A stretch of DNA of 64,000 bases from Morinoia aosen (taxonomy: Eukaryota > Arthropoda > Malacostraca > Amphipoda > Talitridae). Below are positions 1-64,000 of this stretch, in pieces. The position numbers and the translations under genes were made by a program. The notes beneath the pieces were generated by a model, which was not told the origin of the DNA, did not search any database, and saw only the letters and a list, made by a program, of their open reading frames with translations. The DNA is taken from NCBI GenBank assembly GCA_030386875.1, contig CM059560.1, forward strand, positions 27,398,183 to 27,462,182. Direction: 5' to 3'. The number at the start of each line of letters is the position of its first letter. The first letter of the stretch is position 1.

Positions 1-941
1 ACTCTTCATGCATGTTGGTTTTTCTATTCTTTGGCTCCATTGCTCGAAAGGATGGACCACTTGCTGCAATGAAACATCACAGCACTTGCATCTAAAGCCA
101 CTTTTTTGTGGCTTTTGTTACGAGGCTCATAATTTCTAGGTAAACCTTACAAAATTATCCACGCATATTACGCACCATAGTGTACTTGCTCATTATTTGT
201 GCATGCCTTACACGATGTAGAATAGAATGTGGCAACAGGAACGAGCTAGTGACTCATTCTTGGGTTGATTCCAACGCTCTCACAATGCTAATTGAAATTC
301 GAGTTGAAACTACAGAAAGTATGCCATCAGTCTCATTCAAGGCTTAGCCTTCTAACTGAATAACCATGGTAAAAATTCACTTCTCATGTGCATACAGATG
401 TGTTTTTGATAACCTATAATGATTGTTAAAACTATTTTACGTATGTTTTAATATGTATTGAAACGCTAAAGTAGAACTTAATTTATAGCCTAAAATTGCA
501 TTTTGGAATTTCAAAAACGCATTTTATGCAAGGGGGAGAACATATCCTTTTTGTTTTGTATTAAATTTGACCTTGTACGAGCAGTAAGTACGCAGCATTT
601 TCTTTGCGTGAGATGTGACTGCTCGGACTCTGTTGTCATAATATGCTTACAAAGATAATATACTGTAGTTCCTCCTTAATGAGTCTAAGCTTCCAGAGCT
701 GCACAAGAGTTGCAGTCACAGGCATGAATTTATTTTGAGCAGCGTAGCTAGCTGTGGCTCTCTGTATCCACCTAATCCAACTTCACCTCTCGAAGGTCAC
801 GAATCTTAATTTTTTTAGATCATGTGATTGCTGAGAGTGATATTCTTTGATTGAGTCCGTACTTCCTGAAAAAAATACATGGTAACTTAAGTTGGTCATT
901 ACATCCGTTTAGTAATGTGTTTCTTAATCTATTTTTTGCAG
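1..941. other. POMT2 intron sequence (left edge)
   Basis: AT-rich sequence ending in a good polypyrimidine tract and acceptor at 931-941. I found no upstream POMT2 exon here and no recognisable repeat. Confidence 0.6.
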
Positions 942-1024
942 CGGGAACGGTGACGGCTTTTACAGCTCTGCGTTCCAATCGCAGCTGGAGGGCAACCCGC
1001 TGCACAACGCCAGCATGCCACTCG
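942..1024 (+). CDS. POMT2: POMT2 exon: end of lumenal catalytic region ([15 protein letters not shown])
   Basis: Acceptor attttttgcag|C, donor CTCG|gtacgg. It enters in phase 2 and leaves in phase 1. It encodes [17 protein letters not shown] followed by [10 protein letters not shown], the conserved stretch just before the first MIR motif, including an N-glycosylation sequon (NAS). The preceding exon is not in the window. Confidence 0.9.
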
Positions 1025-4000
1025 GTACGGTGGTCCACTCCTGGACCAGTGCTTGCTGTTGGTGGGACGCTTATATGTACCATACTTGCCACTATCTGTG
1101 AGAGATCTACCTTGTTTTCTCTCCATAATAATGCTCATGGAGTAATTTTTATCTGGGTGATCGTTCTAATGTCCTGAGTGACGTACCTATATGTTCTGTT
1201 TCGTAACTGTTCTAGTGGATTTCACGATACACTTCTATAAACAGCTCCAGTACGAGTGTACTTTATTTTCCATTGATTGAATTTTTGCTGTTCGCAACCG
1301 AGACGCAGGTAAGATGTTGGTGACGTCCTACTACCAGTGCCATTTTGATATATGCTGTTGTGATAACGGTGCAACGAGCAAATGCATGAGACGATAGTTA
1401 AGGGTTACATTGTAATAATGAAATTCATTTTAACCAGATAATTGTTTAAATTTCTAGAGTAAGTTGTAATCGAATAATGATTCGTAAATGCGTATCTGTG
1501 GCTGATTTACCTCCCAATGCACCTACGTGTGAAGTCAGTTGGGAATCGTACTTTTTGCTATTGTTCCTATTATATCTGCTATTTCCGTAGCTCTGAACAG
1601 CGTCCATAATGCTCTTGCTATGTAGGGGACACCTTTAGTGATGTGGTGCATTTTAACACCCCCTTCTCCTACGTATAACTTCTATATACATTACGCATTA
1701 CGCAGCATTTTTGCAGGCGTCGATACCATCTTATAAATGAGCTCACCATCATGTTTTGTTGAACATCGTTTTGGCTTGAAATTGGTGTTAGAAGTAGAGT
1801 GTATTCTGGCTAGCTATTTCTTTTCGTCTGTTGACAGATTGAGCCGAATACTGGCGGTGTGATTTTGTGCGTAGGAAATAGAAGGCATGATATACTGAAT
1901 AAAGGCATGTAGAGAAATGAAAGGCAGGACTTACTGGCAGAGTTGTCGTACGGAGCGGAGATCACGCTGAAGGCGCAGCGCAACGGGGGCGGCTACCTGC
2001 ACTCTCACCTCCACCTGTACCCAGACAACGAGGCCTATGCCCACCAGCAGCAGATCACCACCTACTCGCACAAGGACTTCAACAATAAGTGGTGCGCCAC
2101 AGCGCCTTGCTCTCTTCTTAATAGCTTCATTCGGACATAATGCTTGCTTTGCCACTAATTAGTCAGACGTAATGGTATTTCTTTAGCGTACTTCAAAAAA
2201 AATTGTTCATGTATAGCTTTGGCTTTCTTTTATTAATAGTGTTGAAATCAAATTTTACTGATCAAATTATGTTTTTAAAGTTCACTCCAGCGTTTGTGAT
2301 TAGCGCCAAATTTTACAGTTTTATCCTAGGATATACTTTGATGATTTACTTTCAGTGGCCCTGGTTACCGGAACCGGTTGTACGATTTGATTTTATGTAA
2401 GTAAACATTATCATTTTTTTCACCACCCTGTCTCATTCTCATTGAGACAAAAGACAAGTCAATATTGTGCATGTTACTCCATGCAAGCTTCCTCTCTTTA
2501 CTTGTCACGTAATTTGGTTATCATCAAGTTGTTTTCTGGAGCTAGATGAGATAGGTTTTTGATTGAAGTCATATCGCGTCAGGGTGGTGAAGAAGGCGGA
2601 CTCGGAGCCACTGGACTGGGACGACGAGAACGAAGTGCCCGAGATCGTTCGTCACGGAGACCTGATCCGTCTGGAGCACGTCCCGACAGGGCGCAACTTG
2701 CACTCGCATCCTCTGCCTTCACCCGTCACTACGCGCCACTTCCAGGTCACCGGCTACGGAGAGGTCAGCGCTCATGCGAATGGCTCGAAATGGTGTTGCG
2801 CTTTCAGATCCTTTTTCGAGAAAAATTAAAGCATCTGATAGGTAGTTGGGAATGAAATATCCTATTTTGTTTGCTAGAACAAAGTCGGGTATTTCATTTT
2901 TTATGACTTAGTGATGCATGAATGCAGTCATTTTTATGAATTTAAATTTGTGCGTCGTCTTTCGTGAGTGAAGTTTCTTGGTTTCCTAGTGTGACAAAAT
3001 GTGGAAGAATTTTTATAGGTGGAGAGTTATGCTGGACCCTTTGTAAAAATTCTTGGATCTTCTTTTGTGAGGGAAGTTGTCATTACCGCAAGTTTAATCA
3101 GAGTTGAACTGAGCAGTGGATGAGCTACAAGCGAAGCCCAAAAACGGAACACTGCTCTGAGTTGGCTGGCTTTTTCTAAATCAATATCCTTTCCTTGATA
3201 CTGGTTTCCAGTACCTATATTCTCTAACTTGCCACTGCAATAAAAATAAAAACCTTTAATGCTCATTCCCTGTGGAAGCTTTCTATTTTCGTTGTTTGAG
3301 CAAAATTATATCTCTCCAGTATTATCCCCTCAGTGGGATACAACTAATGTGTCTATGGGAATTAGCGCTCCCAGGGGGAAAAATGAGAGGTCTGAGCTGA
3401 GAGTTAGGTGGGCCTTCTTTTTGTTTAAATAAAATGTTTCTTGTTTTATTAAGGATCATCGTTTCTCGGTTCATTGCTGTCCTGTTTTTCAGTTCCTTTG
3501 ACTTTCTTCTTCAACTTTTATCTTGTTTTATAACCTTCCTTCTTGACTTGCTGTTTTTAGGCGAACGGGATCCTTTTCGGGAACACCCCTTGTGCATAGA
3601 TTCCACGTTCTTTTAGCTCCATACTAAATGGTGCCTTCATCCTTCCTCTCTTTGAACATCGTTGTGGTAAGGGAGGCTAAACTAAGTTATAATCAATCAT
3701 CAATTTTCAGTATATGCATTGTCTTAGTGCCATTGTGTATAGTTACGCTTTGTTTTATAGACACTCGTGTATTATTTACTTATCATTTTTTAAATGAATT
3801 TTCACCACTAAAGTATGCCTCTTGCTTCATGTTGTGCAGTTTGTCATTCGATTAATACTCTGGCATCTCTGAATTTTTATTTTAGCAAAGTCTTCCCCTC
3901 TGTTTCATCTATTTAAGAGATATGAATTGTACGTATGCTTTCTCTACGCTTCTATTGCGCGACCTCTTTTTGAACGTAGCTCGTCAAAATGACCTTTTAT

Positions 4001-7000
4001 GACTAAAATTTCCTAATGTAGCGTTTCCTCAATTGCCTAATTGCCTAAAATTTCCTAATGTAGCGTTTCCTTAAGACTCTATAGAGGTGTCAGACACTGA
4101 ACAGTGATGGCGTTCAAGTTGTATTTGAAAAAAGGTCCAATGTAATGGTTTCGACCAGAAGAAAAAGCAAATCTGGGATGGCAGGAGTAAAGTGAGCGCT
4201 GACCCTGTGTAACTGGTCACCAGAATGGTGTAGGGGATCTGAACGACGTGTGGCGCATCGAGGTGGTGAACGGGAAGCCTGGCGACTCCGTGAAGACACT
4301 CATCAGCGTCGTGAAGCTCATCCACACCCAGGTGCAGTGCGCCCTCCACACCTCCACCAAGCAGCTTCCCAAGTGGTGGGTGCCCGGTCTCCTCTTCGTT
4401 ATCTCCCTATTGTATCTGTGTCTTGTCGTAGGTTGCTCATCACTACTACTTTCTTTTTGTTGGTATATTTCGGTTTTGATCGCTGGATCCCGCAGCCATG
4501 GCTTGTTTTCTATGAGCACGTATCAGTTTATTATACCAACTTTTGTTGGGCTCGTGAGTGTTAAAATTTAATATTTTGTGCTTCAGGTTGTAATTGAATT
4601 CAATCTCTTTAATCTCTAAATTTAATCTCTTTAAATTTAATCTCTTTAAACAGTGTCTTCAAAAAATGAACTCTATCTTTGACTGCAAGTCTTAAAAAGT
4701 CTTAAAATACAAAGTCTCTTTCTCTGATACAAGTCTTAAAAGTTGAATCAGAGAAAAAAACAGCTTTTAATTCAAAAAGCATAATGTCGTTACAAAACTG
4801 TTGCTCTTGAAACAAAGCAAAAAATATGAGTAATTGTCAGTCGTAGGGTGCGTACGTTTTTTTTCTGGGGGGAGGGAGCATCCTGTTCAGAAGTTTAGCT
4901 CTAGCCATAGTCTCTCAACTATGACTGGCATTTGTTTGAAATTTTCTTACGCACATAAAGGCTCTGAAATTATTCTCTAAGAATAATAGCTGAGGCAGTT
5001 AGTGAACTGTTTAGATACCGTATTCTCGAACCTATAAGACGTTGCGGTAAATAGTAAGTTCCTTATCGTTTTGGACAACAGCAATTTTTTGTAATGCAAG
5101 ATGCTTCGTTATGAATATTCGTTTAAAGAAGTCACATATTCTTAAGTTATTTTAATTTATACGATTACAATTTTGTTTTTTAAGGCAAGCCCATAGAGTG
5201 GATGTTTTGAACTGAATAGCATTTTTAAAATACTTCCTCTTTAGGCCAAGGAGTCCCTATTGAAACATTTTTACCTTCAGCGGTACGGGACTAGAACCTT
5301 GAGATCTGTTGCCTTAGTCCTCGTACCTAATATGTTAGTCTTGTGTTTGCAAGACAGTATTGAACAACACAGTCATGTCAGTGTTTTACTCGTCAGTACA
5401 GTACCTACAACGATTGTCGAAAGGATTATATACTTATATTTTGACTGCAGTTTTTAAACTTTTCATTTTCACTGATAGCTTCGTTGAGTGAATGCAAGTA
5501 AAAATTCTCGAGCGCTCGAACGAGCAAACGATTATTTGGAGTTGCTAACGAATTGGGTATCAGCACGACTCTTGATTGTCTTATAAAAAGGCATACAGTC
5601 GCAATATGCCTTGCATGTTTCTTTGTGGGACTGCTCTTGTTGAAGTTGTGCTGATGCCCCTGCTGCGGAGTAAATCAGATGGGGTTTAACTATTTTACAC
5701 CACAGCGGCCCAGCAATTTTTTTTTCTTTTCCCAAACCTCAACTTTGATTGTTTGGCAGGAAATTTTGTCAAATTTGATACTTCTCGAGACGTATTGAAC
5801 TTGTCACTCAATTTAAAACTTAAAAAAAGGTACTCTGGTAATCTTGATTCGTAGGTTATACTGTTCGTTCATAACATCTTCAATTTCGAGGCGATAGATG
5901 TATCAGTCTGTCTACCTCCTACTCGAGTGCTATAGCTATTGTCATTGACTTATCACAAATCCCAGGGGGAAGGTGTCAGGTCCCGAGCTTAAGGTTAGGT
6001 AGGTTTTCCTTTTGTTTTTTTTTGTTTTCATAAGGACGTTTTTCCGGTTCACTACCATTTTTATAGCTCCTTTTTCTTGCTTTTTGAACTTTCATCTTGT
6101 TTTATAAACTTTCAATATTGCTGTTTCCATACACAGGATGTGGGAACACGCCTTGTGCTGGATTCCCCATTCCCTTTTATTCCATACTAAATAGTGCCTT
6201 CCTCCTTCCTTTTGCTTAAGTTACGGATAGGGAGGCTCAAACTAGCTTATAATCTAATCTAATTTTGTACTCTCGAGGCTAAACGATGCTTAGGCCTTCA
6301 ACTACATTTTTACCTGCTTATTGTGCGTCTTTAGTCATTAAGGTAAAATTATATTCTTCATTATAATGCATATATCTGGTTGGAAAAATGTTGTTTTTGT
6401 TGCTCACCGTCGTGTTACTCTCCAGGGCCTACGAGCAAATGGAGGTCACATGCAACCCCAACTTGAGAGAGACGGACAACACCTGGAACATAGAAGACAA
6501 CGTCTACCCCAAACGTAAGCTGCATCTCCTCTCGTTTTTCTTAATAAATCTAGTGTGTATAGGGGACTGTTGTCACTGATATTTGTAGGTCACTTTTCAA
6601 TTCCGCTCTAGTTCTTGTTCCTAGGTATATTACATGCTCCTCTCAGGAGGATATAACTATTGTAGCTATGGGAATTAGCGCTCCCATGGGGAAAATGTGA
6701 GGTTAGATAGGGCTTCTTCTTGTTGAAATAAAATATCTTTTTTTTTTTTTGTTATGTTAAGGACCACCTTTTTTCGGTTCACTACTGTCCTGGTTTTCAA
6801 CACCGTTGACTTTCTTCTTCAAGTTTTATCTTATTTCATCAACTTCTTTCTTAACTTGCTGTTTCTATGCTCCTTCTGCACAGATTCCTCATTCTCTTAT
6901 CTCCATACTAAATGGTGCCTTCCTCCTTCCTCTCTTCGATACGCTCTTTTTTGTAGCGGTGAGGGAGGCTTAAATTAATTTATAATCTTATTACTACATG

Positions 7001-10000
7001 CTTTATGGAGGTCCTAAAAATTCCATTTTGCTGTTCTTACTACTTAAGTAGAGGTACAGAAACTTTTTTGAATATACTTTAATGAAGGGAAACTAAGACT
7101 TACGCGTTTCAATTATTGTTTACTGTATTAGGTTTTATTGAAACACTCGAGAGCACCCATTGATAGATTACTCATGCTACAGCACTCAGAATGGGAATTA
7201 CTAGTTGAGACGTAGTCCACCCTGTGTTATATTGTGATTCTCAACTGTGATATGTGTCACAGCTTAATAAATTAGATGCCTAGGAAAGCTTGCTATGGTG
7301 AGTTGAAATAAAAGATCCGAGCTTCACTAGCTAGATGCGTCACTTTTATGAAATATTACGTTACGCTTTGTGAACTTTGTGCACGAACACATGTCACGAT
7401 AAATGCTGACATTTTTTTTTTTTAAGAGAATCAGGCTTTTGATTGCTGCTTCAGACCCTCTTTACTTGCTACAAGTGCTTGCTTTTGGTCTGAGCATGCA
7501 TGAACTGCGCCACCTGTCTCTGTAGGAAAAGAAGTTATATTTTTTATATTCAATGTCTGTAATTTGGACTGTAAGTTTTGTAGTATTTTCATTTATGCGT
7601 TGCTTAATGTTTTGGAATCGAAATGTTTAGGTTTTCCCGTTGTTATACATTTACGAACCTGTATGAACTTGAGATGCTAGTTTCATGGGTTGAATCAACT
7701 ATGTTTCAAAATGCTTAAGGCTTTCCCTGTTTTCCTGATGCTGAAGAGCTCACTCAAGCTAGTTGGACATCAAGAACACAAAACTCAGCACACAGGAGTT
7801 TTTATTGTATGATTGACTTGCATTATGCCTATTCGCTCAGTGCCGAACAGCTCTTTCGACATCTACGCGCCGTCGTTCCTCGCGAAGTTTTTGGAGGCGC
7901 ACACGGTCATGTTCCAAGGCAACGCTGGGCTCAAGCCAAAGGAGGGCGAGATCACCTCACAGCCCTGGCAGTGGCCCATCAACTATAGGGTGTGTACCTT
8001 CTTGTGTTGCCAGCACGTCACGTGCAGATCTTGTGATCCGTCATGTGCGGTTCTTGTGACCCGTCGTCACGTGCAGTTCTTTTGACCCGTGAAAAAGTTA
8101 CCAACAAGCGCACAAACACGCAACTACTACCGCTATACAGTTGCTCACATCGCACGCAGCGAGAGTTGCTGCGCTCTTTCAAGTGCAGACTTGGAGCGAA
8201 GTACCCGTTTGTGAACGTACCAAATGTAGGATTGGCTGATTAAGCATAACTAGGCAGGTCTTAGTTAATATACAGGGTGTCCCGCAAAAATGTACTCATC
8301 CTTTGACTGACAATTATTCGTGTATTTTTTGCTTTGTTTCAGGTGCAACTAAGTGCTCTTTTATGACATACGAGTATAATTTTCTTTACTTTAATGTACT
8401 TTTCTTTGATTCAACTCACTAGACTTGTATCTTTATAAATAAACACCTACATCTGAACAAAATACAAGAGTATTGGGCAGGCAAAGAGTGAGAACATATT
8501 TTTGGGTCATCCTAAAGATCAGTGCCTTTTGTATTTCAGACTTTAATAATTAATGAAATTGTTACAATAATTCATAAATGACTTGAGCAACGCTTCTCTA
8601 GTTCGTAGGTCTAATGAATCAGAGTCCTCACCCTATCTTTTGTGACAGAGTTTGGTATTGTTTATTCACTATGTTTCTCTTTTGTATACACATCACCCGA
8701 TATCATTGCATGTTTGCTCTACTTAGTAGTTTTTTGTCTGGAAACTTCGGTAAATTTTGTGATGAACCCTGGGTGTTATAATGGAACCTAGACATCGTAT
8801 GGTATCAACCCTGGCTGATATATTTCACCATTGCACGGGCTCTCAGTGGTGTTTTACTGCTGCGTTACTCGCTAAAAAGTCTCTTGCCGCTGAATGATCT
8901 GGTTTTGGGCCTTAGTGATAGTTAGAGATAACTGTAGTAAAATCACTGTGCACTAACCTCCTTCCTACAAATGCTGACATTTTTCATTGCTGATACTAAC
9001 TTCTGTGGCAACAATGCCTACTCAAACATTTCGTATTAGCATGCAAAACGACCAACATTTCAAGCCATGGTTCTTCATATAAAATGTTGGTACCTCAAGG
9101 ATGGTCATAATACAAGGTCTCATATATCGGGTCCAAGCATTGCGCCACTAAAAGATGGTTTGACTGATTATGTTGCTAAATAACTGTATAGTTTTTACAA
9201 TTTAGAAATCTCGAACGGGTGGGGAAAAAATCGTAAATGATGCAAACTACAACAAGGCTACATGCGGTGTAAATTCAGACATAAAATCTCTGGGAAATAT
9301 TTATAGACACAAAGGTTCAATCGTCTCGTGGACCAGGATATTAATAAATGCTCATTAAAAACGCTACATTAGTCGACAGCTAAAGTAACGAATAAGAAAT
9401 GAGGCGAATCTTTGAACTTTAACTGAATTGCATATTATCTGGAGTAGTCTGACCGTGAATATTATTATGTATCGGTTTCAGTCCGTTGATTAGCCTGGAC
9501 CTAGAATCCATGCTCGGATGACTGAAATAGCTTCATATGAAGGGTGAATTGCGTGATGTCAGGGCCAGGCGTTCAGCCGAGAGCCGGTATTGGTGTACCT
9601 GCTTGGCAGCCCCACCGTCACGCTCCTGAACTTGCTGGCTCTGGCGCTGCTGCCGCCTGCCTACGCGCTGCATGCCTTCCGAGCCAGGCGCGGCTATGTG
9701 CCTTCTGAAGTTACTAACTCTCGAGGTTTGTGTGTGGCTTCTGTTAACTGCATGCCTTCAGAGAATATATGTGCCTTCTGACGCTACTAACTCTCGAGGT
9801 TTGTGTGTGTGTGTGTGTGTGTGTGGCTTCTGTTAACTGCATGCCTTTCGAGCCAGGGGCGGCTACGTGCCTTCTGACGCTACCAACTCTCGAGGTTTGT
9901 GTTTTCCTTACTTCATTGGTTTGTGTTTTCCTTGGTTTCGTGTTGTAAATTGTACATATTTACGTGGTAATTGAAAAAGCTTATTTTTAGCTGGAACTCC

Positions 10001-13000
10001 CTAGCATTATAGGTAATCTAAGGACGAAGAAAGTGCCTAGAGATAGTCCAGGTAAATATATTAGAAATATTTTAGTTAATTGGCAGTTCATTTAATCTCA
10101 CGATGTGTTTCAAAAGCTATACAAACATTTGAAAAATAAATGGGACTTTAAATCGATTATACTTTGAACAGTAACTGCCATCATAATATCTAGGTAGCAG
10201 AGATTTCCGATTTATGACAATTCTTTTGAATATGGGTGAGATTTGTGTGATTTTTTTGTATTTAATTTTGAGTTTTAATCTTGAATTCTACCGTTAATTT
10301 TCATATTTTGATTGGAAACGGGTCTGTTGAACGGAACCATTGATGAATTAGAACTCGTTTTTTCTTAATTTTACTGTGTGTAGTGTGTACTCATACACTT
10401 CAGCGTATGTTTAGCATTTGCTTGAGAGTCACGAATATTTATTGTACCATGAACTGCTTTGCCTGCTTCAACAAAATTCTTAATCTTATGGTTGTGCACG
10501 CTACCTGATCTACACTGAACTGAATTTTAATCATCATTTCACGCTTTTTGAGGTAGGGACAACAGCTAACTTTCTGATTTATGCTTTTTTGTGCTTATGT
10601 TGCGTCCATGTCTGCTTTGCAGTTCAAGGTTGCTGATGAATTTGTGACCCCTAGGAAAGATACTGTTGAGTTACTTCAGATGTAGACAGGCCTACGGGCT
10701 TTTATCTTTTGTTCCTATTCTATTTTTTTCAGTTTTCATGCCATCTCTGCCGTCTCTTCTTCATCTTTTCTTTCTCTTACTTCTGAACCTGCTGTTCCTA
10801 TGCGCAGGGTACCCTGTGTGGCAACTCACTTTGTGTTTACATTCAGCGTTTTCTCTGGTCCTTACTAAATGGTCCCTTCTGTTTGCTCTCATGATACGGC
10901 TGTAGAGTCGTGAGGTAACTAATGTAATAATGTGTTTCTGTTATGATGATTACCTTATTTGTGTTGAGTACGATAGTCTGTCTGTAAAAGCGACTGTTTT
11001 CGAGCCTCTGATTTTATTCCCACTCACATTTTCCTCTTAGACTCATTATGGTACGTATACTGCTGTTTAATATGTGATTTGTGTTATTCATTCCTTCGCT
11101 TGCTTGTTTCTCTAAATTCACTAACTTTCACCTGCTGATATCGTGATTTTGACGCTTTCCGTCACTATAATATTTTTTCTGCCAGGATCTTGACACTTGT
11201 TTAATTCGGTCAAGTGTACTGATTAAAAAAAGAACAACCAACCTAGCTTAATGTGTTTTTGGCTATTTGAAATGAGTTAGTTTTTAGCTTTCTTAATTTT
11301 CAGATCTATTTTTTCTGAGCACTGAAGATGTTTTTTCATTATTATCCGAAACGTTTGCTTTTATCACATGTATTTTTAGCTTCGTTGGTTTTTTAGTACC
11401 TTAAAAGTAAAATTTTATAGAAATCAACCCATTTCATTTATTGTCGACTGATTTTTATTTTAACCATCCACCTAATTCTGCTTGTAATTGTTTTTGCTTC
11501 GTGTTACAGCATCTGTTTCTTACGTTTTGTTTTGTTGGGGCCATAGCACGCTTTGTTTTGCCCGCGCAGGGCCAGTGGTTCTCTGCCATTGAGGGGTACA
11601 AAGTGTACCTGCTGGGCAACCCTATCATTTGGTGGGGGAACCTGGTCATCATGGCTGCCTTCGTTCTCGTCTACGCAGTGAACAGCTTCCTTGAGAAGAG
11701 GGGGAAGCTCTCGCTGCGCCAACAGGGTAGGAGAGCGCACCACCGGTGGTATGGGAGCTGCACTGCTGCATGCAGTCCCGTCTCTAGTGTAGCTAAACTC
11801 GACTTTCTCATTCAGTAGGTCTTGTCAGTGACGCTTAATGTCACACAGTCGGGCAATTAAATTAAAAAAAATTAAATTTTTCCTGTGAAATTTTCCTGTG
11901 TAAAATTAAATTTTTCCTGTGAAATTTTCAAATTTGGGTAAATTTTGCCCTAGCTAAGTCGAATGTTTTAGTTTTTGCCAGAAAAATGTCAAGTGGTTTG
12001 TGATGCCATCCAACTGAGCTGTGTGGATTAGCTTCACACCCACAGCACCCTCTCATGTGAGGGCAAAGCTTCAAGTCGTTCCCATTGTGGCGTGCCTTCT
12101 TTTTTTGTTGATTTTATTATATTTTACACGTATTCTTAGGAAATATATTGATTTTCATTCAGTTTGTTCATACCCCTCCTGTTTCTTAGTAAATTTTAAT
12201 TTTTATTAATTTTACGTTTGTTCTTTCAAGATTTATCCTTTTCAAGTCATGAGATTAAATGGCTCTCATATTTCATGAAATGTTTTGTAGTTTACCTAAA
12301 TTGCATCGAATATTAATGCATTGCCACAGGCACCTAGTTTGTGACTTGCATCAAATAGTCTCAGAAAGTTTATCTGCACGTGTTATGTTTGCGATGATTT
12401 TGAGAGATGCTTTGATTGTGTATGTAATCTGCTGTGATTCTGTTACATTGACTGTTTTACTAGGTAGAATTGTGGTAAATTTATTGGTTATAGTGTTTGT
12501 AGCTGTAACTGTGATGCATTCCTTAATTTTATTCTAATTCGACGATTTTTTTATACATTTTTTTATTTTATTATTCTTACCTACCATAATTTTAATTTTG
12601 ATTGAACTGCATTCCATCTACCATGATTTCTAGAATTTTTTTGACTATACTACGTTTTATTTGCGATGATTTTGACACATCATTGATCATGCGTCGTTTT
12701 GTCAACCATGATTTCGTGTACAAAGTTATTCGATCGCATTTGGTACATAATTTGTGTGGGCGCGTTACGTCCTACGTGGGACCCTCATATGAGCACCTCA
12801 AAGTACATGGCGGCTTGCTAGCGTTACATTCCTCCGTGCTGCAGACCGTCGTACGGTGGCGCTGCAAGCGTGCTGCTGGCTGCTGCTAGCCTGGGCGCTG
12901 CACTACCTCCCCTTCTACTTCATGGGCCGCATCCTCTACTACCACCACTACTTCCCGGCGCTCCTGTTCTCGTCCATGCTCACCGGTGCGTCACGGTCGC

Positions 13001-16000
13001 CTCCGCTTAAATTCACTGCAGGGATCTTTGCACTTCCGTGACCTCTTTTATTGCTGTGTGTTGGAAGCCGTGTTTGTGGCGCTGTGAAGGCCTGGGTTTA
13101 TGACCATGACGAGCTCGCCCATTATAAATCATACATCTTTTCATGGAATTTCTAGGATCGCTTCTTGAGATGAGTTGTCTTTGCCTAGATTGGTCACTTT
13201 ATCTATATAATATTACATGTTTAACGACTGAACTGCAGCCCAGGCGAATTAAAAGTCACTTTAAGGTGGCAAAATGAATTAAGAGTTGATAAATCTTAGA
13301 ATGATATAAATAAGCTGTTGTGCATCATGATTGAATCAAATTTGTGAGCTGTAGTGAAAAAACAAAAACATATTGATGCATAATTTCTCTTGTATGCATG
13401 CTGCAGCTATACTGAATTTAATAGGCATTAGCTTATAAGGAGAAATTCTAGTCCACCGCTAGTACTGGCAAGAGATCTTCGGTTAAACTATTTTTGTTAT
13501 GCTGGGTTCACTTTGTTTGTTTTGACACTCGAAGCGTTTTATCGTAAATCTGTAGCGGACATACTGAACTTGCTTTCACACCCACGTTCGCAGGATGCGT
13601 TGCCTTGATGTGCGCTGAAGTTGTGGCTTTAATTTTAAAGCTGACTCATTAACTCCGTGTCACTGAACTTGAAACAAGGAGGGAGAAGGAACCAGTTATC
13701 AGTGCGCGTGCTGCCATACATTTGTAACAACCAAACTTTCTTAGTTTACTGTGGGGATGTTTCAAGTTCTTTGATGCCTGATTCCTGAAAATTGTCAATT
13801 TCTGACTTCGATTGGGATACCATACTGGACGATTTTTAATTGAGGTTCTCAGTTTTACCGGTGGCGGGCGATGTTGGTAATGCTTATTTTCAGCATTCCA
13901 AGTCTAATATATCATCTGCGTCAAGAAGAAGCTTCTCAGAAGTGTAAAGGCAAGAGTTGACTGTTGATAAAGTCATTATTAATAAATTTTAGGAAGCATC
14001 GCGTTTCTCAGGCGTAGATTTCGGAACTTCAATTATACCATTCAAGGCCGAAAATTTTGATCGATATTTACCTTCGTGTTCACTCACACTGCTGCTACGG
14101 TATTCTCTCCCCATGGAGCGGAGTCTGGCCCTTGAAACCCTCATCTGAGTCATGCCTGTGTGATGACATCGTTACCATAGCTTTTTTCTCAGTCGAGAAT
14201 GGAAAACATGTGAGGGCCCGAGCTAAAGGTTAGGTAGGCTTCCTTTTTGTTGTAATAAAATAGGTTTTTGTTTTGTTACGGACCATCTTTTTCGGTTCAC
14301 TGCTGTCCTGTTTTTCAGCACCTACTACTTTCTTCTTCAACTTTTTTCTTGTTTCATGAACTTCTTTCCTAGCTTACTGTTTCTGTGCACCTTGTGCGTA
14401 GATTCCGCGTTCAATCAACTCCATACTAAATGGTGCCTTCCTCTTTCCTCTCTTGGAACATCTTAGTCGTGGTTAAGGGAGGCTAAAACTGTCTTATATA
14501 ATAATAATAATAATAATAACGAGAATGGAAAATGAGCGATTATGAATAACGAGCCTTTACACTCAAGGAAATTTCACTGTTCCCTTTACCAATTTTACTG
14601 GTACCAAATTATTGAATTATTGAGCTTGGTGAAGGGAAAAAAGTATTAGACAAGGATTGATACAGGAATACCTACTCACGAGCAGGTATCCAGCTGACCC
14701 GGCACCTTCTCGTGGTGGTACCGTTGAAATACCCAACTGCTCTTTCCTCTATCTTTTGAGTTTTCTTTCGAGGGATTAAGATTTTAGGTTTTTTTCCAAT
14801 TCCCCGTTGTTGGGTAGAACAAAGTCGGGCGGCGGCCCGAGCTCTTCGGAGCTTGGGTCTCATTTGCGTATTTATTTTCTCTTTAATTTGCCCTATACTC
14901 CAGGGCCCTTAAATAACCTATAAGAATAGACTTAAGTTACGCAGACCAATAGTCCATTTTGGATTACTACTTTGGATCTCAAAGTAAAACTTTAAGCACT
15001 TCTGGCAACAATCGGCGAATACCTCAAACCCCGACTTCGAGGCGGGGGAACCCCCTCTGAAGCCGGGAGCATGTACGCCAAAAATAAAAACAAATTAAAA
15101 CAACGAATAAACCCCAACAAAAACAACCTAAGCACTGCTACCAACGTAGGTGCAACAAACCCCAAAACTAACACTATCACCAGGAAGATAAGCGAAAACA
15201 ATGAGACATCTGACCAAACAACCCAAAAAACTCCACCGGAACCAAACGGTGCTACCTGTAAGGTGGACCAATTGGAGGCTAAATTAAATGAAGTGCTGAA
15301 TAGACTTGCGGCAGGTGATGCAACCAAATGCATCAACCCCGATAAACATGAAGTTGAAAAAGAAGCACAAAATGTAGACGATCGAATAAGGAAAATCGAA
15401 AATACACTCGAAAAAATCCTAGAAATGACGAAAGCGCAGAACATAGGAAAAAACAGTAAAATCATGGGCTGCGAGAACGAAGATGTGAGAAAACAAAGCA
15501 AAGCTAACAAATACACACCCATATCGTTGAACCAAGAAATGACGAAGAACGACCATTATACAAAGTTCTTCTCGGTCAAATTCAAAATCGAAGAGAGAAA
15601 CCAAATAAATCCATTTTGCCTCCAAGAAGAAATAGTCAAAATAACTGGTTTGAAGGCGAAAAGAATAACTTACTCAGGTAAAGATAGCTTTATCATAGAA
15701 ACTCGAAACAAACCCCAATCTGAGCGCATCACCAGACTTACTAACGTCGACGGCATTAATTGCCAGATCAGCGAAAACCCATACTACAATCAATCCAAAG
15801 GACTAATATACATTCAAGAATACGATGTAGATAATATGGAAGATTTTGTGGAAGGCCTGAAGAGCCAGTACAATATCAGTGACGCTGTCCGTGCCAGCTT
15901 CATTAAAACTCGATTCTCCCAGACCACCCCACTCTTACTAACCTTTAATAGCTACGCTACACCAGACTCTATATATATCCCAGGCGAAAAATCAGATACG

Positions 16001-19000
16001 ATAGTATACCCATTTATTAATAGACCAATGATCTGCCACAAATGTCAAAACTACGGCCACACAGCCAAACACTGCCATAACGAAGCAAACTGTAAACGCT
16101 GCGGAGAAACAGGCCATGACAGCGAACACTGTGGCAGCGCCCTTTCCTGCATGCATTGCAAGCGTCAACATGAAACTGGCCACAGAGAATGCCCGAAACA
16201 TATCATGGAAACAGAAATATGCAAAGTCCAACAAGAACAACGAGTTAATAGGCGTCGTGCTGTACAGATAGTCACAGGACACTCCGAGATACCAATATCA
16301 GATACGAACACCCCCACAACTCATTTCAATATAACAATGCAGGAAAACGAAAAGCGGAAAATTACTCCATGGCTCCTAGGAAAATGTATTGCAAACCAAA
16401 TCCAAGGAAAACCCAAATCCATTCGATCGGGTGGCAAAAACACATTTATTGTAGAATTAGATCACACACGACAAAAAGATGAAATACAGAAAATCAAAGA
16501 CATAAACAACATCCCTGTGCAAGTAACAGAAAATAACTATGTAAATCTGTCAAAAGGACTCGCCTACATCTATAACTACGACTTCACCAACTTCGAGAAA
16601 TTCAAACAAGGGTTAATGGAAAACCATAAAATCAAAAATGTTGAACCAGCAAATTGGATAAAAAGCCGTAACACAAATGCAAAAGCAATACTTCTAACTT
16701 TCAGAGGCTCAACCCCCCCTGAGTATATCGACATCCTTGGCCAAGACTGCAAGAGTAGGATATATGAATACTTCGACCGCCCTATGATGTGTAAAAAGTG
16801 CTTGGAATACAACCATACTGCTAAAAGATGTACCAGTGAAGAGTTCGTGTGTGGAAAATGCGCAACAAAAGGCCATGAAGCAACAAATTGCACGGAAAAC
16901 AACTTGACATGCTACCACTGCGGAAACAATCACAAAACTGGAGACCGGACTTGCCCGGAACAACGCAAGCAACAAGAACTAATTTCTATCCGTACTAAAC
17001 AAAACGTATCAAGAGAACAAGCCCTCATAATATACCATAAACGATCCCCACAACTCGATCAAAGCTACGCACAAATAACCAGAAATCGAACGGATCAAAT
17101 ACCCAAAGTACCAACCCCCCAACCCTTTATGGCGGCTACCAAAAACCAAACGATCACCGAACAAAATATGGCTCCCCCACTTTGTAACGAACCGGGTACA
17201 ACTGATAACACAACCGATACACCAGAAACCAAACCATCGCAAACTTCACAACGCGACCACGAAACATGCGAAAAAGAAATACTCCGCATTAAACCCAACC
17301 CAACACAATTACTCAAATCAACAATTAATATTGAAACTACAGCCGAAGGATCTGAAAATGAGGAAGATGGCACGAGCGAATGCAACCCTATTATGAGACA
17401 AGAAGTCAGACGAATATTCAACGAATTCAAACCCCCAAAGCAGCCCAAACCTTCCAAAACCCAAAACAAGAAGCGACCAAGATCACGATCAAAATCACGA
17501 TCCCCCACCTACAGCCGCAACAGACATGATAAACGGCAAATTTACTCAGATGAGGAACAATCACACTACTCTCGAGACTCTAGGATTAGAGATAGATCAC
17601 CCAAAAGAAAGTAACTAATTGAACAATTGAATAACCAAATCAAATCAAACACACCCCATGGCTAACGTAGGAATCCTGCAGTGGGACTGCCAAGGCATCA
17701 GGGGAAAGAAAGATGAACTAATGGAAACAATAAACAACCACCAACCCAGTATAATAGCACTTCAAGAAACAAAGCTATGGGATAACTGCCAGTTTAGAAT
17801 AAACGGCTACAGTAATGTGCTACGACACGGTCATTACAACAGAACCCCCCATGGAGGTGTTGGAATATATGTCCATAGCTCAATACCTTTTTGTGAACTG
17901 AATCTACAGACAACTACAAAGCGTGGCCATTCAAGTAAACATAGGACAGCTGATAACCATCTGCAGCATCTACATACCCGGTAGACAAACAGTCACAAAC
18001 GAAAAACTAAATAACCTAATCCACCAACTACCGAATCCTTTCATCCTAGCCGGCGACTTCAACGGACACAGCACCATATGGGGCTGCAAGAATACAGATA
18101 ATAGGGGGAAGCTGATAGAAACTGTTATTGCAAACAATAACCTTTGCCTATTAAATACCGGTTCACCCACTAGAATAGGATACAATTCAGAATCAGCTAT
18201 TGATCTGACAATTTGCTCACCTACATTGGCCGTGCTATTAGACTGGGTTGCTTTCGACTCGCCGGGTGATAGCGATCATTGCCCAATTTTGATCACCTAC
18301 CTTAACGAAAATCGTCCCAACCAACCCCCATCAACTATCTGGAACTACTCAAAAGCTAACTGGGATCTATATTCCAATAACAATGCATGGAACAAGCCGA
18401 TGTTGAACACAACAACAAATAACGAACAACTACTCACTGACTTATACCAGCGGTTCTACTCAGCAGCTGAAAAAGCCATCCCAACTTATATACCAGGAAA
18501 ATACTACCCCAAACCATGGTGGACAAAAGAACTCCAAGAATCAAAAGAAGAAAGAGAAAAACTTTACAAGAAATACCACCGCGATAAAAATCTTACTAAC
18601 TTAATTAACTGGAAACGAGCAAGGGCAAATCATAAATACAAAATTCGAGCAAGCAAACAGGAAACGTGGAAGAATTTCGTAAACCAACTTAATAAATATA
18701 CACCAATGGCCAGAGTATACGAAACAATAAGGAAAATAAAAGGTCGAGTACAAAGAAAAGTCCATATATTGATCGAAAACAATATACACTACAGCACAAT
18801 CCCTGATATTGTGAATAAACTGGCTGAGAATTTCAGCGAAGTGTCAAGCGATCAAAGCTATTCCCCTGAATTTCAACAAATAAAAGCCGCAAATGAAACT
18901 ATACCGATCCATTTCAGTTCGCCAAACGTAGAAATCTATAACCAAACTTTCCATATGCATGAATTTGAATCCGCCCTAAGAAAAACTAAAAACACATCAC

Positions 19001-22000
19001 CAGGAAACGACAAAATAACATACGACATGATCAAACACCTAAAACTACCAGCTAAACAATACATCTTGAACACTTTTAACAAATTCTGGACAACGGGCTA
19101 CTTCCCACCACAATGGCAGCACTCGATAATAATACCAATCCCAAAACCCGGGAAAGACCATAGTAAACCAAACAACTACAGACCCATCGCACTCACGAGC
19201 TGTCTGCGCAAATTAATGGAACGAATGATCAATAATCGACTGATCGAATACTTAGATATGCACAATATAATTAGTAAAGAGCAGTGTGGATGCAGAAAGG
19301 GGCGTAGCACTACAGATCATTTGGTCAGACTAGACTCAACCATAAGATTAGCATTCGCAAACAGAGAACACTTCATCTCAGTGTTCTTCGACCTTGAAAA
19401 AGCTTACGACAGAACATGGAGATATGGGATCATACGGGATTTATTCGATATCGGACTCAGGGGCAGATTACCAACTTTTGTCGCCAAATTCCTGGAACGT
19501 AGAACACTAAGTGTCCGAATAGACAACTATAGCTCAAATATTTACGAACAGCGAAACGGAGTCCCTCAAGGCAGTGTCCTCTCGGTCACGTTATTCGCCC
19601 TCAAAATAAACGACATAGCCATGCAGATCCCACCGGACAACAAATTCCACCACTCACTATACGTTGACAACTTACAAGTTGGATACCACCACCAAGACCT
19701 CAAGGTTATCCAAGACAAAATGCAATCCTGTATTAATAAAATATTTAAGTGGTCCCAAAATCATGGCTTCAAATTCTCATCCAGTAAAAGCAAAGCAATA
19801 CATTTCAATACCATACCGGACTCTTCCTCAGCCCAATACTTAAACTCAATGATGAAAACATTCAATACACAAACTCACATAAATTCCTCGGCCTGATTTT
19901 CGATGAAAAATTGAACTGGCAACAACACATCACTGCTTTAAAGAAAAAAGGGAATGATAGCCTGAACTTATTAAAATCAATAACAGCTCAAAGCTGGGGA
20001 GCAGACCAAACCACGATCCTCAAAATCTATCGAAGCATTACAAGATCAATCCTCGATTATGGATCAATAATCTATAACTCTGCCAGCCAAACAACTCTAA
20101 AGCCCATCGAGTCTATTACATCCGAAGCACTACGAATCGCTACAGGAGCATTCAAATCCAGCCCAACAAATAGTCTACACATTATTTGCAATGAAATGCC
20201 TCCCGATCTTAGGCGAAACTATCTATCCCTCTGTTATTACTACAAAATCCGAAGTCAACATGGAAACCCCGCCTTCAATTACACTGTGACGCCGAGTAAC
20301 CGACTACTCTTCCAAAATAGGAAAATAACTCCAACATTCGCTATTAAAATGCAAATACTGATAGAAAAATTTGGCCTCCGGAAAAATCGAGTTAAACCAG
20401 ACTTTTCATACCGACTACTAAACATTACTACTCCCACATGGGCACTAACAAAACCAACAATAAATACCGACCTCACCGAACTACCAAAAAACGAAACCCC
20501 TGAATACATAATCCGTCAAGAGTTTAAAAGAATGACCAAAGAAAAATATGACGGAGATGTAACTATATACACAGACGGCTCAAGAGGAGAAAATGGCACA
20601 GGAGCGGCAGCAGTATGTGGCACCATTGTCCGCTCTGCAACGCTACCGAAAGAGGCCTCAATATACTCAGCCGAAATACACGCCATCCACTTGGCCCTTG
20701 GCATCATTAATGAAAAAAGAGATAAAAAATTCGTAATTTACTGCGACTCCTTGAGTGTCGTTAACAGCCTAAAGTACGAGACATACCATCCAGTACTACG
20801 CCGAATACAACACGACATACACGAAAAACAAAAAAGCGGCAAAGCCATCAACATATGCTGGATCCCCTCCCATGTCGGAATAGGCGATAACGATGCTGCA
20901 GATACTGCAGCCAAGAACGCAACCCAAAAAAACGAAGAATTTATCCTAATTTGCTACAAAGATTGGAAACCATTAATTCGACAAGCCGTGATTAACCAGT
21001 GGAAAACTAGATGGGAAAATTGCAGAGACAAATTAAGGGAAATACAACCATCACCAGGAATAGAGTTGGACTTCGGTAAAATATCACGTAAAGAGGAGAT
21101 AATAGTTAACAGACTCAGAATAGGACATACACTCTTAACACATGGCTACCTGATGAATAATGAAGTACCCGATATCGCACCAGTATGCGAACTTTGCAAT
21201 AACTCAACACTAACAGTCAAACATCTAATCATAGAATGTGAAAGTCTCACCAATAGTAGAAATTGTATAAAGGCTTGCCGAACGCTACAACGACCTACCG
21301 TCGAGACGGTATTGGGACGCCAATTAGACGTTAGAGAATTGATGAACTATCTTCGTGTGATAGACGCTTATGATTTAATTTAAATGTTTTCAGCAACTTT
21401 ATTTGGCAATTGACTTACCTTTAATGATAAACTGTTGAATTGGGCTTTCGGTCACAGACAACATGCGTAGGGGGGAGCAACAAAAGACCCGCATCCGTGC
21501 TTTAATGTTGAATATATCAACACCCCTCATTATTATTATTATTATTTTACACTCAAGAAACTTTCATATGCTAGGAAATGAAGCTTTAACCAGCTTCTTT
21601 ATTATACTACGCTATTGTACTCGTATGTGGGGAATAAAGCATGTCTTACATTCTATTAGCGAATGCGCATGCGTAGTAATTGATGACCTAGTCGCGCTGT
21701 AGGTGAGAGTGGAGAGCTGACTGTCGTCTTCTTACGAGGAATATTTTTGCAGGTGTTGTTCTGGACTATGTGCTGGAGAGCTTACCGCTGCTGCTGCCTC
21801 AGCGGATCAGCAGCGTCGCTTACATCACTGCAGCTTCTGCTATTGTTGGCGTGCTCGCCTACAGGTTAGTCCTTATACTTTGCCTCGTTTTTCGTTCATG
21901 GAAGCCTTTGCCTCGTTTTTCGTTCATGGAAGCCTTTGCCTCGTTTTTCATTCATGGAAGCCTCTGCTTCGTTTTTCGTCCATGTAAGCCTTTGCCTCGT

Positions 22001-23853
22001 TTTTCGTTCATGGAAGAATTAGCCTCGTTTTTCGTTCATGTAAGCCTTTGCCTCGTTTTTTGTTCATGAAAGCCTTTGCCTCGTTTTTCGTTCATGGAAG
22101 CCTTTGCCTCGTTTTTCGTTCATGGAAGCCTTTGCCTCGTTTTTCGTTCATTGAAGCCTTTGCCTCGTTTTTCGTTCATGGAAGCCTTTGCCTCGTTTTT
22201 CGTTCATGAAAGCCTTTGCCTCGTTTTTAGTTCAAAAGCCTTTGCCTCGTTTTTAGTTCAAAAGCCTTTGCCTCGTTTTTCGTTCATGAAAGCCTTTGCC
22301 TCGTTTTTCGTTCATGAAAGCCTTTGCCTCGTTTTTAGTTCAAAAGCCTTTGCCTCGTTTTTAGTTCAATAGCCTTTGCCTCGTTTTTCGTTTATGAAAA
22401 TCTCGCCTCGTATTTGTTACCAAGATTAATGGTTCATGGTTGGAATGCAATCTTGCATGCTTCTGAAGTATTTAAGGGCTTTTGAATGAAGTGCGTGCGA
22501 CTCCGATATTCTAGCGTTTCTTCGTTTTAATTAGGCTGTCGTAATAATCTTGTTATCTTTTAGCAATAGAGTTGAGATGGGTGCCATCACCGTACGTACC
22601 TGGTGCAACCGATGCCAAGTTTTGTAGATATTACCTCCCATAACCGAAGATTAAAATTGACATCAAAGAAGTAGAACTACTCTGGGTGATATTCGTACAG
22701 TTTTTCCTGTACTTGCCGTACTTAGTGCGGTAGTTATATTTTATCAATTTTATGTAAAATTTTTCAGAGTTTTCCTGATAACAAAATGTCAAATAATTTG
22801 AATAATTTTTAATTATGTAGATTTTTGTTTTCCCTACTTGAAAATATTTGCTGAAAGTACATTTGTTCAATTTTGGCCCCAATACTTTTTTTTTAAGAGC
22901 TTACGTTTCGTCAGCTTCAAAAAATAGCCAAGAATAGTTTTCTTTGTAGATGTCTCGTTCTAATTTCACCTTTCAATACAATAACAATAGAGAATTAATT
23001 ACTTTGCGATTGTGTTCTATGCGCTAACTTCATCTAGAACTGGCGAGATTATTCCACATCCGGCACTGGTTTAAAATAGGGCGTGTGGGTGTGTTGGGCA
23101 CGTTGAAGCGACCTCCGCTGTTAGCGCGTTCAACTTCATTACTTCCTAGCCCAATTTATAAAATTTGTGCCAACAATTTTTTCTGGGGCTATTTTTAGTC
23201 TTCACTAAATGTTATTTGGTAAAATTCGCGCTCTGTTTTCTGCGTTGCATTTCTAGTATCAGTTATAAACAATTATGTACCTCGTGTTGAGAATGTGTTG
23301 TGATATTGATGCTCCACTACCAATATAATTATTCGTGCCAAGCTCTGAAAGATTTTCAACCATCTGATTTTAGTTGCTGTCGCCCATATTCTAAAATTAT
23401 TTTTAATCCCACTTATACCATTCATCTTAATTTATTCGTTTCATTGCTAATGACTGAAAACTGTAGGTAAAAATAATACACATTTATTGTTGAAAAGAAA
23501 ACGGCTTGACTTCCCCAGCTCCTCGTGTGAGAGGATAATCCATGCTTATCGATGCAAAGAGGTCTTTTAAAAAACTTAAACTGTAACTGTAAATACTGAT
23601 ACTGTAACTGTTAATACTTAACCGTAACTGTAAATACTGATACTGTAACTGTTAACACTTAACCGTAACTGTAAATACTGATACTGTAACTGTTAATAAT
23701 TAACCGTAACAGTAAATGCTTATACCATAACCGAGCTGGTGTTGCAGCTTCTACCTGTTCGCCCCGCTGAGCTACGGCATGCACGAGGTGAACGTGGACC
23801 CGAGCAACTCGACGCTTCAGCACCTGCGCTGGGTCAGCTCCTGGGAGTTCTGA
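942..23853 (+). CDS. POMT2: Protein O-mannosyltransferase 2, 3' part of gene (10 coding exons per transcript)
   Basis: With POMT1 this ER-membrane GT39 enzyme transfers mannose from dolichyl-phosphate mannose to Ser/Thr of proteins such as dystroglycan. I assembled exons 942-1024, 1941-2091, 2583-2763, 4224-4375, 6426-6514, 7841-7989, then 9563-9725 or 11570-11726, then 12845-12985, 21753-21864 and 23748-23853. All junctions are GT/AG, all phases match, and one frame of about 440 residues ends at TGA 23851-23853. The order matches animal POMT2: [16 protein letters not shown] motifs with two LHSH sequences, the YEQ.EVTC strand, [47 protein letters not shown] and the C-terminus SFYLF.PL.YGM...LRW..SWEF. 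Vertebrate POMT2 is about 750 residues, so roughly 300 N-terminal residues (catalytic loop 1 and the first membrane helices) lie upstream of the window; I found no such exon in 1-941. Identification is by recalled family motifs, not a search. Confidence 0.95.
1941..2091 (+). CDS. POMT2: POMT2 exon: MIR motif 1
   Basis: Acceptor ttactggcag|AG, donor AAGTG|gtgcgc, phases 1 to 2. It encodes [13 protein letters not shown], then [14 protein letters not shown] and the [16 protein letters not shown] stretch. LHSH and the Q-x-T-T-Y strand are typical of the first MIR repeat of POMT2. Confidence 0.93.
2583..2763 (+). CDS. POMT2: POMT2 exon: MIR motif 2
   Basis: Acceptor cgcgtcag|GG, donor GGAGAG|gtcagc, phases 2 to 0. 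It encodes [18 protein letters not shown] and then [20 protein letters not shown], a textbook MIR repeat, ending at HFQVTGYGE. It joins in frame to [10 protein letters not shown] of the next exon. Confidence 0.93.
3318..3695 (+). repeat. Dispersed SINE-like repeat, copy 1
   Basis: Shares with 5960-6265, 6640-6990 and 14208-14515 the blocks TATGGGAATTAGCGCTCCC, GGTTCA(T/C)TGCTGTCCTG, TTCTTCAACTTTTATCTTG, CCATACTAAATGGTGCCTT and a 3' end GGGAGGCTAAACTAAGTTAT. Every copy lies in a POMT2 intron in + orientation. A SINE or truncated non-LTR family is the likeliest nature, because the 3' ends are A/T simple repeats; I see no convincing pol III A box. Confidence 0.8.
4224..4375 (+). CDS. POMT2: POMT2 exon: MIR motif 3
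   Basis: Acceptor ctggtcaccag|AA, donor AAGTG|gtgggt, phases 0 to 2. It encodes [16 protein letters not shown], then a MIR strand [20 protein letters not shown] ending in KW. Confidence 0.92.
5960..6265 (+). repeat. Dispersed SINE-like repeat, copy 2
   Basis: Starts near CCCAGGGGGAAGGTG and ends GAGGCTCAAACTAGCTTATA followed by a TCTAATCTAAT tail. It is 5'-shortened relative to copies 1 and 3, but the TACTAAATAGTGCCTTCCTC core is present. Confidence 0.78.
6426..6514 (+). CDS. POMT2: POMT2 exon: post-MIR strand ([10 protein letters not shown])
   Basis: Acceptor ctctccag|GG, donor CCAAAC|gtaagc, phases 2 to 1. It encodes [20 protein letters not shown] then [10 protein letters not shown]; vertebrate POMT2 has the same YEQ/WEQ.EVTC...WN.ED pattern. 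Confidence 0.92.
6640..6990 (+). repeat. Dispersed SINE-like repeat, copy 3
   Basis: Contains TATGGGAATTAGCGCTCCC, the pyrimidine-rich middle, CCATACTAAATGGTGCCTT and the 3' end GGGAGGCTTAAATTAATTTA. It lies 126 bases downstream of the POMT2 exon ending at 6514. Confidence 0.8.
7841..7989 (+). CDS. POMT2: POMT2 exon: [12 protein letters not shown] to PINYR
   Basis: Acceptor attcgctcag|TG, donor TATAGG|gtgtgt, phases 1 to 0. It encodes [20 protein letters not shown], then [18 protein letters not shown] and PWQWPINYR. The phase-0 end is the junction that can join to either of the next two exons. Confidence 0.93.
8273..8512. mobile_element. Mariner-type MITE with ~30-bp imperfect TIRs
   Basis: The left end CAGGGTGTCCCGCAAAAATG is mirrored at the right end, whose reverse complement begins GGATGACCCAAAAATATGTT; the similarity continues for about 30 bases (ACTCATCCTTTG versus CTCACTCTTTG). 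TA dinucleotides flank both sides (8271-8272 and 8513-8514). There is no coding potential in the 240 bases. CAGGGTGTCCC ends are common in Tc1/mariner-superfamily elements. Confidence 0.7.
9563..9725 (+). CDS. POMT2: POMT2 alternative exon A (divergent YLLGSP segment)
   Basis: Acceptor gatgtcag|GG, donor CTCGAG|gtttgt, phases 0 to 1, 163 nt. It encodes [19 protein letters not shown], a Leu-rich membrane helix and [12 protein letters not shown]. It matches exon B position for position at the start (GQ.FS, VYLLG.P) but is much more GC-rich and lacks the conserved Asn-Pro and Trp-Trp of the YLLGNP..WW motif. Because A and B both run from phase 0 to phase 1, including both or neither breaks the frame. 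It may be a tissue-specific alternative or a decaying duplicate. Confidence 0.75.
9671..9902 (+). repeat. Three tandem copies of the POMT2 exon A tail plus its 5' splice site, with (GT)n
   Basis: The block CATGCCTT..GAG, GCCTTCTGA.G, TACTAACTCTCGAGGTTTGT, GGCTTCTGTTAACTG occurs three times, placing the donor CTCGAG|GTTTGT at 9725, 9798 and 9894. The second copy is shortened, and a (GT)n run lies at 9799-9825. Only the first donor keeps the downstream frame; reading on reaches TGA at 9779-9781. Confidence 0.85.
10655..10915 (+). repeat. Dispersed SINE-like repeat, diverged copy
   Basis: A more diverged relative with ACTTCTGAACCTGCTGTTCC, a TACTAAATGGTCCCTTCTG core and a terminal GTGAGGTAACTAATGTAAT. 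Assignment rests on block order rather than high identity. Confidence 0.5.
11570..11726 (+). CDS. POMT2: POMT2 alternative exon B (canonical YLLGNP..WW segment)
   Basis: Acceptor cccgcgcag|GG, donor CAACAGG|gtagga, phases 0 to 1, 157 nt. It encodes [40 protein letters not shown] and [12 protein letters not shown]. It keeps the family-conserved YLLGNP..WW, so it is the default exon. Confidence 0.92.
12845..12985 (+). CDS. POMT2: POMT2 exon: [11 protein letters not shown] / [13 protein letters not shown]
   Basis: Acceptor cgtgctgcag|AC, donor CACCG|gtgcgt, phases 1 to 1. It encodes a membrane helix ([18 protein letters not shown]) and [17 protein letters not shown], one of the best conserved PMT C-terminal blocks. 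Confidence 0.95.
14208..14515 (+). repeat. Dispersed SINE-like repeat, copy 4, with (TAA)n tail
   Basis: Contains GAGCTAAAGGTTAGGTAGGC, GGTTCACTGCTGTCCTG, CCATACTAAATGGTGCCTT and GGGAGGCTAAAACTGTCTTA, followed by (TAA)n. It is the immediate 5' neighbour of the LINE at 14568. The (TAA)n tail is typical of elements mobilised by some LINE clades. Confidence 0.8.
14556..14567 (+). repeat. 12-bp target-site duplication, 5' copy
   Basis: TTTACACTCAAG occurs here and again at 21546-21557, bracketing the LINE. I-clade LINEs usually make duplications of 10-14 bp. Confidence 0.75.
14568..15070 (+). promoter_or_regulatory. LINE 5' UTR / presumed internal promoter
   Basis: 503 bases between the target-site duplication and the ORF1 ATG. 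LINEs of this type use an internal promoter in the 5' UTR. The patch GTACCGTTGAAATACC (14719-14734) recalls the conserved large-subunit rRNA stretch GGTGAAATACCACT, but the match is short. Confidence 0.5.
15071..17614 (+). CDS. LINE ORF1 (gag-like), 847 aa, with duplicated RRM-like + triple CCHC module
   Basis: An open frame from ATG 15071. Residues 1-155 are polar with a coiled-coil-like stretch. Module 1: an RRM-like region (about 160-315), then three zinc knuckles [28 protein letters not shown] and [15 protein letters not shown] (about 319-370). Module 2: a related RRM-like region (about 420-570), then [28 protein letters not shown] and [15 protein letters not shown] (about 575-630). The modules align along their length ([30 protein letters not shown]). 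The C-terminus is acidic, then Arg/Ser/Lys-rich. The product should bind LINE RNA. One module is usual for such ORF1 proteins. Confidence 0.9.
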   Translation: MYAKNKNKLKQRINPNKNNLSTATNVGATNPKTNTITRKISENNETSDQTTQKTPPEPNGATCKVDQLEAKLNEVLNRLAAGDATKCINPDKHEVEKEAQNVDDRIRKIENTLEKILEMTKAQNIGKNSKIMGCENEDVRKQSKANKYTPISLNQEMTKNDHYTKFFSVKFKIEERNQINPFCLQEEIVKITGLKAKRITYSGKDSFIIETRNKPQSERITRLTNVDGINCQISENPYYNQSKGLIYIQEYDVDNMEDFVEGLKSQYNISDAVRASFIKTRFSQTTPLLLTFNSYATPDSIYIPGEKSDTIVYPFINRPMICHKCQNYGHTAKHCHNEANCKRCGETGHDSEHCGSALSCMHCKRQHETGHRECPKHIMETEICKVQQEQRVNRRRAVQIVTGHSEIPISDTNTPTTHFNITMQENEKRKITPWLLGKCIANQIQGKPKSIRSGGKNTFIVELDHTRQKDEIQKIKDINNIPVQVTENNYVNLSKGLAYIYNYDFTNFEKFKQGLMENHKIKNVEPANWIKSRNTNAKAILLTFRGSTPPEYIDILGQDCKSRIYEYFDRPMMCKKCLEYNHTAKRCTSEEFVCGKCATKGHEATNCTENNLTCYHCGNNHKTGDRTCPEQRKQQELISIRTKQNVSREQALIIYHKRSPQLDQSYAQITRNRTDQIPKVPTPQPFMAATKNQTITEQNMAPPLCNEPGTTDNTTDTPETKPSQTSQRDHETCEKEILRIKPNPTQLLKSTINIETTAEGSENEEDGTSECNPIMRQEVRRIFNEFKPPKQPKPSKTQNKKRPRSRSKSRSPTYSRNRHDKRQIYSDEEQSHYSRDSRIRDRSPKRK
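17658..21383 (+). pseudogene. LINE ORF2 (APE endonuclease - reverse transcriptase - RNase H), frameshifted
   Basis: Three segments, 17658 to about 17920, about 17923-19850 and about 19840-21383, are joined only by frameshifts near 17920 and 19840. Endonuclease motifs: QWDCQGI (Asp where the family has Asn), LQETKL, GDFNGHS, DSDHCPI. RT motifs: [31 protein letters not shown], and YVDN where the catalytic box is normally [FY]ADD. RNase H: YTDGS, SAEIHA, CDSLSV and the IPSHVG..DNDAAD block are all present. A terminal CELC...H...C may bind zinc. The mutations fall in catalytic residues, so this is a dead copy. Confidence 0.88.
21546..21557 (+). repeat. 12-bp target-site duplication, 3' copy
   Basis: TTTACACTCAAG directly after the (ATT)n tail of the LINE; it matches 14556-14567 exactly. 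Confidence 0.75.
21753..21864 (+). CDS. POMT2: POMT2 exon: penultimate membrane segment
   Basis: Acceptor atttttgcag|GT, donor CTACAG|gttagt, phases 1 to 2. It encodes [19 protein letters not shown] and a helix ending VGVLAY. It follows an 8.8-kb intron that carries the LINE at 14568-21545. A 28-bp minisatellite begins 16 bases after its donor. Confidence 0.88.
21880..22403 (+). repeat. 28-bp minisatellite just after a POMT2 5' splice site
   Basis: About 18-20 tandem copies of GCCTTTGCCTCGTTTTTCGT + TCATGGAA, with shorter 25-base variants (TTTAGTTCAAAAG) interspersed in the 3' half. It starts 16 bases after the donor at 21864. Long frames across it simply read the repeat. Confidence 0.92.
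23578..23735 (+). repeat. 41-bp minisatellite abutting the last POMT2 exon
   Basis: Nearly four copies of a 41-bp unit beginning AACCGTAACTGTAAATACTG and ending ACTGTTAATACTT, the last copy degenerate. It ends about 12 bases before the acceptor at 23747, so it supplies the likely branch-point region; it contains several TACTGAT/TACTTAAC sequences resembling branch points. Confidence 0.85.
23748..23853 (+). CDS. POMT2: POMT2 terminal coding exon
   Basis: Acceptor ggtgttgcag|CT, phase 2. It encodes [20 protein letters not shown] then LRWVSSWEF and TGA at 23851. The C-terminal LRW..SW.F matches vertebrate POMT2 almost exactly. A 41-bp minisatellite lies directly upstream, where the branch point should be. 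Confidence 0.94.
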
Positions 23854-24874
23854 GCCCCGATGGTCAGGGCGACTCTTGTTGACACTGCTCTTTCTGTGGT
23901 TAAGTCGTCCTTTTGCCTTCTTTCTGCTCGTTGGGCAATTTTTGAGGCATGCAGAATCGGTAATCGGTAAAGATTATGTTTAATCGGTCAAGATCATTTG
24001 ACGTTGTTCTTAGCTTTGTGAGCAGATGAATTCTAGCGGTGAATGTTTTTGACCTCCAGATTTCATATTATTTACGAGATAAAGTGCTTTTTTGTTCGTG
24101 TTTAGTGAAACTTTAGTTCGTGAAGTTGCTTGTTAGATTATTTAAAGGTTGCTTGGAACTTCAGCGATTTATTGGGTACTGAATTTTGCTCTTGTCTGTA
24201 TTTTTTCAGGCAGCGTTGAGCTCTTTTGTTGCTCTTCAAACAGTTTTTCAATTGATACTGAGAGTGTGTATCAATGCTTTTTATGATTCATTACTTTTAG
24301 TTCATTCTATGACTATTAAATTTTCAGAAACTGTAAAAGACATTTTCTTTAAAGGTGGGAGCTGATTGGTCAATTTTGAAAACCAGGTTTCTTCTCTAAC
24401 ATATCTCTTTTTTTTTTTGGCACAAATGGAATTTTGAATTGATGCTTGCAGTGAAACATCAGAGCTGCATGTCCTGTGAAATATTCTAGTATAAACAATA
24501 GCATATACACATGGTCCTGTTTCTTTTTCTCTTGGAAAGGGGATTCTCGGACGAAACCTGGCGAGATTCAATAGACCTATTAAAATATGTTTGTCTCGAT
24601 TATTTACTGATTTTCAGGCTGAAATATTGCATTGGTTTCTTCTCGTTATCGTTGTGTTGTGACACTAAACCTGAAATGGTTCGATTATTGACTTGACTAA
24701 TCATCTGGCTAGAATACTGCCTTTGTTTCTTCTCGGTATGATTGTTTGGGAATTTGAAATGGTTTTGGTGCTGTCATGCTTCGATTGTAATGCAAACCTT
24801 TATTCCTATGGTCTTGATTGGTTAGCAAAAATTAAAATGAACATCAATTTTTCACCATGAGAGAGTTAGTTCTA

Positions 24875-25876
24875 AATAAAAAGTCAGCACTGCGGAAGCT
24901 GAACAACAAAAACGGTAATTTCTTAACGAACACTGTTGACATGAGCGAATATTGTCATCAGCCTTAATAGACGTTTCTTTCAAATGGAAGAAAAAATGGC
25001 TGTTTTTCGTGTTGGGGTTATTGTTACTTCAGTGACGTGTGATAGTTTGATTGTGAAAAAATGTGTTTGCCGCATCATCTTGCATAATACTCGTATTCTC
25101 AAATGGTGCTGCTTGAACAGGCATAAGTGAACTGGAGGAAGACGCACTTCACATCAGGTGTTGGTATTCCATTCAATTGTTGTGGAACCATCTCTAAGCC
25201 CACATGCGTTACAGAGGGGATCATAAAGCGAAGGAAGCATTTATGAAGCAGCGCTCCCTTTACTCATTCTCACCTTTTACCTGCCACAGGCGTAATTTTC
25301 TCGAGACATCACGAGCCGCAAACATCTTCAGAACAAAAACGCGTAGAATTTCAATTTTGTCTCTTATTGTTTTTGCCTCCTCGACACTGTGTGTACTGCA
25401 CTCTATTTCTCTTTCTCATACTGGGTTCTCTTCTCATCAGCATTTTGGATCATTTCCTTACATTTTCTTGTTTTACGGTCGCTTATGTTCTTTTTGCTAT
25501 TATTTCTCAGGAATGATTAATTTTCGTTGTGAAGACGTAGTTTGTGTAATGAGTGTATCTCAAGCAGAGAAAATGGTTGTCTCTATGTTCATGTTTTGTA
25601 TAAATTTGATGCGCTGGACGTTGTCAGGTTAACTGGTATTTGTGACTTCTACATTCCATGTTCTAGATATTTAATGAAAGCATATAGTATATTGCATAGT
25701 TTAATATTTAAGAAGTTGAATTTCTTGTGAAGTTTTCCATTTGACAATTAAATAAAGTATTTTTTTAAGCTATGGATATACTTACGTCAGTGAATTTAAA
25801 TTGGAATATTTAAATTTATTTTTGACGTAAAAAGTTCACGAGTCTCGAAGTATAAATGATCTTACTTGTTAATAAA
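24875..25876 (+). terminator. Candidate POMT2 polyadenylation signals
   Basis: AATAAA occurs at 24875, near 25750 and at 25871 downstream of the POMT2 stop. The one at 25871 is followed at once by a GT-rich stretch (GGTGTGTCTGTTCGTTGC), as expected for a functional site. The choice between them is inference; transcript ends would decide. Confidence 0.35.
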
Positions 25877-25980
25877 GGTGTGTCTGTTCGTTGCTTTGTG
25901 ATTGCACATTTTCAAATGTTACATATTTTTCAAACAAAAAATATTTTCAACAGAAAATGATTTGAAAAATAGTTCATTAA

Positions 25981-26200
25981 CCCTTTAACTTCCAAATTTT
26001 GTACTCATGTTACCGTTATCACAAACACCATCATTAAACTGGCACCGGCATCAGATATTTATCGATTTCAGGATGAGGAAAGAACTGCCACTCGACAGTG
26101 CAGTCCAAAAAACACTTCAGGGAACTAATTTTACGAGAAATACAAGGTATTGAGGCTATTTTTGAAGGAGGACCGTACAGTCCACTTGGGCGTTAAAGGG
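25981..26200. mobile_element. piggyBac-like MITE, 220 bp
   Basis: Flanked by TTAA on both sides (25977-25980 and 26201-26204), with terminal inverted repeats CCCTTTAAC...GTTAAAGGG. TTAA duplication plus CCC ends is the piggyBac signature. There is no coding sequence, so it is non-autonomous. Confidence 0.75.
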
Positions 26201-26204
26201 TTAA

Positions 26205-27610
26205 TTTAAAATTTCAATTTCAGGTGAAATATAAGATATTTTCACGTTTGTTTGTTTGCGTAGCGAAAGATGTTGTACTATTCTTGATGTTGGGAAAGAC
26301 AGGCAAATCCATGCCGTAGAATCTTATGTTATATTTTCATGACGTAGATCTTATAGTCACTATTTCATAAGTCATTGTTTAGTAATCCAATTCATTAAAT
26401 TCCAATCAAATCATTATAGTAACCAGTGTTGCTTGAAATACGGCAAGTTCTACTGCGTTGATAGTTTTTTGTGAATCGTTAACGTTTTGAAAATTGCTCT
26501 GAAAATAAGACGAGAAATTTGTCTTCCATGGTTCAAATGCAGGCTGTTTCCCCATTTTCACGACTCGCAAAGGTCCTTGATCTTCATAGCGAAGCTTGCT
26601 GCAAAAACTGGGAGCTGAAGAGGTTGAAGTGCACCATCAAACTATGAGCTTTTTTCTGACCTTGCTGTGTTGTCACAGCTGGAAGTGTTGCAACTTCTGT
26701 TCTCCATGCGTGGCTGTGAGGAGCTGTGTAAAGCTCATGAGAGCGCCTCTTAATACTCTCATCTTTCTATGCTACTCCAGAAGCAGTTCAGCATTTCCAG
26801 TGCCCTTATATATTCTATTGACCGTGAAAACTCTGTAACCATCCCATGCTCGCACAAGTTTTTACCATCTGTACATTCAGAACGTCTAATGCAGTTACAA
26901 CAAGGGCTGTTTTTATGAGGGAGGAGATTACTGGGAGTAGAGAGTCCAGGGCACACCTGAGGTACCTTCGTTTTTTTATTTTTTTTTTATGAGGTGATCG
27001 TAGATCTTCAGCCGAGATTGTCTGTTATTTTGTCAAATTCAAACCTTTAATGCTCCAGTTCGAGAGGGAAATAAATAAGAAACTTTCTCTAAAAATGCAT
27101 TAGTATGAAGTATACATCAGTAATATGCCTTCCAGTCGTTATGAAACATCACAATAACAAATTAATGTTTATTCTGTTTAATGTGTTTTTTATGCAGTCA
27201 CGCGCCTCCATAAGCGCACCAATTCAGCATTTTGGTTTGGCTTGTGTAATTTGGTTCGTGTTATATCTGGCACGCGGTGCAAGGAAGGGTTAACATTTGA
27301 TTACTGGAAGCGACAGCAGGCGAGACCGATTTGAAATTATAGCAAAAACTTGGTATTCTGACCTCAGGCATCTTTGTTACATTGGCAAATAGAATCTATC
27401 TCCGTAGTGTCGTTTGTAAGTAAAAATATCAGCTTTCATCAGGTATGCTCTGTTCTCGTTATCATTGAATGCAATATGTCTTCCTTCTTGTGTTTTAGGT
27501 TTATCATTAAGAAGTTTGAGAGAACGGTCTATTTTTTTGAAACAATTTTGTAATAAATTGTTTGTTAATTACCTTTCGTTTCATTAACTTACTAAGGAGA
27601 GGATTTAAGT
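26205..27610. other. Intergenic, no gene recognised
   Basis: AT-rich sequence with only short frames lacking recognisable motifs. I see no RNA gene or repeat in it. Confidence 0.5.
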
Positions 27611-27614
27611 GTGC

Positions 27615-29889
27615 ATGGTGCCTACTAGGTAGTAAATAGTAAAAAGTAGTAAAATTTGTAAAGTAGTAAAAAAGTAGTAAAATTTGCCTCAGGGTAGTAA
27701 AAAAATTGTTAAGTGGAATAATTCTCTGAAAATTTTAACGTAATGTTACATATTTACCAAAAGTATAAAGATTTTTCAAAATTTATTTTTCTCATAATCA
27801 GAAATTTGCCTCAATTTATTGGAAATATTCTTCCAGAGTGGGGTTTAATTTTAGGATTGGAGCACACAAAATAGAAAAAAGTTTCAAAATTTTTGCGAAC
27901 AGTATAAACAGTTCATTTTTTCTTCTTATTCCGTTTGATCTAAAAGTTATATACTTCTTTGATGATGGAAGGTTCATTTGAGCCATTTAATTAACAAATT
28001 ATTGAGAGAAAACAATAAAACGGCTTTCTCTTTGATGCAGTAATCGAGGTTTCAAAAATCGTATATATATAAATTTAAAAAATGTAATACCAGTGACGAT
28101 GCATTGTTGAAAACACTTCTATTAGTGCGCACTTACATTGAGATACAAGCTTAGGAACTTGTGATATCAGGGATTAGTATTGAAAATAAAATAAGGATTT
28201 AAAAATTGTGCATTGATGATTATGAGGTCGACATTTAACATCTTTTATTCTTACATAACAAATATGCATTTTACGATCTCAAGGAAAAATGAAATAGCAT
28301 AGCTACATATTTTCTTATGGAAGCATATCAAGTAGCTTTGATTGAAATATGTTTGTCAAGTAAAATAATTCATATTTTATTACGATTCTTTTAAATGTAA
28401 AACATCTTGTGAACTTTTCTTTTAAATTTTATGAATAAGCATTAACAACTAGCCAAAATTTTCAAATAGGTAGTTGTACTTATCACTAAGTAACTATTAA
28501 ATTTCACTGGGTTTTATCTTTAGTGGATGCAGTTGCCCGTAAGATATAAAGCATAGTTGGCATAATTGTTCTTTTTGTGAACTTAGTCAAAAATTAAAGT
28601 ATTTTATTCACAAACGTAAGCACAGAAATAAAATTATTCTCAATTAGCTTCTAGAGAGTCCTACTGCAATTTCAGATGAGTAAGTCGTGAATCAAACTTA
28701 CTACAGTTCAATTCCTCCAAATGAATAATGTTTAATTCAAAGTCATATATTTGGCTAGTAAGGTCTTGATTATCATAAACTTGATGTAGCCTTCCAATTC
28801 TTATTTCAAGACAAATATTCTCACACTCCAAGTTGTTGCGGCAAGATAGAAACATTGCAATGATGTCAAAGAAACTTCTCCGCAGTTCATTTACATCCAG
28901 AAAGTGTTTTTTTTCTTTGACCTGAGCTTGATTGTGAGCAGTATTATCTTCCTTTGAAAAGAAGAGTTTATTCTGTCCACTTCGATTTGGGAAAACAACG
29001 ATTTACTAAAACTATAAATGTTTTTTTTTTTTAAATTACCTCTTTGTAAAGCTGTAAGTTTTCTTTTTCCAGTGATGTCAATTTTTTTTTTATGTCCAAA
29101 TACAGAAATAATTATGCTATAAAATTTTCTTTTAATACAATGTGTCATCATTTGAACGAGAGTTTAGTTCCTTTGAAGTTCCTTTTGGCAGTCATGGCGA
29201 CTCAGTTACCTCCAGGATGTCGTCATGGCATGGAGATGCTCCATGTAATCAAAGTTCATTCTTCTACTAAATGTATATAGGAAAGCTACATGAAATTTGC
29301 ATTTTCGTGGTTGGTTACGTAATATAAGATGTTCATAACCTATTTGTTATTGATCGCAATTAGGATGCCGATTTAGATTTTGAGGTACGATAGAGATAGT
29401 TTACAAACTCATATTTCCGAAGTGCCATAGTGTTTGGTCATGATGAAATTCCTTGATATTCTACCCTACTGTAAAGGGATCTGACAATCCCCTGGTGTCT
29501 ACTAGTTTCCAGTCAGTTCATTTTTCCCATGTGATGAACTGTTGCCCTCATAGTTGAAAGATGTTAAGACAAGGTCTTCGCCAAACTTTTGTGGGAGTCC
29601 ATGTAGGACGGTGTACCTTAGTAATTTAGGTAACTTTTTTGCAGTAAAGCTTCGGTTGCTCCATTTAGTATTAAGTAATTCAAGTATTAAGAAACTTAGG
29701 CCTTTTTTGAACTATGGGTATTACACATATTTTTGCCTCGAATTACTCATTATAGGCCGATTACTTACATCTAGACATCTGGACAACATTCATTGTGTAA
29801 AAAAAGGTGGTAATTTTTTGCCATTGAAGGTAGTAAAAGTAGTAAAAAATAGTAAAATTTTTAAATGAAATATCAGTAGTCACCCTGGT
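27615..29889. mobile_element. Possible decayed hAT-like element
   Basis: The left end CATGGTGCCTACTAGGTAGT is followed by GTAGTAAAA-type repeats. The right end has GTAGTAAAAGTAGTAAAAAA followed by AGTAGTCACCCTG, whose reverse complement begins CAGGGTGACTACT. The ends agree at 11 of 13 positions. The interior is very AT-rich with no recognisable transposase, and I could not find a clear 8-bp target duplication. Confidence 0.4.
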
Positions 29890-32800
29890 GTGATACCTAG
29901 CCTTATCACTGCGAAAATTGTATAGTACCTTTAACGGTCCGATGCATCCTCCTCGAATGTCCCGATTACGGACAAGAGCGCCCAGCTCACCTCGGCGATG
30001 AGCCGAACCTTTCTCAACTACTGACCGGCTCTGCCACCTGCGGGCGATTTTTATTCCAGCCATACTTAAATCTGCTCCTAAAACACTTACGGTCTTCCCT
30101 TCATTGTGTTCTTTGCTAGATCCCGCTCGTCAATTGCCTCCATATACTCACACTACCGAATTGTTCTACAAGTAGTATCTGGCACGTTGCTCACTGCGCC
30201 TGTTTGCAGTACCGTCTCATTTCACTTCTTTCATCTTTTAAACGGTCGGTTCTACTTCCTCTCGCAAGCTTCTTCTCTCAAAGAAATTTCACTTCTTTGA
30301 TTGACTGATAGGTACGCACATAAGAAATGACACGCTACAACTCTTACGTCTTACTTTAACTAAAGCTGCTGCTTATTTTTCATACGTTGGATCCCTCCCC
30401 CAATGAATTGGCACTATTCATTCTTAGAAACTGTTCTAGCATAGTATTGTAGAAAAACATGCTGTTCAGTCCTCTCGCTTCCCATGTGTTTCTGTTGATA
30501 ACGAACGCTAGATCAACTCTCTCGACCAGCTTTGCGATGATGAATTCGTTGTTGAACACTGAATAGGATTGAAAAATAATTGAAATGCTTGATGTTTCTT
30601 ACTGACCCTTTATACTTCTTCAATATCAGGTTATTCAGGTAACCTTTCCGTATCATAACCAGAAATATATTAATGATCTTCAAACCCCATGAACCTCAAA
30701 TGAGATAGCCTATCATGGAATGAGCTCGTTAAGGGGTAAATTTTCATACTTTATTATTTTCGAGCTCCAATGCTGACCTGAGTTTACTTTTTCGGGCATA
30801 CCGACGGTAACTGTCATTGATGTCGCTTATAAGTAAGGTTTAACCCCACGATTGTCTGCATCTCAGGAAAATAGCTTCTCTCAAAGATGCAGCTACCGGC
30901 GGCGAACTTGGCGACTCGGGACAGATTCAAACGTCTCAAACATGCTCACACCTGTTGAAGCCAAATTAGTTCATCTTCTTGCGCTCTTTCTCGGTGTTAA
31001 TAGTGCAATTTAATATTGGAATTTATTCAAGACTAATACCTCGGGGCTTGGCGCTTTTCATAGTCACCTTTATTTATCTACCGTACATTTAATTACACTT
31101 AATAGAATACTGCTAATGTTTTATGGTTTGTCTTGACAAGCCTCGTTTGCTCATTTTTCTCCGTCGTGCACAAAGGCCTATATCTGGAGTGTAAATTCAC
31201 ATTCGTCTCCCTAAGGCCTTTTTAATTGACTTCAAATAAAGGAATCGCATCTTGTAGAGGATATAACGAGTTCAGTACTCCACGACTGGTCTTTTAATCC
31301 TTTTCATTACCACAAGCGATAGTCAAGCTACTCAATCTCATTGACATTGAATTGAAGACCTTTACGTTTCATTAACACCTCGACGTGCAATTACCGCAGT
31401 TTTGCCTGCCAGTCATGTTCGGCCCAAAGCCCTTGGTTCCATGTATCCGGCTGATTTATCCAATAAGAGACAAAGAACGCTCCACTTAATGTCATTTAGT
31501 CCCTTCCCTTCTCCCTCGGTACATTTACATCCACTTAAATAGAGATCTGAAAAGAGCAGCACAAAGACAGTACTGGATCGCCCTCATCACCTTCCTGGAA
31601 TGTGAATGTTCAGCGTCCGACTCTTTGTTTTGCTAGATTCCGGTTATCACCAGGCACTGGGCGCATTGATTTTGCGCATACGAACATACATATTGCAAAT
31701 TAGCAAAAGCAATTTGCAATGCCAATATACGTCTATTCATACATTCATTAGATACTGCCAACCTCTATGCAGTCATGCCCTCCAGCACTCCATCCCGCGC
31801 CTCCATTGTGGCTTGTGCTGAATGTGATCGTTTCTGGTGTGTCGCTGTGCATGATCGCTGAATGTGATCGAATTCTGGGGAGAAGGAGCGTGTCGAGTAA
31901 ACGTAGATTTCCTGAGCTCTACTGAGAAGGTTATGCTAATGCAGTTCGCCAGCATCTCTTTCAACATAAGCAACATAAGTAATCATTTTTTTATTCTGTT
32001 TAATTTACGGTGCATTAGCAAGGTTTGTACCACGATTATCGGAGGACAATTTCCCATTTCTGTACTGCTTTCGCTTGGGCAACACCAGAATTCAGACTTC
32101 TGTGCCACCAGGCAACAACAGAATTCTGTGATTTCGGAGTTGTTTTTGAGTCCCTTTGTAGTTGTCTAATGGCCCAAACTGCTATATCCATTAGTAGCGG
32201 GTTGTCCCTACCTTGGTGCAGAAAGTTCTGCCGTACACGGCGACGTAGGCTATACGTCTACTAAGTTGAGCGTAGATTAAAAAGAAGAACCAGTGTACAA
32301 ACGTACATCACATTTATTGTAATATGTTGGAATTATTAAAATATTTCTAAAGCAGATCTGAAGAGGGAGGTGGTGTCTTTGATTCGTAGGTTTTTTATAA
32401 CGGGCGACGTCGGAGTGTTTTATAGAGATAGTTTTAAAATTGCAAGATTTTTGGCAGGAGGGAACGATTGGACTGTGGAGGCCTGTGGAGTGGCTGTGCC
32501 TATATTTATATGTGTGACTATTGCATGTAGTCTTACGTTGGTTGTACCAAACTCCAACAATTTATCAGACATAGCCAACACGCAGAACCGGTCGGGCGCT
32601 AACCACTCCATCCCAATCAGCAATTAGAGATCACTGTAAGAATTCAAATCATTCAGTCATAAGTACTAATTTTTCAACTTTATGCAAAGCTAGCAGAAAG
32701 CATGACCTTAGAATTTTAGATTTTAGAGTCCCTTTTCATATTTACTCATAACCCTAACCTCAACAATGACAGTGGCGTAAAGTTATCAATTGCCCCCACC

Positions 32801-34790
32801 TACTGTTTGTATGGGTAGTGTGTGTACAAATATATGCATAGTGTGTGTTCGCTGGTGTATCTGGATTAGCGTGTACATGTGTGCTCATGTGAATTAGGAG
32901 TATGCAACTGTTTGTGGATGAAAATTCAAACTCTACGAAGACAACACAGAACTGAAAATATGGTCTTGAAGTACACCAAAAATTTGGTTTTGGAACTAAC
33001 GACGTATACAAACCAAAACTATGGCTTAAAATCTTAGGTTTGTGAAAGATGTTATCTGCGATAACGTAGCTTCCCAATCTAGCTCCGGAGTTTCTCATTC
33101 CTACATCCTCTTTCTGAATGTATTCAGTCACTTTGTGGTGAAGCTGCTGAAACATAGGTATTTAGAGCCACATAGACTTCCAGAATAATCTCTCATCAGT
33201 ACTTAGCTCTTGAAAATTAGAACTATAGCTACCACGAGTCTGTCTATGTTTTAGCCGTTCTCTACACTATTGATTGCGTTGACTGCAGGCGGTCACTTCG
33301 TGTGTAAGCATCACCTGCACTTGCGCACGCAATAACTCTAAATAGGCGTGGCTTCATGTGAACACTAGTAGTCAACTGACGTTAAGAAGTCCGCAGTTTA
33401 TCATGGCCTTTAGAGAATTTCAGTGAAGAAAAAACACTTTTTGCTTAGTATCGAACTTGGTACAGCCTAATGGTACGTTCCCTAGTCGCTTGAATCAATT
33501 TTTTTAAAGAAAAATTTCGAACCGAAACGTAGCAGGGCCGCTATAAGTAATTAGCTCAAATATTCATGATTTCCGTGTCGAATATTGCTTTTTGTCTATT
33601 TTTGTCGAAATTAAAAACCAACCGATATTTGTTCGCTATCAAGTTCTTCTTACACCGCACGGTGAGCTATGATTGAAAATGTAACATCTCTCGCAGTTTT
33701 TGAGGGTACATTTAATATCAATTAACTTATTAAACAGTGCGTGAAAACTGTTGAATTAGCCCTACAAACTTTCAGTATTTTCTTCTAGAACTCAATTGAT
33801 CTCGTCGCTGATGAGCAAGCTGTTCAATCGTTATAGCTACAGTGCGCAATCATTATTTTGCACACCTACACACGGCGTACAAAAACCATCACTGGAATCT
33901 AATTTGTCTAATAGCGACTTTCTCATCTACTCTACCGTGATCATACCTGCAGCAATTAAATACCTCGCTGATGCATTTCGTCCCTGGGCTGAGAGAACAA
34001 AAGCTGTTCAGGCACAGCGACAGTTCGTTGAATTAAGTTCCTTTTTCGCTTGCACTTCAGCAAACAGCCGTCATGATCTACAAACATTGCGGACAATGGT
34101 GCTCTTACATTCAGAATGCAAGGCAAAAATAGCTTGAGAAGTGAAGTATTAATAGTGCACATTGTCTCTGTCTGCAACGTTATTTAATGCTGAATACACG
34201 AATTAAAACTAACCGTAATTGAATTTTTCTTGGTTCACACTAGCAATTACATTTGCGATGATGTATTACTGTTGATAAAATGAGACAAGTACAGAACCTC
34301 TTTATGTACAGCGTTTCGTAGTATAAAACATACGTTGAAGAAGAATTCTGACTCCAAAAAGAAACTACATTGCTGTAAAAGTTTAACAAATAGGCTAAAT
34401 TCTAGCCTTGTGCTTAGGGTTGACTAAATATTTTCATGCTCATGCAGGTTGAATCTTCAATTTTTTATTAATTATTAAAACTACCTTTGCAAAGGAAACT
34501 TGAAAAGCGCAACTTACCAAAGGGGCTGTTTCAGAAGTCCTCAAAAGCACGTCAGTCACCGGTTACCCAAAATTCAACGATTAATTTCAATCCAGAATTT
34601 CTTATATTTCCGGGCATCATGATCAGGGCAAAAGTGGTAGACAATTTTTAGTCATGACGCTAAGATGTAAAAAAACTTATGTAAAACTTCATTTTTAGAC
34701 TGTGTCCTGTTCATCCATTACTGTGATTATGACATAGTTGAAAACATTATTTACCCGTGTACTCATTAGGGTAAAGGTACAATGAATTTT
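29890..34790. other. Intergenic, no gene recognised
   Basis: About 4.9 kb with scattered short frames (the longest, 33796-34137 +, 113 codons) that show no domain, no codon pattern and no splice context I can defend. No tRNA or rRNA seen. Confidence 0.5.
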
Positions 34791-34794
34791 ATTC

Positions 34795-35475
34795 CTCTCT
34801 ATTTCGTTGAATTTAAATGTTGTGAACGTCCTTCTTGGCCCACTATGAGATTTGATCCCACGTCAAATACAGAGCGAGCGTGACTTCCAGCATACAGACA
34901 TCATCAACGTTCACAAGCTGGGCTGACAGATCTGTCAATACTTGTGGGTAAGTTGTGGTTCGTCATGAGGTTTGGCCTTCCTCCTCACGCATTAAATTTA
35001 CTCCATAACTTCTTGAGCATTGAATTTGCAGCGATGCAGTGTTAGCATGCCCAAGAGAAGTCGTCAGTGGGCTTAAATATATTATGAGGCTCCTGGGAGA
35101 AAATCGAACCAGAACTGTTCTCGTCAGAGCACTTTCTGTTTCGTTGAAGTTAATTGCTGTGGACGTCCCTCTTGACCCGTTAACAAGATTTGACCCCCAT
35201 GTCAAATACAAAGCGAGCTTGACTCACAGTATACAGACATGATCAACGTTCACCAGCTGGGCTGACAGATCTGTCAATACTTGTGTCAGTTGCGGTTCGT
35301 TGTGAGGTTTGGCCTTTCTCCTCGTGCGTCAAATTTCTGCCATAATTTCTTGACTGTTGAATTTGCAGCGAAGCACTGTTAGTACACCCAACAAAAGTCG
35401 TGCAGTGCGCTTAAGTGTATTGTGAAGCGCTCAGGAGAAAATTGGGCCAGGAGTGTTTTCCTTAGAGCAATACTG
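34795..35475 (+). repeat. Tandem duplication, two copies of ~335 bp
   Basis: The segment beginning TTTCGTTGAATTTAAATG (about 34800) recurs from TTTCGTTGAAGTTAATTG (about 35138). Both copies contain GCTGGGCTGACAGATCTGTC, GAGGTTTGGCCTT and GAATTTGCAGCGA. They differ at roughly one position in six. No coding sequence is evident. Confidence 0.85.
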
Positions 35476-36745
35476 TAAAACTCTTGGTTAAGAGAAAGGA
35501 GTGGTAGTGAAACGTGCTAAAAATCAACTATGCCCAAAAATGCTTTGTGCCAGTTCAATTTGGGTATGATATTATAAATTAGTGATGTGGTGAGTCTGTT
35601 CACTCGATTGATACATACCTGGAATAAAATTACTGAACAGTAACCTGTTTTACGTAATATTTTTATTTATTTTCACTCATCATGTTCTCAACAACGTTGG
35701 TCATTATTGCGCAATCGTGCAGGCTCATCGAATCTATCAATGTGAAATCATTGTCGTTCAAATTGCTTCTGTATTAACGTCTCAACGTTTTCCTTATCGT
35801 CTTTCAGTGGGGTATTTTCATGTTTTTCTGCCATGTAGTAAACCGAGAATTTTTTTCTGATTTTCTCTCAATTAATTCTACCCCTATCATAGATGTTGCG
35901 AAACTTATTTGTTGTATTTCTACTACTAAAATTAAAGGACCATTAATTTAGGAAATTTAAAGTCAATGTGTAAAACATTTTGTAACAAATTTTTGGAAAT
36001 AAACACTGCTTTTCTTTTCACTTCTTTTTTTCTTCTGTTTTTCCGAAGATCAAGGAGCACTTCCCCACCACACGGCGCCCCTCTTGGCCAGCGCAATCAT
36101 CAGGGTTCGACGTAACTAAACCAACTCAAGTCGAAACTGAGAAGCAAATTTTTGCATCCGTCGCTGTGGATGGTGTTAGTGGAAAATTGAACAGATCAAC
36201 GAACACTTTCCGGTAAAAAGGCAATTGAACCTTTCTGAAATCTTTCCCGCACAATTTCAAGTATTATATAAACATTTGAAGTAACTCGAGAGATTTTAGG
36301 GGGAACATACCGTGTTTGTGTGAGGTGAAATGTAATTTAAAACAATTTAAACAATTTAAACAATTTATTTACCACAGGTGATACAGAGGTAGAATTTTTC
36401 TTAAGTCTAGTACAATGGTCAAATTTGAGTATAGCTACCTGTGGGCCCGAATAAGTTCAGCGACTTCTAGGGCATCCTACCATCACGTTATTCTAGGGTG
36501 TACAAAAATGTTTAACCTAGTTCACTTAACCTAGTTTCGCATTAGACTGATCATTGAGATAATTAGCTCGATATTTTATGCTGTATTTTACAATATAGGT
36601 CAAATCGGCTATATTTAACAGTATGTTCGATAAAACGATTCAAGAGCAGAGAGAAGATTGGTTATGGTACACAGGCAAGTTACATTATGACATTATCATT
36701 AGTTACATGTAGGAGGCAAGATTTCGACACGGTGATCTTACACGA

Positions 36746-39719
36746 CTAGTATTCTGATAGGAAGTGAGACTCAAGATGTCTTTTGAATACTTTGTACGAA
36801 TTACATTCACGGATCTCTGCAGGTATAGAGTTCCAAGTTTTGGTTCCAACGAAGAGAATACTGTGTTGCGACCTGGCCTTTGAATAATAAGGAAGCATGA
36901 ATTTACTTCTATTTCGGGTTAAATGGTCGTGATGACCAGTTTGCACAGTCAATAATTGTCTTAGGCTATTGTCGCCATCATTTCTTAATGTTTTGTAAAT
37001 GAAATTACAGATGGAGATTTTGTAGAGATCCGAAAGTTTAAGTATTTGTAAATTTTTGAAAGAATCATTTGTGTGAGCATTATATTCTAGGTTCTTTACC
37101 GCTCTGACAGCCCTTTTCTGCAGAGTAAAAATTTTGTTGGTTTTATTTTTATCAGTTCCGTGCCATGCTTCTATTCCGTATTGCAAGTATGGAGAAATGA
37201 GCGTTTGGTAGAGCATTTGTAAAGCTGTTTCAGGCAGAAAATTTTTAACTTTATTTAGGACTCCGATGGATTTTGATAATTTAGAACAAATATGAGTGAT
37301 GTGCTCTTTGAAGGTCAGATGTTTATCTATTATGATGCCCAGAAACTTACATGAGTTGGTTTCTTCGATTTCACCTTCGCCAATTTTAATGCATGGGAGA
37401 GATACATCTTTCTTGTATGAGAATGTAATATAATTTGTTTTATCGATATTTAGGCTTATTTTATTAGCTTTGAGCCACGATGAAACCTTGTGAAGTTCAG
37501 TATTTATACTCTCCACAATCATAGCAGGATTTTGGTTCGGAAGGACCGCAGAAAGCGTACTGTCATCGGCAAAAAGTATGAATTTGAAGAATGATGTAGA
37601 TTTTACAATATCATTGATAAAAATCAGAAACATGAGAGGCCCAAGAACAGTTCCTTGTGGAACTCCATGGCTAATTGTCTGTGGGTCTGATTTTGCGTCG
37701 TCAATGACAACGTATTGCTTCCGATTTGTTAGGTATGATCTGAACTAATCATGGGAATCCCTCGAATGCCATAACAGTGTAGTTTCGAGAGTAGTATTTT
37801 ATGGTCCACACAATCAAATGCTTTTCGAAAGTCAAGAAATACAGAGAAGACAGGCTTTCCTTCATCTATATTAGAATAGAGGAATTGTAAGTGATTTAAT
37901 ATAGCCTGTGTTGTTGATTTTTAGAGCGAAAACCGTATTGTTTATCGTAAAGAAATGATTTTTGTTCAAAATAAGAGTACACTTTTTTATACACAATCTT
38001 TTCGAATACTTTGCTAATAATTGGTAGAATGGAGATAGGTCGATAATTGTTTACACAGGTTTTTTCACCACTTTTAAAGATAGGGGTTACTCTAGCAACT
38101 TTGAGGGAGTTCGGGAAAGTGCCTAATATCAGTGGGGCTACAATGTCAGCAATAACTTTAAGTACTTTAGTCGGAAACGTTTGTAACCCACTCGATTTAT
38201 TTTTCATGTTGTTTATGCACGTAATTACATCGGAGGAGTTTGTAGGCGTAAAGAAAAAGGAGTTGGGTTCTCGAATATGATCCATAAATTCCAGGTGATC
38301 AGTAGGTTCACTTGGAATACCATCAGCTATGGTTTTCCCTACGTTTACGAAGAAGTTGTTAAAGAGATTAGCAATTTCTTTCTTCTCATGATATTTTACA
38401 TTATCTTGAATAACATGTTCAATTTTCTTTTTATCAGCATTGTTCGGTTTACAGCAAGAGTTAAGGAGATGTCAAGTCTTTTTAACGTCAGTTTTGAATT
38501 GAGTAAACTTGAGCGTAAAGTAGTTCTTTTTTGATGTTCTTATCTGGTTTGTTACATAGTTTCTGAATCGGTTATATGTTTCTCCAGATATTCGTCCTTC
38601 GCAAAGGAGGGCTAGGTACGCTTGACGTTTCTTTATATTTATCACGATGTCTCTAGTAATCCAGGGCTTTTGTTTATTTTTCGGGGTAACTGTACGAGTT
38701 ACAATTGGGCAACACTGATTGTATGCGGTCATTATAGTTTCAGTCAACTTTACTACTGCTTCATCAATGCTCGTAGTATTATTGTTTTGTTGAGAGATGT
38801 GCAATGTAGGCATTGATTCTTCTAGAACTGTGCGCATTTCTTCAAGATTTGATTCGTTTATTTTACGATATGAGTAAGTTTCAGCCCGTGCCTTGGTGCA
38901 AGCAATATAGACATTTTTCTTAATAAGAAAAACTGGGAAGTGATCTGATAAGTCAGAAGTAATTATTCCAGCAAGAAAATCACTAGGGTCTGTCATAAAG
39001 ATATTGTCAAGCAGCGTAGCACACTCTGAGGTTATTCGTGTCGGCTTTGCAATGATCGGAAGGAAGGATTGAGACTGAAAGGTAGTTAGGAAATTAGAGA
39101 TTGGTTCATGGCTTTCATGTTTCAGTAGATCATAATTGAAGTCACCGCATATTATTACGTCATTGTATAAGGGCCTGTTGAACTGAGAAATAATACGATT
39201 CAATTCATTCAGGAAGGATATAGGACAGGCTGTAGGAGGCCTATACACCGTTCCAAGCACAATGCGTTTACCATCTCTAAAAAGTTCTACGAAGAGTGAT
39301 TCTATATGATCCTGATTCATTGTTACACTTGCTATGGTTCTCGAGTCTATGTGGTTAGATATATATGTGCTGATGCCTTCGCCCCGCTGGTTTTTTCTTA
39401 GCGAATGGTAACTATGATAATTTTCAAATCGAATCATGTCTTTAGTCGAGTCATCTAGCCAGCTTTCGGTGAAGCTAATCACGTCTAGGTTATATTCAAG
39501 TTCAGTAATAGTACATTGTATCTCTTCCAATTTTGGATAGAGTGACCTACAGTTCCAACACAGGAGTGAGAAATCTCGGTCAGTTATTCGTATAGTTTTG
39601 TTGAATTTTGATATATTAGTATACCTACACTCTTGAGAGTCGTTTAGGTTTGGATATATTCTGTTCAAATGATTGAAATCTGGATCGATTTCCTCGAATA
39701 TCTCAGGGTGATCAGTCAT
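36746..39719 (-). pseudogene. LINE ORF2 (APE endonuclease and reverse transcriptase), broken
   Basis: The first segment 39719-38472 starts at a good ATG and encodes an APE endonuclease: CWNCRSL, SFTESWL, GTVYRPP, CGDFNYDLL, TLLDNIF, SDHFPVF. The frame is lost near 38470, continues in 38285-37896 with NNYRPISILPI and KQYGFR, is lost again near 37910, and the frame of 37633-36746 resumes with HGVPQGTVLGP and FADDSTL, then the RT thumb region. A TAG near 37745 replaces what is probably Trp in the stretch before LTNRK. Catalytic FADD is intact. At least two frameshifts and one nonsense change make it a pseudogene, though relatively young. Confidence 0.88.
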
Positions 39720-39904
39720 TTAAAATAAGTAAACAGTAAGAATTAGGTACTATAGAGCTTAAAACGAAATACAGAGTCAAGCTTAAAGGGATATTCCCGT
39801 CTAAAAAGTAGCTTATTAAGTAAGAGAGAATAGAGTAAAAAAAGAAAAATCTAGCGCGATTTCGTGAGTACACACAAACTCAGTCCATGAGCGAGTGACA
39901 ATGG

Positions 39905-40690
39905 AGTTCAATATCACAACATTGGTGCAAACAGATTGCTATGGGCGTTTTCACAAGTTCATATACAACAGGTAATAAGTTTTTAAAGATTATGACGACA
40001 ATGATACAATCAGCTAATATGGTTTACGCGTAATAATAACTGTAGTGGTAAATAAAGAAGAATTTACAGTAATATTGGTTGGTGAAAAATTACTAATTGC
40101 GATGTTACAAAATGTGACACACAGATGTCATAGATGTTTACACACACATCTATTATTTATTTGTTATAATATTGGAGTTCGATATCACTACATTGGTGCA
40201 AACAGATTGCTGAAGGCGTTTTCATAAGTTCACTTCCAAAGGGAATAAGTTTTAAAGATTATGATGACAACGATACAATCAGCCAATATGGTTTACGCGT
40301 AATAATAACTGTAGTGGTAAAAAAAGAAGAATTCACAGTAATATTGGTAAGTGAAAAATTGCTGATAGATTATAATGACAATGATATAATCAGATTATAA
40401 GAAGATTACAACGACAATGATGTAATCAGATTATAAGAAGATTACAACGACAATGATATAATCAGCTAATATGGTTGTACGATGGCAGTGGAGGGCAGAA
40501 GCGATTATCAGATTATAAGAAGATTACAACGACAATGATATAATCAGCTAATATGGTTTACGCGTAATAATACTTAAGTGGTTAAAAAAAGAAAAAAATT
40601 CACAGTAACATTGGGAGGTAAAAAATTGCTGATTGCGTTGTTTCAAAAGTTCACACACAGCCGTCATAAATGTTTACAAACACATCTGTT
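39905..40690 (-). repeat. Tandem repeats in the spacer between LINE ORF1 and ORF2
   Basis: A unit of about 260 bp starting AGTTC(A/G)ATATCAC.ACATTGG and containing GGTTTACGCGTAATAATA and TCACAGTAA is present two to three times. Inside the second copy a shorter unit, GATTATAAGAAGATTACAACG + ACAATGAT.TAATCA, is repeated several more times. Confidence 0.8.
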
Positions 40691-40806
40691 TACATTTGTA
40701 TAGATTCAGGTTAAACTAACATCAAGTTGAGGTTAAACTGACATGATACCTAATTGAGGTTAAATTAACACGAGATTGACATATCTAATTTAGGGAATCA
40801 CCTAGT

Positions 40807-41644
40807 CTAGTCACCCATGATTTGCTTCGATGACATATTTAGTTGTTGCATCAGGTATTGCTCGAGGTCATCTGGCGTGTTGATCTCGCGGCGTCTTGAA
40901 TCTGGGTTTCCGGGGTTAAATATGAAGATGTTTCCATCCTGTGTTCTTGGGATTCCAACTTTATCCGGGAATTTCCTTTTGGCCATCCTCAGAATGTACA
41001 TGGCGTTAGCTCGTGAGGGTATGAGGTATCCATTTATGAAGAAGAACTTTGGTTTCTTTTCTCGGCAGGCGTTGAGAATTTCACGATTTTTGTTATAATG
41101 TTTTAGTTCAAATGCTATGTTTCTTTGATCTACGTTCCCAGTTACTGTTTTTTCCCCATTCTTGTAGCTGACGTGATGTCAGTGTCGGTGAGGTCAATGT
41201 TGATCTTGTCCTTCAGGAGATGGCAGACGGTTTCCTTGCAGATTTCGTTCGAGTGTGATTGTGGTAGATCCTTACCAGAAATGACGAGAGTACATTTTTT
41301 GTCTTCAATGGCTCGGCGCTGATCACTTTTTTCCAACTGGTCGAGACGGAGGGCTAAGCTATCCATTTTCTCATTCTGTTCTTCGAGAGTTTTTTGTGCT
41401 CTGCTTCTTTTCCCGCTACTGTTTCAACTAGTGTTTTAAGGTGACTTATTTCAATTTTCATATTATCAATGTCACTCTTAAAATTTGTCATCACTGAGTC
41501 GAAGTATTTTATAAGGACAGAAACCACTTCTTTGCCATCTTTTGTTAGGTTAGACACATCAGGATATTGACCAAACTTCGGCTGATACTCGTCGCTGTTA
41601 TTGTTGCCGCAGCTGTTGTTATTGCGTTGCTTCTTGGGTACCAT
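40807..41644 (-). pseudogene. LINE ORF1 (coiled coil + RRM-like), broken
   Basis: The N-terminal segment (41644-41354) has an Asn-rich start then a heptad-like helix (LIKYFDSVMTNFKSDIDNMK). The next frame (41366-41142) encodes ALRLDQLE and an RRM-like region with LVISGKDLP and SATRMGK. The C-terminal part (41001-40807) has MAKRKFPDKVG and a basic/acidic tail. This order resembles the L1-type ORF1 RNA-binding protein. There are at least two frame breaks. Confidence 0.72.
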
Positions 41645-41700
41645 CTTGGAGATTGGGAGAGTTCGTTTCCTCGTGTACGCGAGGGATGAGCACCTTCACA

Positions 41701-44520
41701 CTTTTTGAGGGAATATTTTTACACTTAGTTCGATAATTTTTTATTTGTTGTTTGTTTAAGTCACATTTGAATCCTCATGGCGAAACACATTTGAATCCTC
41801 ATGGCGAAATTTGGTGAAACTCTTGTAGCTCTTACATGAATTTAAATTTATTGTATACTCCAGGTGTGTGACGCTCTAGGGAAAGTTCAGAGTCAATATT
41901 TACTGATGGTTGTTGCTGAATTGAAGAACAATTAGTTTGCCTTACTTCAGTGTGGACAATTTGCACGTGGAACTTGACAGGCTATTTGTCCTGGTTTTGT
42001 CACGGAATGTACGTTCCAGAATATACCACTTTTTTTTTAATTGGAGATTATATGGCAGAATGTAGAAAATCCTTGTTTATCATGCAAAGAAAAACGAAAT
42101 CCAAATTATACTAGTACCCGTGTTTCCATTGCATGAAATAGTTTTCTACTTGATAAGAAGGCTTTTAAACAAATTCCTACTTCATAAAGGCAAAGTATTA
42201 AATAGATTCCTAATTGATAGACCAGCTGTTAAATAATTTCTATTTGACGGGCACAATGAATAAAACCCTACTTGATAATAATGCTACTGAACAATTTCGT
42301 ACATAATAGGCACGGTATTAAACATTTGTTATGAAATGCAGTCTCAGAAAGAAATTCAAAATGCTTGATATCAATTGATAAAGGTTTGCTAGAGAGTGCG
42401 CAACCAATAGGCCTTTCATGTACAAACATGGAGTACATGAATATAAAGTGGACTCCAGGAATAGTAGGTGTCTCCATTGTTCTGATGATTTAACCTCAGC
42501 AGCTCATCCTTCTTAGAGAATGGTAGAACTATACTGACGTACTAGAGAAAATTCCGTTATTTAATTGGCCATTTCTCACTGCCTACACGACTAGCACTTC
42601 GTAAGACAGCCGCTCTTATTGTTTCACTTCAGACAAAAAGTGAAATTTATTGCCGCGTTAATTCAATAGAAGGGATATTCTTGCCATTGACGCAAACCTA
42701 AACACGAGAAACGTTGAAACAAATGCTTTGAAATTTTTGCTTTCCTTGTCTTTGAAAACATTATTTCATGTGGAAATGCCAAACTTGTCCGTGCGTAAGT
42801 ATTAAAAACCCACACGGATTGAGCCCAATACGTTGCTGCTCAAATACATGGTGTAATTCACCAATTTCACGCTTTGAGTAACATTTCGAAGTTCAATTGC
42901 ATTCTATGTAAGAGTATAGTAGAACGATAGCGAAAATGCTGACTCTCTCATCCGATAAGAATACTTATTGTACTTATTTTCTTTGATCAAGATATTGAAT
43001 AAGTTCGTTAACTTGGTCAATACTCATGCAAACTTAATGCCGGGAGCAAGGCAGAACTTAGAGCTCAGTCTCACTTGTCACAAAGAAGCCATCGAGTATT
43101 GTTTCGATTTGATTCACGAGCAGACGCTGCACTGAGAGAGTCAATGATTACCGATTTGACTTATTTAAACATCCATGAAGTTGAATATTCAGTCAAACTC
43201 TGATGCTTTGCAATGAAGAACCAAGATGTCCTTGAGTGTGCAAGCGTGCACAACATCACGTGCTTCATGGCAAAAGATTTTTAAACATACAGTACAGTGA
43301 CTGAAGTACATTGTTTGCGATATCAAGAGCATGGAGACACATGTTCTACCAGACTAAAAGCTTCCCAAAGTTCAAAAATACGCTATTTTTATCCTTGTCA
43401 TTTCGTTCACGTAAGGAAAAAAGTAGGTTAATATCGTTAAAGAAGCTGCCACACAATGACGCGATTGAAATCGATACACGTAGAAGGCTTAAATTACCGT
43501 AGTTCTTGAAGTTGATGGAGTACACAAATTTTAAACTAAACATATAGTGCAATATTTCTGAAGCTGATAAAGACAAGATCTTTGTGCACGCTACTGCTCA
43601 AACACTCGGCACAATTACGCTATGGAAGTCGATGCACATAAACACCACAACGCTGTCGACGACCTTTGTCTCGCAAGGCTTGTGTGGAGTGTCTGCCAAC
43701 TCAGAGAGCACTTCAAGGGAAGCCCTCCTGTTGACGGTGTCCCTCTCCCTGGTTCCAGCTCTGAAGTTCCAGTGTTCTGTGTAGTGTCTACGTTTTTAGA
43801 CTTACGAGCTTTATCCGGATTCCACTCTAAGACCTTTCCTAAACAGTTACATACACTGCACACTGCTTCATTGCTGACGTAATTGATGGCAAGTATTAGA
43901 AATGACGTCTCGAATGAAGCCTCTAAGGTGTTTCAGTGATGAATGTCTATAACTCGTTCAACTCATTGTTTTTTTTAGTTAGCACACCAACGCGAGTGAG
44001 TATAAAAACAAAAATGTGTGTGTAATGAAAAAGTTAGTTACTGCTGAATGTTCATGAAAATCGTTTAAAACCAACGAAAATTGTTTTTTGTACAGCAATT
44101 TTATCATTACAAGTACAGTACGTTCAAGTGCTCAATTGTTTGAACGTCTTAGTTCTTTTCTTATTAATTTTGGTCATGTTCCACGCACAGCAAACAAGTT
44201 ATCCAGGATCTAATTTTTAACTCCAGCGAAAACCATTTCCGGGCCTCTTTACGGATTTTAGTCTTCGAGAAATTACTTGTATTTTCACCTCTTTGTATGC
44301 ATTTTGCGCTTCAAGCCGTCCAGAAAGGAAGATCAGTCGACTACATAGATTCAGACGAATCTTTTCATTTTAACTAGTTCGTAACGTGATTAGTGCCCAT
44401 CTTAACCAAATGCTAAGTGTTGCAATATTATTGCATATTGCTAATAGTTCTACCTGTTTTTCCAAAAGTGACGCAGCGGTTGCGAGTACACGTGCATAGG
44501 TCTCTTCCCTACCATGGCAC
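41701..44520. other. Intergenic between the CR1-group LINE and the mariner element
   Basis: No gene confidently recognised. A locally GC-richer patch at about 43580-43880 has overlapping frames on both strands (up to 86 codons) without recognisable motifs or splice context; it could be an isolated exon or an old repeat. Confidence 0.45.
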
Positions 44521-46056
44521 TATGGAATGTCGGCCATAAAAAGTTTCCTTTTTCTTTAGATACTTATAAATGCGAATCGCGGTCATTTTTAGAATCGCAG
44601 TAAAAATGTATCATTGCTACGTCATTTCTATTTATGAAACCGTTCTTAGTTCAATTCCACTTTACAAGTACAGAAATTAAATTTTTCACTGTTGACCCTT
44701 AACAATGCAATTGACGAAAGAAGAAAGAGTATTCTCGGTGACAACTTTCAATGATATCGAAAATGTTGACGAAGTCATTCAACAATTTCGAAATAATTTT
44801 CAATACAGACGTGTAAGCAAATCTAAAGAGACAAGCTGTCGCAAAATTTTCTACGCATGGAAGAATACTCAGTAGAAACAAAAATAATTAAGTAAGACGT
44901 TTCACAAGAAAAATACAAGGAAATATCGAAATGATGTGCTGCCAAATTGAAGGGTATGAAAAATTTTCAAGTCCAAGACATGGAACAAATTTATCTCGGT
45001 CAACGGTTCGGGAATTACTAAGAGAGATGTAGCTTATTTTAATTACAAACCAAGGATTTGCCAGGAGTTGTCAGCAAATGATCTCGAAAGAACAACGTTT
45101 TGCGAATGGTTTTTGGAGAGATTTGAAAAATTTCTTAAAGCTTTTGTTGTGTCAGACGTAATTATGCGGCTTTCCGCGTGAATGGTGTTGTTAATCGACA
45201 AAAATCATACCATCAGCAGAATTTTTTTTCCGAAAAAACAGTCTCTCGAGAAAAAATTCAGCGTGGATTGGGCTCTCTCGGTCTGGCCTCGTTATCGGAC
45301 ATATTTTCTGTGAAGGGAATTTGAATGGGGATAAATACCTAGACAGGGTCAATGAAGAAATTATTGTACAGCTGCAGGCTGGTTACGGGCATAGACTTGA
45401 CTGCGTGAGGTGAGTGCAAGACGGAGCTTCATACCACAGAAGTGTTCGCCTAATGAACACTTCAACAGAGGTTTTTGGAGATCGTGTCATCGGATTTGGA
45501 CATGTGGTAGAATGGCCACTGCGCTGTCCCGATCTGACTACGTGCTTTTTTTTCTTTAGGGTTATCTAAAAGGTGAAGTTTATAAAACATCTCCCACAGA
45601 CCTGGAAGATTTACATGGTCGTATCATTCACAGTGCAATGAACTTAAAAACAATCCAAGAATGATTTGAAAATCAATGCAAGAAATGAGAGTCCGATGTC
45701 AAAAATGCCTCGATGTCGTAGGTTGTAATGGAAACAGAGTGTACTTATGTTTAAGTATTAAGTGAATATTTGTCTATAAAAAGTTTATTATTAGTGTTTT
45801 TCCCTACTATATACGCTGCTTACTATGTAAAAAAAATTTAGGATTGAATTATCCTCGTGCAGAGGCGAAAAAATCATCGTCACTCTGGTTTTTACCTGTT
45901 CATAACCCATGATTATGAATAAAAAATGGGTTTGATTGACAACAGTACGCTAAATGACAGTGTAAAAAAACTATGCTGAAGTTTCTACTTTTATTGGTTA
46001 CGCATGCAGTTATAAGTATTTGAAGCAAAGGAAACGTTTTTATGGCCCACCTTGTA
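44521..46056 (+). mobile_element. Tc1/mariner-superfamily DNA transposon, inactive, about 1.54 kb
   Basis: The terminal inverted repeats are imperfect: the left end contains GGCCATAAAAAGTTTCCTTT; the reverse complement of the right end begins TACAAGGTGGGCCATAAAAA then CGTTTCCTTT. TA is at both tips. The length is normal for this superfamily. The transposase between them is broken. The right end lies 265 bases upstream of the start codon of the ion-channel gene. Confidence 0.8.
44705..45725 (+). pseudogene. Mariner-superfamily transposase remnant
   Basis: Starts MQLTKEERVFSV then VIQQFRNNFQYRRVSKSK, a helix-turn-helix-type N-terminus. Further on, in shifting frames: GDKYLDRVNEEIIVQLQAGY, VQDGASYH (second catalytic Asp region), VIGFGHVVEWPLRCPDLT and GYLKGEVYKTSPTDLEDLHG. 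These match the DDE_3 transposases common in arthropods, in which the last block reads PDL.P.DFFLWG.LK. Several in-frame stops and frameshifts are present. Confidence 0.8.
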
Positions 46057-46320
46057 GTTTGGCTATCTCATGTTTTACTGCTTATAGATTGTATTCACAT
46101 GAGATGAGAAATGAAGAATGGTAATCTACAGAACTGCTGATTTTGAATTTAAGCATCACGTTGTTGTCTACAATAAACTTCATTCTGTCTCGCGTTAAGG
46201 CATTTTGTCACTTCATTGCTAAACTTTATTATCCATGGGCAGACAAAAAAATAATGGATATTACTCGGAACGGCCTCGAATAAGAAAGAAATATTCTGCC
46301 CAGGAGCCGACGTAGCAGAA

Positions 46321-46369
46321 ATGAGGCTGATCGCGAGCCTGGCTGCGCTGGCCGCTGTGCCGGCTACTG
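46321..46369 (+). CDS. Channel gene exon 1: signal peptide
   Basis: ATG 46321 encodes MRLIASLAALAAVPAT, a short basic residue then a hydrophobic stretch, ending CTACTG|gtaagt in phase 1. It fits in phase to either candidate exon 2. The link to the exons 5-6 kb downstream is by phase and by the need for a signal peptide, not by direct evidence. Confidence 0.7.
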
Positions 46370-49300
46370 GTAAGTGTCTAGCAATTCTTTTGTTAATAAT
46401 TCCTAATATTGTGCGTGAATGCCATTTTTGTATAATTCATACTTTTTTCTGCTGTTCTTGACCTATTACTTCATTTACTGCGAACGGTCTACGAATGGTT
46501 TTTGATGAATTGAAAAACTTTTTTAGTGATTTCGTAGAAAAAATAAGTTTTCTGACAGCATTCGATCAACTGCCACAATTTTTGGGACCTTCGAAAATGA
46601 GCTGACTCCCGAATCTGACGCCTGAATCTGATCCCAGAGTGGGATGTGTAAAAACTACGTAGTTGAAGAGTGTTTCCAATCCACATAAGCTAGAATAAAT
46701 GCAAAATTGATATAAATGGTTAACAAACAACAAAAAATTTGCCTCTCTTTTTTCGATGGTCTTTTGTACTTAGTGACAATTATGTTATCAAGAACTGATG
46801 AAATAATGTTACGATATTTTTGATCTTCTAAGCCGCCATTTTAAGAGATTTCGATGGCAGTTTCCCAACTTTTGAACTCTGTAGGTTACAAATATTTAAA
46901 TTTTATAGTCTGTAACTCAATAATTCTTGGATATGCGAATGAAAAACTATTAGGGTATTCACCCATCCCGCAGTTTGCGCTTATTTAGCGTCGAATTACC
47001 GTACCTTTTATTTTCTATAATTACTTCTAACACTCAATGATAGTCATGTATCATTATGTTATTATTACTTTTTCTATTTTTCTATCAAATAATTTTTAAT
47101 GTCTGTAGCCATCGTCTACGTAGTTTAAAAAAACGTTAAATAATTCCTAGATGGAACTGTTTGCGCCACACCTGCGGTGACACTCTTGCTTCACGACATA
47201 GAGCACAAGCGCGCAAGTAAAAAACTGCGCCTCGAGTTCTGTGTAGACAGCCCTGTCATTCAAGCAGTACTGATCCCCTTTTACTAATAGGAAGTCGCGA
47301 TTTTTGTAAGTAATGTGAACTGCAGCGTAAGACCTTGCAACATGTTCATGAATGTTGAAAGTACGAAATTAGATCATTCGTATACGCATTTTATTTCATA
47401 CAAAGTATTTCCCGGTTAATTTATTCGAGAGATCATTTAAATCATTTATAAAAAAAAGTTTCTTTGCGCACCGAAGGAATACATTTAGATATTTAATGAA
47501 AATTTCGACAGTGTTCAAAAATTTGCCAAATAATCTTTATGAGTATTTTACTGAAAAGAAATCTTTCACACTTGAATTTCAAATATCAACTCGGGATAAG
47601 AAACACTATATAAGAAGTGTATTTGCGTCTTGCGTTCTAAGTAGCACGGCTGGAAGTGTTGCCTTTGTGGGATATGATGTAAAAACATTTTTCTTTGGCC
47701 ATTAGTTATTAAAATCTTTGGTAAGATTTAACGAGTCTACGTACAAATTTTCATGTCTTTTGCGTGCTTATTTCGTTTAAGATTGCATTAAAACCGCATT
47801 TAAGGATTTTATGAATCAGTCCCACGTTATATTTTAGCTGCTACGCCTTTTCTTAGGTACGAGCCACTTCTATTTATGTACGAGCCACTTTTATTTAGGT
47901 ACGAGCCACTTTTATTTAGGTACGAGCCACGAACCATTTTTATTTAGGTATACGAGCCACTTTTATTTAGGTACGAGCCACTTTTATTTAGGTACGAGCC
48001 ACTTTTATTTAGGTACGAGCCAGTTCTATTTAGGTACGAGCGACTTTTATTTAGGTACGAGCCACTTTGATTTACGTACGAACCCCTTTTATTCAAGTAC
48101 GAACAGTGTTGGGCCCGCAACTTTCAATATGTTGCGGCGCAACCGCATCTGCAACATATTGAAAGTTGCGGGCCCAACACTGTTCGTACTTGAATAAAAG
48201 GGGTTCGTACGTAAATCAAAGTGGCTCGTACCTAAATAAAAGTCGCTCGTACATAAATAAAAGTGGCTCGTACCTAAATAAAAGTGGCTCGTACCTAAAT
48301 AAAAGTGGCTCGTACCTGAAACCTGGCGGCGCAACCGCATCCGCAACACCACTAAAAAAGTTGCGAGGCAACCGCAACAGCAACTTTAAAAAAGCCAAAG
48401 TTGCGATCGCAACCGCAACTCGCAACCGCATCTTTTTACTTATTAAGTATAATTTTAACAAAATATAATTAAATTTATTTTACTTATATATTGCTATGAA
48501 TAAAATAATATTAAAATATTCGAAATAGTGTATTGTTTTACTAAAAAGATCGAGTAAATGTGTGGACTAGAATTTTAATGAAACATCAAGATACTGAAAG
48601 AAACATATCATTTGTAAAAATAGCATGAAAAATAAAATGAATTCTACTTCCTACAATTAGGCTTAAAAGATACCTAGCTTGTAGTTATATTTTCATAAGA
48701 GTTCCGTATATGTATATTGCAAAAAAATTAGAAAGAAATGAACGTTTCGTTTGTAAATATAACATGAACAATTTTCATAAAATGAATTAATTCCATTTTC
48801 TAATAATAATATTGAATAGGTACCCAGCTAGTAGCTATATTTTCATAGGAGCTCCGTATATATAACAAAAAAATATAAAACAGAGAAAGTGCAGAACATT
48901 TGTATTGCCTGTATGACGCATAAAGAAAAACCATGCATATGCTCCTGTAATACATGATAATCCTCTGCTTTTTGTCATTCTTCTCTTATGATTTAATACT
49001 GGTTCATGATCTCAATGTGACAATGTCAACGCTCTGTAATGACGATCAACGTTGCCTCTCAAAAATGATTCAGTCAATCATCAACTTGTTTCAACGAACT
49101 TTTCTTCGTTTTTTCCTAATCACCCGATATCATTACGATGTTGAAGAAGTCATCTTCGTCATCTACGTCCTCGGCACCGCTCCCCTCAGCTGAAATACCA
49201 TTTTCCGATCTGCTATTAAGATGGGCGATTAGTTTTTTGTTATTACCTGCACTTTTTGTAGATCGTTTAGCCATTTTAGCTTAAAATGTGGATGCAGTGA

Positions 49301-52300
49301 GGACGCCAAGATAAAATCGTCGTTATGAAGTACTTTGGCAAATCGCAACATCTAGCTATGTAGATTTGCCGTAGAACGCGTAATTTTACACTTACAACTC
49401 ACATCATTCCTAATAACATATTTTATATAATGAGTTACATTAAATGTATTTATATACTGTAAGAAAAGTGTATGCGTATCACTTTATCGCCTAATGCTGA
49501 TAATAAAAAGTTGCCAGATGGGTTGCACCCTGTACGGTTTAGTTTCAAACGAGAATGAAACGCGTATTGAACTTTATTGAAGTTATTTCAAAAATTAAAT
49601 TGTCATCGGGATGTTGCGGTTGCGAGTTGCGGCCTGACCCGTCGAAAATTGTTGCGATCGCAACAGATTCGGAACTTTCCAAAAATTGTTGCGGCGCAAC
49701 CGCAACCGCAACAGAAAAAGTTGCGATCGCAATTGCGGCCGCAACTTGTTGCGGCGCAACTGCACAACACTGGGTACGAACCACTTTTATTTAGGTACGA
49801 GACATCTTTATTTAGGTATACAAACAAATGGCCAGAGTACACGCCCCTATTCTTCAACTTATTGGCAACTTATAAGGCGTTTCGTACTAATTTATTCGGA
49901 TGGATTGAACAGTATTAATCTACTCTGATCGTCATAAATTCATAGTTGAACCGTTATTGCCAGTGTTAGTCTAAACTACAGTAAACACCTAAAATGTAAA
50001 AAATAAAAGCTCGCGATCTATCAACGAACAGCTAAGCGTGAAGTATAAATGCACTTCAAATAGCAAATATCAAAAGTTACATTTATGAGTCGGACGTTTC
50101 TTTATGGTGATAACACATTTTGCTAAATGAGGTTAATGTTCGCGATCTTTGTGGCTCTGCAATAGTTCATATTTCATTTTAGGTTAAATTTGTCCCAATA
50201 AACGATTCCAGTTCGAATCTATTCTACTTAAGTTCTTCAGGTACATTAAAATTGCGCGAGTTATTGTCAAAGTTGCAAATCTTGTTTTGTTAGGATTTAA
50301 AACTTCTAAATAATGTACAACTCCAACATTGCTGTACCTTATCTGGCATAGGGAGAATTAAGAACAAATTCAGTTACGTGTCCTGAAAGATTCGTGGGCT
50401 CTAGTAATTATTTTACGACCAAGCCTAATTGACTCAGGGAGGGGCAAATTTTCCTTTTGAAATTTCATTAGATTAAATGTCAACACGCACCAATACCAAC
50501 ACGCGTATTCAGTGTGTAAGTATGTCCTCGTACATCATAATTTGCGGGTGCCCAACTCTCAGTGTGAGGAACAAAGGAATATGCAAAGCCATCTATCACA
50601 GCACAGGAACAGAGAGGAACTTCGACATGAAATAGTAGTGAAAATTAAAAGGAGACAAGCGACTGATTCATTATTTTGTTCATTTCTCTTTCATTTAAAG
50701 GTTTTCATTTACGTATACCTCTAGAACAACGAATCGCTGCAAGTATTGGACTGGACCATTCGCAATCCAGGTGTCTCGCAAGATATTCTTCGACGATATT
50801 GAACATCTTGTTCAAAGATTTTCTGCTTTTACCAGAACTGTTTCATGGACAGCATTACAGTTCAAAGCATGAGGGCTTTTACTTGAGTTGATGAATCTAG
50901 AGTTTTCCAGGTGCGAATCATGAAAGCCTCCGCGACTAATTGTAACAAAATACTGGAGCTAATCAGCAAGAAAATCAGTTCACGTGATCGTGAGGCGATC
51001 ATACGAGTATAATGCAGCTAAAATAACTAGCCGTGCACCGGCTTGTTGTTCTAGCGAATTTCGCGAGGTTTTGTAACAGTACAACTCAATTGAAAGCGTC
51101 ACTTTTAAATACATACAATATTTCTAGAGCATGATAACTGCTAAAAAGCAGCAACAGTCTTGGGAATCTTCTTCGTACTGATATCTCACTCAGTATAAGC
51201 TAAATAATGCTTTGAAAAATGTATCACAAACTTAACCTGGACTCACGCGAATGTTTTTTTGTATTCAACATAGTTTGATGTGAAAAAGCATGTCTAGCGA
51301 ATAAAGATTTCGTAAATGCGCAGGTTCCTCTCCAAGTGCTAATTTCTGTCATTTACTCTTCTGTATCTAAATCTCATTCAATGTTTCAGTATTGTCTACG
51401 AATAATTAGCGAGTCAAACTTTACGTAGCTTGAATTTCTACACACTTAATAAAGGACATCATGCATGAGGGTTAACTAGCAATATCGCTTGTGTGTCTAT
51501 CAACGGTGTTAATCAACGTTGTTATTCATAAATTATTTCCATTTAGGTTTTATGAATATTGTTTTGGCCTCGAAACAGCCTCCGCATCTTCGTTCTCCAT
51601 GAGCATCAGCATGAACGGCACCGTGGGGAACTCTTCGTACATCATGGTCGAAAACTTACAAACAGCCCTGAGACCACAGCTAAGAAACGCTTCTCACAAA
51701 CGGTAAATTATCAGCTTATATATTTTTAGAGAAAAATTGTCACAGCGACATCGATCGTTCATTTTACATGTTGTACATATGATGTCGTTCTGATCGAGAC
51801 AAAGACAAGGCTCTGAACTCGATAGTGGACACGGGGAAATTCATTAAATCTTCCATTTCGTGCAGGCTTGCACCTATGCCCTGGTCACGTGAATTGTTTT
51901 ACGAGCATAAATGCATATTGACATCGAGGAGACCTTGAAGACATCATGCCATTGTTTCACTAATACAAAGTACTCTCACATCAGCCCGTAATTTCAGGTC
52001 TGTCACTGAGCAAACCCACTGGATTACCGACGATAATTGTCCAATTGGACGCGACCTTTGCAAATGAATTTCTCTATATGAGTTAACAGCCTTTAAGTTC
52101 GAAACAACTAACTGCATTTCAGGTATTGAAGTTGAACGTTCAATTTAGGCGCTGTTGCGTGAAGGATTTTTGCACCCCCTGTCGAAGGACTGAGCAGCGT
52201 AAGACTAGTAATGGCTTGCTGAGCAGAACCCACCAATTAATTTAGTCGACGACAAGGGCTTTCAAATACGATAAATATATTTCGTAAAGAGTGTGCTCTG

Positions 52301-55300
52301 TCCTTCATTTGTGAGGCTAAAGATAATGAAATGGTAGTGGTAATTCGACTAATTTTGTTAGAAAAACACCGGACTTGTATGAAACACTAGTCGGACTTGT
52401 GAGATTGTTGAAAATGAGAACAGGTCTGCCAAACTCAAATCTTTACTCACTCTGCTGGTATATATAAGCCAGGTGAACCATTATAAGTAAAGAGTAAATG
52501 AGCGAAATTAGCTGAAGTGAGTGAAGGACAGGATCATTGCTCACTGAAACTGAGGATCAGTATATGTGGTACCATAATTATTATTTTGTTTGCAGTCAGT
52601 TTGACTGGAATGCTGTCACTAATCAGTATCGAAGCTTCGGATAGAATACATACTGACACTGACCAGGATCCGACATGCAAGTCGAGTATCAATATAACAC
52701 TCACAGCCAATGGTCAACGGTAAACAATGCTCTATTCACTCGAACGACTGTCCCTTTTATGTATTCAATGTTCGTGTATCACGTCAAACAAGCTTTGAAT
52801 GCGCTTATTAGGGTTTTGTAGAAGCACTTTTACAGTGGGGGCAAAAAAATACAACAAGTTAATTAAATCGCCTGATTCCACCTTTGTAAGCCATGTACAA
52901 TTACGAAAATTGGACTGTGTAGAAAAATTGTATAAAAAGGTTGATTATATGTCCAAAACCAATAAATATTTAATAGAAAAATATACAGGAACAAGTGTAA
53001 TAAATACATGAGCAAATGTTTACAATACCCGACTTTTATCTCAATATTATGTATTAAAGTTATTGCAGGATTATACCAAAATTTTCTGCTACATTTTACT
53101 ATTTTGTGACCAAACTTTCGTCAGCATTCATCTCCAATAACGTGTCATTGGTGAAGCAGCTCTCGTTCTGAAAAGTCGTAAGCATGGGTAAGAATAAGGA
53201 CATCAGGCAAAACCTTTGCGAACGTATTGTGGTGCTCCATAATGAAAGTTAGGGATATCGGAAGATACATATCTGAGTGCAGCGCTGCGTAACATTTTGG
53301 TGGAGCTTTTTGAACTACGGTTAGGTGTGGAAAAAGTCTTGCCAACTGTAATGATAGGTTTTCCTTTTTTTAATTTTTAGTTCCATCCTAGGTTCAAGTT
53401 ATGAAAATTTTTTCTTTTTTATCTCTAACAGAAGAATATGAAAGTCATTTTAGTTAAAAGAGGCGAGTATTTTACGTAATGAAAATAACTATTAAAGCAA
53501 AAATATGATTTCTGTCGTACATTGGACTTAAGGTATGAGAGCTGCAGAGTTTGTGTTTAGTTGGTATTTGCAAAACCCAAGGTATTGAAAATACATTCAT
53601 TAGGGAAGAAAAATTATCCAAATATGAGGATATTTCTCAGAAGTGGAGAGCCAGCGAGAAAATACTAAAGTACTTAGTACGATTACGATTTTAAAATGAA
53701 AAGCTCCCATCTTGAGATAAACTCAAAGAATTTGTTACTCAAAATATCAGCGTCCTGTAACCTCATAGTCATACCTTTCCAATATATGCAAATGCATATC
53801 TACGTATATATTCTGTTAAGCTTTAAAAATTATAATTTTCGTGACAGAAAAAATTCATCAAGCAATGTTCTCTGTTTGGAATGGAAATTGAAGTTTCATA
53901 ACACATTTCAATTTTTCCAGTTAAATACTCGTAGATCTAGGATCTGAGATTGTCAAAGGCGCTCTTTGGGTATATTCTAAATTTCTCTTTCCCCTCCCAG
54001 GCTGCAGGACTTTGGACTGAGCAGACTCAAGACCGGCGAGGTGGCCATGCAGCACTTCCTCCTGTGCGTCTGGTTCTGGCTGCGCTTCTTCACCAAGTCT
54101 GCGTCTCCGCTCTCCTACGCCATCTCCAACACGGAGTCCAACACCATTCTTTTAGGTGACATGTTATTCCCGCCGCTTGAATTTGTAACAAGCAGTCCAA
54201 CACCTTTCTTTTAGGTGACATGCCCTGTTGTTTCCACCACTTGGATTCGTAACAAGCAGTCCAACACCTTTCTTTTAGGTGACATGCCCTGTTGTTTCCA
54301 TCACTTGGATTTGAAATAAGGAATCTAACACCATTCATTTAGGTGATAAGCCTGGTTATTTTTAGAGCTTGCATTTGCACAAATTTTCTGAGTACTCTAC
54401 GTTGATGATTACCTACGTTTGGCAGATTTCCAAATAGCTTCATCCATTATTTTCCATTTTGTCTCTCGCAATAATCCTTCAAGGAGATCACAGATCCTGT
54501 TCTACAAACTATAATAAATCCATGAATAAGGCCCAGGAATTGCTTAACACGTTAACTGCGATGGGTTAAACTGAAGTTCAATATTCAATTCAAATTTACG
54601 GTGAATTGTGGATATCAATTTTAAAAATAGCAAACATTAACTGGATCGGGCCTTTATTTAGCTTACATTAAGTATTAATAAAAAATGAGTTAGATGACTG
54701 CAGGTGGGTCAGCAGCATTATGAAAATCATCTAAGTGACCACCGGTGGGTCCTTTCGCAGGAAATGTGTTAAAGAATATTACAAATCCTCACAAAACTTT
54801 CTCGATTTCAATTGCAAATGAGGACAAGAACTACGTTAAAGGGAAATTAAGTCGAAATACAGTTTCCTTCGCTCAATTAATGAAAAATCATCGGGGAAAA
54901 GTGTGACTTAAATTTGGTGAACGTTGTTTGAACGTAGAAGCTGAACAATTATAATGGAAAGGGGTTATTATTTTCGTGAAATAAGTATAGTTCGATCTCA
55001 CAAAAACTAAAATTACTTTATATGTAAAAAGAAGTAAGTATTTCATTGTACAATCTTGCTGATGAGCGACGAATCACCATAGGAGAAAAAATCTTTGTTA
55101 CACTAGCTTAGAGCAAAGTGCTCTTAGCAGCTAATATATTCGATCTAACGTTTGTAGGTGTGGAAGGAGCAGGACTTTTTTTCGTCTTTCAAGGACGGGA
55201 AGTGCGCGTGAAGAAGTCGATGGAGCCAGCTCGTTGGTACCACATCTGTCTGCATCAGCAAGCCAAGTTCTTCAGCGTGGTGCTCGATGGTGAGACAGTG

Positions 55301-58300
55301 CACACCATCAATGTGCACATGCCGTCTTTCATCCCGCTCAACGGTACTCTTATCCTCGGTCAAGATCAAGATGATCTAGGAGGAGACTTCAATCCTCTTC
55401 AGGCTTTCGTTGGGAAAATCTACGGCCTGAACATTTGGACGTCTAAAGATATTATTCCCCAGAAAGTAATGAGTAAGTGTTTCAACGACTCTGTACATGA
55501 TGAGGCAGTCATTAAGTACGAAAATATAACGTTCCAAAGACGAGGAGACATTACTAAAGATGATGATATCCCTTGCTCGGCAAAAAATGAACCTGTCTAT
55601 GTAATTTGGCCGGTGAGGATGTCATACGACGACTCGGTCTTTTTGTGCAACTTGTTGAGCTTATCTGTTCCTAGAGTAACCGGGAAAGATGACTACCGTA
55701 TGCTCGTGGAAATGATAGATAAAGCATCCGGCATGTGCTTTGGCTTTCTGTCTACCGTGAAGTACGCTTGGATATCCAATACCGTCTTAGATAATGATGA
55801 AAACGCGGGAGAAGAAGACGTATCAGGTTCAGCAAACCGCGTTTTTGAATTACATAAATTCAGCGAAGGCGAAAACGTTTCAGTCAGTCAAGTTATGATA
55901 ATTTCATCCGGCAAGTACATGAGTGCAAGCGAGGGTGACAAAGCCTGCGCCATCTGTGGAGGTGATGCTTTTTCAACTTTATATTTTTTGAGAGGCATCT
56001 GCCCAAACCTTCAGACGGTAATGTTTTACGCAAGAAAGAAAGACATTAATGTATACTTCCATGGCAACCTTGACCTTGTGATTGAGCAAGAAGAACAAGT
56101 TTGGGAAATAAAAACAACTTCCAATATGCGTATTGCTCTTCTGGAGAAAGCTGACACTCCTTTCGGAAAACACACATGGGCTGTGTTTGGTACATTGAGC
56201 AACTGTCTCTATCAGTCTCACACTTCACAATGGAACATGTTCAACCCACATAAATCTATGAAGTTGATGTTCAGCGTCTGTGATTACAGCGAATTTGCGT
56301 GCAACGATGGTTCATGTTTGCCCAGCTCTGCGAGATGCTCTCAGATCAAGGAGTGTTCGGACGGTTCGGATGAGGATGGATGCGATTTCATCAGAACACC
56401 CAATGGATACTCGCAAAACACTGCCCCGCCTCAAGCGTCATTGGTCCTCAATGTGTCGTTTTCGCTATCGCAGGTAAGTGACTAGGTCATTGTCTCAGCT
56501 GAACCACACATCTTACATCAAGTTGAAAAAAAACAAGCGCTCTCCAACGTTCGAGTGAAGTTTATTTCAGAAATTTTCTTACTACTGACAAGTGGGATAT
56601 TTCGATGATTACTTACTCAGGGTAGGATGAATTTCTACGACGAGATTCGAGTTTAGTCAACAAAACAGGCGTCTCCTTACATTACGAGAGTGTCCGTCCT
56701 CACATAGCGTGATTCACCAAATATTTATTGTGATTGCTGAGCTGAGGAACTTCACTCCATTCATTATGGACGTCTTCTTTATCTTCCTTCAGTTGATCAT
56801 TTGCAGTTTACAGGACTAATTACACTTGGATCGGCAAACGTTTATATGTCCGTTAGAGAAAAGGCTGAAAATTAGACAGACGTTTAGCATAAGTTAACTT
56901 ATTTAAACAGTACGTTTGTAGATAGAATGTAGCAGAATGAGTTTCATTAAACCTTTTATCAGGTTTTAAGAGCCGAAGATGAAAGCGTAATTTGTTAAAT
57001 ATTTTCATCGTAACAAGTTGTCCGTGTGAATGCAAATTTAGAGCACAAAATGAGATAGCGCTTCCGTTCTAACCTCATGCAATGTCTTGGCCTTACACAG
57101 TTGTCAACCCGATATAAATGTCAGTATAGACTACTGAGTAGTAATGTAAAAATTATTCTCGTTAGTCTAGAGCTAGAATGATATTTAAAATTAAAAGAGA
57201 GTCTGAAACGCATTGAAAAACGTCTAAAATCCCCACGATAGACATTATGGGTACAATAGTCTGAGTTTGAAATTTAATAATATACCCCAAATCTTCATTT
57301 TTGCGCTACCGTTAGGGAACATTCCCGACTTACAAATGGAAGATCATCCTCTAATCGAGTTTAGCTTTAATGATAAATTATCACGTACAACTACACCCAT
57401 CCGTTTAATATTCCCCTGAATTTCTTCATGAACGTTGGACTATTTTCAATTTTTTCAATTAAACGTATACGTCTGCCTCAGGACGGTCATAATTCCATTT
57501 CTTTCGAGTTGAATGTACTTCAGTATGTGCGTGCGAGCGTAATTTTGTGCCTTTGTTCCCAGGTTACCTCGATCAACATAGTGAAGCAGTTGGCGCGCAT
57601 GGTCATGAAGATGGTCATCCGCTGGCGGGACACGCGTCTCGAATTCCTCAACGTGAACCACGACCCCCTCGACAACCTGGTCACCAACGCCACCAATCGT
57701 ATCTGGCTTCCAATAGTGCAGGTAACGAAAACTGAATTGCTTAGGCATTCTGATACTGAAAAATGATTAGTAATGGAAGTTTCATTGATTTAGGATTAAC
57801 CAAAAAACTATTGGCAGGTGAACAATGAGGATCGACTAGAAGGAACGGTTCCCCCAAGAGAAGCTCTTCATCTAATTGCTGATGGCAAACCTACTTTTGA
57901 CGGCGAAGGTATGGTTCGCATGTGTTCTATCGCTTCTAAAAGGTGTCTTGAATTTAGTCGCTTTCATTGTGCAAAGTATTTATGTATGAATTATATGTAT
58001 CCATATTATTGAAGTTTCCCTGAAATGTTCATTGAGGTAACTTCAACTACACCTTTTTCACTTCAAATTAAGCTAAGTCAAGTTCAATTTAATCCAAGTC
58101 AAGTTCAAATTAATCTAAGTCAAGTTCAATTTAATCCAAGTCAAGTTCAAATTAATCCAAGTCAAGTTCAAATTAATCCGAGTCAAGTTCAAATTAATCC
58201 AAGTCAAGTTCAAATTAATCCGAGTCAAGTTCAAATTAATCCAAGTCAAGTTCAAATCAATCCAAGTCAAATTCAAATTAATCAAACCCTCAGTTGGGTT

Positions 58301-61300
58301 AAAAAATGACATAATAGTTTGTTAATTTGAGTTTTTTTGTGTTAAATATGTATCTATTGGATGTGATAAGCAAGATTGGTTTCGAGGACTTATTACACTC
58401 ATAGGTATTTATATACGTGAAATTCCACTTTATCACATATATGAAATCATATACTCGTACATGCAAATACAAAAGGTTATCATTGAACGATATGTACATT
58501 TTTTCTTTAAAAGAAATATACAAATGCGATTCAATGAACGATTCCGTTTGATTACAATTATTTATACTTGTACATTACTACCCAGATACATTCTTGCATT
58601 AGCAATAAAAATTTTGCCCTCCATTCTAATTCCGTGTTAGTCATTGTGAAGAAATGTAGGATCCTCTTACAATACACAATAATAATACAAGAAACAATGT
58701 TTCTTACTTAATACTGATTTTTTTTTGTGTGTGTTCACATTTCAATGGATAATACTTTCAAGACTTAAATATTGATAAAATGATAACTATAAAAGTTATT
58801 GAAGTTTTAAAAGTATTATATATTGAATTGTAAATAAATATTGAATTGATTAAATTTACATATCGTCCAATAATAATATTTTGTACTTGCATGTATTTGA
58901 TTTCATATATGCGGTGAAGTGGAATTCCACGTATAAAATACCTATGAGTGAAAATAAATCCTCGAAACCAATCTTGCTTATCACATCCAATAGATACACA
59001 TTTAATACAAAAAACTCAAATTAACAAATTATTATGTCATTTTTTAACTCACCTGAGGGTTGGATTAATTTGAACTTGACTTGGATTAAATTGAACTTGA
59101 CTTGGATTAAATTGAACTTGACTTGGATTAATTTGAACTTGACTTGGATTAAATTGAACTTGACTTGGATTAATTTGAACTTGACTTGGATTAATTTGAA
59201 CTTGACTTGGATTAATTTGAACTTGACTTGGATTAATTTGAACTTGACTTGGATCAAATTGAACTTGACTTGGATTAATTTGAACTTGACTCGGATTAAT
59301 TTGAACTTGACTTGGATTAATTTGAACTTGACTCGGATTAATTTGAACTTGACTTGGATTAATTTGAACTTGACTTGGATTAATTTGAACATTAATTTGA
59401 ACTTGACTTGGATTAATTTGAACTTGACTTGGATTAATTTGAACTTGACTTGGATTAATTTGAACTTGACTTGGATTAAATTGAACTTGACTTGGATTAA
59501 TTTGAACTTGACTCGGATTAATTTGAACTTGACTTGGATTAAATTGAACTTGACTTGGATTAATTTGAACTTGACTCGGATTAATTTGAAATTGGCTTGA
59601 ATTAATTTGAACTTGAATTGGATTAATTTGAACTTGACTCGGATTAATTTGCACTTGACTTGGATTAAATTGAACTTGACTTGGATGAATTTGAACTTGA
59701 CTCGGATTAATTTGAAATTGACTTGGATTAACTTGAACTTGACTTGGATTAATTTGAACTTGACTTGGATTAATTTGAACTTGACTTGGATTAATTTGAA
59801 CTTGACTTGGATTAATTTGAACTTGACTTGGATTAATTTGAACTTGACTCGGATTAAATTGAACTTGACTTGGATTAATTTGAACTTGACTTGGATTAAT
59901 TTGAACTTGACTCGGATTAATTTGAAATTGACTTGGATTAATTTGAACTTGACTCGGATTAATTTGAACTTGACTTGGATTAAATTGAACTTGACTTGGA
60001 TTAATTTGAACTTGACTCGGATTAATTTGAAAGTGGCTTGGATTGATTTGAACTTGACTTGGATTAATTTGAACTTGACTCGGATTAATTTGAACTTGAC
60101 TTGGATTAAATTGAACTTGACTTGGATTAATTTGAACTTGACTCGGATTAATTTGAAATTGACTTGGATTAATTTGAACTTGACTTGGATTAATTTGAAC
60201 TTGACTTGGATTAATTTGAACTTGACTTGGATTAATTTGAACTTGACTTGGATTAATTTAAACTTGACTCGGATTAAATTGAACTTGACTTGGATTAATA
60301 TGAACTTGACTTGGATTAAATTGAACTTGACTTGGATTAATTTGAACTTGACTCGGTTTAATTTGAAATTGACTCGGATTAATTTGAACTTGACTTGGAT
60401 TAAATTGAACTTGGCTTAGATTAATTTGAAGTGAAAAAGGTTTAGTAAGAGTAATGATTGAGGTCGACCATAAGAGGGAAAATTTTTGGGTAAGCAATAA
60501 TTGAAAATTTGTGAGTTGCCATGCATTTGAAGAGCTAATCGAAGCGACATCCTCCGGCTGATGAATTGTTTAAGTAAATTCTTTTGTTACAGAAAACGTG
60601 TTCCGTGGATCGGATGTTGTTATTTCCTACACGCTTGACCTATCGAACAACATCAACTGCTTCTTCAGGTTCCACTTCTATCCCTTCGACACACAACGAT
60701 GCAACGTAGAGTTTTCTATAGTGAATGCGCCTAATATACCTTTGAATCCGACGTTAGAAGAGAGCTTAGGCGATGAGGTAGAAGAACAACTACCCTCCGA
60801 ATACGTCATGGCTGGAAGTTCTATCTCGTTTGAAAATAAGACCCTTGTCTATTCTTTCAGGATGTCCAGGAACATACATTATCCTGTATTTTCGATTTAC
60901 TTCCCTACTGCATTGATGCACTTCATCAGCTATGGAACTCTTTGGATTCCAGTGATGGATTTCCCCGACCGTGGCACGATGAGCCTGACAACATTGCTGG
61001 TGCTGATCGCCCTCTACAGCGACATATTGAGTCAGTTGCCCGTCACGTCGTATCTCAAATTCCTCGATCTATGGTTCATTTTTAGTATTACATTCATTTC
61101 CGTGATAATCTTCGTTCACCTCATAACAAGCAACACAGGAAAAGTTGAAAAAATTGGCCGCCGACATCATGGGATATGCAAGAGCTTTCATTTGAATAAC
61201 TCTACCATCCTCAACCAATGCCGAGTTTGGATGGGAGTCGGCTACTTATTTTTCCATTTAGTTTACTGGAGCTACCTCTTGTATCATCTCGACAAACAGT

Positions 61301-61302
61301 AA
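46321..61302 (+). CDS. Chimeric Cys-loop ligand-gated ion channel with pentraxin, lectin-like and LDLa modules (867 aa)
   Basis: Exons 46321-46369, then 52596-52719 (or 51579-51702), 54001-54155, 55158-56473, 57563-57721, 57818-57908, 60593-61302; all GT/AG, total 2604 nt, one frame. Approximate residues: signal peptide 1-20; pentraxin domain 70-225 with the Ca-site-like LGQDQDDLGGDF; Cys-rich lectin-like region 230-480; LDL-receptor class A 484-518 (FACNDGSCLP...CSDGSDEDGC); ligand-binding domain 535-725 with WRDTRLEF and the loop C-x13-C containing YPFD (654-668); M1 near 728, M2 near 760, M3 near 785, M4 near 845. It should be a pentameric surface channel whose ectodomain carries carbohydrate- or lipoprotein-binding-type modules. 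The ligand cannot be told; the M2 TT/L9' pattern is that of Gly/GABA/GluCl-type subunits. I recall similar predicted proteins in arthropods but no functional description. Confidence 0.88.
47857..48316. repeat. 21-bp minisatellite arrays in opposite orientations around a perfect palindrome
   Basis: Unit GTACGAGCCACTTTTATTTA + G, direct from 47857 to about 48103 and reverse-complemented from 48183 to about 48316. The centre, 48034-48135 and 48151-48252, forms a perfect inverted repeat with 102-base arms and a 15-base spacer. Related units reappear at about 49773-49815. Confidence 0.9.
48104..49772. mobile_element. hAT-like non-autonomous element, about 1.67 kb
   Basis: The left tip CAGTGTTGGGCCCGCAAC and the reverse complement of the right tip CAGTGTTGTGCAGTTGCG share CAGTGTTG, a hAT-type terminus. 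Both ends are built of GC-rich TTGCGATCGCAA / TTGCGGTTGCGG motifs (48330-48432 and 49603-49772), while the interior is AT-rich without transposase. The flanks AGTACGAA and GGTACGAA agree at 7 of 8 bases, but they lie in the 21-bp array, so this is weak evidence for a target duplication. Confidence 0.55.
51579..51702 (+). CDS. Channel gene alternative exon 2a
   Basis: Acceptor ggcctcgaaacag|CC, donor AAACG|gtaaat; 124 nt, phases 1 to 2. It encodes SASSFSMSISMNGTVGNSS, a short spacer and QLRNASHKR, with three N-glycosylation sequons (NGT, NSS, NAS). The upstream acceptor at 51546 would give the wrong phase with exon 1. It has the same length and phases as exon 2b, so only one can be used. Confidence 0.6.
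52596..52719 (+). CDS. Channel gene alternative exon 2b
   Basis: Acceptor ttttgtttgcag|TC, donor CAACG|gtaaac; 124 nt, phases 1 to 2. It encodes VSLTGMLSLISIEASDRI, an acidic stretch with one Cys, and INITLTANGQR with one sequon (NIT). Joined to exon 1 it lengthens the hydrophobic signal region. Confidence 0.65.
54001..54155 (+). CDS. Channel gene exon 3: start of pentraxin domain
   Basis: Acceptor tttcccctcccag|GC, donor CTTTTAG|gtgaca, phases 2 to 1. It encodes LQDFGLSRLKTGEVAMQHF then CVWFWLRFFTKSASPLSYA and SNTESNTILL; the C-x-W-x-R-F start and SYA.S strand are typical of pentraxin/LamG-like folds. The donor is repeated downstream (see 54137-54350). Confidence 0.88.
54137..54350 (+). repeat. 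Four tandem copies of the channel exon 3 tail and its 5' splice site
   Basis: The unit AGTCCAACACC.TTCTTTTAG|GTGACATG plus about 35 bases recurs with donors at 54155, 54214 and 54278 and a fourth degenerate copy near 54342. Spacing is 59-64 bases, so later donors change the frame; reading through the first donor reaches TAG at the second copy. Copies 2 and 3 are nearly identical, implying recent amplification. Confidence 0.88.
54548..54768. mobile_element. TTAA-flanked MITE (piggyBac-like), 221 bp
   Basis: TTAA at 54544-54547 and 54769-54772. The left end CACGTTAACTGCGATGGG and the reverse complement of the right end CACATTTCCTGCGAAAGG form an imperfect inverted repeat. It is non-coding and lies in the intron between channel exons 3 and 4. 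Confidence 0.62.
55158..56473 (+). CDS. Channel gene exon 4: pentraxin, lectin-like region, LDLa, start of ligand-binding domain
   Basis: Acceptor acgtttgtag|GT, donor ATCGCAG|gtaagt, 1316 nt, phases 1 to 0. Pentraxin core: GVEGAGLFFVFQGRE, RWYHICLHQQ, LILGQDQDDLGGDF and AFVGKIYGLNIW. Then a region starting VYVIWPVRMSYDDSVFLCN, whose spacing recalls a C-type-lectin fold, with a later Cys-rich part and the strand KHTWAVFG. Then LDLa CDYSEFACNDGSCLPSS...DGSDEDGC with all six Cys and the acidic Ca-binding SDE. It ends SLVLNVSFSLSQ, the first strand of the channel domain. That all these lie on one exon rules out a mis-joined model for the LDLa-channel fusion. Confidence 0.95.
57563..57721 (+). 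CDS. Channel gene exon 5: ligand-binding domain strands
   Basis: Acceptor tttgttcccag|GT, donor GTGCAG|gtaacg, phases 0 to 0. It encodes VTSINIVKQLARMVMKMVIR, WRDTRLEFLNVN and NRIWLPIVQ. The first two correspond to the xWxDxRLxF strand and the last to the loop-A W.P region of Cys-loop receptors. Confidence 0.92.
57818..57908 (+). CDS. Channel gene exon 6: ligand-binding domain
   Basis: Acceptor ctattggcag|GT, donor GGCGAAG|gtatgg, phases 0 to 1. It encodes VNNEDRLEGTVPPREALHLI then ADGKPTFDGE. It follows directly from the loop-A segment. Confidence 0.88.
58052..60440. mobile_element. Foldback-type element with inverted 21-bp satellite arrays
   Basis: The outer ends are inverted repeats: CCTTTTTCACTTCAAATTAA at the left, matched by TTAATTTGAAGTGAAAAAGG at the right. 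Inside each end is an array of the unit TTGAACTTGACTTGGATTAA + T: about 11 copies at the left (58075-58290), about 65 at the right (59050-60425), in opposite orientation. Internal to these are further inverted arms, about 58295-58490 and 58865-59045, highly similar, e.g. CTATTGGATGTGATAAGCAA. The centre is unique and AT-rich. No transposase. It occupies the intron between channel exons 6 and 7. Confidence 0.85.
60593..61302 (+). CDS. Channel gene terminal exon: Cys-loop, M1-M4
   Basis: Acceptor ttttgttacag|AA, stop TAA 61300-61302. Cys-loop CFFRFHFYPFDTQRC has exactly 13 residues between cysteines. Pre-M1/M1: VFSIYFPTALMHFISYG then TLWIP. M1-M2 linker and M2: DFPDRGTMSLTTLLVLIALY; M3: FIFSITFISVIIFVHLI; a short loop of about 32 residues with a sequon (NNST); M4: WMGVGYLFFHLVYWSYLLY. 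All of the membrane domain is in one exon without introns. Confidence 0.96.
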
Positions 61303-64000
61303 ATTTAGAAGGCCTTTGGGACATCATCCAGAAAGCTGGTCTCTTGAAAATGAGTTTGAAATTGTTTCATGGAAATGTTGTCCACGATGGTTGTACAAAT
61401 CTGGCGTCATTGAGACCTGCAGAAAAAAATCATTGAAGACCAAATTTATTGACTTCTGCTTTCCGCTTTCAATTTATCATTTTTGATTTTCAAAAAAAAT
61501 GAAACGTTTTTCTCGAGGTGAACATTCAAATATTAACTCATAACATCGACACACTTGAGAGACCAGCTAATTAGTTATTTACAATGTCGTAAACGTCACT
61601 TAATGATAACACGGTCTTTAATTTTGCAAAAATTTTCTGTTTCTTGACATCCAACCGTGTGTGTAAGAATGCTTGACTGGTAACGTGGTACTTATACAAT
61701 GAGATTCTATTCGAGGTAAACATGGAGCGACAGGCTATTTTTTGACTAACTGCGCGCAAAAAAGAGCACTGGAATATTTAAACCATGAGATTTGCTTCAT
61801 GGTAAACTTTCAAGTACATGTGTAACACAGATATCTTGCTTTACACCAATGAATTACTACGATGAAATTGCTGGGTTTGTCCTCCTTCCGTAAGCACTCT
61901 GACCAATGTACCATTATTATAGGTATTTGCTGTCCACGATGTCTGGCATGCCAAAATTTTTTGTGTAAAGACTTCCGAGCGTCCACTTTCGTCGCTGAGG
62001 ACAACCTAAAGCTTTTTATGATTCTCTTTAAGGTCAAAACATAGGAGATAGATTAAGGTTAGGCTGGATTAGGATGGGTTAGGTAAGATAAGTTAGATTT
62101 CTATTCATTTAAATTAGAAAATAATGAATGGAAGCCAGTCATCTTAATGCGAGACGATGAACGCTGTTATTTTTAATATACAGAAGATTTTACCACTATC
62201 TTCAACAAAGTACCTGTAAGAACTAAAAAGAGAAAAACATATAATAGTATGGTCATATAGAAATTGTTAAAAAAAATTTGGTGCGCATAAATATAGACTT
62301 GACCACTGAAAAAATGATCAGTGATATCATATCCAAACGAGGAGTTAACAATTTTGGTTGTAAGGCCTACCTTCAATTTCGGAAAAAATGATTGTAGAAA
62401 TATTCTAGTTATTTATCTATTAATAACCTCCTATTGCTTTTCTGGGACCATATAATCTTTTATCATATTTATGAATGCCGTGCTCGTAAAATTCTGTTCT
62501 GTCACTTCAAAAGCTAAACATGAAAACAGCTTGCATATACAGTGTCTTTATGGCACCCACCCTCTGACCGCCATTTGGCTCGGCAGTCCCCTCAAGAAGA
62601 GATAATCAGAAGGAGACTTAGGAGATGTACTAACACTTTCGAAATAAGCTCATCCATGAGATCTTTCAAAAGAGCCTTATGAGGACGAGTAGTATTATCT
62701 TGTTGAATGATGGTATTGGCTGCTGACTACAGCGAGCTGTCGTCGTACAGAAGAGGCTTCCAGCCGTAGAGATTAATAGAAATGAATTAGAGATTAATTG
62801 GTTGCGGTAGAGATTGACAGGCACTATTGGTGTTGTTCATAATGAAAATTACAGTGAATAATTTTCAATGCCTCAATTTAATGCTTGGACGAAGTTCTCT
62901 CGGCTTTCGAGAATGAGTGCATCATCGGTAGAGCCACTGGCATCTGCATTTAACGCTGCAGCAAAAGCTCCTCACTTTTGACCACTTCTGATCAGCTGAA
63001 TAAGTATCCGAAAAAAATGGTACCTGGGGGTGTCCTGAAAGAAGTCACTCGATATAACAAACCATGATAGTTCGTGTAAGACCCACTTTTCATGAGCTGA
63101 AACCTCTGCCCTCCAATTCGGTTACAGGAGAAAAGTGATGTTCCCTAGAAAATGCGGTAGGGCATACCGTGAGAACAGCTCACAACTCTTTCGATTGTAG
63201 TTTTTTTCGTTCGTTTCGGAGACAAATATCACTCACTTGACAATGGGAATATCTCTTCATCCCTTGTTGTTTTTGTACGATATCAATATTACAGCTGTTC
63301 ACGCATTTGCGACTAGACTTGCATGGGAACTTTTAGAAAACTTGTAGAGGAGAACATGTTTTACACAATTTTCAAATGTTATATGCTTAAAGAGGTTACT
63401 TCTGTACATAAATTGCAAAATATTTCTACATTGTGTTTAGAAAATGAAAAACAATCTTTCACTGCGGCATTTGTAATCACTAACAAGAGTTACACTTCTA
63501 AAGAATTGTATTATATGCTTTTTCAAAGCAATTGCTATTCTGCTGTCGGTTTTGTTCAGAGCTTTTACGTGCCCACAACACTCTGCTGTCATCGGTGCCT
63601 TTGAGACGTTAAAATTAAGTTTAACTTGATCATTTTGAGATTAATTTACTGAACTTAAATCGCTTACGACCAAAAAATCACCTTAAGTAACTTTTTATCC
63701 TGCAGTTGGCCTGGTGAGAATATTTTTTAAGACGTTTCCACAGGAAGAAATATGTGCTTTCACATTAGACAACGGCTTATCGTCGGAGTCCAATACTGTC
63801 ACCATTAAAAGTAAACGTATGTAAGAAGTAAGAACATAACCAAATGCCAACGAGCAAATGTTACTACTGGCTTTTTCGTCAGTTAAATTCATCCTAGTCG
63901 TAAATCTATCTTAAAATTGGTCACAAAATTCAAAATAGAAATTCGCCGTGGAATAAACCATCACGGATCTTCGAAAGTAAAGACTGACACTACGATTGAA
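61303..64000. other. Downstream of the channel gene; no gene recognised
   Basis: AT-rich with short frames only. No canonical AATAAA was found close behind the stop. Around 62540-62750 on the - strand a short peptide IIQQDNTTRPHKA recalls the QDN.RPH motif near a catalytic Asp of mariner-type transposases, but the surrounding frame is not supportive. Confidence 0.45.

Follow-up and report, generated by a model that had tools for sequence, protein, structure and literature searches.

The gene and its product

The analysed window, a 64-kb stretch of the genome of the amphipod Morinoia aosen, carries on its forward strand a gene of seven exons, all of its introns being GT-AG. Their translated chain is an open reading frame of 867 amino acids, without stop or frameshift. 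The features of the locus are as follows.

46321-46369, + strand: exon 1, uncertain; start codon and hydrophobic N-terminus (putative signal peptide), open, GT donor
51579-51702, + strand: exon 2 of the 867-aa model, uncertain; 124 nt, phase 1 to 2
52596-52719, + strand: alternative exon 2b; 124 nt, length and phase as exon 2
54001-54155, + strand: exon 3, N-terminal part of the pentraxin; tblastn with P0001, 87% over 53 aa
54035-55555, + strand: pentraxin domain (aa 70-242), split by intron 3; PF00354, 1.2e-19
55158-56473, + strand: exon 4; tblastn with P0001, 74% over 458 aa; Pfam domains
55556-55978, + strand: degenerate C-type lectin-like region (about aa 243-383), from profile comparison with the CTLD of relatives
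55979-56278, + strand: unnamed "LRG" module (about aa 384-483), family-conserved
56279-56383, + strand: LDLa module (aa 484-518); PF00057, 2.7e-7; six cysteines
56399-56473, + strand: start of the ligand-binding domain, on exon 4; P524, Y527 and P533 invariant in 9/9
57563-57721, + strand: exon 5, ligand-binding domain; exon chain and tblastn
57818-57908, + strand: exon 6, ligand-binding domain; exon chain and tblastn
60593-61302, + strand: exon 7, Cys-loop, M1-M4 and stop; tblastn with P0001, 90% over 230 aa
60658-60702, + strand: Cys-loop C654-C668; 13 residues between the cysteines, YPFD core; C, P, D and C in 9/9
60961-61041, + strand: M2 pore helix and edge; D at -1', R at 0', T at 6', L at 9'

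Exons 3-7 were confirmed by tblastn with the protein of another talitrid amphipod, Trinorchestia (P0001, marked partial), which itself begins at exon 3. Exons 1 and 2 gave no tblastn match with any of the ten relatives used as queries (ten of the 13 proteins found; P0005, P0006 and P0013 were left out). With these queries, whose alignments in some cases extend slightly into introns, no second copy of the gene was detected on either strand of the window (E<=1e-3), all matches falling at exons 3-7. The product of exon 1 has a best 10-residue hydropathy of 2.45. The codon score of exon 2 (11.9) exceeds those of all 131 null open frames, although little weight can be put on such scores (exon 4 reaches -37.9 when out of training), and the exon 2 splice sites lie under the thresholds of the scan. 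An acceptor at 51547 was rejected because it introduced stops into the translation, and that at 51579 was used instead. In the interval from exon 1 to exon 3 the splice scan listed four compatible site pairs, three of them tied for the top score, and exon 2b is one of these three; its codon score is 2.8, with 4 of the 131 null frames scoring higher. Exons 2 and 2b are possibly mutually exclusive.

The initial annotation described a chimeric Cys-loop channel with pentraxin, lectin-like and LDLa modules in this order, and the exon chain, the Pfam matches, the orthologue, further family members and tblastn all bear it out. A domain search of the 867-residue translation placed Pentaxin, LDLa and Neur_chan_LBD above the Pfam cut-offs. 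As had also been claimed, the LDLa module and the beginning of the channel share one exon: exon 4 (aa 110-548) encodes most of the pentraxin, the degenerate C-type lectin-like region, the LRG module, the LDLa module and the start of the binding domain, which Pfam places from aa 526. Judged from sequence, the predicted pentraxin-lectin-like-LDLa-channel fusion is almost certainly real.

The ectodomain

The pentraxin domain (71.2 bits; cut-off 25) finds its nearest solved structures in neuronal pentraxin-2 (8.8e-14) and neuronal pentraxin-1 (1.2e-13), and SAP and CRP were also matched. It shares with these proteins the Pfam Pentaxin domain and the GQ[DE]xD loop, the latter present in all nine aligned members, but differs from them in being part of a multi-pass channel and in its partial Ca site, since the residues which we take to form this site are only in part retained. 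The conserved cysteine pair is present (C80 and C140 in the window protein), C140 alone of the two being invariant in the nine aligned rows. The HxCxSWxS-type motif, a signature of pentraxins, does not occur in the window protein, which has HICLHQQ.

The description of the following region as lectin-like holds by descent, as it aligns with the true C-type lectin domains of relatives (hhalign of their CTLD profile against the window protein and P0001: E 1.9e-4, 66 columns, probability 48%), but in the window gene the region is degenerate and is missed by Pfam. Lectin_C was found by Pfam in the middle region of six of the nine aligned members, and was not found in the window protein, P0001 and P0002 (misses established by elimination against precomputed labels). 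Both cysteines of the second disulphide, which are present in 8 of 10 rows, are absent from the window protein and P0001. The lectin-like region of the window protein has no EPN or QPD sugar motif; QPD lies within the CTLD of P0004, P0009 and P0010.

In the LRG module seven columns (G, G, W, P, G, W, C) are invariant in 10/10 sequences, and the module has no PDB sequence match at E<=1. The LDLa module (31.1 bits; cut-off 24.1) has an SDE motif and the six cysteines that are found in 9/9 aligned members. The Asp following the fourth of these cysteines, kept in 6/9, is replaced by Ser in the window gene and is lost in its orthologue too. Taken together, the lost cysteine pair, the lack of QPD/EPN and the change of the LDLa Asp to Ser make glycan binding through the lectin of this amphipod gene doubtful, and the pentraxin appears to be the better candidate for this role. 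Lipoprotein binding is not implied by a single LDLa module. In the literature examined, shrimp C-type lectins are mentioned together with LDL receptor class modules, both modules being known in crustacean immune proteins. LdlrCTL unites the two within one crustacean protein; to our knowledge, lectins of this type in shrimps have no channel part.

The channel

The ligand-binding domain was recognised by PF02931 (51.8 bits, cut-off 26; 9.2e-14) and is present at E<=0.1 in 9/9 members; Y527 and P533 align with the start of glycine receptors. The membrane-domain family Neur_chan_memb (PF02932) scored 28.0 bits in the window protein, just below its cut-off of 28.1, was likewise below it in P0007 and P0009, and only four of the nine family proteins (P0001, P0004, P0008 and P0010) bear a membrane-domain label in the database. 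The family profile aligns to the glycine receptor through M4, giving four membrane helices with a pore-lining M2, and matches glycine receptor alpha-3 (2.2e-41), GABA-A beta-1 (1.8e-39) and GluCl (8.9e-39). In the window protein the hydropathy of M1 (1.16) and M4 (1.31) is modest and the M3-M4 loop is short; its NCBIfam scores are far under the cut-offs (TIGR00860, 70.2 bits against 280.2; NF033918, 15.4 against 500).

The family has the binding domain, Cys-loop and membrane region of GABA-A, glycine and GluCl channels, and the gating core is conserved in 9/9 members (Cys-loop C/C, P and D; pre-M1 Arg; M2 0' R, 6' T and 9' L, the three M2 residues being shared with those channels). Unlike them, it has about 500 extra N-terminal residues, and neither the PAR motif of anion channels at the cytoplasmic end of M2 nor the agonist-site aromatic of loop B was found in any of the nine aligned members. 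In place of PAR the window protein has P-D-R, and an acid occurs at M2 -1' in 3/9 (window, P0001 and P0002), which hints at possible cation flux through the window subunit. The column of what we take to be F159 of the glycine receptor reads V, V, S, A, T, S, S, S, V; the loop-D Arg is present in one of the nine, and loop C, gappy in the alignment, decides nothing. For homomers of this family, binding of an ordinary amino-acid transmitter is therefore improbable. The missing loop-B aromatic may be explained just as well if the protein serves as a partner subunit without agonist binding of its own.

A family in malacostracan crustaceans

The Trinorchestia orthologue is 82% identical to the window protein across 94% of its length. 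Identity is 90.5% in the binding domain, 90.4% in the transmembrane part, about 90% in the LDLa module and 66% in the lectin part; the channel therefore looks constrained. The same module order recurs in other crustaceans: pentraxin, LDLa and binding domain were found together in at least nine proteins in the database, among them the orthologue, which come from eight species. The hosts are amphipods, decapods (shrimps, lobsters and porcelain crabs) and stomatopods (mantis shrimps). In this family the outer side of a nerve-type channel is predicted to bear recognition modules of the kind known from immune proteins. The count, like the restriction to Malacostraca, holds among the candidates scored, about 8000 per protein search. 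Pentraxin, LDLa, binding domain and membrane part are each present at E<=0.1 in all nine rows of alignment A2. With an orthologue and eight other proteins of the same order, chance is untenable, and on sequence grounds the window gene is best described as a member of an uncharacterised, old malacostracan channel family, neither a one-off nor a model error.

Known channels with N-terminal domains

The initial annotation stated that pentameric ligand-gated channels (pLGICs) normally have only a signal peptide ahead of the binding domain. For the animal members this agrees with the literature examined, whereas N-terminal domains are present in several bacterial pLGICs: those of DeCLIC are the beta-rich NTD1 and NTD2, and others have PBP-I, Cache or MCP-N domains (PMC9897478, PMC12664993, PMC549065). 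According to the examined part of a 2022 study, extra N-terminal domains have been observed in several prokaryotic pLGICs and in no eukaryotic homologue, and that of DeCLIC influences gating kinetics (PMC9897478). Bacterial channels alone are reported with such domains in the literature examined. The crustacean proteins share with DeCLIC and the other bacterial channels the presence of extra extracellular domains ahead of the canonical binding domain; the domains themselves differ and the hosts are bacteria; the likeness is one of arrangement only, and the origin was presumably independent. Among the matches listed from open-licence PMC (titles and openings of abstracts), no fusion of pentraxin, lectin or LDLa with a Cys-loop channel was found.

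Proposed function

We propose that the gene product is a subunit of a pentameric Cys-loop channel, the outer face of which is extended by the pentraxin, the degenerate lectin, the unnamed module and LDLa. The ectodomain would bind an extracellular, probably polymeric or surface-bound partner (a glycan, a phospholipid head group, matrix or a protein of another cell), and this binding might modulate or trigger gating via the stack of LDLa and binding domain. Such an arrangement would resemble that of DeCLIC, whose N-terminal domain affects gating. That glycan, microbe or lipoprotein recognition might be coupled to ion flux, as the initial annotation suggested, is likewise a hypothesis. For the window subunit, expression, pentamer formation, partner and gating are what we infer. 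The conserved channel core and ectodomain, the missing loop-B aromatic in 9/9 and the DeCLIC precedent argue for this mechanism of extracellular modules acting on ion flux; the partly degraded lectin and LDLa sites, the partial Ca site of the pentraxin, the membrane Pfam score below cut-off and the modest M1/M4 hydropathy argue against it. We give it a probability of about 0.5.

Alternatively, the ectodomain might be a tether or clustering device. The channel would then open in response to a conventional small ligand or through its partner subunits, and recognition would not act as the gating signal. Neuronal pentraxins, which cluster AMPA receptors, are the closest solved relatives of the pentraxin domain; moreover, the recognition motifs are partly degraded in the window gene, and sequence identity between the orthologues is higher in the channel than in the lectin part. 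The absence of the loop-B aromatic and the rarity of the loop-D Arg speak against an ordinary amino-acid transmitter, and a fixed order of several modules probably exceeds the needs of a tether. This explanation is a serious but less probable one. It is rather improbable that the protein is a non-conducting or accessory subunit, a surface pattern receptor whose channel half is a membrane anchor or assembles silently with other Cys-loop subunits. The unusual M2 edge without PAR, the short M3-M4 loop and the degenerate binding site would suit such a role, but none of the tested gating and pore residues varies among the nine members, and an anchor would not require a transmembrane part so similar to that of the orthologue.

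That the gene model artificially joins two neighbouring genes, one for a secreted pentraxin-lectin-LDLa protein and one for a channel, might be suspected from the unmatched exons 1-2 and from the model of P0003, which has a foreign-looking extension at its end and lacks the lectin. Against this stand exon 4, which spans the junction of LDLa and binding domain, the recurrence of the order across species, and P0012, whose 549 amino acids on a 1880-base contig run from a partial pentraxin (22.2 bits, cut-off 25) through lectin and LDLa to the binding domain. We therefore rejected chance or model fusion, given the orthologue, the shared exon and the family members, and consider it highly improbable. 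Decay of the gene in the amphipod lineage, to which the lost lectin cysteines and the lost LDLa Asp might point, is hardly credible for an intact reading frame whose orthologue has identical losses and is about 90% identical in channel and LDLa.

Five subunits make up the ring of a classical pentraxin as well as a Cys-loop channel. A bolder form of the recognition-to-gating mechanism is suggested by this coincidence: five fused subunits might place a pentraxin crown of matched five-fold symmetry on the pore, to be opened or closed by a patterned surface. We regard this crown as speculative and rather unlikely. Candidate surfaces for it are microbial, egg, food or conspecific glycans or lipids.

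Implications

If the crown existed, malacostracans would possess a family of pattern-recognition receptors whose output is itself an ion current, and eukaryotic pLGICs would include members with accessory N-terminal domains. At the sequence level, the crustacean family contradicts the absence of such domains from eukaryotic pLGICs given in the examined part of PMC9897478. With the nine named database proteins it can be asked whether a recognition module, in place of a transmitter, can gate a Cys-loop channel in animals. The family could connect crustacean immunity, adhesion or chemosensation to membrane potential.

Gene structure and module order

We reproduced the seven-exon chain of the initial annotation, in which all introns are GT-AG and the reading frame runs through 867 residues with zero stops. 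A Pfam search of this translation placed the pentraxin, the LDLa module and the Cys-loop ligand-binding domain in the order originally claimed, and exon 4, encoding residues 110-548, was confirmed to carry both LDLa and the beginning of the channel.

Modules of the 867-residue protein (Pfam) and the central exon
Residues 70-242: pentraxin
Residues 484-518: LDLa
Residue 526 onward: Cys-loop binding domain
Residues 733-809: membrane helices (28.0 bits; cut-off 28.1)
55158-56473, +: exon 4 (most of the pentraxin, the lectin-like region, the 100-residue module, LDLa, start of the binding domain)

The exon 4 residues P524, Y527 and P533 are invariant in all nine aligned members, and the latter two line up with the start of glycine receptors. 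Between the lectin and LDLa lies an unnamed 100-residue module (55979-56278), for which neither Pfam, in the window protein, nor the PDB sequences gave a match; seven of its columns are invariant in 10/10 aligned members.

Exons 1 and 2 are without homology support, because the closely related P0001, a sequence marked as partial, starts at exon 3. An open 124-nt stretch between exons 1 and 3, exon 2b (52596-52719), is identical in length and phase to exon 2 (51579-51702). Of four compatible splice-site pairs listed in this interval, that of exon 2b shares the top score with two others, both inside a tandem repeat; exon 2 falls under the site thresholds of the same scan. Codon usage prefers exon 2 (11.9 versus 2.8 for exon 2b; null maximum 7.7 in 131 frames), this score being a weak guide since exon 4 itself comes out negative. 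The two may be alternative exons, possibly mutually exclusive, which would change the N-terminus; the pentraxin match is independent of both.

A 64-base tandem repeat (54128-54346, 3.5 copies) overlies the end of exon 3 and copies its donor downstream, the open frame stopping at 54214, where the next donor copy sits. Oppositely oriented 21-base tandem arrays occur in intron 1 (47853-48102 and 48184-48317) and in intron 6 (58062-58283, about 11 copies; 59060-60430, about 66 copies), where they could fold as a very large hairpin.

Other features of the window
2563-11818, +: exons of a protein O-mannosyltransferase-like gene (MIR, 2563-2829, +, 7.7e-6; PMT_4TMC, 11411-11818, +, 8.5e-9)
14996-21383, +: non-LTR-type retrotransposon (reverse transcriptase 1.2e-31, RNase H 7.1e-14)
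36746-39719, -: non-LTR-type retrotransposon (reverse transcriptase 9.7e-14, endonuclease 7.2e-9)

A family in malacostracan crustaceans

Protein searches, each scoring about 8000 candidates, yielded 13 proteins (P0001-P0013). By the database's own Pfam labels, nine of them, from eight crustacean species, combine pentraxin, LDLa and binding domain.

Proteins labelled with pentraxin, LDLa and binding domain
P0001, P0011: Trinorchestia longiramus
P0002: Petrolisthes manimaculis
P0003: Petrolisthes cinctipes
P0004: Panulirus ornatus
P0007: Oratosquilla oratoria
P0008: Macrobrachium nipponense
P0009: Penaeus vannamei
P0010: Palaemon carinicauda

A membrane-domain label is borne by just four of these (P0001, P0004, P0008, P0010). 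The database names of all nine are "uncharacterized protein", "hypothetical protein" or taken from the LDLa or pentraxin domain alone. Taxonomy look-up assigned six of the species to Amphipoda, Decapoda and Stomatopoda, all Malacostraca; the remaining two we take to be decapods. P0012 is a partial environmental member. No channel label is attached to P0013 or to P0005 and P0006, which are neuronal pentraxin receptors of pikas.

The family alignment (A2) combined the window protein with eight of these database proteins. The ninth, P0003, was left out because it is a near-copy of P0002, without the lectin and with an unrelated-looking terminal extension. At E<=0.1, pentraxin, LDLa, binding domain and membrane part were found in 9/9 rows and Lectin_C in six, the window, P0001 and P0002 being the three without it.

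The middle domain of the relatives is, on profile evidence, a true C-type lectin, because their seven-sequence profile matches tetranectin (5.9e-19) and mannose-binding protein (2e-14). The initial description "lectin-like" appears right by descent for the window protein, whose own region is degenerate: it has no QPD/EPN motif (QPD lies inside the lectin of P0004, P0009 and P0010), and two lectin cysteines, kept in 8/10 rows, are missing from it and P0001. Together these two align with the relatives' profile across 66 columns (E 1.9e-4, with a probability of 48%). They share 82% identity across 94% of the window protein, which would place the window in an amphipod, probably a talitrid. By region, identity is 83% (pentraxin), 66% (lectin), 75% (unnamed module), 91% (LDLa), 78% (the 18 residues ahead of the binding domain), 90.5% (binding domain) and 90.4% (membrane part).

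Channel core

The channel part matches glycine, GABA-A, GluCl and related receptors (best 60 of 118 and best 60 of 73 matches). Nine members were scored against glycine receptor alpha-3. All nine retain the cysteines, P and D of the Cys-loop, the Arg ahead of M1, and R0', T6' and L9' of M2. The PAR motif occurs in none of the nine, the loop-B aromatic is missing in all, and the loop-D Arg is present in one; loop C, gappy in the alignment, was excluded. The M2 -1' residue reads D, D, E, V, L, L, V, V, V. At this edge of M2, cation channels have E-[RK] and anion channels A-[RK] (Tasneem et al., PMC549065); by motif, the D-R of the window appears closer to the cation form, and members with V-R or L-R match neither.

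Evolution and possible function

In a maximum-likelihood tree of ten sequences (the window and nine proteins), the amphipod P0011, which the program flagged as a long branch of unsure placement, clusters with Penaeus and Palaemon (support 100/99), and the stomatopod Oratosquilla pairs with Macrobrachium (100/100); for the window and P0001, the program flagged the placement beside Petrolisthes as a possible long-branch effect. These cross-order groupings suggest that the family duplications may be older than the split of the amphipod, decapod and stomatopod orders.

No description of a pentraxin-LDLa-channel fusion was found in titles and abstract openings of the open-licence papers listed. A statement in PMC9897478 gives several prokaryotic pLGICs an N-terminal domain that has been observed in no eukaryotic homologue, and one in PMC4795631 describes association with other domains as so far evidenced only at genome level.

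Less probably, the ectodomain may serve as a tether, or the protein may be an accessory subunit. Pentraxin rings could match the five-fold symmetry of channel pentamers, an appealing but hypothetical idea. The best reading of these sequences, to which we give roughly even odds, is a recognition ectodomain that would modulate or gate the Cys-loop pore; it is favoured because the module order is fixed across crustacean orders and the gating core is intact, with the transmitter site lost.
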